A DNA stretch of 50,720 bases, from NCBI GenBank assembly GCA_947626525.1, contig CANQSM010000011.1, positions 1 to 50,720 of the forward strand, written 5' to 3'. The translations under genes were made by a program, and so were the position numbers. Position 1 is the stretch's first letter. Each line of letters starts with the position of its first letter. The notes below the pieces were generated by a model. It was not told the DNA's origin, ran no database searches, and worked only from the letters and a program-made list of their open reading frames with translations. This stretch comes from an uncultured Phocaeicola sp. (GTDB lineage Bacteria; Bacteroidota; Bacteroidia; Bacteroidales; Bacteroidaceae). This document shows, piece after piece, positions 1-50,720 of the stretch.

Positions 1-66
1 TATGATGGGAAACTATCATGTACGGTTCTTAGGGGGGAAAGCACCCGTAAGGGTGCCGACCTACCC
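1..66 (+). mobile_element. 3' end of a group II intron (domains V and VI)
   Basis: Bases 1-30 match most of a group II intron domain V hairpin: a TATGAT arm, a GGAAAC loop, an ATCATGTACGG arm and the TTCTT exit. Domain VI follows as GCACCC, loop GTAA, GGGTGC (41-56) and then a CGACCTAC tail that would carry the branch-point A. The rest of the intron, including any reverse transcriptase, lies left of the window. The exact splice boundary is uncertain and falls between about 64 and 69. The intron sits inside the coupling-protein gene that follows, in the same orientation. Confidence 0.7.
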
Positions 67-1496
67 GATCCGACACTCGCCACGAAGCTCTACTATCACT
101 ACCTGAAGAACAAGAACGCCAAGGACAGCAAGATGCCCAACGGCATGAAGTTCAACATTATCAACTTTGTCGATGTGGAGTATTCTCGCCGTGTGAACCC
201 CATCCAGTTGAAGTACATCAACAACCTTGCCGCAGCGAGCGAGACCGCCGAGACCCTGCTTGCAGCGACCAGTTCTTCCAGACCTCTGCCGTCAACTTCC
301 TTGCCGCCTGCATCTATTTCTTCTGCAACTACGGCAAAGAACCCTACGACAAGGACGGCAAGATGCTGATTGCCGAGCGGCGTGAAGATCCGAAGACGAG
401 GAGGCTGATAGCCACAGGACGGGTGTTCGACCGTACGGGAGCGGAGGTGCAGCCCGCCTATTGGTTGGGCAAGTACAGCGACATGCCTCATATCCTGTCG
501 TTCCTCAACGAGAGTTATCAAACCATCTTCGAGGTGTTGCAGACCGACAATGAGGTCGCCCCCTTGCTTGGTCCGTTCCAGACCGCCTTTGCCAACAAGG
601 CCATGGAGCAACTCGAAGGAATGATAGGCACCTTGCGTGTCTATACCTCCCGACTTGCCACCAAGGAGTCGTACTGGATATTCCACAAGGACGGTGATGA
701 CTTCGACCTGAAGGTCAGTGACCCGAAGAACCCGAGCTATCTGCTGATTGCCAACGACCCAGAGATGGAAAGCATCATCGGTGCGCTCAATGCCTTGATT
801 CTGAACCGCCTCGTGACGAGAGTGAATACAGGTCAAGGCAAGAATGTGCCCGTGAGCATCATCGTCGATGAGTTGCCGACCCTCTACTTCCACAAGATAG
901 ACCGACTGATAGGAACAGCCCGAAGCAACAAGGTGAGTGTCGCCTTGGGCTTTCAGGAACTGCCGCAGTTGGAAGCCGACTATGGCAAGGTGGGTATGCA
1001 GAAAATCATCACCACCGTAGGTAATGTGGTAAGCGGTTCGGCTCGTGCCAAGGAAACCCTCGAATGGCTGTCGAGTGACATCTTCGGTAAAGTAGTGCAG
1101 CTCAAAAAGGGTGTGACCATCGACCGTGACAAGACCTCCATCAACCTGAATGAGAATATGGACAGCCTTGTGCCTGCAAGCAAAATCTCCGACATGCCTA
1201 CAGGTTGGATATGTGGACAGACCGCCCGTGACTTTGTAGTCACCAAGACCGGCATGAACGGTTCGATGAATATTCAGGAGAGCGAGGAATTCAAGACCTC
1301 CAAGTTCTACTGCAAGACCGACTTCGACATGACGGAAATCAAGAAGGAGGAATCGGAGTATGTTCCACTCCCTAAGTTCTATAAGTTCAAGAGCAAGGAA
1401 GAGCGAGAGCGCATCCTCTACAAGAACTTCGTTCAGGTTGGGGAGGACGTGAAAGCCATGATCAAGGAGATACAGCAGTTTCGCACACTCACCTAA
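61..1496 (+). pseudogene. TraG/VirD4-type conjugative coupling protein, C-terminal part, frameshifted
   Basis: Coupling proteins are hexameric ATPases that feed the relaxase-DNA complex into the type IV secretion channel. Here only the portion after the nucleotide-binding region is visible. Frame 1 from 61 reads PDPTLATKLYYHYLKN and FVDVEYSRRVNPIQLKYINN. The reading then has to move to frame 3 near 262-265 (SDQFFQTSAVNFLAAC) to continue. A Walker B-like IIVDELP lies at about 863-883, followed by the RSNKVSVALGFQELPQL stretch typical of Bacteroidota TraG/MobC proteins. At the jump a short glycine-rich segment of the family seems to be missing, so a frameshifting deletion is likely. The downstream ATG at 363 is only internal. 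With a group II intron upstream and this deletion, the gene is probably non-functional unless the intron splices and the frame is restored. Family identity is confident and the exact subfamily is not. Confidence 0.8.
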
Positions 1497-1515
1497 AAGT
1501 TAATCATCAAAAGCA

Positions 1516-2010
1516 GTGAGAATCATTATAACCATCATCACATTTGTCCTCACCATTGCCGTGACTCCCGCACAGAGTCACGGCATTTATAAAATGCCCC
1601 CATTCGAGCGGGCAGTCTGTTGCATCAAGTTCTTTGAGGGACTACACCAAGCCAAGGATTATCCCTATATCGGATATGGCCACCGCATCCAGCCCGGTGA
1701 ACATTTCCGTCTTCCACTCACCCGAAAGCAAGCCGATGCCCTGCTCCGCCGGGACCTCCGCAAGCTCTGCAAATTGTTCCGCTCCTACGGCAAAGACAGC
1801 CTTCTCCTTGCCACCCTTGCCTATAACGTCGGTTATGGGACGCTCATGGGCAACGCCAACCACCCCAAGAGCCGCCTCATTCAAAAGATAGGAAGCAGCG
1901 ACCGCAATATCCACAACGACTACATCCGCTTCTGTCGTTATAAGGGGAAAGTAGTTCCATCCATCAAGAAGCGGAGGAAAGTGGAATTGCTATTGTTGTA
2001 TCAGAAATAG
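1516..2010 (+). CDS. Secreted GH24-like lysozyme of the transfer region
   Basis: This 164-residue protein begins with a probable signal peptide (about residues 1-20) and continues with a T4-type lysozyme fold. FFEGLH carries the catalytic Glu, YIGYGHRIQPGE is the conserved following strand, and LLATLAYNVGYG and the FCRYKGKV segment match the helical lobe. Such enzymes cleave peptidoglycan glycan strands and open the wall locally for the conjugation machine. The start is a GTG 19 nt after the coupling-protein stop, so the two were probably one operon. The length fits a single catalytic domain. It is the last recognisable transfer gene, and cargo begins after it. Confidence 0.8.
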   Translation: MRIIITIITFVLTIAVTPAQSHGIYKMPPFERAVCCIKFFEGLHQAKDYPYIGYGHRIQPGEHFRLPLTRKQADALLRRDLRKLCKLFRSYGKDSLLLATLAYNVGYGTLMGNANHPKSRLIQKIGSSDRNIHNDYIRFCRYKGKVVPSIKKRRKVELLLLYQK

Positions 2011-2034
2011 TAAAACTGTATTTGGCACGTGTCT

Positions 2035-2097
2035 GTGTGCAGATACTTGCCCAAGTATGTGCACATACTTCGTGATGGCATAATAGTATTTTTTTTT
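2035..2097 (+). terminator. Imperfect hairpin and T-tract after the transfer operon
   Basis: GTGTGCAGATACTTG (2035-2049) pairs with CAAGTATGTGCACAT (about 2052-2066) with two mismatches. The right side also holds an 18-bp perfect palindrome (2053-2070), and a nine-T run ends at about 2097. The T-run is separated from the stem by some 20 nt, so this may instead be a protein-binding dyad. Between here and 2240 the sequence is AT-rich with no gene that I can support. Confidence 0.4.
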
Positions 2098-2240
2098 GTG
2101 GACAATGTGGCTACTTGATGGATTAAGTGGTTCTATTTTGATGTTATTAAGCACCTTTTCTTATACAAAAATTCGGAATACAGTAATTTTTATAGTTAAT
2201 ACTTGTTAATTTTAAGATTTATATAAAAATTTCTTTTCAG

Positions 2241-2278
2241 TTGTTATCATCTAATTAAAAAATTATGCGTATCTTTGC
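2241..2278 (+). promoter_or_regulatory. Bacteroidota-type promoter for the antiterminator leader
   Basis: TATCTTTGC at 2270-2278 fits the TAnnTTTGY -7 element of the Bacteroidota housekeeping sigma factor. A TTG-containing -33 region lies near 2241. It is placed correctly to start the long leader of the UpxY-like gene and possibly the whole cargo operon. Confidence 0.65.
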
Positions 2279-2279
2279 A

Positions 2280-2847
2280 CTTGGACTATTAGCCTTTCGC
2301 TCTATCTGTCGCAGTTAGACGTGTTCTTTCATGGCATTAGCGAGGCAGCCTACGCCGTGCTGAGTATGGCGGAGTCACATGATGGCAAAGCGATGCAAAG
2401 CGGGCATTGGGTGGGAAGATAGTCCAGACATAATGAAGGCGTTTACTCGACGCTGTGTTTGAGACTTCCTGTAATCTAGCAAGTCACAGAATCATAGTCT
2501 TGAACAAAGCAACGGTAGATGTCCCGGGTGTGATAACATCACTCCTGTGGAGACCTTGTAAGCACGAATTGTACCTTTTCGGGCGCAATAAGATTGTTTA
2601 TATAGGTCTCCCAAAAGTAGCGCAAACCGAATGCGGAACCGCCAAATTGGCTTGAGTGTTTTGCTGAGGTGTCGCCTACTTTATGCAATGGAGCGATTAT
2701 TCATATCGGCGTGGGCTCTGACGTTGTCTGTTCATCTATGATAGGCAATTGCTAGAGCCTCAGGAAGTGGGACGGACAACAGGACGATCTCACGCTCTTT
2801 TTATGTCCTTAACTGAGTTCTGTCTAGAGCAAAGTAAGGTCACCGAT
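2280..2847 (+). promoter_or_regulatory. Long untranslated leader upstream of the UpxY-like gene
   Basis: About 570 bases separate the promoter from the antiterminator start. The region is more GC-rich than the AT-rich sequence before it. It contains short ORFs (for example 2455-2655) that resemble no protein I know, and several short complementary segments. In Bacteroides capsule loci UpxY proteins act on the 5' leader of their own operon to stop premature termination, so a similar role for this leader is inferred by analogy. I did not derive a secondary structure. Confidence 0.5.
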
Positions 2848-3676
2848 ATGAAATTCGCTGATAACGCATCAATAGATGATAACACCCATGGAGGCGGTGA
2901 AATCCCTCCCTGCACCGGGCTTACCCCCGATGCCCTCCCCGAAGTTCAAGAGCCAGTTTTGGCGGAGAACTCACAAACAGGGGTGTCCACCAGAAATGCC
3001 CTGTCGGGAACCGACGACAAACCGAGTGGAGAGGCAAAGCCTGCTTTGGCTATCCCGAGGTGCGAAGAAGGAAGAGCCAACGGCTCAACTGACGGCTCAA
3101 CTCCCCTTAAAACCACTAAGAGGAAGCCGAAGGAAGTTCCCCATTGGTATGCCCTCCGTGTCACCTACGGACGCGAAAAGAAGGCATACGATTATTTGGT
3201 TGGAAAGAATGTAGAGGCATACTATCCGACAATCAAGACCGTCAAGGAAGTTGACGGCAAGCGAAAGACCGTTGAAGAATCTCGTCTTCCTAATATTTTC
3301 TTTGCACGTGGAACGGAAGAAGAGATAAAATCATTTGTTTACGACAACGTAAACCTCCCCCCACCTCCGTTTTTATTATCGTCATACTCACGAAGGAGCA
3401 AGACTTATCAAAGAACCTCTCATCGTACCAGATTACCAAATAGAGGGTTTGAAGATTATCTGTGCTTCAGAAGCCGAGGAGGTCATCATTGTGCCACCTG
3501 AGATTCAGAAATTTCAGGCAGGGCAGACTGTGCGCGTCATTGATGGTGTATTTACAGGAGTTATTGGGAAAGTTGCACGGTATCATGGGCAGCAAAGGGT
3601 CGCCATCATCATCGATGGACTACTGACCATAGCGTCCGCATACGTTCCAAGTGCGTTTTTAGAAAAAATCATTTGA
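2848..3676 (+). pseudogene. UpxY-like (NusG family) transcription antiterminator, frameshifted at a C6 tract
   Basis: The likely start is ATG 2848 (MKFADNAS). After a low-complexity N-terminal region of about 95 residues comes the NusG N-terminal domain (HWYALRVTYGREKKAYDYL, then YYPTIKTV and RLPNIFFARGT). At the C6 run 3357-3362 the frame breaks. Moving by +1 gives HLRFYYRHTHEGARLIKEPL and then the KOW domain (FQAGQTVRVIDGVFTGVIGKVARYHGQ spans about 3510-3590), ending at 3676. UpxY proteins bind RNA polymerase and suppress termination across long surface-polysaccharide or ICE cargo operons. The KOW domain would be lost from the product as sequenced. The break could be a real mutation, slippage-based switching or a sequencing error in the homopolymer. 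Confidence 0.75.
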
Positions 3677-3726
3677 TAGTAGGTTACTTGAGTGATTATT
3701 ATAGCATAAAAATAAAAATGACTAAT

Positions 3727-4797
3727 ATGAAAAAATATTTTATTTTATTATTATCTCTTTGTTGCATAATTTCCTCTTGTGGGAACTTGTCTGAAAAAGA
3801 AATAGAGGAGACAACATCCACTGGAGTTGTCTTGGTACAGAATCAAAGTTATTATGAGGTTGTTCTATCTAATGGCGAGTCCCTTTACTTTTCAGGTTTT
3901 GATGAGGAAGGTGATTTGACAGGAATAACAACGGATAAAGATTCTGTAGAATTAGTTACTAATTATGGTACAGGATTCTTCATTTCGAAGGAGGGTGAAA
4001 TCGCTACAAATTTTCATGTCGTTTCAAACACTGTTGCCGACAAAGAAGTCAACAAGTCTATCAACAAAGTAATTTCAGCTCTAAAAAAAGTTATTGTGGC
4101 AATCTATAATGATTACAATGAAAAATTGGAACGTGCACAGTTGGCCTATGATTATGCTAATCAAAGTCCAGAAATAAGTTACGAAGACTTTTATAAAGTC
4201 AGAGATATTCGCGATGCAATAAAAGAAGAGATGGAAGAATATGCTCAATATTATAACAGCTTGGATGATATACGAGCAAGTGATTCTGAAATAAAGTATC
4301 ATAATGAAGTGAGTATTGCGTATAATAATACATTCGTAACGAATACAAACGACTTTGTTGCGTGTGTGATAACAAAAAGTGACCAAGAACACGATTTGGC
4401 AATAATCCAACTTAAAGACAAGAAGACCCCCGCCGACAAGTATGTGTTCCCGATAGATGATGAAGATCCATTAGAAACGTATAGTTGGAAAGATGAGATA
4501 GAAAAGAAGATAAAAGAAGACAAGAATAGCAAGTTGTTCATGTCAAGTTTCAATCTCGGGCCTAAACTTGCAATAACTAAAGAAGGAATAAAATCTCAGT
4601 TCAACAATGGTAATATAAGCCAAAAAACAAATGATAGACTGATGTATTCAATACCAACCCTTCCTGGAAGCAGTGGCTCACCAGTCGTTAATCTCCAAGG
4701 TCAATTGGTGGCAATAAATTTTGCAGGGCTTAATGGCACGCAAAACTTTAATTATGGTATTAGAGTCAAGCACTTGAGAAATTTGGTAAATAAATAG
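3727..4797 (+). CDS. Lipoprotein trypsin-like serine protease
   Basis: The start is placed at 3727 because it gives a clean lipoprotein signal (MKKYFILLLSLCCIISSC). Upstream in-frame starts at 3673 and 3718 only add a tail. The chymotrypsin-fold triad is visible: His97 in TNFHVV, Asp223 in HDLAIIQL and Ser316 in GSSGSP. Between His and Asp is an unusually long charged, coiled-coil-like insertion (about residues 110-200). The protein should be anchored in the periplasm or outer membrane and could act as a DegS/HtrA-like stress protease, but I see no PDZ domain. It opens the envelope island, 51 nt after the antiterminator. An open reading tail continues in frame after the TAG stop (4798-4905), so the gene may once have been longer. 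Confidence 0.75.
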   Translation: MKKYFILLLSLCCIISSCGNLSEKEIEETTSTGVVLVQNQSYYEVVLSNGESLYFSGFDEEGDLTGITTDKDSVELVTNYGTGFFISKEGEIATNFHVVSNTVADKEVNKSINKVISALKKVIVAIYNDYNEKLERAQLAYDYANQSPEISYEDFYKVRDIRDAIKEEMEEYAQYYNSLDDIRASDSEIKYHNEVSIAYNNTFVTNTNDFVACVITKSDQEHDLAIIQLKDKKTPADKYVFPIDDEDPLETYSWKDEIEKKIKEDKNSKLFMSSFNLGPKLAITKEGIKSQFNNGNISQKTNDRLMYSIPTLPGSSGSPVVNLQGQLVAINFAGLNGTQNFNYGIRVKHLRNLVNK

Positions 4798-4905
4798 AAT
4801 GCTTTTACATTAAAATCATCACTTGCGTCTAAAGATGATACCAATACGGTATTGAAGGATCATGTTGATTCCTTGAAGAAGCAATTGGAAATGATGCAAA
4901 AATAA
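4798..4905 (+). other. In-frame coding-like tail after the protease stop codon
   Basis: Directly after the protease TAG (4795-4797) the same frame stays open for 35 codons to TAA 4903-4905. It reads as a lysine- and glutamate-rich helix ending KDHVDSLKKQLEMMQK. This suggests either a nonsense mutation that removed a C-terminal helix or a chance open stretch. From 4906 to 4989 I see no gene, only a short TCAGGT/ACCTGA inverted repeat. Confidence 0.4.
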
Positions 4906-4989
4906 GTTCAAATTTATCAGGTTGATTGTCTTTGTGATTTTTCTATTTAAGACTATTTGTTGACCTGAATATTTCAGATTATAAACTAC

Positions 4990-7239
4990 ATGATGTATAA
5001 TTTCTTTTTTACTAGCCTCGGCAGAGCATACATAGCACATCTTGACAAACCAGAAAAGAACTCACACATAGACATTTTATGTGTTAACTCAACGTCTCGT
5101 TCCAAATTGATGGAATGGGATTCTGTTGCATATATTTCTACTACAGACTCTATTAGCAAGGATGTAAAGAATGCCGTCTTGAAAGAGGTTTCGCAGAGTA
5201 CAAATAAGGTTACCTTAATCTTCTCTGACAGTAAAAACGTAGGTACATCACAGTCGTACAAAGACCAAGAAGAGGCTGTCAATGTTGTTACGGATAAGAA
5301 GAATTCTCACATTTCGTTTAAATCAACAGACTCTTCTCATGTAGACATTCTTGATGTTGTTCTGAAATTTAAGGATTATGAATCAACTATCTCCTTTCAT
5401 TGTGTCCCACTAAACGATATGTACAATGTAGTCTTGGACTTTGGCTCGGAAGCAAGCCAAATGCTCATTAGTAAGAACAATCCTGATTCTGCTATTGTAC
5501 CCGAAAAAGTGTTTGCAAATACTTTATCACACTTTTATAACATTCAAAGAGTCAAAGGTGATCGAGTATATGATCAACAGGATGAAGACGAAAAGCTATT
5601 CCGCAGCGTATTCTATTTAAAGAAGAACGCAAAAATGTCAGATTCATTCGAATACGACAGACCTTCAAGAGACGATTCCTTTTTCAGTTTTATGTCCAAA
5701 AGAACAGAAAGCCATGAAGGTAGAATACCAAATATCAAAATCGCATACCTCACAGGTGCTATCGTCAATGAAGTAAACGATATGCAAACTTTACATAGAG
5801 GAATTGTTTCAAGGTTTTTACATGAGGCAATCTATCGTATTAGCGAAATTCATAAGAACAAAACTAATAAGGTTGGCATATACTTCACTGTTTTATTACC
5901 AAATGTAATGCCTCAGAACGCAGTATCTTCATTCTTGGATAACATGCGACGTGTTGCTAACAGTAGCGAGTTCATAGAGGCAAATGGCAGCCCATTACAA
6001 ATAGAATGTATAAATGTAAGCAGCTGCTCAGAGAGTGATGCTTCTTTCCTTGAATGCCTGCATCAGGCTGCACTACCTGGTTCCCAAAATAAGATGAAAG
6101 TAATGCCAGGTAAAAGATACTTGATTATCGACATTGGTAAAGGTACGACCGATTTTTCTCTTGTTAAATTATCCAGCGCAACTAGTGCCATCAGTGAATA
6201 TCGTGCAGGTTTCGTTGGTGCTGGTAATGCTATCTCTTATGCCGTATTTTCTGACTACATGAAAACCATTGCAGGAAATAAAGCTCAGACATTGAAAAAG
6301 AAAATGTTAAAGGCAGAACCGGCAGTGCTTTTTGAACTGGAAAACAAGATAGAAGATGCTAAGAAAAACTGGAGCAAAGGCAAGAATGCAACGACATTTG
6401 CTCCCATTTCTACGGTTGACAACATAACAGCAGAAGCGATTCTCGACAAAATTGATGAACTTGGTGTTATCAATGATTCACAAGGCAAAGTTGCAGAAAT
6501 GCTGAACCAAATATCTGAAAGAATTGTTGATCAGATACCATTAGATGGTGTTGATTATGTAGTATTCAGTGGGAGATCGTTTAAGTTTGTAAAATTGAAA
6601 GAACAACTAGAATCTCATCTACGCAAGAAGATAGGTAAGAATGTTGAGGTTTTCTTCAACTCTGAAACTGCCAAAAACGGATGTCTGTTCGGTCCACTCA
6701 GAAAAATAAGTATGAGCTTGGAAAGTCAGATGGTCGGATTCCCTCTTATAGTTGATATAACCAAAGTAAAGCAAACTGAACCAAATGGAGGCGAAACGTC
6801 TAATGGTTCTGCAATTCCAGTAATAAACGCAGATACGTTGAAACTTGAAAAAATCAATTCAACTAAGCAGATATTGGCTAAGGGTATCAAAATCATAACA
6901 GAATTGTTTGGTGACGATAATCAGCCCCAATCTGCAAACCCTCTAAAAAGTGCATCAACAAATTTCGATTCTGAAGTCAAAACATATATGACTAAGGGAA
7001 GAAAAATTAAGAATATTGATGGTAATTCTCGTATTATCATCTCTGGCAATGTATATACAACAGAGGATCAATATCCTTTAAGTAATGCAGATGCTCCTTA
7101 TTCGTTATATTTTGATGGAGAGGATTTCTACCTCAAACACGAATCTGGATGCCACAAATTAGTTATGCAAGTAAATAGGGGGGCTCAGAAATTGCTCAAA
7201 GAAAGTCTATTCCCTTATTCATTGACATTAAAAGATTAA
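4990..7239 (+). CDS. Actin/Hsp70-fold ATPase, large
   Basis: This 749-residue protein has no signal peptide and is probably cytosolic. Three signatures of the actin/Hsp70/FtsA ATPase superfamily are visible in the usual order: phosphate-1 (VVLDFGSEASQ, Asp150), phosphate-2 (LIIDIGKGTTDFSL, Asp381) and an adenosine-like motif (VVFSGRS, about residue 525). The first 140 residues are a separate N-terminal domain, and the last 180 follow the ATPase core. Such proteins either form filaments (FtsA/MreB-like) or act as chaperones. With a cell-wall synthase fusion two genes downstream and only 4 nt to the next gene, a cytoskeletal or scaffold role in directed wall synthesis is a reasonable inference. 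I do not recognise a named family. Confidence 0.7.
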   Translation: MMYNFFFTSLGRAYIAHLDKPEKNSHIDILCVNSTSRSKLMEWDSVAYISTTDSISKDVKNAVLKEVSQSTNKVTLIFSDSKNVGTSQSYKDQEEAVNVVTDKKNSHISFKSTDSSHVDILDVVLKFKDYESTISFHCVPLNDMYNVVLDFGSEASQMLISKNNPDSAIVPEKVFANTLSHFYNIQRVKGDRVYDQQDEDEKLFRSVFYLKKNAKMSDSFEYDRPSRDDSFFSFMSKRTESHEGRIPNIKIAYLTGAIVNEVNDMQTLHRGIVSRFLHEAIYRISEIHKNKTNKVGIYFTVLLPNVMPQNAVSSFLDNMRRVANSSEFIEANGSPLQIECINVSSCSESDASFLECLHQAALPGSQNKMKVMPGKRYLIIDIGKGTTDFSLVKLSSATSAISEYRAGFVGAGNAISYAVFSDYMKTIAGNKAQTLKKKMLKAEPAVLFELENKIEDAKKNWSKGKNATTFAPISTVDNITAEAILDKIDELGVINDSQGKVAEMLNQISERIVDQIPLDGVDYVVFSGRSFKFVKLKEQLESHLRKKIGKNVEVFFNSETAKNGCLFGPLRKISMSLESQMVGFPLIVDITKVKQTEPNGGETSNGSAIPVINADTLKLEKINSTKQILAKGIKIITELFGDDNQPQSANPLKSASTNFDSEVKTYMTKGRKIKNIDGNSRIIISGNVYTTEDQYPLSNADAPYSLYFDGEDFYLKHESGCHKLVMQVNRGAQKLLKESLFPYSLTLKD

Positions 7240-7243
7240 AGAA

Positions 7244-7912
7244 ATGAAGAAGTCAACAATACTATTTCTGACAAGTACTATTTTAAGCATAGTTGTACTC
7301 GTATTTGCAGTATATTATAGCCTACTATCAGCTGTTCCTACTCTGGCAATAGTAGTTGGTGTTTCTTTATACACTCCTTTATGCTTAGTTCAGTTAGGGT
7401 TGTTATTTAGAAGCTTAGAAACTAAGCCGGAAAAAGAAATAATCATTAAAGAAGTTGTTCCCGAACCTTCAAAAATATCATCAGCTGTACCTGAGACAAC
7501 AACTCCATTAGTAGTCACAGACACCATACACGAAAAATGGTCGAAGGCAATGTATGATATGTTTGCTAAAAAGTGGACTGATATTTTTTCTAACGCAACA
7601 TATCCTGCAGATAAAGCAACAAGAGCAGAGATAAGTGTAGAGCTGTGGAAAATCGCTTCACTCACAATGGATTATTTGTTAGTAGTTAACAATGATCCAA
7701 ATGCATTAAAAAGAAATCGTGAAATTACAAATGCTGTAGTTGAAGGGAAGGATATAATAAACGACGTTGAATTAAAAGAGTTTTTCCAAGATCCAACAAG
7801 CGTACAGCAGAAGGTACTGATAATAAACGATATACTATCAGCTCAATTAGCTGCAAAACAGTCTTTTGATATTCCTGTCTTTGGCTATAAAGTTGAATTA
7901 GGCAAAAAATAA
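7244..7912 (+). CDS. Small two-helix membrane protein of the envelope operon
   Basis: This 222-residue protein starts 4 nt after the ATPase gene. Residues 5-28 and about 32-53 form two transmembrane helices. The rest is a soluble, mostly helical domain with tryptophans (EKWSKAMYDMFAKKWTDIF) and no motif I recognise. The gene order (cytosolic ATPase, this protein, then the wall-synthase fusion 9 nt on) suggests it bridges the ATPase to the membrane enzyme. That role is inferred from context only. Confidence 0.6.
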   Translation: MKKSTILFLTSTILSIVVLVFAVYYSLLSAVPTLAIVVGVSLYTPLCLVQLGLLFRSLETKPEKEIIIKEVVPEPSKISSAVPETTTPLVVTDTIHEKWSKAMYDMFAKKWTDIFSNATYPADKATRAEISVELWKIASLTMDYLLVVNNDPNALKRNREITNAVVEGKDIINDVELKEFFQDPTSVQQKVLIINDILSAQLAAKQSFDIPVFGYKVELGKK

Positions 7913-7921
7913 ATACTTACT

Positions 7922-10900
7922 ATGAATCGTGATGTCATAAAAACAATCATACAGACAGTATTCCCGATGCTGTTACTATTGCTCGTAAACGCTTTCTTCA
8001 AATTGACGTTTACGGGATATTACGTTATTTGCGCCATAGCATTGCTTTGGAGTATTAAACAGAAAAACCAGGGGCAGTACACCTCCTGGTGTGTTGTTTT
8101 GGTGGCATCTATTTTGGTGACTCTCAACTATCTAAGACCAGAAACAATAAATGGCGTTGCGAGCTACAACAATGCAGCCCATAATGTGCTTGTATTAAGA
8201 GGTATAGAATCAAGTAAGCAACTTGATCTTGTAAATTCATCAAATGCAGACGTAGCGCTGTTTGATTCTGAGGATTTTTCAGGTAAAGTCACTGCTGCTC
8301 CTAACGAGAATGGTAATGTTGATGTGTCTTGTAATCTCATTTCACATCCGGTTTACTGCTGGCAGGAGAATAGCTTCCAAGTAATAAACAAGAATTCTTT
8401 TCCTAGTTTTTCGGAATCCGTAGAGTTCAAAACAAAGTCAGGAGAATCTATCAAAATCAACATAGAGGACTTAGACAAAAGTACAAACTATATAGTTTCT
8501 ACTGAAAATCAAGGAGTAACTGTAGTTGACACTGCCCTCTTTTCTACGCGCATAAAAGAAGGTTATCCTTTGTCTGATATTTTATCTACATGCTATAAAG
8601 AAAGTGAAATAAAAGAAGAGTTCGTGTCACGATTAAAAGGTATCACTCTTCTTCGAAATAATGTTCCTTGCAAGGATGCAATTACAAAATCGAGCCCATT
8701 ATACATTACTATTTCTGACTCCTTGTTTTCTGATTATAAGTATGGGCTTATTAGTGTAATATGCGATGGAATTCCTGTAGATATTACTCTTCAAAATTCA
8801 GAAATTCAAGTCTCAGAAAACCAAAAAATATACATAGGTGTAGGATCTGCTAAAACCAGACCTCTAAAATTGTCAAATGTAGGTGGAGTCGTCCGTGCTA
8901 CTTATGACATGCCTTATATGTACAATTTTCCTTCTGACACTACAGTAATTTCAAGTCATACGCTTGCTATATCTTCAAATGCGGAGGATTTGTTATCTAG
9001 TGACGTTAAGGCAGCATTTTATTATGACATTTTTAATTCGCCAACAAACAAAAATCATTTCTACGGTACAGTAAGCTATCAAACATCGTCAACGCCAAAT
9101 GCTTTGGACGCTGATTTTGTTGACAACAATGAAAAGAACAAAGAGATCGAAAAAGACAATCTTGGATTCCGCTTAAATACACACAACAAGACTAAATGGA
9201 TTGTTGACGTTGTCGATCTTCGTAGCAATAGCCCTATATCAGGAGATAAAGTCTGGTTTAATGATTGGTTTATTCTTGGTCTGATTATTGTTTTGTCATT
9301 GTTTGCTTTGTTCTTCTATAACATAATAAAGGAGGACGAAAGCATCCATAATGCAAAAGCTAATGGGGTCTTAAATATATGGCTTTTCTTTATTTCGCTT
9401 CTCACATTAAGACTATATTTGATGTGGCGCGTAGCAATATTCCCACCTGTGGATGGTATATCAAAGGTAGAATTCGCCTTATATCGTTTAGAGAATAGTT
9501 TAAGCGATAATTCTATGGTATGGACTTTTGGTGCTATTGCTGTCATGATGATAGCCACTATCATCCTATATGTGTGGGAGAAATGGGGCAACCAAAAGAT
9601 AAAATCAAACCAACTTTGTACTATTTATTCATCAAAGCTATTCTGGATTGTACTAGGTTGCGTTGTTTTGGCATCACTTGTAAACAAAGCAGTTAATCTT
9701 CCAAGCTTCGTTAAAGTTTTAATCAATGTTGTTATACCAGTCATCCTGTTCTTTATAAACGAGTGGCGCTGCATAAAGGGATTATCTATTGTTCACCGCG
9801 TAGCCAGTGCAATAGCGGTTATTGGCATGTTAGTAATCGGTGATGCTGGATATGCCATTATGTTTATGATTTTTGAATGTATCTACTTTATAATACTCTC
9901 AATTGTATATAGACATAGTAGAATGGAAGAGCCATCATACAAGCACGCAGTTTGGAAATGTAGTGTGGTATTTTCAATTTTGGTTCTGCCAATCACATTG
10001 TTTGCTCCACAGATTGTATGTTATTTATATGATTCCACTCTCGTTTTAAATATCAACTTTGTTAAGGTATTTCACATTGTATTTACGATGGTGGCCATTT
10101 TAGTTGCGGTTGCCATTTCATATGTTATAAAATATTTGAACACAAAAGAAAATAGCAAATGGCTTAAGGTGGTATTATCTTTTGTTTTCTTTTTACTAAC
10201 AATAATCGTTATTTTATTTAAGTCGCAAATAATTTACTATTTTCATCAACTAAAAGAGTTGTTAAATATTGATATAATCCAAGTTTCGCACATAGCATTT
10301 GCAGTTATAGGAATATTGCTTGCGATTGCAGTTATATATATAACAAAAGATATATTGACAAAGAAACATAGCCAAAGACTTAAGTTAGCATTGTCTGTTA
10401 GCGTTATCGCCTTTGTGATTGGTGGCCCCGTATTCTTCAACTATATGGGACATTTCAAGTATCGTTCTTTAATTCATACACAGAATGTGGGTCAGATAAT
10501 GGAGCATGAAGACGTTTCAACCAGAAACAGCCAGCGATTACTTGAGGCTTCTCAAAACCAGTGGTTCTTACAATACCATAATGATATTGGGAAAGAAAGA
10601 ATTCTGGATGACGGCGTTATGCATTTATACCCTCATTTTAAGAAAGGCGTTTCATGGAATACTCAAATAAGTGATGTCATTTGTTCAAGATATATAGTTG
10701 GAGAATTGTCACTTGTAGTTCCGTTAGCGTTAATTATTTTATGCTTGATATTGCTATACTCTACGTTAAAGCACGAGAATGAATCTTCAACAGGTTACGC
10801 TTACTCTGTAGGTGTTGCCCTATTGATTCTTATTCAAATGACTTTCGTTTGGATGGCTAATACGAACAGAATGATATTCTTCGGACAAGATTTGCCATTC

Positions 10901-13312
10901 TTAAGCCATAATGCACATTCTACAATGTTGATGTTCGCATTGTTACTTGCTCTAATTATGTTTGCCTTGGGTAATAATGGCGAGGATGAATCGGACGAAT
11001 TAAGCACTGGCTTCAAACATTTTTCTGCACGACCTTTCAAATTAATGTGCATGCTTTTCTTTGTCATCTTTGGTGTAGTATTCTTTACAGGAAACAAATA
11101 TGACAATCTGTATGGTGGTAAAGCAGAAGCATATACTGTAGGACATGCAATGGATGTTGCAGAAGCAGACTTCGTTAAAATTAATGGAGTCTTGTCAAAG
11201 TTTAGGGCAAAAGAGCGTCTTTACAACAATCAGGATCTTAAAACTCATATAATTCCTTCTATTGAAAGTAGTATTTCTTTGTCTGCGGAAGTAGAGAAAA
11301 TGTATAAAGACAAGGATATTAGCGAATTTTCATATTCTCTATATAAGTCTTTTATTAACAACAACTGCAAAGCAAACAGATTGGATAACGTCGTACATCT
11401 TCGTTATCTTAAATCTTCGGGAACCTATCAGTTTGCTCTCAACAATGGTTTCTATTGTTTGAAAGCTCCAGAAATGGATAAACATGATTGGTCAGGTGAC
11501 ATATATGCTTATCAGAAGAAAGAAACTGTCATCAAACTTCAAAACCCGGATCAGGGTAATGGTGTTTACCTGTATTCAATCCCAAGGACCTGGTTGAAAG
11601 ACAAGGATAATGATTACGCTATTTTCTATAATGGCAGTGATGGATCCATAAAGCCTGTTCTCTTCAATGAGAATGGCAGAACCAACGTGAGTGTACCAAC
11701 TATATATTTGACCAACTCTGATGTAGTAAGATGTAAAGTAAAGGAAAAATCATTCATATATCAGGTTTCTGGTAAAAAAGAAGATTTGTTGGCTAAGAAC
11801 ATGACCATCAACGGCTCTTCTAAATTCTTCTATCCACTTGGAGATAAATTCTATTGGGTAAAGAATTTTGCAGATTATGAGAATAACAATATCAATCTCA
11901 ATGGCAGACAGAATTGCAACTTGTCATTTGATAAGGATTTGACAAGTGAGGTATATAAAATTTGTGCTTCTTTATCTAAAATTCCTTGCTCTGTAATTGC
12001 AATGGATGGATTAGGCAATGTACGTCTTATGATTGACAACAATAGCCATCCAAATCCAAATAGTCCTACAGAGATTGAAAAGTTTGTAGAAAATAGCTAT
12101 CTGAATCCAAACTATGAAAGTGACTCTCGTATATTTGGTAACATGAATCTTGTACACATGATGCCTGGACCTGGTTCTTCTCTGAAACCAATCACTTATG
12201 CAGCCGTAACCTCACAGATAAAAACTATAGATTGGGGCTCATTGAAGTTACGTCAACCTAATATTGCTCCTTCAGCTATCAAAGACAAGAAGACTGGTAA
12301 GCCAATTATAAACAAGAAGACTGGTAAGCCAGTTTATAGATATCAGATTGAGAAATTTGGCCCATATAATTATACGTCAAGTCCATTTATTTCTATTCCT
12401 GATGACGAAAAAGGTGCTAAGGATTCTAATGGTTGGGTTGATAGTGATTTCTATCTTTATAAATCCAGCAACTATTACAATGCTTTGATTACTTATTTGG
12501 GGTATTTCAAGTTGTCTGACTATAATAATCTAAATAACATTTTGAAGCCTACTTCTGGCACTGGTGATGAATATCCTGTTGTTCAGATGAATGGTCGCAC
12601 TTATACCCTAAACGTTGCACCAGATAAGAACAGACACCAGTGCATACTTAATACAGGATTAAAGCAGAATTTCCAGATGTCAGTCTCTCATGATGATAAG
12701 TCTGACATAAAAACGATATTATCGGACGCATTTGTAGCACCAAATACAAAAGTCTCAAACTATCCTTGGTTATTCCCACAAGTTTCTTCTGTTTATACAA
12801 CTGAATCAAGAGCTTTATCAGAAGAACAGCGTTTAAGACAGTACACATTAGGTGCAAGCCCTTTGAAGGTAACACCTATAATGATGGCAGGGATGTACGG
12901 AAGACTCTTCTCAATGCATCCTGATTACCATGCCAATGTAATAGAGAATAACACTTCGTTTAATAGCAAATGGAGTGATCCTAATTTATTCTCATTCTAT
13001 AAGACACACCTATTTGTACCAATGAACCATTGTTCAACATTTGGTACAGCAAGTGTGTTGCAGCGTGTTAAACACGATGGGTATTACCTTTATGCTAAAA
13101 CAGGAACTCTATTGGGTGATGGAAGCAATCGTGATGACAAAATGCTTGCAGTGATAATCACTAACAAGGATGTCTCACAAGCGCAGTCACCAGATGATTA
13201 TAAATTCTTTGTCGTGTACTTCCGCTTCAAACAGGCACACGATATGCCAGGAGAAGTGGTAAACATCATGAACAAGATTATCCAAAGTAAGTCATTCCAA
13301 GATTATATGTAA
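7922..13312 (+). CDS. SEDS-like polymerase fused to a class B penicillin-binding transpeptidase
   Basis: This is a 1796-residue membrane protein. Residues 10-60 hold two membrane segments and 70-440 an extracytoplasmic domain. Residues 450-1065 are polytopic with many helices. The end of that region resembles the FtsW/RodA (SEDS) core: residues 866-935 match the conserved loop before the last helices, and NTNRMIFFGQDLPFLSHNAHS near 979 resembles the final SEDS signature. Residues 1080-1796 hold a transpeptidase with all three catalytic motifs: S1419-S-L-K1422, S1515-S-N1517 and K1726-T-G. SEDS proteins polymerise glycan strands from lipid II and class B PBPs crosslink them; normally these are two separate proteins. 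An earlier KKTGKP tandem (about 12288-12333) is not the active site. It lies in an operon with an actin-like ATPase and TerD proteins. The PBP domain is certain; the SEDS assignment is by eye. Confidence 0.8.
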   Translation: MNRDVIKTIIQTVFPMLLLLLVNAFFKLTFTGYYVICAIALLWSIKQKNQGQYTSWCVVLVASILVTLNYLRPETINGVASYNNAAHNVLVLRGIESSKQLDLVNSSNADVALFDSEDFSGKVTAAPNENGNVDVSCNLISHPVYCWQENSFQVINKNSFPSFSESVEFKTKSGESIKINIEDLDKSTNYIVSTENQGVTVVDTALFSTRIKEGYPLSDILSTCYKESEIKEEFVSRLKGITLLRNNVPCKDAITKSSPLYITISDSLFSDYKYGLISVICDGIPVDITLQNSEIQVSENQKIYIGVGSAKTRPLKLSNVGGVVRATYDMPYMYNFPSDTTVISSHTLAISSNAEDLLSSDVKAAFYYDIFNSPTNKNHFYGTVSYQTSSTPNALDADFVDNNEKNKEIEKDNLGFRLNTHNKTKWIVDVVDLRSNSPISGDKVWFNDWFILGLIIVLSLFALFFYNIIKEDESIHNAKANGVLNIWLFFISLLTLRLYLMWRVAIFPPVDGISKVEFALYRLENSLSDNSMVWTFGAIAVMMIATIILYVWEKWGNQKIKSNQLCTIYSSKLFWIVLGCVVLASLVNKAVNLPSFVKVLINVVIPVILFFINEWRCIKGLSIVHRVASAIAVIGMLVIGDAGYAIMFMIFECIYFIILSIVYRHSRMEEPSYKHAVWKCSVVFSILVLPITLFAPQIVCYLYDSTLVLNINFVKVFHIVFTMVAILVAVAISYVIKYLNTKENSKWLKVVLSFVFFLLTIIVILFKSQIIYYFHQLKELLNIDIIQVSHIAFAVIGILLAIAVIYITKDILTKKHSQRLKLALSVSVIAFVIGGPVFFNYMGHFKYRSLIHTQNVGQIMEHEDVSTRNSQRLLEASQNQWFLQYHNDIGKERILDDGVMHLYPHFKKGVSWNTQISDVICSRYIVGELSLVVPLALIILCLILLYSTLKHENESSTGYAYSVGVALLILIQMTFVWMANTNRMIFFGQDLPFLSHNAHSTMLMFALLLALIMFALGNNGEDESDELSTGFKHFSARPFKLMCMLFFVIFGVVFFTGNKYDNLYGGKAEAYTVGHAMDVAEADFVKINGVLSKFRAKERLYNNQDLKTHIIPSIESSISLSAEVEKMYKDKDISEFSYSLYKSFINNNCKANRLDNVVHLRYLKSSGTYQFALNNGFYCLKAPEMDKHDWSGDIYAYQKKETVIKLQNPDQGNGVYLYSIPRTWLKDKDNDYAIFYNGSDGSIKPVLFNENGRTNVSVPTIYLTNSDVVRCKVKEKSFIYQVSGKKEDLLAKNMTINGSSKFFYPLGDKFYWVKNFADYENNNINLNGRQNCNLSFDKDLTSEVYKICASLSKIPCSVIAMDGLGNVRLMIDNNSHPNPNSPTEIEKFVENSYLNPNYESDSRIFGNMNLVHMMPGPGSSLKPITYAAVTSQIKTIDWGSLKLRQPNIAPSAIKDKKTGKPIINKKTGKPVYRYQIEKFGPYNYTSSPFISIPDDEKGAKDSNGWVDSDFYLYKSSNYYNALITYLGYFKLSDYNNLNNILKPTSGTGDEYPVVQMNGRTYTLNVAPDKNRHQCILNTGLKQNFQMSVSHDDKSDIKTILSDAFVAPNTKVSNYPWLFPQVSSVYTTESRALSEEQRLRQYTLGASPLKVTPIMMAGMYGRLFSMHPDYHANVIENNTSFNSKWSDPNLFSFYKTHLFVPMNHCSTFGTASVLQRVKHDGYYLYAKTGTLLGDGSNRDDKMLAVIITNKDVSQAQSPDDYKFFVVYFRFKQAHDMPGEVVNIMNKIIQSKSFQDYM

Positions 13313-13316
13313 AGAA

Positions 13317-13748
13317 ATGAAAAATCTGTATAAATACATATTACCAATTATAATGGTTGTTCTTCTGGGCGGATATTCCGCATGGAAGCTCAATGATGTA
13401 GAAGTACCTGTTGCACCAACCACGGTTGGTGTTGAGCGTTCCTTTGTTTGGATTAACTCAGATTCATTGGAAACGTGTATCACTAAGACATATCCTTCTG
13501 GTGTTAAAGTTTCTAAAGGAAGGAAGAGTTTTGAAATCGAATATCCTTCAAATAGGCGAATTCTATTGCACGAGGTTAGTGAAGGTGCAAAAGCAGATTT
13601 GGACTCTTTGAAACTTAATGCTAAGGATCATTTTAAGTGTGAAGAAAAAAATAATAAGGTTAAAGTCACATTAGATGTAGAGGATGGTTTTGTATGTTGT
13701 CCAACAGCATTACTTCGTCCATTACTTGACGATAATAAAAACAATTAG
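13317..13748 (+). CDS. Single-pass membrane protein, unknown
   Basis: This 143-residue protein starts 4 nt after the wall-synthase fusion, so it is in the same operon. One transmembrane helix spans about residues 7-24. The rest is predicted to be periplasmic and beta-rich with a Cys pair near the end (FVCCPT). It has no recognised family. Its tight coupling to the synthase suggests an accessory subunit, much as small bitopic proteins accompany FtsW/FtsI. That is inference. Confidence 0.55.
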   Translation: MKNLYKYILPIIMVVLLGGYSAWKLNDVEVPVAPTTVGVERSFVWINSDSLETCITKTYPSGVKVSKGRKSFEIEYPSNRRILLHEVSEGAKADLDSLKLNAKDHFKCEEKNNKVKVTLDVEDGFVCCPTALLRPLLDDNKNN

Positions 13749-13765
13749 AACAATAGTGAATAGAC

Positions 13766-14800
13766 ATGGCAGTAAACAAAAATATATTGACTTCTCCTGT
13801 CACTATTGATGTTTCGTGGGAGCAGAAATCATCTAGTAAAGATACACTGGATTTGACTGCGTTCTTATTAAATGAAAGTGGGCAAATAAGTGAAATCTCT
13901 GATATGGTGTTCTATGGAACGACAGAAGTTGTTGATATGAAACTCACATCAACCAAGCATCATATAACTATAGAGTCAAAACATAATAAGGCAAAAAATA
14001 TTGCAAGCCAATGTATGACTATCAATCTGGATCTCCTTCCAGAAGAGATAAAACATATAGTATTTGTTGTTAGTAACGACTCGGAAAAACCATTAGACAA
14101 GTTCAAAAAAGCCCAGATAGCCTTCAAAGACAAACAAAACAACAAAGATATTATCCAGATTGAAGATAATGGAGATAATGTGTTCTGTGTGTCTGTTGGC
14201 GATATTCAAAAAAAGAATGAATTATGGACTCTTATTAAAGAATCAACTTGCTATACAGGTGGTTTGGAGAGTGCGTTCGAAGACTTCGTACCAAAGTCAA
14301 TACGCAATACTTATAATAAGGGGCTAAAGGACTTTCAAAGACCTTCGATAGGCACAGGAAAGGGATTGATGCCTTCCAAACCACAAAAAGACGAACCTGT
14401 AAAAAAAACAGAAACTATTAAAGCTTCAGATGAGACTCCGAAAACTGAAGGAAATCCAATTGCAAAAGGAACACGCAGAGGAGTAATGCCTGTAACAAGA
14501 AGAAAGAACAAGGCTTCAGTTTCAGAGGAAAGTGCATCAGAAAAAGTGAGCCAAGTTGTTTCAACGCCAGTTATTGAGCAACCTGTCACACATAAAGAGA
14601 AACCTTTTGATCAAGATAGTTCAACAAAGAATAGACGCGGTGTAATGCCACATACTAAAAGAAGAAAAGAGGATGGTAAGGCAGAAGTGCCAGCCCCCAC
14701 AGTCGTAGAGCAAAAACCGCAAGAACACAGAGAAAAAGATTCTCACACGCAAAATAATGTTGTGAATATGGCGAATAGATTTGCAAATAGAAAAAAATAA
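13766..14800 (+). CDS. TerD-domain protein with a long repetitive C-terminal tail
   Basis: Residues 10-150 match the TerD fold: VTIDVSWEQK, then DLTAFLLNESGQISEISDMVFYG, which is the conserved core that in characterised TerD proteins helps bind Ca2+. Residues 190-344 form a basic, probably disordered tail with a recurring short motif: GKGLMPSKP, RRGVMPVTRRK and RRGVMPHTKRRK. TerD proteins are cytosolic or membrane-associated and belong to the tellurite/stress Ter systems. The repeated motif could be a docking peptide for a partner such as the second TerD protein 45 nt downstream. There is no signal peptide. The TerD call is confident, and the tail's function is unknown. Confidence 0.75.
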   Translation: MAVNKNILTSPVTIDVSWEQKSSSKDTLDLTAFLLNESGQISEISDMVFYGTTEVVDMKLTSTKHHITIESKHNKAKNIASQCMTINLDLLPEEIKHIVFVVSNDSEKPLDKFKKAQIAFKDKQNNKDIIQIEDNGDNVFCVSVGDIQKKNELWTLIKESTCYTGGLESAFEDFVPKSIRNTYNKGLKDFQRPSIGTGKGLMPSKPQKDEPVKKTETIKASDETPKTEGNPIAKGTRRGVMPVTRRKNKASVSEESASEKVSQVVSTPVIEQPVTHKEKPFDQDSSTKNRRGVMPHTKRRKEDGKAEVPAPTVVEQKPQEHREKDSHTQNNVVNMANRFANRKK

Positions 14801-14845
14801 ACGTACAAATAATAATTAATGTTAAACTTTTAAATTTTCTCTCTT

Positions 14846-15568
14846 ATGGCAAAAGTGAAATTTGAAGCCGAAGATTTTGAAAAGGTCTTAGGCCAGAACA
14901 TCCTCTCAGATGGTGATGTTCAGAAGGATGAGCTTAAAACATTAAGGGTTGACCTCGAATGGAAAGGTACAGACCTTGATGTATGTGCATTCATGCTTGA
15001 CAGTGATGGCGAACTCGCAACAAAAGATGACATCGTTTACTTCAGGTCTAAAATTCGTTGGAAGACAGCAAAGCCATTCGATGCTAATGACTTCGATCCC
15101 CTTGATGGCAAGAAGAGTGTATGGGCAGAAGAACAGGAAGCTTATGGTGGTAGAGTAAAGGTTTGGATGAACGAAACTTTACCTGCATCTCCAGATGGAT
15201 CAGTTATAGGTTCTTGGGACGATATGACTGAAGATCCTGACGCTCCATGTGGCGAGACTATGCACATCATGATTGAGGAGATTAATACCATCAAATATAA
15301 GAGAATAGCTTTAGCTGCAGTCGTTGCTGAGGATTTGATTAAAGAAGGTATAACATTCAAAGAGGTTCGTGATGCAAGCGTAACTATCACTGATGTTGAG
15401 AACGAGGATGAGCTCGTTTCTTACCCACTGTCTGAGAAATTCCCAGACAAAGATGCGGTTTGTTTCGGAGAACTCGTTTATGATGAGGATAACTACCAGT
15501 GGAACTTTAAACCAATGGCATCCGGCTACAAAGGAGGCATCCTCTATTTGGCAAACAATGTATTCTAA
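14846..15568 (+). CDS. TerD-domain protein
   Basis: This 240-residue protein carries a near complete TerD domain: LRVDLEWKGTDLDVCAFMLDSDGELATKDDIVYF, then RIALAAVV and the acidic FKEVRDASVTITDVENEDEL stretch. In characterised TerD family members the acidic loops bind Ca2+. Its first eleven residues (MAKVKFEAEDF) are identical to those of the next gene, which is otherwise unrelated. It lies in the middle of the envelope operon. The likely role is Ca2+-dependent sensing or scaffolding linked to the wall-synthesis proteins around it. Confidence 0.8.
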   Translation: MAKVKFEAEDFEKVLGQNILSDGDVQKDELKTLRVDLEWKGTDLDVCAFMLDSDGELATKDDIVYFRSKIRWKTAKPFDANDFDPLDGKKSVWAEEQEAYGGRVKVWMNETLPASPDGSVIGSWDDMTEDPDAPCGETMHIMIEEINTIKYKRIALAAVVAEDLIKEGITFKEVRDASVTITDVENEDELVSYPLSEKFPDKDAVCFGELVYDEDNYQWNFKPMASGYKGGILYLANNVF

Positions 15569-15579
15569 TATGATACCAT

Positions 15580-16092
15580 ATGGCAAAAGTAAAATTTGAA
15601 GCAGAGGATTTCAAGAAGGATTCAAATACTTCGCAGATAAATCCAAGACCTACTCATCTCCAAAAATATTGGAAATGGTATGGTGGTGCTGTTGCCGCTG
15701 CATGTATTGCTGGCGCTGTGGTTTTTTGGCCAAAAGGTGAGGTAACACCACCAACGCCTCCAACTGGAGTAGACTCCCTTGAACATGTAGTAGATATTTC
15801 TACCGTTGTAACACCTGATACTACAACAATCGCAAAGGAATCAACTTCTAATGAAGAGAAAACTACAGAAACTGGTACAAAACCAGTTAATGGCGAACAG
15901 AAGGATTCTGAAACCGAGATAGTAAATAATCCACCTGTTGCACAGAGTGGTGATATTACTATGGACGCGAAGAAAGCAATACGAGGCGACTTCGGTAATG
16001 GCGCAGAACGACGCAAGAATCTTGGAGCTAACTATGACAAGGTACAGGCTGTTGTGAACAAAATGTATCAAGAAGGAAATTTGCACTGGTAA
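15580..16092 (+). CDS. Bitopic membrane protein with a Cpl-7-like wall-binding domain
   Basis: This 170-residue protein shares its N-terminal MAKVKFEAEDF with the TerD protein 11 nt upstream. A transmembrane helix spans about residues 32-48 (YGGAVAAACIAGAVVF), followed by a Thr/Pro-rich spacer (50-125) that could cross the periplasm. The last 40 residues (AKKAIRGDFGNGAERRKNL, then YDKVQAVVNKMY) resemble the Cpl-7 (CW_7) repeat that binds peptidoglycan in phage lysozymes. So a cytosolic tag is tied to a periplasmic wall-binding module. This supports a link between the TerD proteins and the cell wall. Confidence 0.65.
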   Translation: MAKVKFEAEDFKKDSNTSQINPRPTHLQKYWKWYGGAVAAACIAGAVVFWPKGEVTPPTPPTGVDSLEHVVDISTVVTPDTTTIAKESTSNEEKTTETGTKPVNGEQKDSETEIVNNPPVAQSGDITMDAKKAIRGDFGNGAERRKNLGANYDKVQAVVNKMYQEGNLHW

Positions 16093-16101
16093 TAACTAAA
16101 A

Positions 16102-16129
16102 GGGGAAGGATAATTCGTTATCCTTTCCC
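16102..16129 (+). terminator. Strong hairpin with a TTCG loop
   Basis: GGGGAAGGATAA (16102-16113) pairs fully with TTATCCTTTCCC (16118-16129), with one G-T wobble, around a TTCG tetraloop. It lies 10 nt after the stop at 16092 and probably ends or stabilises the 3' end of the operon. There is no good T-tract after it. Confidence 0.6.
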
Positions 16130-16219
16130 TATAGTGTCATAATTATGTGAGATTTGTAACGTTGAAACTTATTCGTATGTCTTTATAACGGATATAGACC
16201 TTATACATTTTCTTTAGAA

Positions 16220-16453
16220 ATGAAACGATTTTTACTATTAATATTTCTCATAATAGGGTCAGTACCACAAATATATACTAATGGAGCCACAGGCAAAAAT
16301 TTATCAGAGCACTTGGTATATATCTGTGTTACAGGGAAAGTATATCATTCAACGAAAGAATGTAGAGGTTTAAGTAATGCTACTCATAAAATCGAAGCAG
16401 TATCATTAAGTGAGGCCCAAAAGACAAGACGAGCTTGTAAAATATGTTATTGA
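16220..16453 (+). CDS. Small secreted Cys-containing protein (YHSTxxC type)
   Basis: This 77-residue protein has a signal peptide over about residues 1-21. The mature part holds the pattern VYHSTKECRGL, then VSLSEAQKTRRACKICY. This His/Cys arrangement (YHxxxxC, then CxxC) recurs in small domains attached to nucleases and secreted bacterial proteins and probably binds a metal. It is followed by a TerD-like gene one base after its stop. The function is unknown. Confidence 0.6.
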   Translation: MKRFLLLIFLIIGSVPQIYTNGATGKNLSEHLVYICVTGKVYHSTKECRGLSNATHKIEAVSLSEAQKTRRACKICY

Positions 16454-16454
16454 T

Positions 16455-17114
16455 ATGTATATAATCAGCAAAGAAATATCAACAGAGCCGTTGAGGTTAA
16501 CCATCCAAGAAATGAATTCTTGGATTAGCTTTGACTTAAGTGTCTTATGTCTTAGAAACATGCAAATTGAAGAAAGGGACGATTTCGTTTTCTACAATTC
16601 GAATTGCCGTGGGGATTATTCCACTGGCCAAAAATCCGAATTTTCTTCGTCTCAATTCAAATATGTGAGGAGATGGCGTAATCAAACTTTTCCAATGTCT
16701 GTGGATGGGGCCGTGAAAATTATCGAGTCATTTTCGGATGAAGATTACGCAGAATACATCGAATTACAGTTATCTAAATTAAGTCCAGAAATCACAGAAT
16801 TACTATTCTGCGTTTCTACATACGAAGACCACTTCTCTCTTAAAGACGTTCCTTCACTGAATATATCATTATGGAGAAAGAACTATGAGAAAGAACAAAT
16901 GAGAGGCACGTATTCAGAATCTGAAATTGTTGGTAACAATGAATTATGGAAAGAGTATAATGGCTGTTTGTATAGTTATGATATAAATTTGAATGGTGCA
17001 AATTCTAATGCTGCCGTATTGGGAATTATAAAAAGAGATAATAATCGATTCATATTGGAACCATGTTACAAATTATATAATAACTTAGAGGAATTAGCAA
17101 ATGACTACTTATAG
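16455..17114 (+). CDS. Third TerD-like protein
   Basis: The start is chosen at ATG 16455, one base after the preceding TGA. A longer in-frame reading from 16410 would overlap that gene. Of the roughly 219 residues, about 20-150 match the TerD core in weakened form: SWISFDLSVLCLRNMQIEERDDFVFYN, then ELLFCVSTYEDHFSLKDV. The C-terminal part (NGCLYSYDINLNG, AAVLGIIKRDNNRFILEP) also fits TerD. It is the most diverged of the three TerD proteins. The short spacing implies co-expression with the small secreted protein before it. Confidence 0.65.
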   Translation: MYIISKEISTEPLRLTIQEMNSWISFDLSVLCLRNMQIEERDDFVFYNSNCRGDYSTGQKSEFSSSQFKYVRRWRNQTFPMSVDGAVKIIESFSDEDYAEYIELQLSKLSPEITELLFCVSTYEDHFSLKDVPSLNISLWRKNYEKEQMRGTYSESEIVGNNELWKEYNGCLYSYDINLNGANSNAAVLGIIKRDNNRFILEPCYKLYNNLEELANDYL

Positions 17115-17148
17115 AAAAATAGTAAGTACTGTATAATACGTTTTTAAT

Positions 17149-17454
17149 ATGGAACAAACGAGAATGAAGAGATGGAATCTATTTGGTTATCTATTTTCTA
17201 TCATAGTAACCTTCGCTCTAATAGGGCTAATAATGTATGGTAAAGATCACAAGGCACAACTTGAAGAAGTAATGTACGTACTTACTGTTATTCTGGTAGT
17301 CGCATTTTTTGCGATTATCAGACGTAATGTTAAACAGATTTGCAAAAATAAGATAATATGCTATGCTCAACACAAAGTTGAAAAAATACTTATACTATAT
17401 TCCTATACTACTTATGGCAGTATTGGTAGTATGCGGATTAGTATTAAGAGATAA
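17149..17454 (+). CDS. Small two-helix membrane protein, unknown
   Basis: Residues 10-30 and 41-58 are transmembrane helices. The reading frame overlaps the next small gene by 92 nt, which is unusual. Losing one A from the A5 run at 17344-17348 would end this protein at a TAA just upstream of the next ATG, so a frameshift in that run is possible. I recognise no family. Confidence 0.45.
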   Translation: MEQTRMKRWNLFGYLFSIIVTFALIGLIMYGKDHKAQLEEVMYVLTVILVVAFFAIIRRNVKQICKNKIICYAQHKVEKILILYSYTTYGSIGSMRISIKR

Positions 17455-17551
17455 CGAGAAATTGTCTTACATAAATACTTTTCTACTGTTAATCTCAATC
17501 TTTGTGGCTATTGTATATGTAATAGTTATAAGGATAAAAAGCAAAAAATAA
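17363..17551 (+). CDS. Small two-helix membrane protein, unknown
   Basis: This 62-residue protein is made almost only of two transmembrane helices (about 9-27 and 35-56) with a lysine-rich end. It lies 18 nt before the P-type ATPase gene. Small hydrophobic proteins often regulate such pumps, for example phospholamban-like peptides in eukaryotes, but here that is only a suggestion from position. Confidence 0.5.
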   Translation: MLNTKLKKYLYYIPILLMAVLVVCGLVLRDNEKLSYINTFLLLISIFVAIVYVIVIRIKSKK

Positions 17552-17569
17552 GCTTAATAAAAATAAAAG

Positions 17570-20338
17570 ATGATGAGTTCAAAACATTACATTGGCTTAA
17601 CAGACCAAGAAGTCTTGAAAAGCCGTGAGCTTAATGGCTCTAATGAACTGGAAGCTCCCGAATCAGATCCTGCATGGAAGGAGTTCTTGCTAAAGTTCAC
17701 CGGTCCGTTTGGACATTTGTTTAAGAAGAAGGTTGGACCTAATGCTGGCGAAGAGTATGAAGATGGTGATCCACTGATCTTTGTTCTTGAAATAGCAGCG
17801 GTTTTATCTTTCTTGGTTTCTTGTAGTCAATACTATGGCTGGCTCGGAATTATGCAGCAAGGTGCTGAAGTGTTCTTTGAACCACTTGGTATTCTAGTTG
17901 CTATTGGACTGGCAACAGGTCTCGCTTCATATTTCGAGGGACAAACAGATGAAGCTTTCTCTGCATTGAACGAAAAGAGTGATGAAGAGTTAGTTAAAGT
18001 CATCAGAAACGGAAATGACATCGAGGTCGCTAAGACAGAAATTGTTGTAGGAGATATTGTACGATTAGATACCGGCGATTAGATACCGGCAGATGGTGAA
18101 TTACTTGAAGCTATTTCATTACGTGTTGACGAATCCACATTGAACGGAGAATCAGACTACGCAATCAAATCTATCAATCCTGCCGATTTCAATCAGGATG
18201 CTACTTATCCTACTAACTGTGTTTTAAGAAGCACAAAAGTTATGGAAGGACACGGCTTGTTCAAAGTTCAAAAAGTTGGCGCTAAAACCGAGTTCGGAAA
18301 GATTTATGAAGAGGCACAAATTGACGATTCTGTCAAGACTCCTTTGAACGAGCAACTTGATGGCCTTGGCGATTGGATTACTTTTGTTAGCTATGTGCTT
18401 GCTGGTCTTGTTGTAGTTGGTCATATCATCTGGTGGTTCGCCTCAGGTACGACTTGGGATACTGGTACATTCATTGCTTACGTACTTCAGAAGTTGATGG
18501 TAGCGGTTACATTGGTTGTAGTTGCTGTTCCTGAAGGACTTCCAATGGCAGTCACACTCAGCCTTGCATACTCTATGCGCTCTATGCTCAAGACAAATAA
18601 CCTTGTTCGTAAAATGCACGCTTGTGAAACAATGGGTGCTACAACAGTTATCTGCACAGATAAAACGGGTACTCTTACACAAAATAAGATGCAGGTTAAG
18701 GAATGTACTTTCGGAAAATTAACTCCAGAATTGGCAGAGGGAATTGCAGTAAACTCTACTGCATCACTTGATTTCTCAGAAAGCCAGCCAAGACCTATTG
18801 GTAATCCTACTGAAGGTGCATTACTCTTGTGGTTGCATACCAACAAATATGATTATCGCCGTCTTAAAGAAGCATCTAACACAAAGAATGAAATTCCATT
18901 CTCTACTGAAAGAAAATACATGTCAACCACTGTTCTTTCAGCAGTATCTAATAAAGAAGTAACATACACTAAGGGTGCTCCTGAAATAGTTTTCGGCATG
19001 TGTGATTCTTCTGAAATTGATGAGGTTAACCTGAAGAGAACTCTCCAGAAATATCAGGACAGTGCTTATCGTACACTTGGTTTTGCCATTGACAAGCACT
19101 TCGTAGGTGTTGTTGCTATTGAAGATCCTGTCAGAGAAGATGTTCCTGCTGCAGTTAAGGAATGTATGAACGCTGGCATAATGGTCAAGATTGTAACAGG
19201 TGATACTCCTGGAACAGCCAAGCAAATTGGTCGTGAAATAGGATTATGGACAGATGCTGATACCGATCGTAACATAATAACAGGTGCTGAACTTGCAGAA
19301 CTTTCTGATGAGAAGTTGCAAGAGTGTGTACTTGATTTGAAGATTATAGCTCGTGCTCGTCCAATGGACAAAAAACGTCTTGTTGAAGCACTACAAGCAC
19401 GTAATCAGGTAGTCGCAGTTACCGGTGATGGTACAAATGATGCTCCAGCACTGCATCAGGCACATGTTGGTCTGTCGATGGGGGCAGGAACTGCTGTTGC
19501 AAAAGAAGCATCTGATATCACAATCATCGATAACTCATTCTCTAGCATTGGCAAGGCTGTAATGTGGGGGCGTTCTCTATACAAGAATATTCAGCGTTTC
19601 TTGCTTTTCCAGCTCACAGTGAACGTAACAGCTTGCTGTATTGTTTTTGTGGGTGCATTGGTCGGAAAGGATTCTCCTTTGACCGTAGCTCAGATGCTCT
19701 GGATCAACCTCATTATGGACACATTCGGTGCGATGGCATTGGCATCATTGCCTCCTTCAAAGGATGTAATGAAAGACAAACCTCGTAAGCGCGGAAGTGA
19801 ACATGTAAATGAAATTGGAAACTGGGCATATTTTAAGGAGCAGTGGAAGCTTGGTGCATTTATCATCAACAAGCCGATGCTTGGCGAAATTCTTAGTGTT
19901 GGCATATTCTTCTTTGTATTGTTGTTTGTCTTCTTGCTGTTGTTCCAGCACGCTGAAATCAATAGCATGACAGACTTCTTGAATATTCAGTTCTCTGGCA
20001 ATGGAGAAGTTTCTCCTTACGAACAAACTCTGCTGTTCTCAATCTTTGTCTGGACTCACTTCTTCTATCTGTTTAATGCACGTGCTTATGAAACAGGTGA
20101 AAGCGTCCTTTTGAATTTGTTCAGCAAAAAGTTCTGGAGCAAGGGCTTCTGGACTATCGTATGTGTAATTGTCTTTGGTCAGTTACTCATTACTGAAGTG
20201 ATGTTTAAATTCTTCAATGTTGAGCCAATGCTGCATAATGCAGAGCATCCTAACGGTTGGTTAGATCTGCTAATTATCTTTGGTTTCTCATCTCTTGTTC
20301 TTTGGATAAGAGAAATTTGGCAATTGTTTAAGAAATAG
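17570..20338 (+). pseudogene. PMCA-type Ca2+-transporting P-type ATPase with an in-frame amber codon
   Basis: The frame is open from 17570 to 20338 apart from TAG at 18080-18082, codon 171, inside the actuator domain at a place where the family usually has Glu (DTGDEIPADGE). The rest is complete. LNGES is the actuator TGES variant, VPEGLPMAVTLSL is the helix-4 Ca2+ site, the phosphorylated Asp is D364 in ICTDKTGTLT, and VTGDGTNDAPAL is the hinge. There are four C-terminal helices and about 922 codons in all. The enzyme would export Ca2+ from the cytosol. As sequenced it makes a 170-residue stub; re-initiation at 18140 would lack the first helices. The conservation after the stop means the mutation is recent, suppressed or an error. 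It ends just before a clear terminator. Confidence 0.85.
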
Positions 20339-20352
20339 TTCATCTGGTTAAG

Positions 20353-20384
20353 GAGGCAGAGCTATAAACTCTGCCTCTTTTTTC
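20353..20384 (+). terminator. Rho-independent terminator after the Ca2+ ATPase
   Basis: GAGGCAGAG (20353-20361) and CTCTGCCTC (20369-20377) form a perfect 9-bp stem with a 7-nt loop, followed by seven Ts. It separates the ATPase operon from the pgpA-like gene. Confidence 0.9.
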
Positions 20385-20405
20385 AATATGGTTATAGAAT
20401 AGGAA

Positions 20406-20913
20406 ATGAGTAATAACAATAATCATCCATTAGGTGATGCACCATGGTTTCACGTTATATTATCAACAGGATTTGGTGCAGGCTTTGTCCCGATTGCCCC
20501 AGGAACAGCAGGAGCATTAGTTGCACTTGCTTTATGGTGGACAGGGTACAAGTTTTTACCTGTAGATGTTTTATTTTGGGTTACACTGATAACAACAATC
20601 ATTGTAACTGTTGTTGGGGCTTGGACTTCTAATATTATGGAAAAATATTGGGGGGGGGGAAGATCCAAGAACTGTAGTTATTGATGAATTTATAGGTGTC
20701 TGGATTCCTGCTCTTGTTGCTCCTTGTGGAGAAAACACATGGTTATTGGCGATATTGGGATTTGTTGCTTTTAGAATCATTGACATCTTCAAGCCATTAG
20801 GATGTCGATGGGTTGATCAGAATGTGAAAGGCGGTTGGGGCGTAATGTTAGATGATGCTCTCGCAGGTTTTTACTCTATGATAATTTGTCTCATTGTCAA
20901 ACAGTTTTTGTAA
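20406..20913 (+). pseudogene. pgpA: Phosphatidylglycerophosphatase A, frameshifted at a G10 tract
   Basis: The first 82 codons (WFHVILSTGFGAGFVPIAPGTAGAL and so on) match the PgpA N-terminus. At the run of ten Gs (20650-20659) the frame is lost. Nine Gs would join it to GEDPRTVVIDEFIGVW and the rest of the enzyme, ending 20913. PgpA dephosphorylates phosphatidylglycerol phosphate at the inner membrane. The G10 tract is long enough to slip, so the gene could be phase-variable, or the extra G could be a sequencing error. It is the first gene of a group with the HExxH protein and the GH25 lysozyme. An ICE-borne copy probably supplements a chromosomal one. Confidence 0.85.
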
Positions 20914-21594
20914 ATGAAAACTTATAAATATCATATAGGTATATTATTCCTAACAATACTTCTTGTTTTAACGGTACCTTATGCATGGAAGTTAGTACAG
21001 ATATTATTCTTTCCTAAGCATGTTAAGATATGGCAGCAACTATCCTTGTTCCAATGGGTTGCTATAGGATTCGTTGGGTATTCTTTCATGAGACGATTTC
21101 TAAACAAGAATGCCTTATGGCTTGAGACTTTCACGCATGAACTGACACATATTGTTGTGGCAATGCTATTCCTTCGTAAGGTGCATTCTTTCCATGCAGA
21201 AGAAGGTTCTGGTGTAGTATATACGAGAGGACAATCAAATAACATGATTGCACCAATGGCATTGGCTCCATATTGCTTACCGATATACACTTTCCTGTTA
21301 TTATCTGTACGATGTCTAATGAACTTTCACGGAATGTGGATATTTGATATAATAATAGGTGTAAGCCTGTCTTTTCATATAAATTGCTTTATTCATCAAA
21401 CTGGTAAATATCAAACCGATATAAATCAATACCCATTGTTGTTTTCATATCTGTTTATATACGTTGCTCGACTAATTAACAGCTGTATTATACTTGTGGC
21501 ATTCTTCCCTCATTACAATGTGTTTACGTCATTCTGGAGATTGTTGAATGCTCAGTATGACAACATTATATATTTCTGGTCGCTTCTTTTTTGA
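20914..21594 (+). CDS. Polytopic membrane protein with HExxH motif (M50-like)
   Basis: It starts directly after the pgpA stop. This 226-residue protein has about six hydrophobic segments. ETFTHELTHIVVAMLF holds HELTH, a zinc-metalloprotease HExxH motif next to the membrane, as in site-2-protease-like (M50/M50B) families. A second conserved Asp-containing segment of the true S2P family was not recognised, so activity is uncertain. In this envelope island it could do regulated intramembrane cleavage, which would interest the nearby anti-sigma factor, but there is no direct evidence. Confidence 0.55.
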   Translation: MKTYKYHIGILFLTILLVLTVPYAWKLVQILFFPKHVKIWQQLSLFQWVAIGFVGYSFMRRFLNKNALWLETFTHELTHIVVAMLFLRKVHSFHAEEGSGVVYTRGQSNNMIAPMALAPYCLPIYTFLLLSVRCLMNFHGMWIFDIIIGVSLSFHINCFIHQTGKYQTDINQYPLLFSYLFIYVARLINSCIILVAFFPHYNVFTSFWRLLNAQYDNIIYFWSLLF

Positions 21595-21599
21595 TTTAT

Positions 21600-22409
21600 A
21601 TGGCAAAAAAATATCGGAGAAAGTCAAGAAAAAAACGAAATAAAGGGTTATTTTATTGCATTAAAAGGAGATATAAAAAATTCCTACGCTGTATTCGACC
21701 ATTGTCTATATGTATATTGTGTGTTACCGTATTTTGTGCTATATGGCATCTTTATAATAATATAAAAATTGCTTATCCACAGAAAGAACGTTCAACAATT
21801 TTATCAGATGACTATAATGGTATAGACGTTTCTAAGTATCAAGGAAAGATCGACTGGGAAAAAGTCGCTTCTGACCCCAAAATACAATTTGTATATATAA
21901 AGGCAACTGAAGGTGCGAGGCAAGTAGATAATAAGTATCATGATTATGTGGATGATGCAAGAAAAGAAGGCCTCAAGATAGGTAGCTATCATTATTTCAT
22001 CGGCAGAAAATCTGCGAAAGACCAGTTCCGCAATTTTAAGAAGCATATAGACAAACACACGCAGGATTTGATTCCAATGGTTGATGTTGAAGAAGCAGGA
22101 AATAGCTCTATTTCTAGAGACGAACTCCAACGTAATTTGAATGAATTCATGCAACTTGTTAAATCAGAGTATGGCAAATATCCTCTACTGTACAGTCAAT
22201 ATGGTTTTTACAAGGAAAAATTATCTCCTGAATTTGATAAATACTTCCTCTTTATTGCCAGATATGGAAAGAATCCACCGACTCTTTACAGCACTGGGAA
22301 ACACAATATTTGGCAATACACTGAGAAAGGCGAGATCCTTGGTATCAAAGGATATGTTGATTTGGATCGTTTTTGTAATGGTACATCATTGTCTGACATA
22401 GAACTCTAA
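21600..22409 (+). CDS. Membrane-anchored GH25 lysozyme
   Basis: The start is placed at ATG 21600, with TTG 21591 also in frame. A very basic N-terminus and one transmembrane helix (about residues 33-50) anchor the enzyme in the inner membrane facing the periplasm. The GH25 fold is clear: YNGIDVSKYQGKIDWEKV, then FVYIKATEG, YHYFIG and the catalytic DVE in LIPMVDVEEAG, ending with the IWQYT strand. GH25 muramidases cut peptidoglycan between MurNAc and GlcNAc. It fits the wall-remodelling theme of the island. It is 5 nt from the upstream gene, so probably in one operon with pgpA. Confidence 0.85.
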   Translation: MAKKYRRKSRKKRNKGLFYCIKRRYKKFLRCIRPLSICILCVTVFCAIWHLYNNIKIAYPQKERSTILSDDYNGIDVSKYQGKIDWEKVASDPKIQFVYIKATEGARQVDNKYHDYVDDARKEGLKIGSYHYFIGRKSAKDQFRNFKKHIDKHTQDLIPMVDVEEAGNSSISRDELQRNLNEFMQLVKSEYGKYPLLYSQYGFYKEKLSPEFDKYFLFIARYGKNPPTLYSTGKHNIWQYTEKGEILGIKGYVDLDRFCNGTSLSDIEL

Positions 22410-22453
22410 AAATCAATCTGTTGATACATATGAGAAAATATATTCTTCTGAAA

Positions 22454-22515
22454 TTTGCTGAAAACGAATAATATCCACCCCACCCAAAACGGAGATATCA
22501 TCCATTTTCAGCAAA
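22454..22515 (+). promoter_or_regulatory. 11-bp perfect inverted repeat just before the first CHAT gene
   Basis: TTTGCTGAAAA (22454-22464) and TTTTCAGCAAA (22505-22515) are exact complements separated by 40 nt. The right arm ends 6 nt before the ATG at 22522. As RNA it would fold the start region into a stem and could limit translation. As DNA it could be an operator. There is no T-tract, so it is unlikely to be a terminator. Confidence 0.5.
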
Positions 22516-22521
22516 AGCCAT

Positions 22522-25323
22522 ATGGAATTTATGAAACAATCAAAATCATCTTTAAGAAATAGATTTTTTTATGTTATAATGGGAATACTTGTTGCTCTTC
22601 CCATGGGAATCACACATGCACAAACTAATCCATACAGATATGGTTCGCCTCACTATTGGATGGCACAATCAACATTGCACATTACTGATGGCAAATTTGA
22701 TATAGCTTACGAAGACTTGCAGAAAGCGAGAAAAGGCTATAAGGACATCGGAGATATTTCGTTTCAAGTAAATGCTATTGGAGCTATGGCTCTGCTAAAA
22801 TCCAATATGGGTGAATGGTCATTGGCTCAGCAACATTTTCAGGAAGCATTGGAGATTGCTAAGGAAGCAAAAGATGAAATGTCTATTTCAAGGACTTTGG
22901 TTGAAATCATCAAATTCAGTAAAGGAATCTCAGATATGAATGGATATAACCATTTTGTAGCTGAATTAGACTCCCTTTGCCGTAAGTCCTCCTCTGCAAT
23001 AGTAAAGACATATTATCACACTTACTGGTCAAATGAATATGTCCTACGACAAGAATACCAAATGGCGGAAAACCATTTAAGAAAATGTTGGGATGCCATG
23101 CAGGAGTTACCATTTATGGAAAGAGAGCAGGCGAAACTGTCATATTACAATAATATGGTGTCTCTTTATAATCAGAGAAAAAATTATGGGGATGCTATTG
23201 AATATGCACGAAAATATGTTGAACAGTCGAAAGTAATAAATGGCAGAAATAGCAATTTGCATTTGCAGTCATATAGCGTTTTGGCAAATATTTATGCTGA
23301 GAATGGAGACAGTGTAAATGCTTTTGCCGTCTTGGACAGTATGGCGTGTGGAGTTGGACTGCCGAATCAAGACAAAGTGCTTCTTGCTTCATTTTACAAT
23401 CGCAAAGGTGTATGTCATACAAAGTTTAAGGATTATGAGAGAGCTTTGGCGTGTTTCGAAAAAGCATCAGAAATTCTGAAAGAAAGGCTAATAGAGGACA
23501 CTCCGTCCAAGTATGAGTGTTACCTTCATAGAGCAGAGGTTTTATACATGCAGAAAAAGTATGATGAAGCGTATGACTCATATATGAATTGTATGCAAGC
23601 CTGTAGGAATAAATATGGCGAGAGCTCGGGTAATTACTATCAGGCTTTATTTACATTGGCAAGTATTAATGCCGAAAGAGGAAATGTTGCAGAAGCAGAC
23701 AGCCTGTTCAATGTTTCAATGGATTTCTTGCTTTCAAACATGAAAACGTTATGGAAATATTCAACGCCATCACAACGAGAGCAGTTTTGGAAAGAAACAT
23801 TAAACATGTTGAGTGGAATGGCTGCCTTCTCTGTAAAATGCGGCATTGATAACAGCAGACTAACAGAGACTTGTTATAATGCCCTGTTGTTTTCAAAAGC
23901 TTTGTTGTTGGAAACAGAAAAGACAATCATTGAGATTATTACGAACGAGGGAACAAAAGAGGATATAGACAACTATCGTCAACTGATGTCTATAAATACA
24001 AGGTTGCTCGCTCTGAGATGTAATTATGAATACAATAAAGACGAAATAGACATTCTTGTCGTAGTACAAAGAAATCTCGAACAACAGTTGACTGTCAAAT
24101 GTCAGTTATACAATGACTACAATTCGTTCTTGGATATTGATTGCCAAAAAGTTAGGAAAAGTCTAAAAAAGAATGAAGTGATGATTGACTTTTCTGATTT
24201 TATGTCGGAAGATTCCGTTCATCAATATGTTGCATACATAATACGAGGAGAACTGGAATACCCATTGCTTGTGAAGTGTTTCAACCAGAACCAATTAGAT
24301 TCATTGTTGAATGGAGATGCTAAATATAACCTATACAATTATAAGTTCCACAAAGATTGTGCAACCAAATTATTATGGGGACCATTAAGCAGTCACATGG
24401 AAAGGGGTAGTACAATTTATTATGTTCCTTCCGGAATCATACATGAAATAGCATTGGAATCACTGCCTCTTGCTGACGGTTCGTTATTAGGTCAACATTA
24501 TAATTTCATAAGATTGTCATCCGCAAGAGAAATCGCAAAGCTCCAAACCCCGAATAATGTTCAAAAGACAGCTGCACTATATGGCGGATTAAAATACAAC
24601 CTGTCACCTCAAACACTTGAAGAGGAAAGCAAGATGTATGATAAGACAGAATTATCTTGGATTTATCGTTCGGAATATGGGAAAGAAGGATTCAAGGACT
24701 TAAGCAAAAGCAAAGTAGAGATTCAGAGAATAGCTCAGACGCTTTCAGAAAATGGTTACAAGGTCAAAAGCTACTCTGGAGTTAAAGGGAATACTGAGTC
24801 ATTTATCGCGATGAGTGGCAAATCGCCATCAATTCTCCATGTTGCTACACATGGGTTCTACTACACTCCTGATGAAGCAGACAAATATGACTATCTTAAC
24901 GGTTATACAGATGCTATGTCATTATCGGGATTGGTATTTTCTGGAGGCAATGCAGCTTGGCTTGGTAAAGAGATACCTTCTGGGGTTCTTGGTGGGATTC
25001 TTACAGCACGTGATATAGCAAATCTTGATTTCAAAGGAACTGATTTGGTAATGTTGTCTGCTTGCAAAACGGCACAAGGCAATGTGACTGCTGAAGGTTT
25101 GTACGGCTTACAGAGAGCATTTAAGAAAGCTGGAGCCAGCACGCTTATTTTGACTTTGTGAAAAGTTAGAGACCCAGTGGCAGAATCTTTTGCGACAACC
25201 TTTTATAAAGAGCTAATGAATCAAGAAGGCAATAAAAGGCAGGCATTTGAAAAGACAAAGAACATAATTCGAGAAAAGTTTAAGGACTCTTTCGATTGGG
25301 CATGTTTTGTGATGGTTGATTGA
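22522..25323 (+). pseudogene. Secreted TPR-CHAT protease with an in-frame TGA near the C-terminus
   Basis: An N-terminal signal peptide is present (start 22522, or 22531 for MKQSKSS). Residues 40-420 are TPR-like helical repeats and about 550-934 the CHAT peptidase domain, with His777 (HVATHGFYY) and Cys848 (LSACKTAQG). TGA at 25159-25161 (codon 880) replaces the Trp expected from the paralogue at 30470 (ALWSVSDKVA). The same frame then reads KVRDPVAESFATTFYKEL and ends in FVMVD at 25323, which matches the paralogue's end. The stop removes about 54 residues but leaves the catalytic pair. CHAT proteases are caspase relatives whose TPR part senses or recruits a target. Gene, paralogue and sigma factor share one island. 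Confidence 0.85.
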
Positions 25324-25395
25324 TTGCGAATAAAAAACATTCCGAATTGTGGTTACATTCTATGTGATTCGTTCATAAATCCACAGTAAGTAAAA

Positions 25396-25430
25396 ACAAA
25401 TAGAAGTTGTGCCCGACATGAATAAGGGTG
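25396..25430 (+). promoter_or_regulatory. Shared GAAGTTG element, copy A
   Basis: ACAAA, then GAAGTTG (25403-25409), GCCC (25411-25414), an 11-nt loop and GGGT (25426-25429). The AGAAGTTG begins 36 nt before the ATG at 25438. The same element precedes 25969, 27856 and 36450. It reads as an ECF-type promoter (GAAGTTG as -35, GGGTNNAA as -10, 16-nt spacer) or as an RNA or DNA dyad. No TAnnTTTG promoter was seen in the 100 nt before it. Confidence 0.65.
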
Positions 25431-25437
25431 TAAAACG

Positions 25438-25893
25438 ATGAAATATACAATTATTACCATGCTGGTTCTTATACTCGCATCTTGCGGTGGAGGAGGCTCC
25501 TCGTCAACCACCTATTCAGAAGTTTGTGGTACATGCAATGGTTATGGTGTTATAGTTGATCAAGCCACTGGATATAAAAGAGTATGCCCTTCATGTGGTA
25601 ATCCATGTACAGCGTGCGGAGGTTTTGGTTTGGCTACGGATTACTATGGCAATGTTGGGAACTGTGTTTATTGTAGCGGAACTGGACGCAATCAGAACAA
25701 CAACGGTAATGGCTCCAATATTAGTTTTGGTGCCCGTACCACCAAATTTGTAAAAACCAACGCAAAATGTGACGAGTGCAGCTGCTCTGGATATTGGGGA
25801 ACAAAGCGTGATTCGGGCGCATACGAAAGAGACTGTCAAAATACAGACCAGTGGGGGCACAGATGCGGACTTCACCAAGTCATCATGGGTTGA
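25438..25893 (+). CDS. Cys-rich lipoprotein with DnaJ-like zinc motifs
   Basis: This 151-residue protein starts with a lipoprotein signal (MKYTIITMLVLILASC), followed by a Gly/Ser stretch. Residues 30-85 hold repeats of the CxxCxGxG type as in the DnaJ zinc centre (CGTCNGYG, CPSC, CTACGGFG, CVYCSGTG). A second Cys cluster (CDECSCSGYW) follows near the end. It probably binds zinc outside the cytoplasm and could hold or sense unfolded or oxidised proteins. It is one of four transcription units with the shared GAAGTTG element, so it is likely a regulon member. Confidence 0.65.
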   Translation: MKYTIITMLVLILASCGGGGSSSTTYSEVCGTCNGYGVIVDQATGYKRVCPSCGNPCTACGGFGLATDYYGNVGNCVYCSGTGRNQNNNGNGSNISFGARTTKFVKTNAKCDECSCSGYWGTKRDSGAYERDCQNTDQWGHRCGLHQVIMG

Positions 25894-25925
25894 AACAGTA
25901 TTTATTCACATTGAGTATTATTTCA

Positions 25926-25961
25926 CATTATTAGAAGTTGTGCGCGACACGTATAGCGTAT
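25926..25961 (+). promoter_or_regulatory. Shared GAAGTTG element, copy B (with compensatory change)
   Basis: GAAGTTG (25934-25940) is followed by GCGC (25942-25945), a 10-nt loop and GCGT (25956-25959), beginning 36 nt before ATG 25969. In the other copies the arms are GCCC and GGGT. Here both arms differ in a way that keeps pairing, which points to a real dyad or stem. Confidence 0.65.
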
Positions 25962-25968
25962 ATGAATT

Positions 25969-26757
25969 ATGAGAAAGAAATTGTTATTGCTATTTGTTGG
26001 GATGTTTTTGTGTTTTCAAGTAATTCAAGCACAGAAAACATATCCTGTAACAAAAGAAGTAAAAGTAGAGAAAAATGGTTTTTGCTGGACTTTGTATAGC
26101 ACAAGAAAAAGTGTTAGTGGCTTGTTGACAGAAGGAGCAGAAGTTAATGGCAAAACATTGTTACCTTTGTAACGTGAATTTTGCTATATAAAGTTTAACC
26201 CTCTTGGTGATAGTGGAATATTTTCTACAGAGAAGAATACGGATGATGGCTTACAATACTATTTCTACAATCTTGATGGTGAGGAAATATATCAAACCGA
26301 TGATCTCTATGTCTTCCCTGCATATAATGAAGAAGAGGGACTGTACTTTCGGGACTATGATGATTTTAAAGAAGTGCTAACCCCAAAAAGAGATACCTCT
26401 GGGCGTATAGATTCTAAAAAAGTAAAGAATGAAAAAATACCGTTTCCTCTTGTAGCTTCTCGTAAATACAAAATAATAAGTACATTTATGGGTGAGGAAT
26501 CTCGTGCGTTTTCTGGTGAAGGTTATGTTGAGTATAAAGGAAATAAAATTATAATAAACCTTGGCTTCACAACTAAAGAGTATACGTTAAACCAACCTCC
26601 TAAACCTCTGTTAGGTGTGTTGGGCATGATTTTTGGAGCAATGGATGTTGTCTGTGATGGTGAAAAAGGGAAACTATCAATAGTTGAGTCGCCAAGTACG
26701 ATAAGTATTGAACCTATTGGTTTCTCAATGAATCTTGGGTATGAAGTAGAAAAGTAG
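25969..26757 (+). pseudogene. Secreted protein of unknown function, interrupted by TAA
   Basis: A signal peptide (MRKKLLLLFVGMFLCFQVIQAQ) is followed by a soluble domain that is cut by TAA at 26170-26172, codon 68. The frame then continues open for 195 codons, with beta-rich sequence such as YYFYNLDGEEIYQTDDLYVFPAYNEEE, to a stop at 26757. The stop is most simply a nonsense mutation, for example of a CAA or GAA codon. I recognise no family. The gene is preceded by the shared element copy B, so it is a likely regulon member. Confidence 0.6.
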
Positions 26758-26814
26758 TTATTTGCGTACTAAAGCAAGTCATCAATAGATTGGATAAAAA
26801 ATCCATAGAAAAAC

Positions 26815-27750
26815 ATGGTAATGAAAATCAAATATTTATTAATAGTGGTAAATTTGTTTATGGTGGCTGGTTGCCGCCATAAACAAAGTAATGAGCCCCC
26901 TGAGAATGATTCAATAGTAAATATTAGAGAAATGGGGATTGCAGACACTACAACCATCGATGATGAAGATGAGAGGATAGTGCACGCAAAGATGGGGTAT
27001 TATGATTTTGATCAAATAGAAAACTTGGTATCATTCTTTGATTCGATTTTGGCAAAACATCCTATCCCTATTTGGCTACCAGAAGAGGATAAGACAACTC
27101 AAAAGGTGAAAGAGTGTATCGCAAAGATAGAGGAATTCCGTAAGGGTACTAAACAGTTCTTTCCAGACAGTCTTGTGAGCGAATGTTTGAGATCCATATC
27201 TTTCAATACGGCTATCGTCAACAACCATGGACCTGAATATACTGATATGGTTTATGGGGAATGCCTTATGATGTGTGCCGCGTTTTATAGCCCTGATATA
27301 ACATGCTTGGTGGAAATGCAAACTCCTGACCATTGTGCCGGTATCTTCAACTATGGTACCAGTTACAATCGGCAACCTTGGTGGTCGTATTTGTTTCTGA
27401 AACGCAAGAAAGGTTATGAGGCGATATGCCTTGGAGATTTTGTTGCTGTACGTAGCATCTTTCAACTTGAAGATGCCCAGAAACGAAAATATTATTTATG
27501 TTCTGACAATAATACCTCGTTAGAGTTCAATCAATGGCTTTATTGGGTGAAAGGCGAAGATGATATTCGTCGGGTTGCTGAATGCCATAAAGCTCCAATG
27601 GAAGGTGATGTGGAGTCTTACTATTTCGACAAGAATCGTTTGATTTGGAAATTTGCGAAGTGGGATGAAACCAAACAACAACTAATTTCTACAAGTGATA
27701 AGCCTGCAATGACTTTACGTTTGGATGGTGAAAGGTCTGGATTTGAATAG
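26815..27750 (+). CDS. Lipoprotein, unknown function
   Basis: This 311-residue protein has a lipoprotein signal (start 26815, lipobox MVAGC). It is soluble beyond that, with several Trp- and Tyr-rich stretches (GTSYNRQPWWSYLFLKRK, FNQWLYWVKGEDD). I do not recognise a domain. It lacks the GAAGTTG element and lies between copies B and C, so it may be read from the upstream unit. Its role is probably envelope-related by location only. Confidence 0.55.
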   Translation: MVMKIKYLLIVVNLFMVAGCRHKQSNEPPENDSIVNIREMGIADTTTIDDEDERIVHAKMGYYDFDQIENLVSFFDSILAKHPIPIWLPEEDKTTQKVKECIAKIEEFRKGTKQFFPDSLVSECLRSISFNTAIVNNHGPEYTDMVYGECLMMCAAFYSPDITCLVEMQTPDHCAGIFNYGTSYNRQPWWSYLFLKRKKGYEAICLGDFVAVRSIFQLEDAQKRKYYLCSDNNTSLEFNQWLYWVKGEDDIRRVAECHKAPMEGDVESYYFDKNRLIWKFAKWDETKQQLISTSDKPAMTLRLDGERSGFE

Positions 27751-27809
27751 CTTTTGGGGATGATTAATAGGTTACTATTATCTTATGTATCTCATAAAAA
27801 GGTAAAATA

Positions 27810-27850
27810 ACAAAACTAAGAAGTTGCGCCCGTCACGGATTTAGGGTAAT
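27810..27850 (+). promoter_or_regulatory. Shared GAAGTTG element, copy C, before the sigma-factor operon
   Basis: ACAAAAC, then GAAGTTG (27820-27826), GCCC (27828-27831), a 12-nt loop and GGGT (27844-27847). The spacer between GAAGTTG and GGGTA is 17 nt, and AGAAGTTG begins 37 nt before ATG 27856. If it is a promoter for the ECF sigma factor of this same operon, the operon is autoregulated. Confidence 0.7.
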
Positions 27851-27855
27851 AGCAT

Positions 27856-28365
27856 ATGAAGTACCTCAGAATTCTATTTATTGGCATCATCTGCTGCTTG
27901 TCATTTCAAGCCATGGCTCAAAGCAATGGTGAAAGGACTACGTCTGAAATCGAATACGCAGTAAAACAGATTAGCAGAATCTGCCCTACTTATATGTGGG
28001 ATAGTTGGAGATTCCGAGACATTATGTATGAGAAGGAGTCGAATACAGTCTATTTCGTTATTCAACTGAAAAAATGGAAAAATGTCAATGAAAGCATCAC
28101 CCCTGAAAAAATGAAAGAGCAGACGTATTGGATAGTTGAGAATTTTAAGGAAGCCTATGAATCTCTTATATCCGATAAAAGTCTTTATTGCGATGGTGAT
28201 TTCATGCTTTACCTATCCGTAGGGACTTTGTTGCATAAGTTGGCAATGGCAGATGCCAATTTGCAGATTGTTCTTTTAAAGCCAGACCAAGAATGTATCA
28301 TTCAGAAGGATATACCAATGGTAGTGGACGGAAAGGATATTAACAGGATATTCAAAAAGGAGTAA
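27856..28365 (+). CDS. Secreted protein, first gene of the caspase/sigma/CHAT operon
   Basis: This 169-residue protein has a signal peptide (MKYLRILFIGIICCLSFQAMAQ). The mature part is a mixed alpha/beta domain (AVKQISRICPTYMWDSWRFRD, VYFVIQLKKWKN). I do not recognise the family. It directly follows element copy C and ends one base before the caspase gene, so it is translated from the same mRNA. It could be a substrate, inhibitor or sensor for the periplasmic proteases. The gene order supports a shared function but not which one. Confidence 0.6.
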   Translation: MKYLRILFIGIICCLSFQAMAQSNGERTTSEIEYAVKQISRICPTYMWDSWRFRDIMYEKESNTVYFVIQLKKWKNVNESITPEKMKEQTYWIVENFKEAYESLISDKSLYCDGDFMLYLSVGTLLHKLAMADANLQIVLLKPDQECIIQKDIPMVVDGKDINRIFKKE

Positions 28366-28366
28366 A

Positions 28367-29278
28367 ATGATGATAAAGAACATTGGGCATTACTTAACTA
28401 TAGTATGTATATATATCATGCTCACCGTGTCTGTAGCTGTTTCGGCTCAGACACGGCGAGCTCTTGTCATTGGCATCGGCCAACAGGAGGATAAGGCCTG
28501 GGGGAAGATAAACGGTGACAGGGATGTGCCGTATGTGATGGAGATGCTGAAGAACGCGAAGTTCAAGATGGGTAATGTTAAGAAGCTCGTGAATCAGCAG
28601 GCAACAAAGGCGGCTATCGTGAATGCCTTCAAGGCATTGGCATCGCAGTCTAAGCGTGGAGATGTGGTGTATGTACACTTCTCAGGGCATGGCCAGCAGA
28701 TGAAGGATGTGCATAATGATGAGAAGGACGGACTGGATGAGTGCTGGATTCCTTACGATGCCTACCGAAAGCCATGTGAGAAGGACAAAGGTGAGAAACA
28801 CCTCACGGATGACGAGGTGAACTATTATCTGAATGCCATCAGAAACAAGATTGGAGATTCGGGAAAGATGCTCGTGGTTATTGATGCTTGTCATAGTGGT
28901 GGTGCAACACGTGGTGATGAGGATGAAGTGGTGCGTGGTGTGGAGGACATATTCGAAGCCATCAAGTCCTTTATCTGGGGGACATCTGCGGATAATGGCA
29001 AGGCGGATGTAAATCCAAACGCAAAAGAGAATAAGGAAAGGTGGATTACCATCAGTGCCTGCAAAAGCGACCAAGTGAACATTGAAATGAAAAGTCCAGC
29101 TGTGGGCAAACTGACCTACGCAATATACAATAAGGTCAAAGAAAACACTGGGAATGACAACTGTGATTTCATCAGAAGAATACGGAAGTTTGTCAATTCC
29201 AAAACAGGCAGCAGACCTCAATATCCGGTAATGACTGGCGAGACCGATAGATTTAGAATAACAGACATCATACAGTAA
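28367..29278 (+). CDS. Secreted caspase-family (C14) peptidase
   Basis: A signal peptide (about residues 1-27) puts the enzyme in the periplasm. The caspase fold is plain: RALVIGIGQ as the first strand, then DVVYVHFSGHGQQ with His108 and MLVVIDACHSGGATRG with Cys175, followed by a long insertion and WITISACKSDQ. The acidic DEKDGLDE stretch near 120 is typical of prokaryotic metacaspase-like proteins. Length 303. Its stop overlaps the sigma-factor start by one base (TAATG), which suggests coupled translation. It is a candidate activator or executioner in the same cascade as the CHAT protease. Confidence 0.85.
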   Translation: MMIKNIGHYLTIVCIYIMLTVSVAVSAQTRRALVIGIGQQEDKAWGKINGDRDVPYVMEMLKNAKFKMGNVKKLVNQQATKAAIVNAFKALASQSKRGDVVYVHFSGHGQQMKDVHNDEKDGLDECWIPYDAYRKPCEKDKGEKHLTDDEVNYYLNAIRNKIGDSGKMLVVIDACHSGGATRGDEDEVVRGVEDIFEAIKSFIWGTSADNGKADVNPNAKENKERWITISACKSDQVNIEMKSPAVGKLTYAIYNKVKENTGNDNCDFIRRIRKFVNSKTGSRPQYPVMTGETDRFRITDIIQ

Positions 29279-29940
29279 TGGCAAAAACAATACAATTTCG
29301 AGCTCCCATACAAGAGAATGAAGCACGACTTGTAGCGGGTATGGCAGACAAAAGGCGGCGCACTCAGTACGAGCTGTACGCATACTGTTCCGATTACTTT
29401 TGGGACAACTATAGGGGTGTGTTCTTCGCTGAAGAAAATGCAGCGGCAGAGATACTACAGAACACCTTTATTGCCTTCTGGGAAAACATTGAAAGAAAAA
29501 AAATATATGTGGAGGATGGAATCGTAATGGGGAAAGACAACAAGCTCCTGAACGGCAGCATCCTCACCTACTTTATGAGCATAGCCCGAAACAAGTATCT
29601 GGAATATGGACGCGAACATCCTGTATATGCTGATCCTGAAACAGAATTAGGACGGTTGCTAAGGGCTGAAGGGTTCGACCCCAACGAGTATATAGACATG
29701 CTCTATGACTCGGGCGAGAACATGATGATTAACATCATTGCGGATGTCATATCGCATATGTCACCGAGGTGCAGTCAGATACTCACAAAGTTCTATTACG
29801 AGGAGAAGAAACTGGAGACTATCCTGATGGAAATGCCGACAATAGAGTCATACGATGCCTTAAAGACGAAGAAAAACAAGTGTATGAAATCTTTGCGAAA
29901 ATCGGCGAGGGAAATATACAAGAGAAAGATAAACTCATAA
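29278..29940 (+). CDS. ECF-type RNA polymerase sigma factor
   Basis: This 220-residue protein has sigma region 2 at about residues 35-115 (EENAAAEILQNTFIAFWENI, then SILTYFMSIARNKYLEYGRE) and region 4 at 155-215 (ISHMSPRCSQILTKFYYEEKKLETIL, then DALKTKKNKCMKSLRKSA). The insertion between helices of region 2 is longer than usual. It would direct RNA polymerase to a small set of promoters. The four GAAGTTG elements in this window, one of them heading this operon, are the obvious candidates. The anti-sigma gene follows after 12 nt. Confidence 0.85.
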   Translation: MAKTIQFRAPIQENEARLVAGMADKRRRTQYELYAYCSDYFWDNYRGVFFAEENAAAEILQNTFIAFWENIERKKIYVEDGIVMGKDNKLLNGSILTYFMSIARNKYLEYGREHPVYADPETELGRLLRAEGFDPNEYIDMLYDSGENMMINIIADVISHMSPRCSQILTKFYYEEKKLETILMEMPTIESYDALKTKKNKCMKSLRKSAREIYKRKINS

Positions 29941-29952
29941 AGGACTACAGAT

Positions 29953-30477
29953 ATGGACGAAAAGTTTCAAGACAGAATAGACAACTACCTGCTTAACCGC
30001 ATGGATGATGCCGAAAAGACGGAGTTCTTGCGTGAGGTGGAACAAGATGAAGAGAAGAAGGAACAACTGGAGTTTACACAGGACGTGAAGGACTCTATCC
30101 GTAGCCGCGAGGAGAAACTACAGGCTCTAAAACAGTTCCAACGACAGTATGAACAAGAACGAAAAACTGCTGCTTATCATGCTACAGGTACTAAACAAGC
30201 AGCATGTTATTGTCCTGCTCCAAAGGTTGCAGCAACAGAGCCAGTGCGGTCAAAGAAGAAGATATGGCTGTGGATTTCTGGTGTGGCAGCTGTGCTTGTT
30301 GTAGGCTTCCTTGCCATCAAGCCAATGTTTGATTATGAGTCATCTCCTAACTATAATGGGGCACCTATGGAGCAGATGCGTGGAGGGGATGAAGTGTTCA
30401 GCCCTGCCCCAGCAGACAGTACGGACAACGATACCATAAAGTATAATATCGAGAAGAAAGTAAATACAGATGAATAG
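29953..30477 (+). CDS. Single-pass membrane anti-sigma factor
   Basis: This 174-residue protein has a cytosolic N-terminal region whose start (IDNYLLNRMDDAEKTEFLREVEQDEE) is typical of Bacteroidota anti-sigma proteins. A basic stretch and one transmembrane helix follow (about 104-123, WLWISGVAAVLVVGFLAI), then a periplasmic tail of about 51 residues. It should hold the sigma factor at the membrane. The tail is exposed to the secreted caspase and CHAT protease encoded on each side, so cleavage there would be a natural trigger. It overlaps the next start by 8 nt. I saw no zinc-binding (ZAS) motif. Confidence 0.75.
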   Translation: MDEKFQDRIDNYLLNRMDDAEKTEFLREVEQDEEKKEQLEFTQDVKDSIRSREEKLQALKQFQRQYEQERKTAAYHATGTKQAACYCPAPKVAATEPVRSKKKIWLWISGVAAVLVVGFLAIKPMFDYESSPNYNGAPMEQMRGGDEVFSPAPADSTDNDTIKYNIEKKVNTDE

Positions 30478-33400
30478 AATCATAGTATTCGCATTGATGC
30501 TTTTCTGCATGACAATGCAGATAGAAGCCCAGACCCTGTCAGAGGAAGAAGTGACAGCAAAAATGTATCAGGCATTTGAGCTAAACAAAGCCGGCAAGAA
30601 GGCAGAAGCACTTGAGTTGTTTCTTATTGTTGGAGAGAATACCAAGCAGCAACGCAACGAAGGCGAGCGGCAAGTGTACGTGTGCAGTCAGACGATGGCA
30701 TGTCAGTGTTATGAACTGCTTGGCAGGTATCAAGAAGGGTATCTCTTAGGAAAGAGTTTGCTTCAAGGTAAGTTGAATGATGAGGAAAGGAAAGATGTCG
30801 GTCATCTCTATGCTATGAATGGCTATATGTATGCTTGCGAATTTATCCAGCGCGATGAAAAAGGACGTGCCGATTATAAGCGTGGGAGGGAACTCATATC
30901 AGAAATACTTCCCTATTCTGACGGTCAGGTAAAAGAATATGCAGAGACAAAGATTCCTCTCTCATGGTATTTTGAAGGAGCGCAATATGCGATGACACAG
31001 AGTTATGACGAGGCACTTTCTTCGTATGAAAAAGCCTTGAATGGATTCAGGGATTTGGGTAGGGTATCTGAAGAAGTAGATTTACTCTCCGGCATAGCAT
31101 CGGTAAAAGCACACCTTTGCAAGTTTGACGAAGCAAAGCGAGTTTACTATCAGGCATTTGTCTTGGCAAATCAAAATGGCAAGGTGAACAAGCAGATGGA
31201 TGTGTTGAGGGAGTTGTGGTCTCTGGGCAATACCACGGGTGACATGAAACTGATACGCTCCACTTCGGCCTCCATGGACTCGTTGGTGGAAAAGGCAGGA
31301 GATGTGAAAATGAAATTTGCATACTACCATCAAAAAGGTGACGAGGCGAAATCCAAAGGTCAGTATAAATTAGCCGAGAAGTGGTATATAAAGGGCAAGG
31401 AACTAGCTGAGGGGGACAACAAAGACCCGTTTGCGGCAAGTAAACATCTGGCATATAACAAGCTGAGAAATCTATACATTGCCACGGGGCAATATGACGA
31501 TGCCATCGCATACGGTCGGAAAGTGTTGGAAGAATACCAGAAGCAGATCAATCCAGAAGAGGATGCGTATTATCTTCCGTATAGTCTGATGGCAGACATC
31601 TACAGACTGAAAGGAGACAAGGAGAATTGCTTTGCATGTATAGACTCTCTCTTTAAGAGTGAAAGCAGGATGAAAGAGCCTAGGGAACTATGTCAGATGT
31701 ATATGGTTCGGGCACGCTGTCATAATGGCTTCAAAGAATATGCAGCAGCTCTTGCAGACTATAAGAAAGCAGATGAAATGCTTGCATCGAAATATCCCCA
31801 AACGGAAGAGAACAGGATAATGCTCCTTGCATCCATGGGAGGAACGGAACATTGCCTTGACATGTATGATGACTCTGAAAAGCATTATAAGCTCTATGCG
31901 GATTACACAAAGCAACTTTATGGCGAAAAGAGCATGGAGTATATCAATGCGCTAATGATGCTCGCCAACGCAGAGGGATTCTCCAAACATCTTGATGCAG
32001 GTTGCAAACATTATACGGATGCCTCTTTCAGGTTGAAAGAGTTGATGAAGGAGCGTATTCCGATGATGAGTGTTGAGGAACGTGAGAGCCTGTGGTCTCC
32101 AGTCTCTTCACTGTTCACGATGATGACACCATACGCCATTGAAGCCAATAGATACCAGGACGAGTTTACCGCCAGTTGCTACGATGCGCTTGTCATGTCG
32201 AAGTCTTTTCTGCTGGAGTCTGAACGCTCGTTGTTTGACGTGGTAAAGAAAGAAGGTACTGATGATGATATGAAGGACTATATGCTGCTTACCTTGATGA
32301 AGAAACAAATTACGGAGTGGGAAAAGGACTATGCGCATCATGTCGACAGTATATTAAGTATGTCCCAACGGGCAGAGAAATTGGCGGTACGTTTGGCTGA
32401 ACGATGCCGTAGCTTCGGCAATATCACCCGTTTCATGGAAATTGACTATGCGGCAGTCAAGAGTGCTTTGAAGCCCAATGAAGTGCTCCTGGACTTTACG
32501 GATTATGTATCAGAAACTGTGGGGCGAAAATATGCAGCCTATATCATTAACAAGGAGGATAAATATCCATTGGTGAAATACCTATTTGCCGAAAGACAGA
32601 TAGACTCGTTGGGCATCACCCGGCCAGACATGTATTATCATCAGGACTATGCCCTGGATGTGTTGAGACTACTATGGGAGCCGTTGAAGGAACACATAGC
32701 AGAAGGGGCGACTGTCTATTATGTTCCATCACAATTACTGTTCCAAGTGTCATTGGAGTCATTGCCACTTGCTGACGGAACGCTTTTGGGTAGCCATTAC
32801 AACTTCGTAAGGTTGTCTTCCGCAAGGGAACTGGTAAAGGCACAGTCGCCAGTCTTGGCATCTGCACCGCATTCTGCCGTACTATATGGCGGACTGCAAT
32901 ATGACCTTCAACCGACAGCGATGGCTGAGGAAGCAAAGAAATATGACTTGACGGATTTGTTGGTGATGCGTGGCGATATGGTTCGCGGGGATTCCATCTT
33001 CTGTGAACTGCCAGGCTCCATGCAGGAGATTATGCAGATTGAGGCCCTGCTGAAAGCCAACAAATGGCATGTAACACCCCGAATGGGTACGCAGGGTACG
33101 GAAGAGTCGTTCCTCAGTATGCACAGTAAAGCTCCTCAATTGTTGCAGATAGCTACCCACGGATTCTATTATACTCCTGAACGCGCAGCTCATGTGGATT
33201 ATCTAAAAGGCTACTCTGATGCCATGATGCTCTCTGGTATTGTCCTTTCAGGAGGAAATGCGGCATGGAGAGGAAAGGAATTGCCTGATGGAGTATTGGG
33301 AGGCATTCTTACAGCCAACAACATTGCCCGTATCGACCTAAGTGGCACGGAGATGGTTGTGCTCTCTGCCTGTCAGTCTGGCCAAGGCAAGGCAACTTCC

Positions 33401-33637
33401 GAAGGTCTTTACGGCTTGCAGCGTGCCTTCAAGAAAGCCGGTGTCGGCACTATGGTCATGGCTCTATGGAGTGTCAGCGACAAAGTGGCTACAGAATTTA
33501 TGACCACTTTCTATGAGCAACTCGCATCCAAACAATGCCAGTGGAACAAACGTCAGGCATTTGAAAACACAAAGTCCATCATCCGAGATAGATATCCCGA
33601 CCCATTCCATTGGGCGGCATTTGTAATGCTGGATTGA
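30470..33637 (+). CDS. Secreted TPR-CHAT protease
   Basis: This intact 1055-residue protein begins with a signal peptide (MNRIIVFALMLFCMTMQIEAQ). Residues 25-560 are TPR-like repeats (for example AKMYQAFELNKAGKKAEALELF). From about 640 comes the CHAT region, with His897 (LQIATHGFYYTP) and Cys968 (LSACQSGQG), and the end reads DPFHWAAFVMLD. It is a paralogue of the interrupted gene at 22522, with nearly the same CHAT landmarks. In type III-E CRISPR a TPR-CHAT protease cleaves Csx30 to free a sigma factor. Here a CHAT gene overlaps an anti-sigma gene, suggesting a similar logic in the periplasm without CRISPR. It is the last gene of the operon. Confidence 0.9.
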   Translation: MNRIIVFALMLFCMTMQIEAQTLSEEEVTAKMYQAFELNKAGKKAEALELFLIVGENTKQQRNEGERQVYVCSQTMACQCYELLGRYQEGYLLGKSLLQGKLNDEERKDVGHLYAMNGYMYACEFIQRDEKGRADYKRGRELISEILPYSDGQVKEYAETKIPLSWYFEGAQYAMTQSYDEALSSYEKALNGFRDLGRVSEEVDLLSGIASVKAHLCKFDEAKRVYYQAFVLANQNGKVNKQMDVLRELWSLGNTTGDMKLIRSTSASMDSLVEKAGDVKMKFAYYHQKGDEAKSKGQYKLAEKWYIKGKELAEGDNKDPFAASKHLAYNKLRNLYIATGQYDDAIAYGRKVLEEYQKQINPEEDAYYLPYSLMADIYRLKGDKENCFACIDSLFKSESRMKEPRELCQMYMVRARCHNGFKEYAAALADYKKADEMLASKYPQTEENRIMLLASMGGTEHCLDMYDDSEKHYKLYADYTKQLYGEKSMEYINALMMLANAEGFSKHLDAGCKHYTDASFRLKELMKERIPMMSVEERESLWSPVSSLFTMMTPYAIEANRYQDEFTASCYDALVMSKSFLLESERSLFDVVKKEGTDDDMKDYMLLTLMKKQITEWEKDYAHHVDSILSMSQRAEKLAVRLAERCRSFGNITRFMEIDYAAVKSALKPNEVLLDFTDYVSETVGRKYAAYIINKEDKYPLVKYLFAERQIDSLGITRPDMYYHQDYALDVLRLLWEPLKEHIAEGATVYYVPSQLLFQVSLESLPLADGTLLGSHYNFVRLSSARELVKAQSPVLASAPHSAVLYGGLQYDLQPTAMAEEAKKYDLTDLLVMRGDMVRGDSIFCELPGSMQEIMQIEALLKANKWHVTPRMGTQGTEESFLSMHSKAPQLLQIATHGFYYTPERAAHVDYLKGYSDAMMLSGIVLSGGNAAWRGKELPDGVLGGILTANNIARIDLSGTEMVVLSACQSGQGKATSEGLYGLQRAFKKAGVGTMVMALWSVSDKVATEFMTTFYEQLASKQCQWNKRQAFENTKSIIRDRYPDPFHWAAFVMLD

Positions 33638-33662
33638 GATATACAACACACGAAATAAAAAG

Positions 33663-33701
33663 CTGCACCAGTCGACAAGTTTGATTAGGTGCAGTTTTTT
33701 T
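33663..33701 (+). terminator. Rho-independent terminator after the CHAT operon
   Basis: CTGCACC (33663-33669) and GGTGCAG (33688-33694) form a perfect 7-bp stem with an 18-nt loop, followed by seven Ts (33695-33701). It closes the operon that begins at 27856. Confidence 0.85.
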
Positions 33702-33765
33702 ATTGATAGATATGGTTACTAATCACGCTCATATACCATAAAGAGTATATCAAATATTATTGAAT

Positions 33766-34146
33766 ATGAGACAAGAAGAAATAGTGAATGAAATTAGAAA
33801 GAAATGTGGGCATGTGGAAATGCTACCGTCAATGGGTTGGCACTTTATCTACCACGACAGGCATTTCTTCTACATGACAGGGAGAAGTGATGGTATGATA
33901 CGTTTCTGTGTCCCTCATTTAGTAAAGGCAAATGAGTATGATACCGAATTGTTATCGGATGCTATCAATGAGACAAACAGGAACGTAAAATTTATCAAGG
34001 CTGTCAAACTTGACTGTGGCAGTGTTTCATTGGATTATGACCACAAGACGGTCTCAGATGAATCGGCAGATACAATTGTCCCTCATATCATCAATGCCTT
34101 GGATTTTGCTTCTAACTATTTACTCAACAAACTGAAAAGGACATGA
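33766..34146 (+). CDS. YbjN-like small protein
   Basis: The start is set at ATG 33766 (MRQEEIVNEI). A TTG at 33760 is also in frame. The 127-residue cytosolic protein resembles in layout the two proteins at 47800 and 48290: a first helix, a strand pair around an aromatic-rich stretch (HFIYHDRHFFYM), a strand (MIRFCVPHL), then a helix, two strands and a final long helix. This is the YbjN/type III chaperone-like fold. Its TGA overlaps the next ATG. The function is unknown. Confidence 0.5.
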   Translation: MRQEEIVNEIRKKCGHVEMLPSMGWHFIYHDRHFFYMTGRSDGMIRFCVPHLVKANEYDTELLSDAINETNRNVKFIKAVKLDCGSVSLDYDHKTVSDESADTIVPHIINALDFASNYLLNKLKRT

Positions 34147-34499
34147 AAAAGTTAATCTCAATTATAATCATATCGCTTGGCTTTCTGCCTCTTGTGGCAC
34201 AGAATGACTACTATATCAAGCAAGCCCAATCATATCAGCGTGAGGCGGAATACTACACGAAGCAGGCATTGAGCTATGAGCGAGAAGTCGATTACTACAA
34301 CCGACAAGCACAAGGGTATCTCAGAGAGGCTGAATACTACTCGAAGCGGAAGAACTACGATAGTGTGAAGACATATCAGCAACGGGCAAAGAATGCCACG
34401 AACAAGGCAGAAGATTACGCACGAAAAGCAAAGAATGCCCGAGAACGTGCCCAGGATTATATGAGAAAGGCAGAATATGCGCTGAAGAGAGCAAAATAA
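34143..34499 (+). CDS. Secreted coiled-coil repeat protein
   Basis: This 118-residue protein has a signal peptide (MKKLISIIIISLGFLPLVAQ). The mature part is built of about seven copies of an 11-14-residue unit of the type YYxxQAxxYxREA (for example YYIKQAQSYQREAE, YYTKQALSYEREVD, DYARKAKNARERAQ). This gives a long amphipathic helix or coiled coil rich in Tyr, Lys and Glu. It is probably a periplasmic spacer or membrane-associated helix. The start overlaps the previous stop (ATGA). Confidence 0.65.
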   Translation: MKKLISIIIISLGFLPLVAQNDYYIKQAQSYQREAEYYTKQALSYEREVDYYNRQAQGYLREAEYYSKRKNYDSVKTYQQRAKNATNKAEDYARKAKNARERAQDYMRKAEYALKRAK

Positions 34500-34540
34500 T
34501 AACACCACAGATTAAAGACAAACCATCAAATACAACAACA

Positions 34541-36346
34541 ATGAGAACATTTACTACACATCTACAGACCATGATTCTAATGGTTCTGTTCGCATTTGTA
34601 ACAGTTCAAAAGGCGAATGCTTCGGCAAAAGCCGGAGAAGCTTCAGTTTATGAAGGAAGTACAGTAACAATCAAACTGGCTGATGCATATGAACGCACCC
34701 TCCGAAAATCAACTGGTGTCACCTATCAATGGTATTCTGAGAACAATTCGTATGCCTCCGTGACCAGCTCCACCCGCTACAATGCCACTGTCAAGGGAAT
34801 CAAGGCAACATCTTCGTGCAAAGTGTATTTCAAATGCAGTTATTTCATTGATGGATTCTACCGCACCATGGACTTCTATTATACCATCACCGTAAAATCA
34901 ACAAGTATCAGCGTTACAAGTGTATTACTTGACAGATCGTCCATAAGCATGAAAGAGGGTTCTACAGAATGGCTGACTGCATCTGTTTATCCGACAAACG
35001 CAACGAACAAGAATGTAACATGGTCGAGTAGCAATACCTCTGTGGCTTCTGTAAGCAGTTACGGACAAGTATCGGCAAAATCAGCAGGAACAGCTACCAT
35101 TACCTGTCGTGCGGCTGATGGCAGTGGGAAATATGCGACTTGCAAGGTGACGGTAGAGTCTGCAACGGTATATGTTACAAGCATAACATTGAATAAGACT
35201 TCTGCTTCTCTGTATGTTGGAAATACCACACAACTCAATGCAACTGTCAGCCCAAGTTCGGCGACTAACAAAAATGTTGGTTGGACATCGGATGATACTT
35301 CTGTTGCCACGGTTTCATCTACAGGACTTGTCACTGCAAAATCTGCTGGCACTGCCACTATTACATGTAAGGCAAAGGACGGAAGCGGAAAACAAGCGAC
35401 GTGCAACATATTGGTAAAAGAGGATGTAAAGCCGACCTCTATAACGCTCAGCGCATCCAAGGCTTCGCTTACCGAAGGAGAAACCTTACAATTGACAGCC
35501 ACGGTAAGTCCATCTGATGCTGTCGATAAAACCGTGACATGGATGAGCGACAATACAACCGTCGCAACCGTGGACAACACAGGTCTTGTCACCGCAAAGA
35601 GTGCCGGCACAGCCAACATCATTGCTACAACTTCCAACAATCTTGCCGCTGTCTGTGCAATAACCGTAAATGAGGAAGTCATAGGAGAACCAACAGTATG
35701 GTCTGGGAATTATAGGGTTGCATCCAGTCATGTGGAGAACAATCCCACGAGGGAGTATAAAGATGGATTCGAAATGACTATTACTGATAAGAAAGGAGCG
35801 TATTATATCACTTCCATGTTTGGTGATGACCTTACAGAATACAATAACGGAGGATTCAAGTTGTATGACAATGGAGATGGTACTGCAAAGATTGATGTAT
35901 CATACTACAATATCCTGAAATATACCGATAATGACAGTCCGTTATATGCAATATACGTGTTTGATGAGACAACGGATGATTGGACAGACACATGGACACT
36001 GAAAATGAATGAAGACGGAACAATAACTGTAGGGGACTTCTATGTAGCAGCCTTTTCATGGGTGGAAGATGAGGAGAAATGGAAAAATGGACAGTTGGAG
36101 GCATTGTATTACAGCATGACGGCCAAGATAGAAGATATCACAGGTATTTCTGAGACAATAGCCGAATCACCTGTTATTCATATAGAGGACGGAACCGTTT
36201 GGCTGGATGAAGCGTCATACATTACGGTGTACAAAGACAATGGAACCAAAGTCTATTCTGGAAAGACCAACCGCATCGAGAACCTATCCAAAGGGTTGTA
36301 TATTGTCAAGATAGGCAGTCAAAGCAAGAAAATTCTGATAAAATAA
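34541..36346 (+). CDS. Secreted protein with three BIG2 Ig-like domains and a T9SS-type tail
   Basis: A signal peptide covers about residues 1-28. A divergent domain (30-118) is followed by three bacterial Ig-like (BIG2) domains at about 122-205, 208-291 and 294-376, each with the landmark WxSxNTSVATVxxxGxVxAKSAGTA. A unique beta-rich domain follows (385-520). The last about 75 residues (ITVYKDNGTKVYSG, then LSKGLYIVKIG and KKILIK) resemble a type IX secretion sorting domain. The protein is probably displayed on the cell surface as an adhesin or binding protein. Confidence 0.8.
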   Translation: MRTFTTHLQTMILMVLFAFVTVQKANASAKAGEASVYEGSTVTIKLADAYERTLRKSTGVTYQWYSENNSYASVTSSTRYNATVKGIKATSSCKVYFKCSYFIDGFYRTMDFYYTITVKSTSISVTSVLLDRSSISMKEGSTEWLTASVYPTNATNKNVTWSSSNTSVASVSSYGQVSAKSAGTATITCRAADGSGKYATCKVTVESATVYVTSITLNKTSASLYVGNTTQLNATVSPSSATNKNVGWTSDDTSVATVSSTGLVTAKSAGTATITCKAKDGSGKQATCNILVKEDVKPTSITLSASKASLTEGETLQLTATVSPSDAVDKTVTWMSDNTTVATVDNTGLVTAKSAGTANIIATTSNNLAAVCAITVNEEVIGEPTVWSGNYRVASSHVENNPTREYKDGFEMTITDKKGAYYITSMFGDDLTEYNNGGFKLYDNGDGTAKIDVSYYNILKYTDNDSPLYAIYVFDETTDDWTDTWTLKMNEDGTITVGDFYVAAFSWVEDEEKWKNGQLEALYYSMTAKIEDITGISETIAESPVIHIEDGTVWLDEASYITVYKDNGTKVYSGKTNRIENLSKGLYIVKIGSQSKKILIK

Positions 36347-36402
36347 AGCCCAAGGGGTTACTTGCCCTAACTGTCTTTCATAAATAGACAAAGGAACAAT
36401 AA

Positions 36403-36443
36403 TAACAAACTTAGAAGTTGCGCCCGATGACGTATTAGGGTAT
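36403..36443 (+). promoter_or_regulatory. Shared GAAGTTG element, copy D
   Basis: ACAAAC, then GAAGTTG (36414-36420), GCCC (36422-36425), a 12-nt loop and GGGT (36438-36441), beginning 37 nt before ATG 36450. Spacing is the same as in copy C. It lies about 2.7 kb beyond the CHAT operon, so the regulon spans several units. Confidence 0.65.
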
Positions 36444-36449
36444 AAGACA

Positions 36450-36707
36450 ATGAAGAAGATTTTTGCAGTTGCATTTGCTCTCATCGCTTTAGTAGGTGCC
36501 AATGCACTTTACGTAAATGCGAAAACTACCAATACTGAAGTTGCGCCTGTGACATCGGATGTCACTGTGCATGTAGCAGGGAATGATGACGGACACTGTC
36601 ATTATTGTGGTCCCAACAAATGCCCGTATTTTAGAGCGAAGAGCGGTGCTGACCCTACGACATGTAAATGCGGACATTCCAAGCGTTCACATATTGACAA
36701 GTATTAA
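36450..36707 (+). CDS. Small secreted Cys/His-rich protein
   Basis: This 85-residue protein has a signal peptide (residues 1-25). The mature C-terminal half holds HCHYCGPNKCPYFRA and TCKCGHSKRSHIDKY, six Cys with several His, which looks like a zinc-binding knuckle. Like the lipoprotein at 25438, it is a Cys-rich extracytoplasmic protein preceded by the shared element. Both could sense or buffer metal or thiol stress. I recognise no family. Confidence 0.6.
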   Translation: MKKIFAVAFALIALVGANALYVNAKTTNTEVAPVTSDVTVHVAGNDDGHCHYCGPNKCPYFRAKSGADPTTCKCGHSKRSHIDKY

Positions 36708-36800
36708 GCATAGTAGTTGTCTTGTTATAGACTTTCAAGGAAGTCTCTATACTTGAATTGTAGGAAGTAGTAACGGTTATTATATAGGCGGTGACATAAA

Positions 36801-36827
36801 GAGGTGGGAGCTTGACGTTCCTGCCTC
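36801..36827 (+). other. Wobble-rich hairpin in the 160-nt gap
   Basis: GAGGTGGGAGC and GTTCCTGCCTC pair over 11 positions (with G-U wobbles) around a TTGAC loop. An alternative TTGACG/CGTCAA pairing overlaps it. It lies 40 nt before the next start and could be a leader structure. There is no T-tract. Confidence 0.3.
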
Positions 36828-36866
36828 TCGTCAATAGAATTAATCATCACATTAAAACGAACGATT

Positions 36867-37223
36867 ATGAAGCGACTGAAGAACAACGAGACCATTGTGG
36901 TCTTGGGAGCATCATTCAATGGTGTGAAAGAAATGATAGAACACGCAAGAAAGCGAATGCCAAAGGATGGTGTGTATGTGGGTGAAGATTCACAACTTTA
37001 TCCTTGCTTTGACAGCGAGGACTATATGTATGAGAATCGCTTTTTTACTAATCTGGTTTTTGGCAGTAGCCAGGAGGAGATTGATAAGAAGTTGAACATA
37101 CTGAATCAGGTGGAACGGTATGGAAACTACAACAAACTGACTGTAGAGCTTCATCCGATGGCATATTGGCAGGGCGATACTTGTCATGATGTGCTGTTTA
37201 CAGAAATGGGAGATGAGCGATGA
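36867..37223 (+). CDS. Small protein of unknown function
   Basis: This 118-residue cytosolic protein (MKRLKNNETIVVLGASFNGVKEMIEHARKR) begins like a small alpha/beta domain and is rich in Tyr and acidic residues in its second half. It has no signal peptide or membrane helix and I recognise no family. The PP2C gene starts 24 nt later, so it is probably the first gene of that operon. Confidence 0.55.
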   Translation: MKRLKNNETIVVLGASFNGVKEMIEHARKRMPKDGVYVGEDSQLYPCFDSEDYMYENRFFTNLVFGSSQEEIDKKLNILNQVERYGNYNKLTVELHPMAYWQGDTCHDVLFTEMGDER

Positions 37224-37247
37224 CGACAATTTGTATAATTGAATAAT

Positions 37248-37934
37248 ATGAAGATACATTACGCGACAATCAGTGAAACGGGTAAGCGTCGGAAAAACGA
37301 AGACGCTTTCCGTATCGTAAATAGTGAGGACGGCAACCGTTGGTTGGCAGTGGTCTGCGATGGTATGGGAGGTCACGCCATGGGTGAAGTGGCAAGCGAG
37401 ACAGTTTCAGATGCTATTGTGGATTACTGGAAGAAACATACGGACGATCCTGACAGTGAGACAAAGGTGAATAATGCCTGTGCCCATGCCATGGGTGCTC
37501 TTGACAAGAAAGCCTACTCGTTAAACCATTGCCAAATGGGAACGACGATGGTGATGGCAAGCATTGAAGGCGACTCCGTGACCATAGCCCATGTAGGTGA
37601 CAGTAGATGCTATTTGCAGCGTCCTGATGAGGGGCTCCTCTACCAGACGAAGAACCATGTGCGGTTGGATTATGGTTGGGAGGTTATTGACCGTTGCTTC
37701 TTTTCCTATCATCATGAGGCAGATGTCCCGGACATCATGCAGTTCAAATTGAAGGCAGGCGACAGAATGTTGCTTTGCTCCGATGGCTTATACAAAAGCA
37801 TGGCACCCGACATTCTGTTGGCAAGGATGATGGACGAGAAACCGCTTGCCGATATCCTTGATGTCTATGATTTCATGTGCGAAAAGCAGGGCGATGACAA
37901 CTATACGGCAGTATTGATTGAGGTAAAAGAATAA
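37248..37934 (+). CDS. PP2C-family serine/threonine phosphatase
   Basis: The start is set at ATG 37248 (MKIHYATIS), with an in-frame TTG at 37239. The protein has about 228 residues. The metal-binding motifs of the family are present: RKNEDAF (Glu18, Asp19), VCDGMGGHAMG (Asp38, Gly39), THVGDSR-like IAHVGDSRCYL, MLLCSDGLYKS and DDNYTAVLIEV. It should remove phosphate from Ser/Thr of a cytosolic partner. No kinase gene is in the window. PP2C, vWA and AAA+ proteins commonly occur together in stress and conflict systems. Confidence 0.9.
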   Translation: MKIHYATISETGKRRKNEDAFRIVNSEDGNRWLAVVCDGMGGHAMGEVASETVSDAIVDYWKKHTDDPDSETKVNNACAHAMGALDKKAYSLNHCQMGTTMVMASIEGDSVTIAHVGDSRCYLQRPDEGLLYQTKNHVRLDYGWEVIDRCFFSYHHEADVPDIMQFKLKAGDRMLLCSDGLYKSMAPDILLARMMDEKPLADILDVYDFMCEKQGDDNYTAVLIEVKE

Positions 37935-37950
37935 AAATAAGACAGATAGT

Positions 37951-39132
37951 ATGAAATGGTTTGGTATTATTGCCATGACATTGTTGATGACAATGACTGG
38001 CTGCAAGAAAGAAATGGGAATCCAGTATCGTGGATGCTTCGAGAATGATGATGCCGTCAGTCTCAAAGACGTGATCGATATTTATGACAAATACGCAAGT
38101 GCGAAGGAAGACAGCACAGATTTTGCCCTCTTTGCTGCCTTCTACGGACAGAATGCGGCAGACAATATTCTCGAATACGAGATTGTGAGTGATACGGCAT
38201 TCGCCCTGCAATTGCCGGAATATGCCGCAAGTAAACATCCGTTTCTTTCCAAAGCAGAGGTGTTCTACAACTCTTGTCTGTTGGCTTTCAACGTGTGGAG
38301 CAATCACGAGTTGTGGCTGAGAGGATGCGATGGTTTCGAACTTGCTGGAGAAAAAGACGTTGTTGCTGGCATCAAATCTGTTAGCGAGGATTGCATCAGG
38401 GACAAGGAACTCCGCCAGGCTGCCAAGATTTACAAAGACAGCATCGTCATTATGATGAAGCGTACTCCAGAAGAATGGGGAGAAGAAGAACATTCGATGG
38501 ATCTGTTGATAACTTTTGGCAACAAGATTGAAGCCAAGTCGTATAAGTATTTTACGGACGAGGAGAAGTTTGTCGATTCCTTGAACGCGATGACCAAGGA
38601 ACTGACAGATGCGACAAAGCCTACACTGGAACTTTACAGGAAAGTTGATGCGGACAAGAGAGTGGAAATGATGCTGCATAGCCTGAACGAGTGTTCCACT
38701 TTTGACGAGCAATGCTCGTTGTTGCTGAATTGGGCGGACAGCCCGGAAGCAGAACTTGAAGACGAGTGGATAGTGGCTGTAGCTGGAAGGTTGATGAACA
38801 GTGGCAAATACAATCCTTGTCTTAACAATATCTGGATTATCTGGCGATGCCTGTATCAATATTGCTATGGAGGTATATCCCGTGATTCCTCCATACCCAA
38901 CAGCATCTACAACGATATGCGCAAGAAATGCTATCTGACCTGTCTGAAGAGGATTGAGAAAAATCATAATGATGTTTTTGCCATGAACTGTGCATCAGCA
39001 GTTGTTGGTAGGGTGAACATCAACCGCTTCGGACAGAATATGTTTGGCAATGAAGCAGTGATAGAGAAGCACACCTACTTATCCGGTCGTGACGATAAGG
39101 AGGATAAAGAAAGTGAAGAAGCTGAAGATTAA
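37951..39132 (+). CDS. Lipoprotein-like helical protein, unknown
   Basis: This 393-residue protein has a lipoprotein-type signal (MKWFGIIAMTLLMTMTGC). The mature part is helical and charged with few glycines, and it ends in an acidic tail (DKEDKESEEAED). I recognise no domain. It follows the PP2C gene by 16 nt. The long antisense ORF over it is a shadow. Confidence 0.6.
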   Translation: MKWFGIIAMTLLMTMTGCKKEMGIQYRGCFENDDAVSLKDVIDIYDKYASAKEDSTDFALFAAFYGQNAADNILEYEIVSDTAFALQLPEYAASKHPFLSKAEVFYNSCLLAFNVWSNHELWLRGCDGFELAGEKDVVAGIKSVSEDCIRDKELRQAAKIYKDSIVIMMKRTPEEWGEEEHSMDLLITFGNKIEAKSYKYFTDEEKFVDSLNAMTKELTDATKPTLELYRKVDADKRVEMMLHSLNECSTFDEQCSLLLNWADSPEAELEDEWIVAVAGRLMNSGKYNPCLNNIWIIWRCLYQYCYGGISRDSSIPNSIYNDMRKKCYLTCLKRIEKNHNDVFAMNCASAVVGRVNINRFGQNMFGNEAVIEKHTYLSGRDDKEDKESEEAED

Positions 39133-39155
39133 AGAAAGATAATGGTTATGAGATT

Positions 39156-39800
39156 GTGTATGCACTTCTTCTCAAAAGGGTGTGCGGCTCGTTAACAAAT
39201 ATGCCATTTGTGGCAGCGGATTGCCTCGCCCAGTCAAAAACATCTGTGGAGGACAGCGTCGATACAGGACAAGGTGTTTTTGTGTTGAACGACAGCGTGC
39301 AGATAAGAGACCGTAATTGGCGCAGAGGTGGTTACGGAATGTTGACATACAGACAGGCTCTGCTCAACAAGTCGAGGATTGGGATGTATCATGCCATGAT
39401 GACCCTACCTGACGGTATGGATTATTGGAATTACGCTACAGACCAGACGAAGAACACCAATGCGATGGAACTGGCTACGGTATTCAACAATATCTTCCAT
39501 TTGGATTCTGTGAACGTCTCTAAGGAAAGACGTGACAATATCCGTGCAATTGCCATCGGGATGTTCAAGGAAGGGGGCATACAACATAAGCGTGCACCGA
39601 AGGATGTGGAACTGGCAGGAGTGTATAACGTGGCTGATGACGGAACTGAGCAGACCTTCACGTTTGTAGGCTGCTTCCCTGCCGACAAGTCAAAGTATGC
39701 TGTCAGCATGGTCGTGCAGAGAAAGCATAAGCTACCGGCATCGCCAGCAATGGTGTCAGACAGGGTGAACGAACTGATTGAGTGGTTAAACAAAAAGTAA
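39156..39800 (+). CDS. Degenerate penicillin-binding transpeptidase-like protein
   Basis: Start uncertain: GTG 39156 is in frame, ATG 39201 is possible, and an ATG at 39142 in another frame could supply a signal peptide. Segments read like an FtsI/PBP2 C-terminus: LTYRQALLNKSRIGMYHAMM where the SxN motif should be, NAMELATVFNNIF like the LTPLQ helix, then TEQTFTFVGCFPADKSKYAVSMVVQ like the strands after KTG. But SxN has become KSR, KTG is replaced by VYN, and no SxxK is seen. So it is probably catalytically dead and could be a scaffold or a fragment. This assignment is by eye. Confidence 0.45.
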   Translation: MYALLLKRVCGSLTNMPFVAADCLAQSKTSVEDSVDTGQGVFVLNDSVQIRDRNWRRGGYGMLTYRQALLNKSRIGMYHAMMTLPDGMDYWNYATDQTKNTNAMELATVFNNIFHLDSVNVSKERRDNIRAIAIGMFKEGGIQHKRAPKDVELAGVYNVADDGTEQTFTFVGCFPADKSKYAVSMVVQRKHKLPASPAMVSDRVNELIEWLNKK

Positions 39801-39814
39801 ATCTGATAAATAAT

Positions 39815-41302
39815 ATGAGACAAAAGATATTTTGGCTTGATTTGGCCGTCTGTTCCTTATGGTTGTTCATTGCATTGTCAAACTGTAGTTGGTGGTCATT
39901 GCCAGCTCATTTTCTTATGGTTGTCACAGTCGTGATGAGAATCATTCTCTCCTTCTCCCTTTACCGAAGAGAGAAACGAAGCTGGATGTCATTGACTATT
40001 TTCTCGGCTTTATTCGCTTTGCTGTCTTTTGTGGGGCAAGTAATGATTACGACCGGTGATTTCGCAGATTTGCCGTTTGTCGTCATGGGCATAAACAATG
40101 ATCATTTGACGCATACCATTATTAAATGCTTACTGTTGGCATGGCTGTTCTTGGGGCCTTTGGCTGTGTATATTGTCGGGCTCTGCAGAAAGACATTGAC
40201 TGCATCCACCTTAACATGGAAGGATGTCTTGGGAGCAATCATGTGGAAGGACAAGGGAGCTTTGAAATATTGCCAGCTGATGCTGATTGCCGTCTGTGCG
40301 TTATATGCAGGACTTGCCATGGATATGAGGGTGTGCCGTTTTGCCTGCATCGTCCTGCCTCCACTTAGCTTATATCTGATAAATAGACATGTGACCTCTT
40401 ATAGAGGTGCATCGGAGAAGAATCTTATGGTTGGCAAACTGTGGATGACGGTAGCTGCTATGGTACTATTCTTCTATGCCCAACGCTATGCCGGGATGTG
40501 GCGCGTGTGGATGCTCGTTGTCAGTATAGCAATGGTTGCTTACGTTTGCTGGCAGACTTTCGGGAAGAGGAGAATGTTGGTATTGTACGCATTATCAGTA
40601 TTGTATATTGGAATATTTCTACCTACTCTGGCAATAGGAAACAATCAATATGCTTGTATTGAGTATGCCCGTTGGGGATTCGGGACTTTAGAGTCTTATC
40701 GTGGTATCTTCTTCGTAAAGGACACGAATACTGACCGTGTTGGTCTTCGGGACAGATACGGGCTGCTTGTAAAGCCTGAGTATGATAACATCGTTTATCA
40801 TACGCCACAACATCTTTGGGGTAGCCTTGAATTAAGGAAGAATGGCTATTTTAGCCTGTATGACATTTGCAATAATTCCATTACTCAGAATGATGGTATC
40901 AACCATCAACTTCAGGACAGCATCTGCATGTTGCTTGAGAGGCACATGATCAGTAACGGATATGATTACAATGAACTGATGGAAATTAAAGTTAAAGAAG
41001 GTAACAACCTTGATAGATTGACCTCTCATGTAAAGGTTGTCAGGAATGGTTCCACATCATATTATGATTACCATGACAATACTTATATCACAGCAGATTC
41101 TATTTTGGTTCCATCTGGAGTGTTCGTCTCTGACACCATCGACTATTATGGTAACAGGTTGTATATACTCCATTACTCCCTTGATGTGAAGCGTGACTGC
41201 ACGGTATTATACAATATTGACCTGAAGACCGCAAGACAAAGTACACCACAACATGAGGAGTTGGATGAGTTGGCAAAGAGAATAGAAACATTATTGAAAT
41301 AA
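39815..41302 (+). CDS. Polytopic membrane protein with a WG-like C-terminal region
   Basis: Start ATG 39815 is preferred over the in-frame GTG 39782. The first 285 residues hold about nine hydrophobic helices. The rest is extracytoplasmic and carries a WG-repeat-like unit (RVGLRDRYGLLVKPEYDNIVYH, then YFSLYDICNN), a pattern of small beta repeats. It is probably a membrane sensor. It lies in the operon with PP2C and lipoproteins. Confidence 0.6.
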   Translation: MRQKIFWLDLAVCSLWLFIALSNCSWWSLPAHFLMVVTVVMRIILSFSLYRREKRSWMSLTIFSALFALLSFVGQVMITTGDFADLPFVVMGINNDHLTHTIIKCLLLAWLFLGPLAVYIVGLCRKTLTASTLTWKDVLGAIMWKDKGALKYCQLMLIAVCALYAGLAMDMRVCRFACIVLPPLSLYLINRHVTSYRGASEKNLMVGKLWMTVAAMVLFFYAQRYAGMWRVWMLVVSIAMVAYVCWQTFGKRRMLVLYALSVLYIGIFLPTLAIGNNQYACIEYARWGFGTLESYRGIFFVKDTNTDRVGLRDRYGLLVKPEYDNIVYHTPQHLWGSLELRKNGYFSLYDICNNSITQNDGINHQLQDSICMLLERHMISNGYDYNELMEIKVKEGNNLDRLTSHVKVVRNGSTSYYDYHDNTYITADSILVPSGVFVSDTIDYYGNRLYILHYSLDVKRDCTVLYNIDLKTARQSTPQHEELDELAKRIETLLK

Positions 41303-41321
41303 TGGGTTAATTCGAAGCAAG

Positions 41322-41714
41322 ATGAAGAAACTGATAATACTTTTCATTGCTTTCATCACCTTAATAGGTTGTGGGAGCGGCCACCAGCAGGAAGAGAAAA
41401 ATTCTGAATGGGGTGACAGTATAGCCACGATAAACAACACGGCTTACTATTGGCTGCAATTAGCAGATGACTCTGCACGGATTTCAGCGGTCAGGGACAA
41501 CCAGTTGGTAACTAAGTGTATCGTGAGAGGGCCAGTATATGGCGCAAGGCAATATGACGACGGAGAGATATACATTCTCTGCGGTCAAAACCAAATCTCT
41601 TGGTTTGATGTCAGAAACATCCCAAGCGAAATAGATTTGTTGACCGAGGAGGATTTGGATAACTATGATCTGTCGCAAGAAAATGCGGATGCAATAATCG
41701 ATATAGGCATGTGA
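41322..41714 (+). CDS. Small lipoprotein, unknown
   Basis: This 130-residue protein has a lipoprotein signal (MKKLIILFIAFITLIGC). The mature part is a short beta-rich domain (AYYWLQLADDSARISAVRDN, YDDGEIYILCGQNQISWFDV) that resembles one WG or propeller-like unit. It follows the membrane protein by 19 nt and closes this group; the next gene has its own promoter. Confidence 0.55.
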   Translation: MKKLIILFIAFITLIGCGSGHQQEEKNSEWGDSIATINNTAYYWLQLADDSARISAVRDNQLVTKCIVRGPVYGARQYDDGEIYILCGQNQISWFDVRNIPSEIDLLTEEDLDNYDLSQENADAIIDIGM

Positions 41715-41774
41715 AATAAGGGAAAGATGCTGAAAAGACAGTGAAAAGTAGTGGTTTCGATGGAAAAACGCCTA

Positions 41775-41848
41775 TTTTGTGTAAATTTTACACAAAACGT
41801 TTTGTTGTTCAAAATAAACACATTACCTTTGTGGCGTAAATTTAACGC
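41775..41848 (+). promoter_or_regulatory. Promoter with a perfect palindromic operator for the Nudix regulator
   Basis: TTTTGTGTAAA-T-TTTACACAAAA (41775-41797) is a perfect 11-bp inverted repeat. A Bacteroidota -7 element TACCTTTG lies at 41824-41831 and a near palindrome GCGTAAATTTAACGC at 41834-41848, over the expected transcription start. The gene downstream (ATG 41858) encodes an NrtR-like protein, so self-binding is likely. Confidence 0.75.
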
Positions 41849-41857
41849 AATAGGTAT

Positions 41858-42571
41858 ATGGATAAGATAAACAAGACAGACGAAGAGTTGAAATACTGCT
41901 ATAAGTACCCTCATCCGAGTGTAACGACCGACTGTGTCATCTTCGGATTTGACCGTACAAAATTGAAGGTCCTTTTAGTGCAGCGAGGCGTCGAACCTTA
42001 CAAGGGGCGATGGGCCTTCCCCGGTGGATTTATGAAGATGGACGAGAGTGCCGAGGAGGGTGCGTTGCGTGAATTGCAGGAAGAGACAGGATTGGAGGGT
42101 GCATACATCCGTCAGTTCCATACCTTCACTGCTCCACTGCGTGATCCTCGTGAGCGTGTCATCACCATTGCCTACTATGCTTTGGTGAGGATGCAGGAAG
42201 TGAAGGGTGGAGATGACGCTGCTGATGCACGGTGGTTTGCTTTGGATGAAGTGCCGCAGTTGGCTTTCGACCACGACCAGATACTCCGAAAAGCTGAACA
42301 GGCATTGCGTCAGCAGATACATTTTGAGCCCGTGGGCTTCGAATTGCTGCCCGAGGAGTTCACCATCAAGGAATTGCAGAACCTCTACGAGGCCATACTG
42401 GACGTGCGATTCGACCGCCGCAACTTCTACAACAAGATGAAGCGGCTGGAAATGCTGGAACAGACGGACGAAACTGTAAATCCGTCGCAGAAGAAAGAAG
42501 CCTTTCTCTTCCGCTTCAACAGGGCGAAATATGAGGAGCTGAAGCAGAAGGGATTTAGATTGGAGTTTTAA
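41858..42571 (+). CDS. NrtR-type Nudix transcription regulator
   Basis: This 237-residue protein has a Nudix domain in its first 155 residues with the box GGFMKMDESAEEGALRELQEETGL. The remainder (about 160-237) has the winged-helix layout of NrtR regulators (FTIKELQNLYEAIL, FDRRNFYNKMKRLEML, and the LFRFNRAKYEEL end). NrtR proteins sense ADP-ribose or related NAD-derived nucleotides and repress NAD or sugar genes. Both palindromes lie in its own promoter region. The genes downstream also have NADAR, DUF1810 and phosphatase domains, consistent with an ADP-ribose theme. Confidence 0.85.
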   Translation: MDKINKTDEELKYCYKYPHPSVTTDCVIFGFDRTKLKVLLVQRGVEPYKGRWAFPGGFMKMDESAEEGALRELQEETGLEGAYIRQFHTFTAPLRDPRERVITIAYYALVRMQEVKGGDDAADARWFALDEVPQLAFDHDQILRKAEQALRQQIHFEPVGFELLPEEFTIKELQNLYEAILDVRFDRRNFYNKMKRLEMLEQTDETVNPSQKKEAFLFRFNRAKYEELKQKGFRLEF

Positions 42572-42587
42572 ATTATAATAGGAATTT

Positions 42588-43397
42588 ATGTACAACAGAG
42601 CATACACCTCCGATAGGATTTCGGAATTGAAGGAGAACGAGATATTTGTCTTTGGCAGCAATCTGGCAGGCGCACATGGAGGCGGAGCTGCACGGTTTGC
42701 TTACGAACGGTTTGGTGCCGTATGGGGCGAAGGCGTTGGTCTTCATGGTCAGACATATGCCATACCTACCATGCAAGGTGGTGTTGATACCATCAAACCC
42801 TACGTAGATGCGTTCATCCGTTTTGCCAAGGAGCACCCAGAACGCATGTTTCTGGTTACGCGGATAGGTTGCGGTATAGCAGGATTTCGCGATGAGGAGA
42901 TTGCTCCACTCTTTGCAGATTCCATTGATGTGGAAAATATCATCCTTCCGATGGAGTTTGTGGAAAATATTTCACCAGAGGGCAAGCGTAATTACTATCT
43001 TGAACGATTTTTGACTGCGCATAAATACAACTACGAGAATGCTCTGCGGGAAATTACAGACGGACGCAAACGTACTCACTGGATATGGTTCATCTTTCCG
43101 CAGTTGGCTGTATTGGGGCATAGCGCTAATGCCAAGTATTACGGCATCAGCGGGTACGACGAGGCGAAGGCTTACAATGAACATCCCATACTGGGCACAA
43201 GGCTGAGGGAGATTACCATGGCACTGCTACAACACCGTGGAGTGTCGGCGGTAGATATTCTTGGCGATATAGATGCTGTAAAGGTTCGCTCCTGTATGAC
43301 ACTCTTCGATGCTGTCTCACCAGATGACATATTCCAAGAAGTGTTGGATGCATTTTATGGCGGCTCATCAGATAAGAAGACATTGGACTATATGTGA
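42588..43397 (+). CDS. Rossmann/macro-like domain fused to DUF1810
   Basis: It begins 16 nt after the Nudix gene. Residues 8-125 form an alpha/beta domain (EIFVFGSNLAGAHGGGAARFAYERFG, TYAIPTMQ, FLVTRIGCGIAGF) that looks like phage-type macro-like proteins. Residues 135-265 are a complete DUF1810 domain (LERFLTAHKYNYENAL, RKRTHWIWFIFPQL, HPILGTRLREI, KVRSCMTLFDAV). DUF1810 and macro-type domains are linked to nucleotide and ADP-ribose metabolism. The two together in one protein, beside an NrtR and NADAR gene, suggest a role in recycling or sensing ADP-ribose. No catalytic function is proven. Confidence 0.75.
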   Translation: MYNRAYTSDRISELKENEIFVFGSNLAGAHGGGAARFAYERFGAVWGEGVGLHGQTYAIPTMQGGVDTIKPYVDAFIRFAKEHPERMFLVTRIGCGIAGFRDEEIAPLFADSIDVENIILPMEFVENISPEGKRNYYLERFLTAHKYNYENALREITDGRKRTHWIWFIFPQLAVLGHSANAKYYGISGYDEAKAYNEHPILGTRLREITMALLQHRGVSAVDILGDIDAVKVRSCMTLFDAVSPDDIFQEVLDAFYGGSSDKKTLDYM

Positions 43398-43453
43398 CAG
43401 ATGTAAGGTTACTACCTACTCTCATATTACATAAAGAAGTAAATTGGCTGAAA

Positions 43454-44587
43454 ATGGAAGATAATTATATGGCAACCACACGGAATGGGCACGAACTGAA
43501 GGATATGTATAACCCAGAAACAAACACGCTGGATATACGTTCCAATGGTTTGTACCCCTCCAATGTGCTCAGCAATTTGTGCAGTAACGGTTTCCGTCTT
43601 GACGGAATGGTATGTGGTAGTATGGAGGGTTTTCTGCAATCTCTGAAGAGAAAGGAACTTGACAAGCAGCGGCAAATATGCAGCATGAGGGGCGGCAATG
43701 CTCGGAAGATGAGCGTCACCTCCTGGCAGACAGACCAGATAGTATGGTGGAAGGGACAGGCAATAGACCGTCAGAGCGAAGAGTATCAGCAACTCATTCG
43801 CCGTGCCTATCAAGCAATGTTCGAACAAAGCGAACGGTTTCGTGACGCACTGATGCAGACTCGTGGCATCACACTCGTTCACACAAGCGGTGAGCCGAGT
43901 TCATACAAGACAATACTCACGCCTTCAGAGTTCTGCGGCATCCTGATGGATTTGCGCGATAGTTATGATCTTCGGGATAAGACAAAGGAACTGGAGGAGA
44001 AGTCTATCCGAAGGAAGAAACTCATGTATCTTTATGGCTTCGGCTCGTCAGCGGCAAGCGGAACGGTAAGGACTCTACGAGAGTTGTTGCCAGACTTTGA
44101 TGTCGTTGCTCCTGACATACCCGTTGACCCTGTAGAGGCTCTGCCCTTCTTGCGAGGACTGTGTATGAACGAAGTGCCAGATGTTGTTGTCGGCACCAGC
44201 ATGGGAGGCATGTATGCGCAGCAGATGCGTGGCTATAACCGAATCTGTGTGAATCCCGCTTTCGAGATGTCGAAGAAGAGCAAGATGCTCACGGTTGGCA
44301 CACATGAATACTTCAAGCCGAGAAAGGATGGCACCACCCATTTCGAGATTACTTCAGAAATCATCTGCCATCATGCGGAGATGGAAAAGCATCAGTTTGA
44401 TGGAATTACAGAAGAAGACCGCAAGCAGGTATGGGGAATGTTTGCCGACAATGACCAGCAGGTGAATGGTGAGTCGCTGTTCCTGCAATATTATTGTAAG
44501 GTCATCCATTTCAGTGGCGAGCATCGTATGGATGACAAGGTGATAAAGGACGTTCTTGCGCCACTTATAAGGAGTATAGTAAAGTAA
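43454..44587 (+). CDS. NADAR domain fused to an alpha/beta hydrolase
   Basis: Start ATG 43454 is likely; GTG 43394 and ATG 43469 are in frame. Residues 15-180 match the NADAR (NAD and ADP-ribose) superfamily: LSNLCSNGFRLDGMVCGSMEGFLQSLK, then QICSMRGGNARKM, VWWKGQAIDRQSEEYQQLIRRAYQAMF and TILTPSEFCGIL. Residues 195-377 are a small alpha/beta hydrolase (LMYLYGFGSSAASG, then VVVGTSMGGMYA with a Ser nucleophile, and GEHRMDD with a possible catalytic His). NADAR proteins reverse nucleic-acid ADP-ribosylation or cleave related N-glycosides. The hydrolase may split an ester-linked ADP-ribose product. The fusion looks unusual. Confidence 0.75.
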   Translation: MEDNYMATTRNGHELKDMYNPETNTLDIRSNGLYPSNVLSNLCSNGFRLDGMVCGSMEGFLQSLKRKELDKQRQICSMRGGNARKMSVTSWQTDQIVWWKGQAIDRQSEEYQQLIRRAYQAMFEQSERFRDALMQTRGITLVHTSGEPSSYKTILTPSEFCGILMDLRDSYDLRDKTKELEEKSIRRKKLMYLYGFGSSAASGTVRTLRELLPDFDVVAPDIPVDPVEALPFLRGLCMNEVPDVVVGTSMGGMYAQQMRGYNRICVNPAFEMSKKSKMLTVGTHEYFKPRKDGTTHFEITSEIICHHAEMEKHQFDGITEEDRKQVWGMFADNDQQVNGESLFLQYYCKVIHFSGEHRMDDKVIKDVLAPLIRSIVK

Positions 44588-44602
44588 AAAGAAGTAGAAA
44601 CT

Positions 44603-45151
44603 ATGTTAGTGATACATCCCAAAGACAAGACCACAGCGATGCTTTCAGCCCTGTATGACGGGCTGGAAGCACAGGTGGTTGATGACAACCGTTCGACTAA
44701 AGAGATGGGGCATCTGTTGCATCATGTCTCCACGCAGGAGCGCATCATGTTGCTGGGGCATGGCTCTGGCAAAGGACTGTTCTTCCGTGCAGATGACAGC
44801 AAGGAGGGATTTGACAAAATCATCGTGGGGCATCCTCACACTTATAATCTTCGGAAGCATGGAGGCAACATAGTAGCTGTATGGTGCAATGCTGACCAAT
44901 TCGCACGTGCAGAAGGTTTGCATGGGTTGTTCACGGGAATGATAGTTTCTGAACTAAGTGAGGCTCTATTATATCAGATAGAGACTACGCAGGAGGAACT
45001 TGACCGTGAGAATGTGAAATTGGCCATGAGGCTGAGAGCATTGCTTGACGCAAGAATTCCTCTGAGCGAGATACCTAAACGGATGTTGGCAATGGATGAT
45101 GTCCACTCACCATTGACCACATTCAATTACAAGAATTTCTACTATTTATGA
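44603..45151 (+). CDS. Small caspase-like protein with a His-Cys dyad
   Basis: This 182-residue protein has the order of a caspase/CHAT fold core: RIMLLGHGSGKGLFF with His53, then GGNIVAVWCNADQFAR with Cys95, and a helical C-terminus. There is no signal peptide, so it would be cytosolic. Family assignment is by pattern only. If real, it is a third type of caspase-fold protein in this window. Its stop overlaps the phosphatase gene's ATG (ATGA). Confidence 0.5.
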   Translation: MLVIHPKDKTTAMLSALYDGLEAQVVDDNRSTKEMGHLLHHVSTQERIMLLGHGSGKGLFFRADDSKEGFDKIIVGHPHTYNLRKHGGNIVAVWCNADQFARAEGLHGLFTGMIVSELSEALLYQIETTQEELDRENVKLAMRLRALLDARIPLSEIPKRMLAMDDVHSPLTTFNYKNFYYL

Positions 45152-46077
45152 GGATTAATGGGATGAAGATCAAGAATCTGTTTTTAGCCATATATGACCA
45201 GTTGACTCGCAAAGGTGCTTGGAGAAACATCTTAGTGACGCACAACGCCTTCGGCATTTTTAGCAGATACAGCCATATAGCACGCGGAAGCGGTAAGCCT
45301 AAGATGTCTTACCCCACGAAAGCAGTTGCAATGAAGGCAGCCAAGGCAATGAGCGAAAAGCATGGTGTACATTTCTCTGTCTATAAGTGCGCATGGTGCG
45401 ACGGATGGCATGTGGGAAAGAATGCCCAAAACAAGGTTGTCCAAGAGAACCAATCTGATGCGAACAAACTTTCATTGGTCAATAAACCCAATGCTTTGTA
45501 TGAGGCATTGAAGCGGTACCCTATTGTTGACCTTGCCCCCGTCTATGACAAAGGAGTGAGAGGCAGGACGATGTCTGGACGTGGCAGCAACTGGTTGTTG
45601 GAAAAGGTACGTGATGCCGGCGTAAAGGTCATTATCGACCTTCGCACGGCTGACCACACCGACCGCTACGACCGCAATGTGGCAGAGGCAGGACTTGAAT
45701 ACCACAGTCTGCCCATCGACAGCAGGAATACGGACGTTCACCAGATTATAGGCTCACTTCCTCTGCTGTTCGAACTAATGGACAAGGGTAGCTTCTATAT
45801 TGCCTGTGCCATGGGCAGACACCGCACAGACATTGCCATCGCTCTCTATTATGTGATGCATCCCTCCGTTCCATTTGAAGAAGTGCCGGAGATGAGAGGG
45901 CACCGCCATGTGGAGAAGAAGCAATTCCGCTGCGATGACATTGCCACAAGACTCAACAGCATTATCAAGGCTATCACCCCCGACGAGCTTGCCACACTGG
46001 GGTTGCCCGCAGACTATGAGGCTGAGTTTCTCAGACGTAAAAAGCATTTGTTTGAGGTAAACCGTAATTTTGAATGA
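45148..46077 (+). CDS. Zinc-ribbon plus dual-specificity-type phosphatase
   Basis: This 309-residue protein has a basic N-terminal region with a half ribbon (VYKCAWCDGWHVGKN, about residues 75-90). A tyrosine/dual-specificity phosphatase domain follows (about 110-255): VIIDLRTADHTDRYDRNVAEAGLEYHSLPIDS, then CAMGRHRTD with Cys220 and Arg226 as the CX5R loop. It may act on phosphoproteins or on a small phosphorylated metabolite such as ADP-ribose-1''-phosphate. It overlaps the neighbours at both ends (ATGA), so the operon is tight. Confidence 0.75.
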   Translation: MRINGMKIKNLFLAIYDQLTRKGAWRNILVTHNAFGIFSRYSHIARGSGKPKMSYPTKAVAMKAAKAMSEKHGVHFSVYKCAWCDGWHVGKNAQNKVVQENQSDANKLSLVNKPNALYEALKRYPIVDLAPVYDKGVRGRTMSGRGSNWLLEKVRDAGVKVIIDLRTADHTDRYDRNVAEAGLEYHSLPIDSRNTDVHQIIGSLPLLFELMDKGSFYIACAMGRHRTDIAIALYYVMHPSVPFEEVPEMRGHRHVEKKQFRCDDIATRLNSIIKAITPDELATLGLPADYEAEFLRRKKHLFEVNRNFE

Positions 46078-46556
46078 ACATGAGCTACAAGATTTGCTTT
46101 GTATGCATAGGCAATGCCTGTAGGTCACCATTCGCAGAATGTGTGACGAAGAAACTCTTGGCAGATGCAAGGATGAGTGGCATCGAAGTGTTCTCACTGG
46201 GTACATTGGACTGGGGAGAGAATCCTCGTGATGCTGCCATGGTGGATGTGGCGAAGGAACTGGGCTATGAATTAAGTGGTACGACTATGGTTATGACACG
46301 TGAGAAACTGATGGCAGCTGATGCGATCATTGTGTTTGACGAGCGTCACCGTGATGCCATAACACGAGTATTGGACTATAGCCATTGGAACAGAATCGTA
46401 CTGTTCAATAAGATAGCATTGGATGAAGATGGTAATGTGGAAGACCCACATTATCAGACTGCAGCTGTATATCGTCGTGTGGCCAGACACATTGAAAACG
46501 GTTGTAAACGATTGGTAGAGCAGTGGAAACTACAGCCACCAAAGCCTGAAGATTGA
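46074..46556 (+). CDS. Low-molecular-weight protein tyrosine phosphatase
   Basis: This 160-residue protein shows the canonical loop CIGNACRSP with Cys11 and Arg17 and the general-acid Asp124 in EDPHYQT. Length and layout fit the Wzb/LMW-PTP family. It hydrolyses phosphotyrosine or small phosphorylated metabolites in the cytosol. It is the last gene of the Nudix/NADAR operon and stops 22 nt before a strong terminator. Confidence 0.9.
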   Translation: MNMSYKICFVCIGNACRSPFAECVTKKLLADARMSGIEVFSLGTLDWGENPRDAAMVDVAKELGYELSGTTMVMTREKLMAADAIIVFDERHRDAITRVLDYSHWNRIVLFNKIALDEDGNVEDPHYQTAAVYRRVARHIENGCKRLVEQWKLQPPKPED

Positions 46557-46578
46557 AGATTGCATGAATGCAATGATA

Positions 46579-46634
46579 ATATCCCTTTGGCTAATGTGGC
46601 AAACAGGCACAATAGACCAAAGGGATATTTTTTT
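46579..46634 (+). terminator. Rho-independent terminator
   Basis: ATATCCCTTTGG (46579-46590) and CCAAAGGGATAT (46617-46628) are a perfect 12-bp stem with a 26-nt loop, followed by a T-run. It closes the NADAR/phosphatase operon. Confidence 0.9.
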
Positions 46635-46723
46635 CGGTAGAAAGTAGTGTTAGATGATAGACAGTGGTTACAAATGCCACTCTCTTATCATAGAAGTAAA
46701 ACAAAACAGTGGAGGTTACGAAG

Positions 46724-47776
46724 ATGAACGGAACGAACTGCGAGAGGAGAAGCCAAGTCATGCTTGGATTATCCCGAGTCGTGAGAGACGAAGCCGAAGG
46801 CAATACGTCAGAAGCCGAGAAAGAATGGCTGCGCCGCATCTGCGGAGGACAGCCAGTGACAGAACAGAAGACAGCCCCCGCAAAAGAGGCTGAGCACAAG
46901 CCAGTAGCAGAGAAGAAAGCCAATGGTCATGGATTCGGAGACATTGCAGGCATGAATGAGTTGAAGGAGTTCGTGACCGAGGGATTTATCAACGTTCTGA
47001 AGAACCGCAAGTGCGCCGAGGTATATGGTATCAAGCCACCCTCCATGCTTTTTTATGGTCCTGCTGGTTGCGGCAAGACGTTCTTCGCAGAGAAGATGGC
47101 TGAGGAGATTGGCATCAACTTCATTAAGATTGTGCCTGATGACCTCGCCTGTACTTGGGTACACGGAACACAACAGAAGATAGGCGAGGTATTCAAAGAC
47201 GCAGAGAAGAAAGCTCCCACACTGCTGTTCTTCGACGAATTCGATGCCATGGTTCCCAAACGCTCCGGTGACGAGGCAAACCAACACTATGACAGTGAGG
47301 TCAACGAGTTTCTCTGTATGCTCAACAATGCCTCCGAACGTGGTGTATATGTCCTTGCTGCCACCAACCATCCCGAACGCATCGACAAGGCTGTGCTACG
47401 GACAGGACGTATCGACGAGATGGTATATATTGACATGCCCGACAAGGAAGCCCGCAAGAGTCTGTTCTCTTTGGCACTCTCCAAGTTGCCTTCGGATGAG
47501 GGGATTGACATCAACAGACTGGCAGAACTGACTGAGGGTTACAACTGTAGCGACATCAGTTATATAGTGAGGTCAGCGGCAAGAAAGATGTTCAATGCCA
47601 CTATCAAAGAAAAGACGGACGAGTACCAGCCTATCAGCCAGACGTTGCTCGAAGAAGTCATTTCCAAGAAGCGTCCTTCTGTCAGTGGCAGAGACTTGCG
47701 GGAATACGAGCGAGTGCGGAGTGAGTTCTCTCCAAAGGATGAGGGTTGTCGCCACGCCACTATAGGTTTTAGATGA
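46724..47776 (+). CDS. AAA+ ATPase
   Basis: Start ATG 46724 is preferred to the in-frame GTG 46709. The protein has about 350 residues. A disordered N-terminal region (1-70) is followed by one AAA+ domain of the FtsH/Cdc48 type: GFGDIAGM, Walker A GPAGCGKT (112-119), Walker B LLFFDEFD with Asp171 and Glu172, sensor-1 VLAATNHPE and the arginine finger RTGRID. The C-terminal helices carry the small AAA+ lid. There is no protease domain. It could be the unfoldase or assembly partner of the vWA protein encoded 2 kb downstream. Confidence 0.9.
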   Translation: MNGTNCERRSQVMLGLSRVVRDEAEGNTSEAEKEWLRRICGGQPVTEQKTAPAKEAEHKPVAEKKANGHGFGDIAGMNELKEFVTEGFINVLKNRKCAEVYGIKPPSMLFYGPAGCGKTFFAEKMAEEIGINFIKIVPDDLACTWVHGTQQKIGEVFKDAEKKAPTLLFFDEFDAMVPKRSGDEANQHYDSEVNEFLCMLNNASERGVYVLAATNHPERIDKAVLRTGRIDEMVYIDMPDKEARKSLFSLALSKLPSDEGIDINRLAELTEGYNCSDISYIVRSAARKMFNATIKEKTDEYQPISQTLLEEVISKKRPSVSGRDLREYERVRSEFSPKDEGCRHATIGFR

Positions 47777-47799
47777 ATAATAATCAAAATTAGAAAGAT

Positions 47800-48270
47800 A
47801 TGAAAGAAAAAATTTTGGAAGCATTCAGAGACTTGGGTTTCAAGTTGGAAGAAGAGGAAGGCATGGGTTACTGTTTCAACTACGAGGGACTGAACCTGCT
47901 GTACATGTACAATGAGAACGATGAGGAGTTCCTCAACATTGCACTTCCCGGCATCGTTGAGGTGGAGGACGACAGAATGTTGCAGATTTGCGCCTTGTTG
48001 GAGAAGATAAACTCCACGTTGAAGTATGTCAAGACGTATATGCTTGGAAACAGCGTCTGGTTGTTCTACGAGCGTGAACTGTTTGGAGAGGAAGACCTTA
48101 TGACCGTAATCTCACGCATGATACTTCACTTGGAGGCGGGCCTTGTCTTTGCTCGCAAGGCGATGGCTGAGATTGAGGAAACGATGACAAGCGATTCCTC
48201 TGATGATGACACTACAGACGAAGCAGAGGAAATCGTGGTAGAGGAAATTTCTGATGATGGTGACAACTAA
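47800..48270 (+). CDS. YbjN-like acidic protein
   Basis: This 156-residue protein reads as a YbjN/type III chaperone-like fold: an N-terminal helix (ILEAFRDLGFKLEEEE), strands around YCFNYEGLNLLYMY, then FLNIALPGIVEVEDD and helical segments. It has a long acidic end (DDTTDEAEEIVVEEISDDGDN). The next YbjN-like gene starts 19 nt later. The function is not known; such proteins often bind partner peptides. Confidence 0.6.
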   Translation: MKEKILEAFRDLGFKLEEEEGMGYCFNYEGLNLLYMYNENDEEFLNIALPGIVEVEDDRMLQICALLEKINSTLKYVKTYMLGNSVWLFYERELFGEEDLMTVISRMILHLEAGLVFARKAMAEIEETMTSDSSDDDTTDEAEEIVVEEISDDGDN

Positions 48271-48289
48271 TACACAGGAGGTAAAGACT

Positions 48290-48682
48290 ATGACAAAGAA
48301 AGAAATGATATTTGAGGCTATCGAGAGCCTCGGCTACAAGTCCCATGTGGATGATGACGGCGACATCTGCGTCCGCTTCCAGATGAAAAGCATCTTCTTT
48401 TTGACGGGTCAGGAGGAAGAGCAGTACATTTCGGCGATTCTTCCCCAGTTCTCTGAGGTGAACGAAGGAGAAGAGACCCTCACACTGGCTGTCTGCAATA
48501 AGGTGAGCCGTGAAGTAAAGCTTGCCAAGGTGTATATTGACCAGACATTGAAAAGCGTAACAGCCAGTTGCGATTTTTTCTACACCGACATGGAGAGCCT
48601 GAAAAACAACGTGGAGCATGTTCTGAACATCCTTGGCATGGTGCGTTCCGCATATCACAAGGCAAAAGCTGAATTCATGTAA
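48290..48682 (+). CDS. Second YbjN-like protein
   Basis: Start ATG 48290 is chosen because a good AGGAGG lies 9 nt before it; an upstream ATG at 48254 would overlap the previous gene. It has about 130 residues of the same layout as the preceding protein (IFEAIESLGYKSHVDDDGDICVRF, then ISAILPQFSEV). It probably forms a heterodimer or a pair with its neighbour. Confidence 0.6.
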   Translation: MTKKEMIFEAIESLGYKSHVDDDGDICVRFQMKSIFFLTGQEEEQYISAILPQFSEVNEGEETLTLAVCNKVSREVKLAKVYIDQTLKSVTASCDFFYTDMESLKNNVEHVLNILGMVRSAYHKAKAEFM

Positions 48683-48694
48683 ATCATATAAGGT

Positions 48695-49585
48695 ATGGCT
48701 ATGAAGAAATGTATTATCCTATTTATGGTGGCCATATTAGCCTCATGTTCTGACACGCAACTGGCAGAGAGCATCGCAGATGTGAAAGAGTCTGAATTGG
48801 TCAAGGAGAATGCCACTGGCAGCGCAGAGATCAAGGCTCTTGTTGAAAGGGCACGCTGGGGTGACGGTCAGGCCTATCTGCAACTTGCAGACTGCTACAG
48901 GGACGGTATCGGTGTGAAAAAGAATTTCCTCGGGATGTTGGCTATGGTGGAACAAGCACGAGTCCATGGTGCCATTCATGACGAAATGGAATATGTGACA
49001 AAAATCCCCGAAGATAATGACATCAAACGTTGCTGCGACCTGATGGACAAAAGCTGTAGCCAACTGATAGAAGAGAAAGACAGTGTCATGGTGCAATTGG
49101 CTACAATCGACAGTCCCGATGTACTCGCTATGTATGGTGTCCTGTGTGTGGAAAGCGGTGATTCCATTCGTGGATTTGAAATCATAAGGGATGCCTCTGA
49201 ACGTGGAAGTGATTTTGCGGCATTGCTGAACGCTTTGCTGGACTGGAAAGGAAATATTCAGCCCGATAAGATGAAGTTGGAACAGCTTGCTGAGAGAATT
49301 CCATTGGCGTATAAGCTGCTTGGCAAACTCAGTCTAAAGCCAGACGAAAACGGCATTGTTGATGAGAGAAAAGTCGCCTACTATTATATGAAGGCTGACG
49401 AACATGCGTTGCTCTCCCAGCGAGAAGCCAAATGGTTGCTCGCTTATCATAAAGATGTGAGCATTCCTGAGTTGACTGACAGTGATGTAAAGAGATTGAA
49501 GTCATTCATCTGTACCCCGGGTGAGAGAGTTGAAATCGTAGCAGATACAGTGAGTGTGGATAGTATAGAATTAGATAACCAATAA
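48695..49585 (+). CDS. Sel1-repeat-like lipoprotein
   Basis: This 296-residue protein has a lipoprotein signal (MAMKKCIILFMVAILASC) and Sel1-like helical repeats (ALVERARWGDGQAYLQLADCYRDGIGVKKNF, then LERIPLAYKLLGKL-type helices). Such repeats mediate protein-protein contacts. It stops one base before the vWA start and is probably an outer or inner membrane partner of that system. Confidence 0.65.
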   Translation: MAMKKCIILFMVAILASCSDTQLAESIADVKESELVKENATGSAEIKALVERARWGDGQAYLQLADCYRDGIGVKKNFLGMLAMVEQARVHGAIHDEMEYVTKIPEDNDIKRCCDLMDKSCSQLIEEKDSVMVQLATIDSPDVLAMYGVLCVESGDSIRGFEIIRDASERGSDFAALLNALLDWKGNIQPDKMKLEQLAERIPLAYKLLGKLSLKPDENGIVDERKVAYYYMKADEHALLSQREAKWLLAYHKDVSIPELTDSDVKRLKSFICTPGERVEIVADTVSVDSIELDNQ

Positions 49586-50329
49586 ATGTTTGAAATGATG
49601 CAAAAAGTAAAGGACAAGCAAGAGATGAAGAAGACGCAGGTCTTCAATGTGATAATCCTCGACCGCAGCGGTTCGATGGAATGTATTCGTCAGGCTGCCG
49701 TTGAGGGTTTCAACGAGACCTTGGCAGGTATCAAGAAGGCTCAGGAGAAGTTTGTAGAGACACAAGACCATTTTGTGACATTGGTCACATTCTGTAGCTG
49801 TGAGACAAAGCACGTGTTTGACAAAACGCCTGTGGCGGATGCCCATCCGCTGAAGATGGAGGATTTCCAGCCCTGCTGCACCACACCGCTGTATGATGCC
49901 ATGGGCATTACGCTCACCGCTATGCGCAAGCATGTCAAGGAGATTGAGGACAGCGTGGTGGTTGTGACCATCATCACCGACGGCATGGAGAATGCCTCGC
50001 ACGAGTACAACGGCAAGACCATCAAGGAACTTGTGGAGCGTCTGCGTGGCGAGGGATGGACATTCACCTATATGGGTGCCAACCAGGATTCCGTGGAAGT
50101 TGCAATGAAACTGTCTATCCGCAACTCACGCAACTTTGCCTATAGTCATGAGGGTACACGTGCCTCGATGGGTAAGGACACCAGCACCCGCATGAACTTC
50201 TTCTCACGTCTCTCGTGCATGAAGATGCAGGAGGCAGACGGATGCGCAGCACCTATGTCGGCAGAGGAGCGGCACAACCTATATACCAGTATGGCAGACG
50301 AAGCTTTTGATGAGGAGGAAGGAAAATGA
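49586..50329 (+). CDS. vWA-domain protein
   Basis: This 247-residue cytosolic protein has a von Willebrand A domain with a full MIDAS: DRSGSM (Asp26, Ser28, Ser30), a CCTTPLYDAM loop with the conserved Thr, and ITDGMENAS. The rest is typical of TerY-like or related stand-alone vWA proteins. Partners with an AAA+ ATPase and PP2C are common in stress or conflict systems. Its stop overlaps the next ATG (ATGA). Confidence 0.85.
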   Translation: MFEMMQKVKDKQEMKKTQVFNVIILDRSGSMECIRQAAVEGFNETLAGIKKAQEKFVETQDHFVTLVTFCSCETKHVFDKTPVADAHPLKMEDFQPCCTTPLYDAMGITLTAMRKHVKEIEDSVVVVTIITDGMENASHEYNGKTIKELVERLRGEGWTFTYMGANQDSVEVAMKLSIRNSRNFAYSHEGTRASMGKDTSTRMNFFSRLSCMKMQEADGCAAPMSAEERHNLYTSMADEAFDEEEGK

Positions 50330-50720
50330 AGACTAAGATAACATCAATGAAAAGAGCTTTCATCCTGTTCTGGCATGGGTTGACCGCCCTCCTCGCTGGC
50401 ATTGCTAACTGGTTCACGGTGATATTGGGCATGAGGGATGACTCCAAGTATGGCAAGATTCTCCGTCGAACGGTAGGTAGCTGTTTTGCGTTCCTGATGC
50501 TGTTGCTGGCCATAGCCGCAGGTTGGGATTTCTATCGTACAGCCTGCTATAGATTGGCGTTGGACAAGTATTATGATGACTCGTATTACGATACGCAGTA
50601 CATCTCCCGAAATGTAACCTATTATACCTACTACGACGAGGATGGCTATCTGAAGACCTCTGACGGCAAGAAGACCATTACGGGAATCAAGTGGATAGCC
50701 AAGCCACTGGGTATGGACTC
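50326..50720 (+). CDS. Membrane protein, N-terminal part only, cut by the window end
   Basis: The start overlaps the vWA stop. The readable 131 residues hold two hydrophobic segments (about 10-28 and 50-66) and then an extracytoplasmic, Tyr/Asp-rich stretch (YYDDSYYDTQYISRN, then GYLKTSDGKKTITG) that may begin WG-like repeats. No family can be assigned with confidence. Confidence 0.6.
   Translation, partial: MKTKITSMKRAFILFWHGLTALLAGIANWFTVILGMRDDSKYGKILRRTVGSCFAFLMLLLAIAAGWDFYRTACYRLALDKYYDDSYYDTQYISRNVTYYTYYDEDGYLKTSDGKKTITGIKWIAKPLGMD

Follow-up and report, generated by a model that had tools for sequence, protein, structure and literature searches.

A candidate periplasmic switch for an ECF sigma factor, based on caspase-type proteolysis, in an uncultured Phocaeicola

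Why would a bacterium keep the genes of two predicted secreted proteases in one operon with a sigma factor and a membrane anti-sigma factor? The locus lies in a stretch of 50,720 nucleotides (the window) from an uncultured Phocaeicola sp. (contig CANQSM010000011.1) and is laid out as follows.

27818..27850, plus strand: candidate promoter/regulatory element, core GAAGTTGCGCCCGTCACG at 27820-27837, AGGGT next
27856..28365, plus strand: gene 1, secreted 169-aa protein without a known family, accessory
28367..29278, plus strand: secreted C14 caspase of orthocaspase type, 303 aa; dyad H108/C175, predicted S1 acids D53 and D173
28934..28939, plus strand: caspase Arg190-Gly191, candidate self-processing site, near-invariant, 15 residues past the catalytic Cys
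29278..29940, plus strand: divergent ECF sigma factor, 220 aa
29953..30477, plus strand: membrane anti-sigma factor, 174 aa, with a short periplasmic tail, lacking the TPR tail of most relatives
30379..30384, plus strand: anti-sigma Arg143-Gly144, candidate site-1 cleavage site
30470..33637, plus strand: secreted TPR-CHAT protease, 1055 aa; catalytic H897/C968, Csx29/separase-like predicted fold
33760..34146, plus strand: small downstream protein, role unassigned, also 3' of the cassette elsewhere

Our ORF call on the window places the five genes on the plus strand with spacings of 1, -1, 12 and -8 nt, exactly as the first-pass annotation had them. That annotation had also named a secreted caspase and a secreted TPR-CHAT protease, and Pfam bears out both families: the first protein matches Peptidase_C14 (E=5.3e-21; catalytic motifs FSGHG and DACHSG) and the second matches CHAT (E=1e-43; ATHG and SACQSG) together with TPRs. 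Signal peptides are predicted on all three non-regulatory proteins, by a simple hydropathy rule for the caspase and the TPR-CHAT protein and by eye for gene 1.

The same order of genes turns up in other genomes, which argues that the set is not a chance one. The sigma gene lies immediately 3' of the caspase gene in 51 of the 80 named caspase loci, CHAT lies within 6.5 kb of the caspase in 62, and sigma (within 7 kb) and CHAT occur together in 45; 20 loci have no sigma match within 7 kb. By rule, 78 of 80 caspases and 59 of 60 long CHAT proteins carry signal peptides. The conserved adjacency that the first-pass annotation had named as a check stands for the core of the cassette but not for gene 1, which is accessory and outside that core: a homologue search found it in two of 149 loci (the window and L055, where it sits upstream of the cassette), and the second copy in the same genome, L045, has it too. 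The C75 copy, G007, L048, L049 and L050 likewise have the small downstream protein directly 3' of their cassettes. Protease linkage tracks the type of anti-sigma factor: among control anti-sigmas, CHAT is near 13 of the 23 with a TPR tail and near one of the 11 others.

The caspase is of the orthocaspase/metacaspase (C14B) kind, with a His/Cys dyad and a predicted acidic P1 pocket. Across 82 sequences H108 is kept in all, C175 in 81, D53 in 81 and D173 in 80. The two acids align with the metacaspase positions corresponding to Asp95 and Asp211 of TbMCA2, which the accessible parts of two reports describe as substrate-pocket residues (PMC4357240, PMC6426788), the latter as important for basic residues. 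Ten of 11 PDB sequence matches are metacaspases, the remaining one being GSU0716, and the protein scores 30.5 bits against the EACC1-associated caspase model NF047832, below its cut-off of 140. Position 190 is Arg in 79 and Lys in two of the 82 sequences, Gly191 is present in 80, and larger caspases mostly keep the same pair (Arg in 15/18, Gly in 13/18). Arg190-Gly191 is listed here as a candidate self-processing site, and its conservation may instead be structural.

The regulatory pair is more divergent. The sigma factor reaches only E=0.044 with Pfam Sigma70_r2, below cut-off, and E=3.7e-8 with NCBIfam Sig70_bacteroi1 (33.8 bits, cut-off 126.4). A relative that takes this place in the gene order (L030) is a clear ECF factor (TIGR02937, E=2.3e-17, above cut-off), and the earlier assignment as an ECF sigma factor is upheld on that basis. 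The anti-sigma factor has no family match over cut-off in Pfam or NCBIfam, its best being DUF3999 (E=0.0014) and an NCBIfam antisigma model (E=0.0043, 17.1 bits against 100), and its function is assigned by homology and topology only: it adjoins the sigma gene and has a single hydrophobic helix at about residues 106-122, KKK on the N-terminal side and a 52-residue C-terminal tail. This topology, together with the predicted signal peptides, supports the earlier proposal that the tail faces the two proteases. An anti-sigma profile gave 35 matches to PDB sequences at E<=1, which were TPR, designed, chaperone and Nif11-type proteins, with no Csx30 among them.

Within the stalk of the anti-sigma factors one residue stands out. 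An Arg is present in 64 of 69 non-redundant caspase-linked anti-sigmas and is followed by Gly in 59; these 69 belong to 103 rows over all groups (108 before redundancy removal), and the window protein, which is close to its second copy, has no separate row among them. An Arg followed by Gly or Ser lies within 45 residues of the transmembrane helix in 60 of 68 tails (one was too short to count), against a mean of 20.8 and a maximum of 32 in 1000 shuffles. These counts supersede an earlier 39-sequence set, with a mean pairwise identity of 23% and drawn from 48 listed rows, which was biased in that the row for the window was entered manually and L057, L058, L070, L086, L096, L109, L117, L122 and L123, some of them divergent, were omitted. 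The Arg is absent from the stalk column in L098, L123 and L237, and L119 has Lys-Gly in the anti-sigma and Arg-Gly in the caspase. In an AF2 model of a long-tail relative, whose Foldseek neighbours are TPR proteins (best E 1.8e-3), Arg135-Gly136 lies in a coil between the transmembrane and stalk helices and a TPR-like helical domain.

So strongly kept an Arg-Gly suits a caspase with a predicted P1-Arg pocket. A caspase-specific mark it is not: of the 23 TPR-tailed control anti-sigmas with no caspase near, 13 have CHAT close by and 10 have no protease found in the vicinity, and Arg-Gly or Arg-Ser occurs in 10 and seven of them, respectively. The Arg is thus not bound to the presence of a caspase. 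The positive scores of L198, L202 and L040 in this table partly rest on tail-domain stretches, since over-long stalk strings were scored; their 45-residue windows show PRG and TRAG, TRGS and LRGI. Having the motif does not differ between caspase loci (60/68) and CHAT-only loci (10/14; p=0.2). The ratio of Arg-Gly to Arg-Ser is 54:6 with a caspase versus 12:8 in all controls (Fisher p=0.005, uncorrected for phylogeny).

These findings lead us to propose, tentatively and at slightly less than even confidence, that the locus is a periplasmic caspase-type proteolytic switch for its ECF sigma factor. At rest, the anti-sigma factor would keep sigma at the inner membrane. A signal from the envelope, probably received through the TPR region of secreted TPR-CHAT and, where there is one, also by the TPR tail of the anti-sigma, would activate the secreted clan CD proteases. 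The caspase would mature by cutting its own Arg190-Gly191 and then make a site-1 cut at Arg143-Gly144 of the anti-sigma factor, removing the periplasmic tail. The stub could be finished by an M50 (RseP-type) protease and cytosolic proteases; the genome does contain an M50 site-2 protease gene (G000:C16:6545-7822; PF02163, E=1.4e-49). Once free, sigma would switch on its own operon together with nearby genes that encode small secreted proteins. A two-step version, in which the envelope signal prompts TPR-CHAT to mature the caspase at its Arg-Gly, after which the caspase cuts the matching Arg-Gly of the stalk, strikes us as rather unlikely. If true, it would be a case of non-lethal caspase signalling that serves as a transcriptional sensor, with one scissile motif in zymogen and substrate, used by Bacteroidota and widespread among gut bacteria.

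Could the TPR-CHAT protein itself be the site-1 protease, a periplasmic counterpart of Csx29 acting on a counterpart of Csx30, with the caspase a later effector or amplifier? Two positions ahead of the CHAT Cys the residue is mostly Ser and never Asp (92 of 105 CHAT ORFs tallied), so that no metacaspase-like P1-Arg pocket is predicted. In addition, the anti-sigmas of four loci have Arg-Gly with no TPR-CHAT seen nearby: it is absent from the 8.2-kb contig of L049 and from the genes listed around the cassette in L085, L086 and L097. We regard this alternative as unlikely.

Both proteases could instead be outputs of sigma, serving envelope defence or digestion, with the anti-sigma factor cut by an Arg-specific protease encoded elsewhere (of clostripain or gingipain type, for example). 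The seven of 10 TPR-tailed anti-sigmas that keep the motif with neither caspase nor CHAT found near favour this, as does the single run of protease and sigma genes, often seen for regulon members. Against it, caspase and CHAT genes go with this type of anti-sigma, and L039 and L199, the only TPR-tailed controls without even a loose basic motif, both belong to the group with no protease near; we consider it unlikely too. Least probable is that the Arg-Gly, which sits just ahead of the first TPR helix in the AF2 model, serves structure or binding, as a helix cap or a docking point for a partner, with sigma freed by a ligand, as it is kept in anti-sigmas without a TPR domain (the window, C75, G007, L046-L049) and doubled in L048, more than TPR capping would require.

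How does the proposed caspase switch relate to known systems? The available parts of one account describe type III-E CRISPR Craspase as Cas7-11, the TPR-CHAT protein Csx29, Csx30 and CASP-sigma, and like it our locus joins a TPR-CHAT protease with a sigma factor and an inhibitor of that factor (PMC10028731). The predicted fold of the TPR-CHAT protein has Csx29 as best match and is similar to it over the full length. Unlike Craspase as described there, its proteases have predicted signal peptides, its inhibitor is a membrane anti-sigma factor and a C14 caspase is added. The Cas7-11 effector (a fused RAMP) was not found in this genome, listed as 99.96% complete: PF03787 RAMPs gave no match there and matches in four of 14 control genomes, a search whose sensitivity for Cas7-11 is not established. 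Of the CRISPR-free, Csx29-like logic first suggested for the locus, the predicted fold and the absence of a RAMP match fit; the locus may resemble that logic but is not a member, because its proteases are predicted to be secreted and its substrate is a membrane protein.

DegS-RseA-RseP carries out regulated intramembrane proteolysis of an anti-sigma factor. The locus shares with it a single-pass anti-sigma with a periplasmic tail, a predicted site-1 cut in the stalk and an M50 gene in the genome. In place of a PDZ serine protease, its operon encodes clan CD cysteine proteases and offers a single conserved Arg-Gly; no trypsin or PDZ domain was matched in the five operon proteins (Pfam). A caspase/CHAT version of DegS-RseA was also suggested earlier, and that first interpretation as a whole finds partial support; against a simple reading of it stands an Arg that related anti-sigmas keep with no caspase nearby. 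The Craspase account, in the parts available, mentions the DegS-RseA-RseP pathway as well (PMC10028731).

Caspase homologues and sigma-70 genes share predicted operons in Myxococcus, Deltaproteobacteria, Ralstonia and Fibrobacter, according to the accessible portion of PMC3501461, as they do here; 'CHAT' is absent from its main text, and that portion names no anti-sigma factor or cleavage motif. The caspase-EACC2 neighbourhoods described in part of PMC8195603, with a proposed transcriptional output, similarly have an ECF sigma factor and a TPR protein beside the caspase. Unlike those EACC1/EACC2 caspases, ours falls below the EACC1-type cut-off, is predicted to be secreted and comes with an anti-sigma factor. 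Foldseek also matched the TPR-CHAT model to DdvA, a transmembrane anti-sigma factor as far as entries 8rw5/8rot describe it, presumably via repeats; global superposition is poor (TM 0.22-0.27), and the likeness concerns the TPR-CHAT model. Among the matches listed from the open-licence PMC literature, none describes caspase or CHAT control of an anti-sigma factor in Bacteroidota.

If the proposed switch is real, secreted bacterial caspases and TPR-CHAT proteins gain a function, Bacteroidota gain a candidate for the system that makes site-1 cuts in anti-sigma factors, Csx29-like sigma control exists in a CRISPR-free setting, and caspases may serve as an environmental switch in a gut-type bacterium. 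With a single conserved Arg, the reading is open to a one-point-mutation test, including in cultured relatives with Arg-Gly. Cultured carriers of such an anti-sigma are Leyella stercorea An906 (L049) and Bacteroides stercorirosoris DSM 26884 (L117).

The element ahead of gene 1, whose ATG begins 18 nt past the core, is found 5' of gene 1 in the second copy as well. In favour of a link to the cassette, seven of the 80 caspase loci together hold eight sites, each on the same strand as the cassette, where 0.029 would be expected for an assumed mean size of 3.45 Mb across the 393 genomes; there are none in 20 further caspase loci or in 40 generic sigma loci. GAAGTTGYGCSCGNCAYG has four sites in this genome (at most one mismatch). 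Across 393 genomes of the order, AAGTTGYGCMCGNCACR has 31 sites, spread over 22 genomes, against two for the reversed pattern. Of these 22 genomes, only four also belong to the 59 that have a caspase match, which speaks against GAAGTTGYGCSCGNCAYG as a private promoter of this sigma factor; we keep the element as a promoter candidate, one that this sigma might read. Rfam has no match there, and an integron-like cassette reading found no partner site by eye. PADLOC matched the locus with a caspase model (4.7e-20), a TPR model (1.5e-5) and, weakly, C3a181 for the sigma factor (0.0095). No phage record matched TPR-CHAT, and 114 plasmid records match the caspase, every one below 60% identity.

The first-pass annotation had described five tightly packed genes, and our reading of the open reading frames bears this out, with spacings of 1, -1, 12 and -8 nt over 27856-33637:

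27856-28365, forward strand: gene 1
28367-29278, forward strand: C14 caspase (Pfam E=5.3e-21)
following the caspase, forward strand: ECF sigma factor, then anti-sigma factor with a single membrane helix and a 52-residue tail
30470-33637, forward strand: TPR plus CHAT protein (Pfam CHAT E=1e-43)

The sigma factor is divergent and alone scores below curated cut-offs; it can be aligned with a clear ECF sigma factor from the same gene position in a relative's locus. The proposed N-terminal export signals are present in the caspase and TPR-CHAT protein by a hydropathy rule and in the gene 1 product as judged by eye.

The genome carries a second copy, broken by a contig end, on its contigs C44/C75; this copy is 87% (caspase), 92% (sigma) and 86% (TPR-CHAT) identical to the first. 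Among 120 relatives including the own genome (E<=1e-5), the caspase occurs in 13 genomes and the window-type sigma in 7; a profile search (E<=1e-10) matched caspases in 59/393 genomes of the same order, taken to be Bacteroidales judging by its named members, a count that takes in some larger or more distant caspases. Gene order was counted in the best 80 of 396 confirmed caspase loci. In 51 of these a sigma gene lies immediately 3' of the caspase, and extending the distance to 7 kb brings the count to 60; a CHAT gene is no more than 6.5 kb away in 62, and 45 loci have both sigma and CHAT. Most often the four genes run caspase, sigma, anti-sigma, TPR-CHAT along a single strand; in variants CHAT comes first or is convergent. 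Gene 1 falls outside the core: homologues were found in 2/149 loci, the window and L055, plus the second copy. The L055 homologue (7190-7714, E=1.4e-33), the sole one outside the own genome among the 149 loci, lies upstream of the caspase cassette.

Earlier studies describe metacaspase/sigma-70 operons in Deltaproteobacteria, Ralstonia and Fibrobacter (PMC3501461), neighbourhoods in which caspase and EACC2 are joined by an ECF sigma factor as well as by a TPR protein (PMC8195603), and a different, envelope-stress-responsive Bacteroidales sigma/anti-sigma pair with a barrel-type anti-sigma (PMC9308784). Among the matches listed from open-licence literature, we found no report of a Bacteroidota anti-sigma that is controlled by a caspase or by CHAT.

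The anti-sigma tails are highly variable save for one Arg, usually in Arg-Gly, that comes after the membrane helix and ahead of a TPR-like tail domain. Across 69 non-redundant caspase-linked anti-sigmas this column is Arg in 64 and the next Gly in 59, the five lacking Arg in the column being L237, L098, L123, L119 (Lys-Gly) and L071 (Arg-Ser, alignment-shifted). Arg followed by Gly or Ser (R[GS]) occurs within a 45-residue span in 60 of 68, against a mean of 20.8 and a maximum of 32 in shuffles. An AF2 model of the long-tailed L099 protein (pLDDT 88.9) places Arg-Gly within a coil (124-141) followed by TPR-like helices (142-262). The short tails of the window, the second copy, the relative G007 and L046-L049 lack the TPR-like domain, yet have Arg-Gly; the stretch is doubled in L048. 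A small lipoprotein upstream of the L048 caspase (1415-1690) bears VARGDTQ, similar to the anti-sigma stretch, and is a possible second substrate.

We tentatively favor the caspase as the site-1 cutter of the anti-sigma, at somewhat under even chances. CHAT as site-1 cutter is the next reading, though an unlikely one; cutting by a protease not linked to the locus is improbable, ranking third; and that the anti-sigma undergoes no proteolysis is least probable. Judged by sequence, the caspase suits the Arg-Gly site because both metacaspase S1 acids, identified by aligning the caspases with metacaspases whose structures are known, are kept (D53 in 81/82 caspases, D173 in 80/82). C14B enzymes are stated to cleave after basic residues, for which two acids, Asp95 and Asp211 in TbMCA2, are important (PMC6426788), and both are assigned to its S1 pocket (PMC4357240). 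The caspases have their own such pair, with Arg in 79 and Lys in 2 of 82 at position 190 and Gly in 80/82 at position 191, 15 residues past the catalytic Cys within a sequence-variable loop. The stretch after the catalytic Cys where this pair falls is the caspase processing region. Arg190-Gly191 may be structural, since most of 18 larger caspases retain it too. In L237, where the anti-sigma is without the stalk Arg, the caspase has Lys-Asp at these positions, in one case only.

Controls were 34 non-redundant anti-sigmas from other ECF loci with no caspase near, 23 of which match a tail-domain profile made from 59 of the 69 caspase-linked tails with the Arg left out. CHAT tracks this domain (near 13/23 controls with it, 1/11 without) and R[GS] is present in 10/13 tail-domain controls near CHAT. 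Gly is preferred over Ser after Arg at caspase loci (54:6, versus 12:8 in all controls; p=0.005, uncorrected for phylogeny). R[GS] also occurs in 7/10 tail-domain controls for which no nearby protease was found; among controls lacking the domain the count is 3/11. Since R[GS] is frequent in tail-domain controls, the stalk Arg marks the whole TPR-tailed anti-sigma family, and we ruled it out as a caspase-specific mark. The own genome encodes an RseP-type M50 protease. An M50B-like membrane protein (20914-21594; 25.2 bits versus a Pfam cut-off of 26; HELTH motif) is encoded 6 kb upstream of the run, with no other evidence linking the two, and a GH25 gene (21591-22409) adjoins it.

A 30-nt element, TARAAGTTGYGCMCGACACG..AGKG, precedes gene 1 in both copies and two further window genes:

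25403-25420, window: element
25934-25951, window: element
27820-27837, window: element
36412-36441, window: variant
6815, L045 (second copy): element

ATG lies 17-18 nt past its core in all 7 sites compared first, and the longest ORF begins 15-19 nt downstream in 27/30 flanks (two flanks from the own genome). There are 31 sites in 22/393 genomes (reversed-pattern control, 2), enriched around caspase loci, yet also elsewhere. The element may serve the sigma as a promoter, leaving a very short leader, or be of a more general nature; alternatively, it may be a mobile element. One secreted-protein gene behind it (25969-26757) looks broken, its ORF stopping after 67 aa with a second ORF next.

A TPR-CHAT paralogue (22522-25319), 37% identical to the operon protein, has an in-frame stop near its end, and the second copy has a short remnant of such a gene (L045 6369-6806) ahead of its gene 1. 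A group II intron end occupies window positions 1-69 (Rfam RF00029). Downstream of the run lies a PP2C phosphatase gene (37239-37934), and a shorter ORF in second-copy region L028 (4306-4626) has a similar start.
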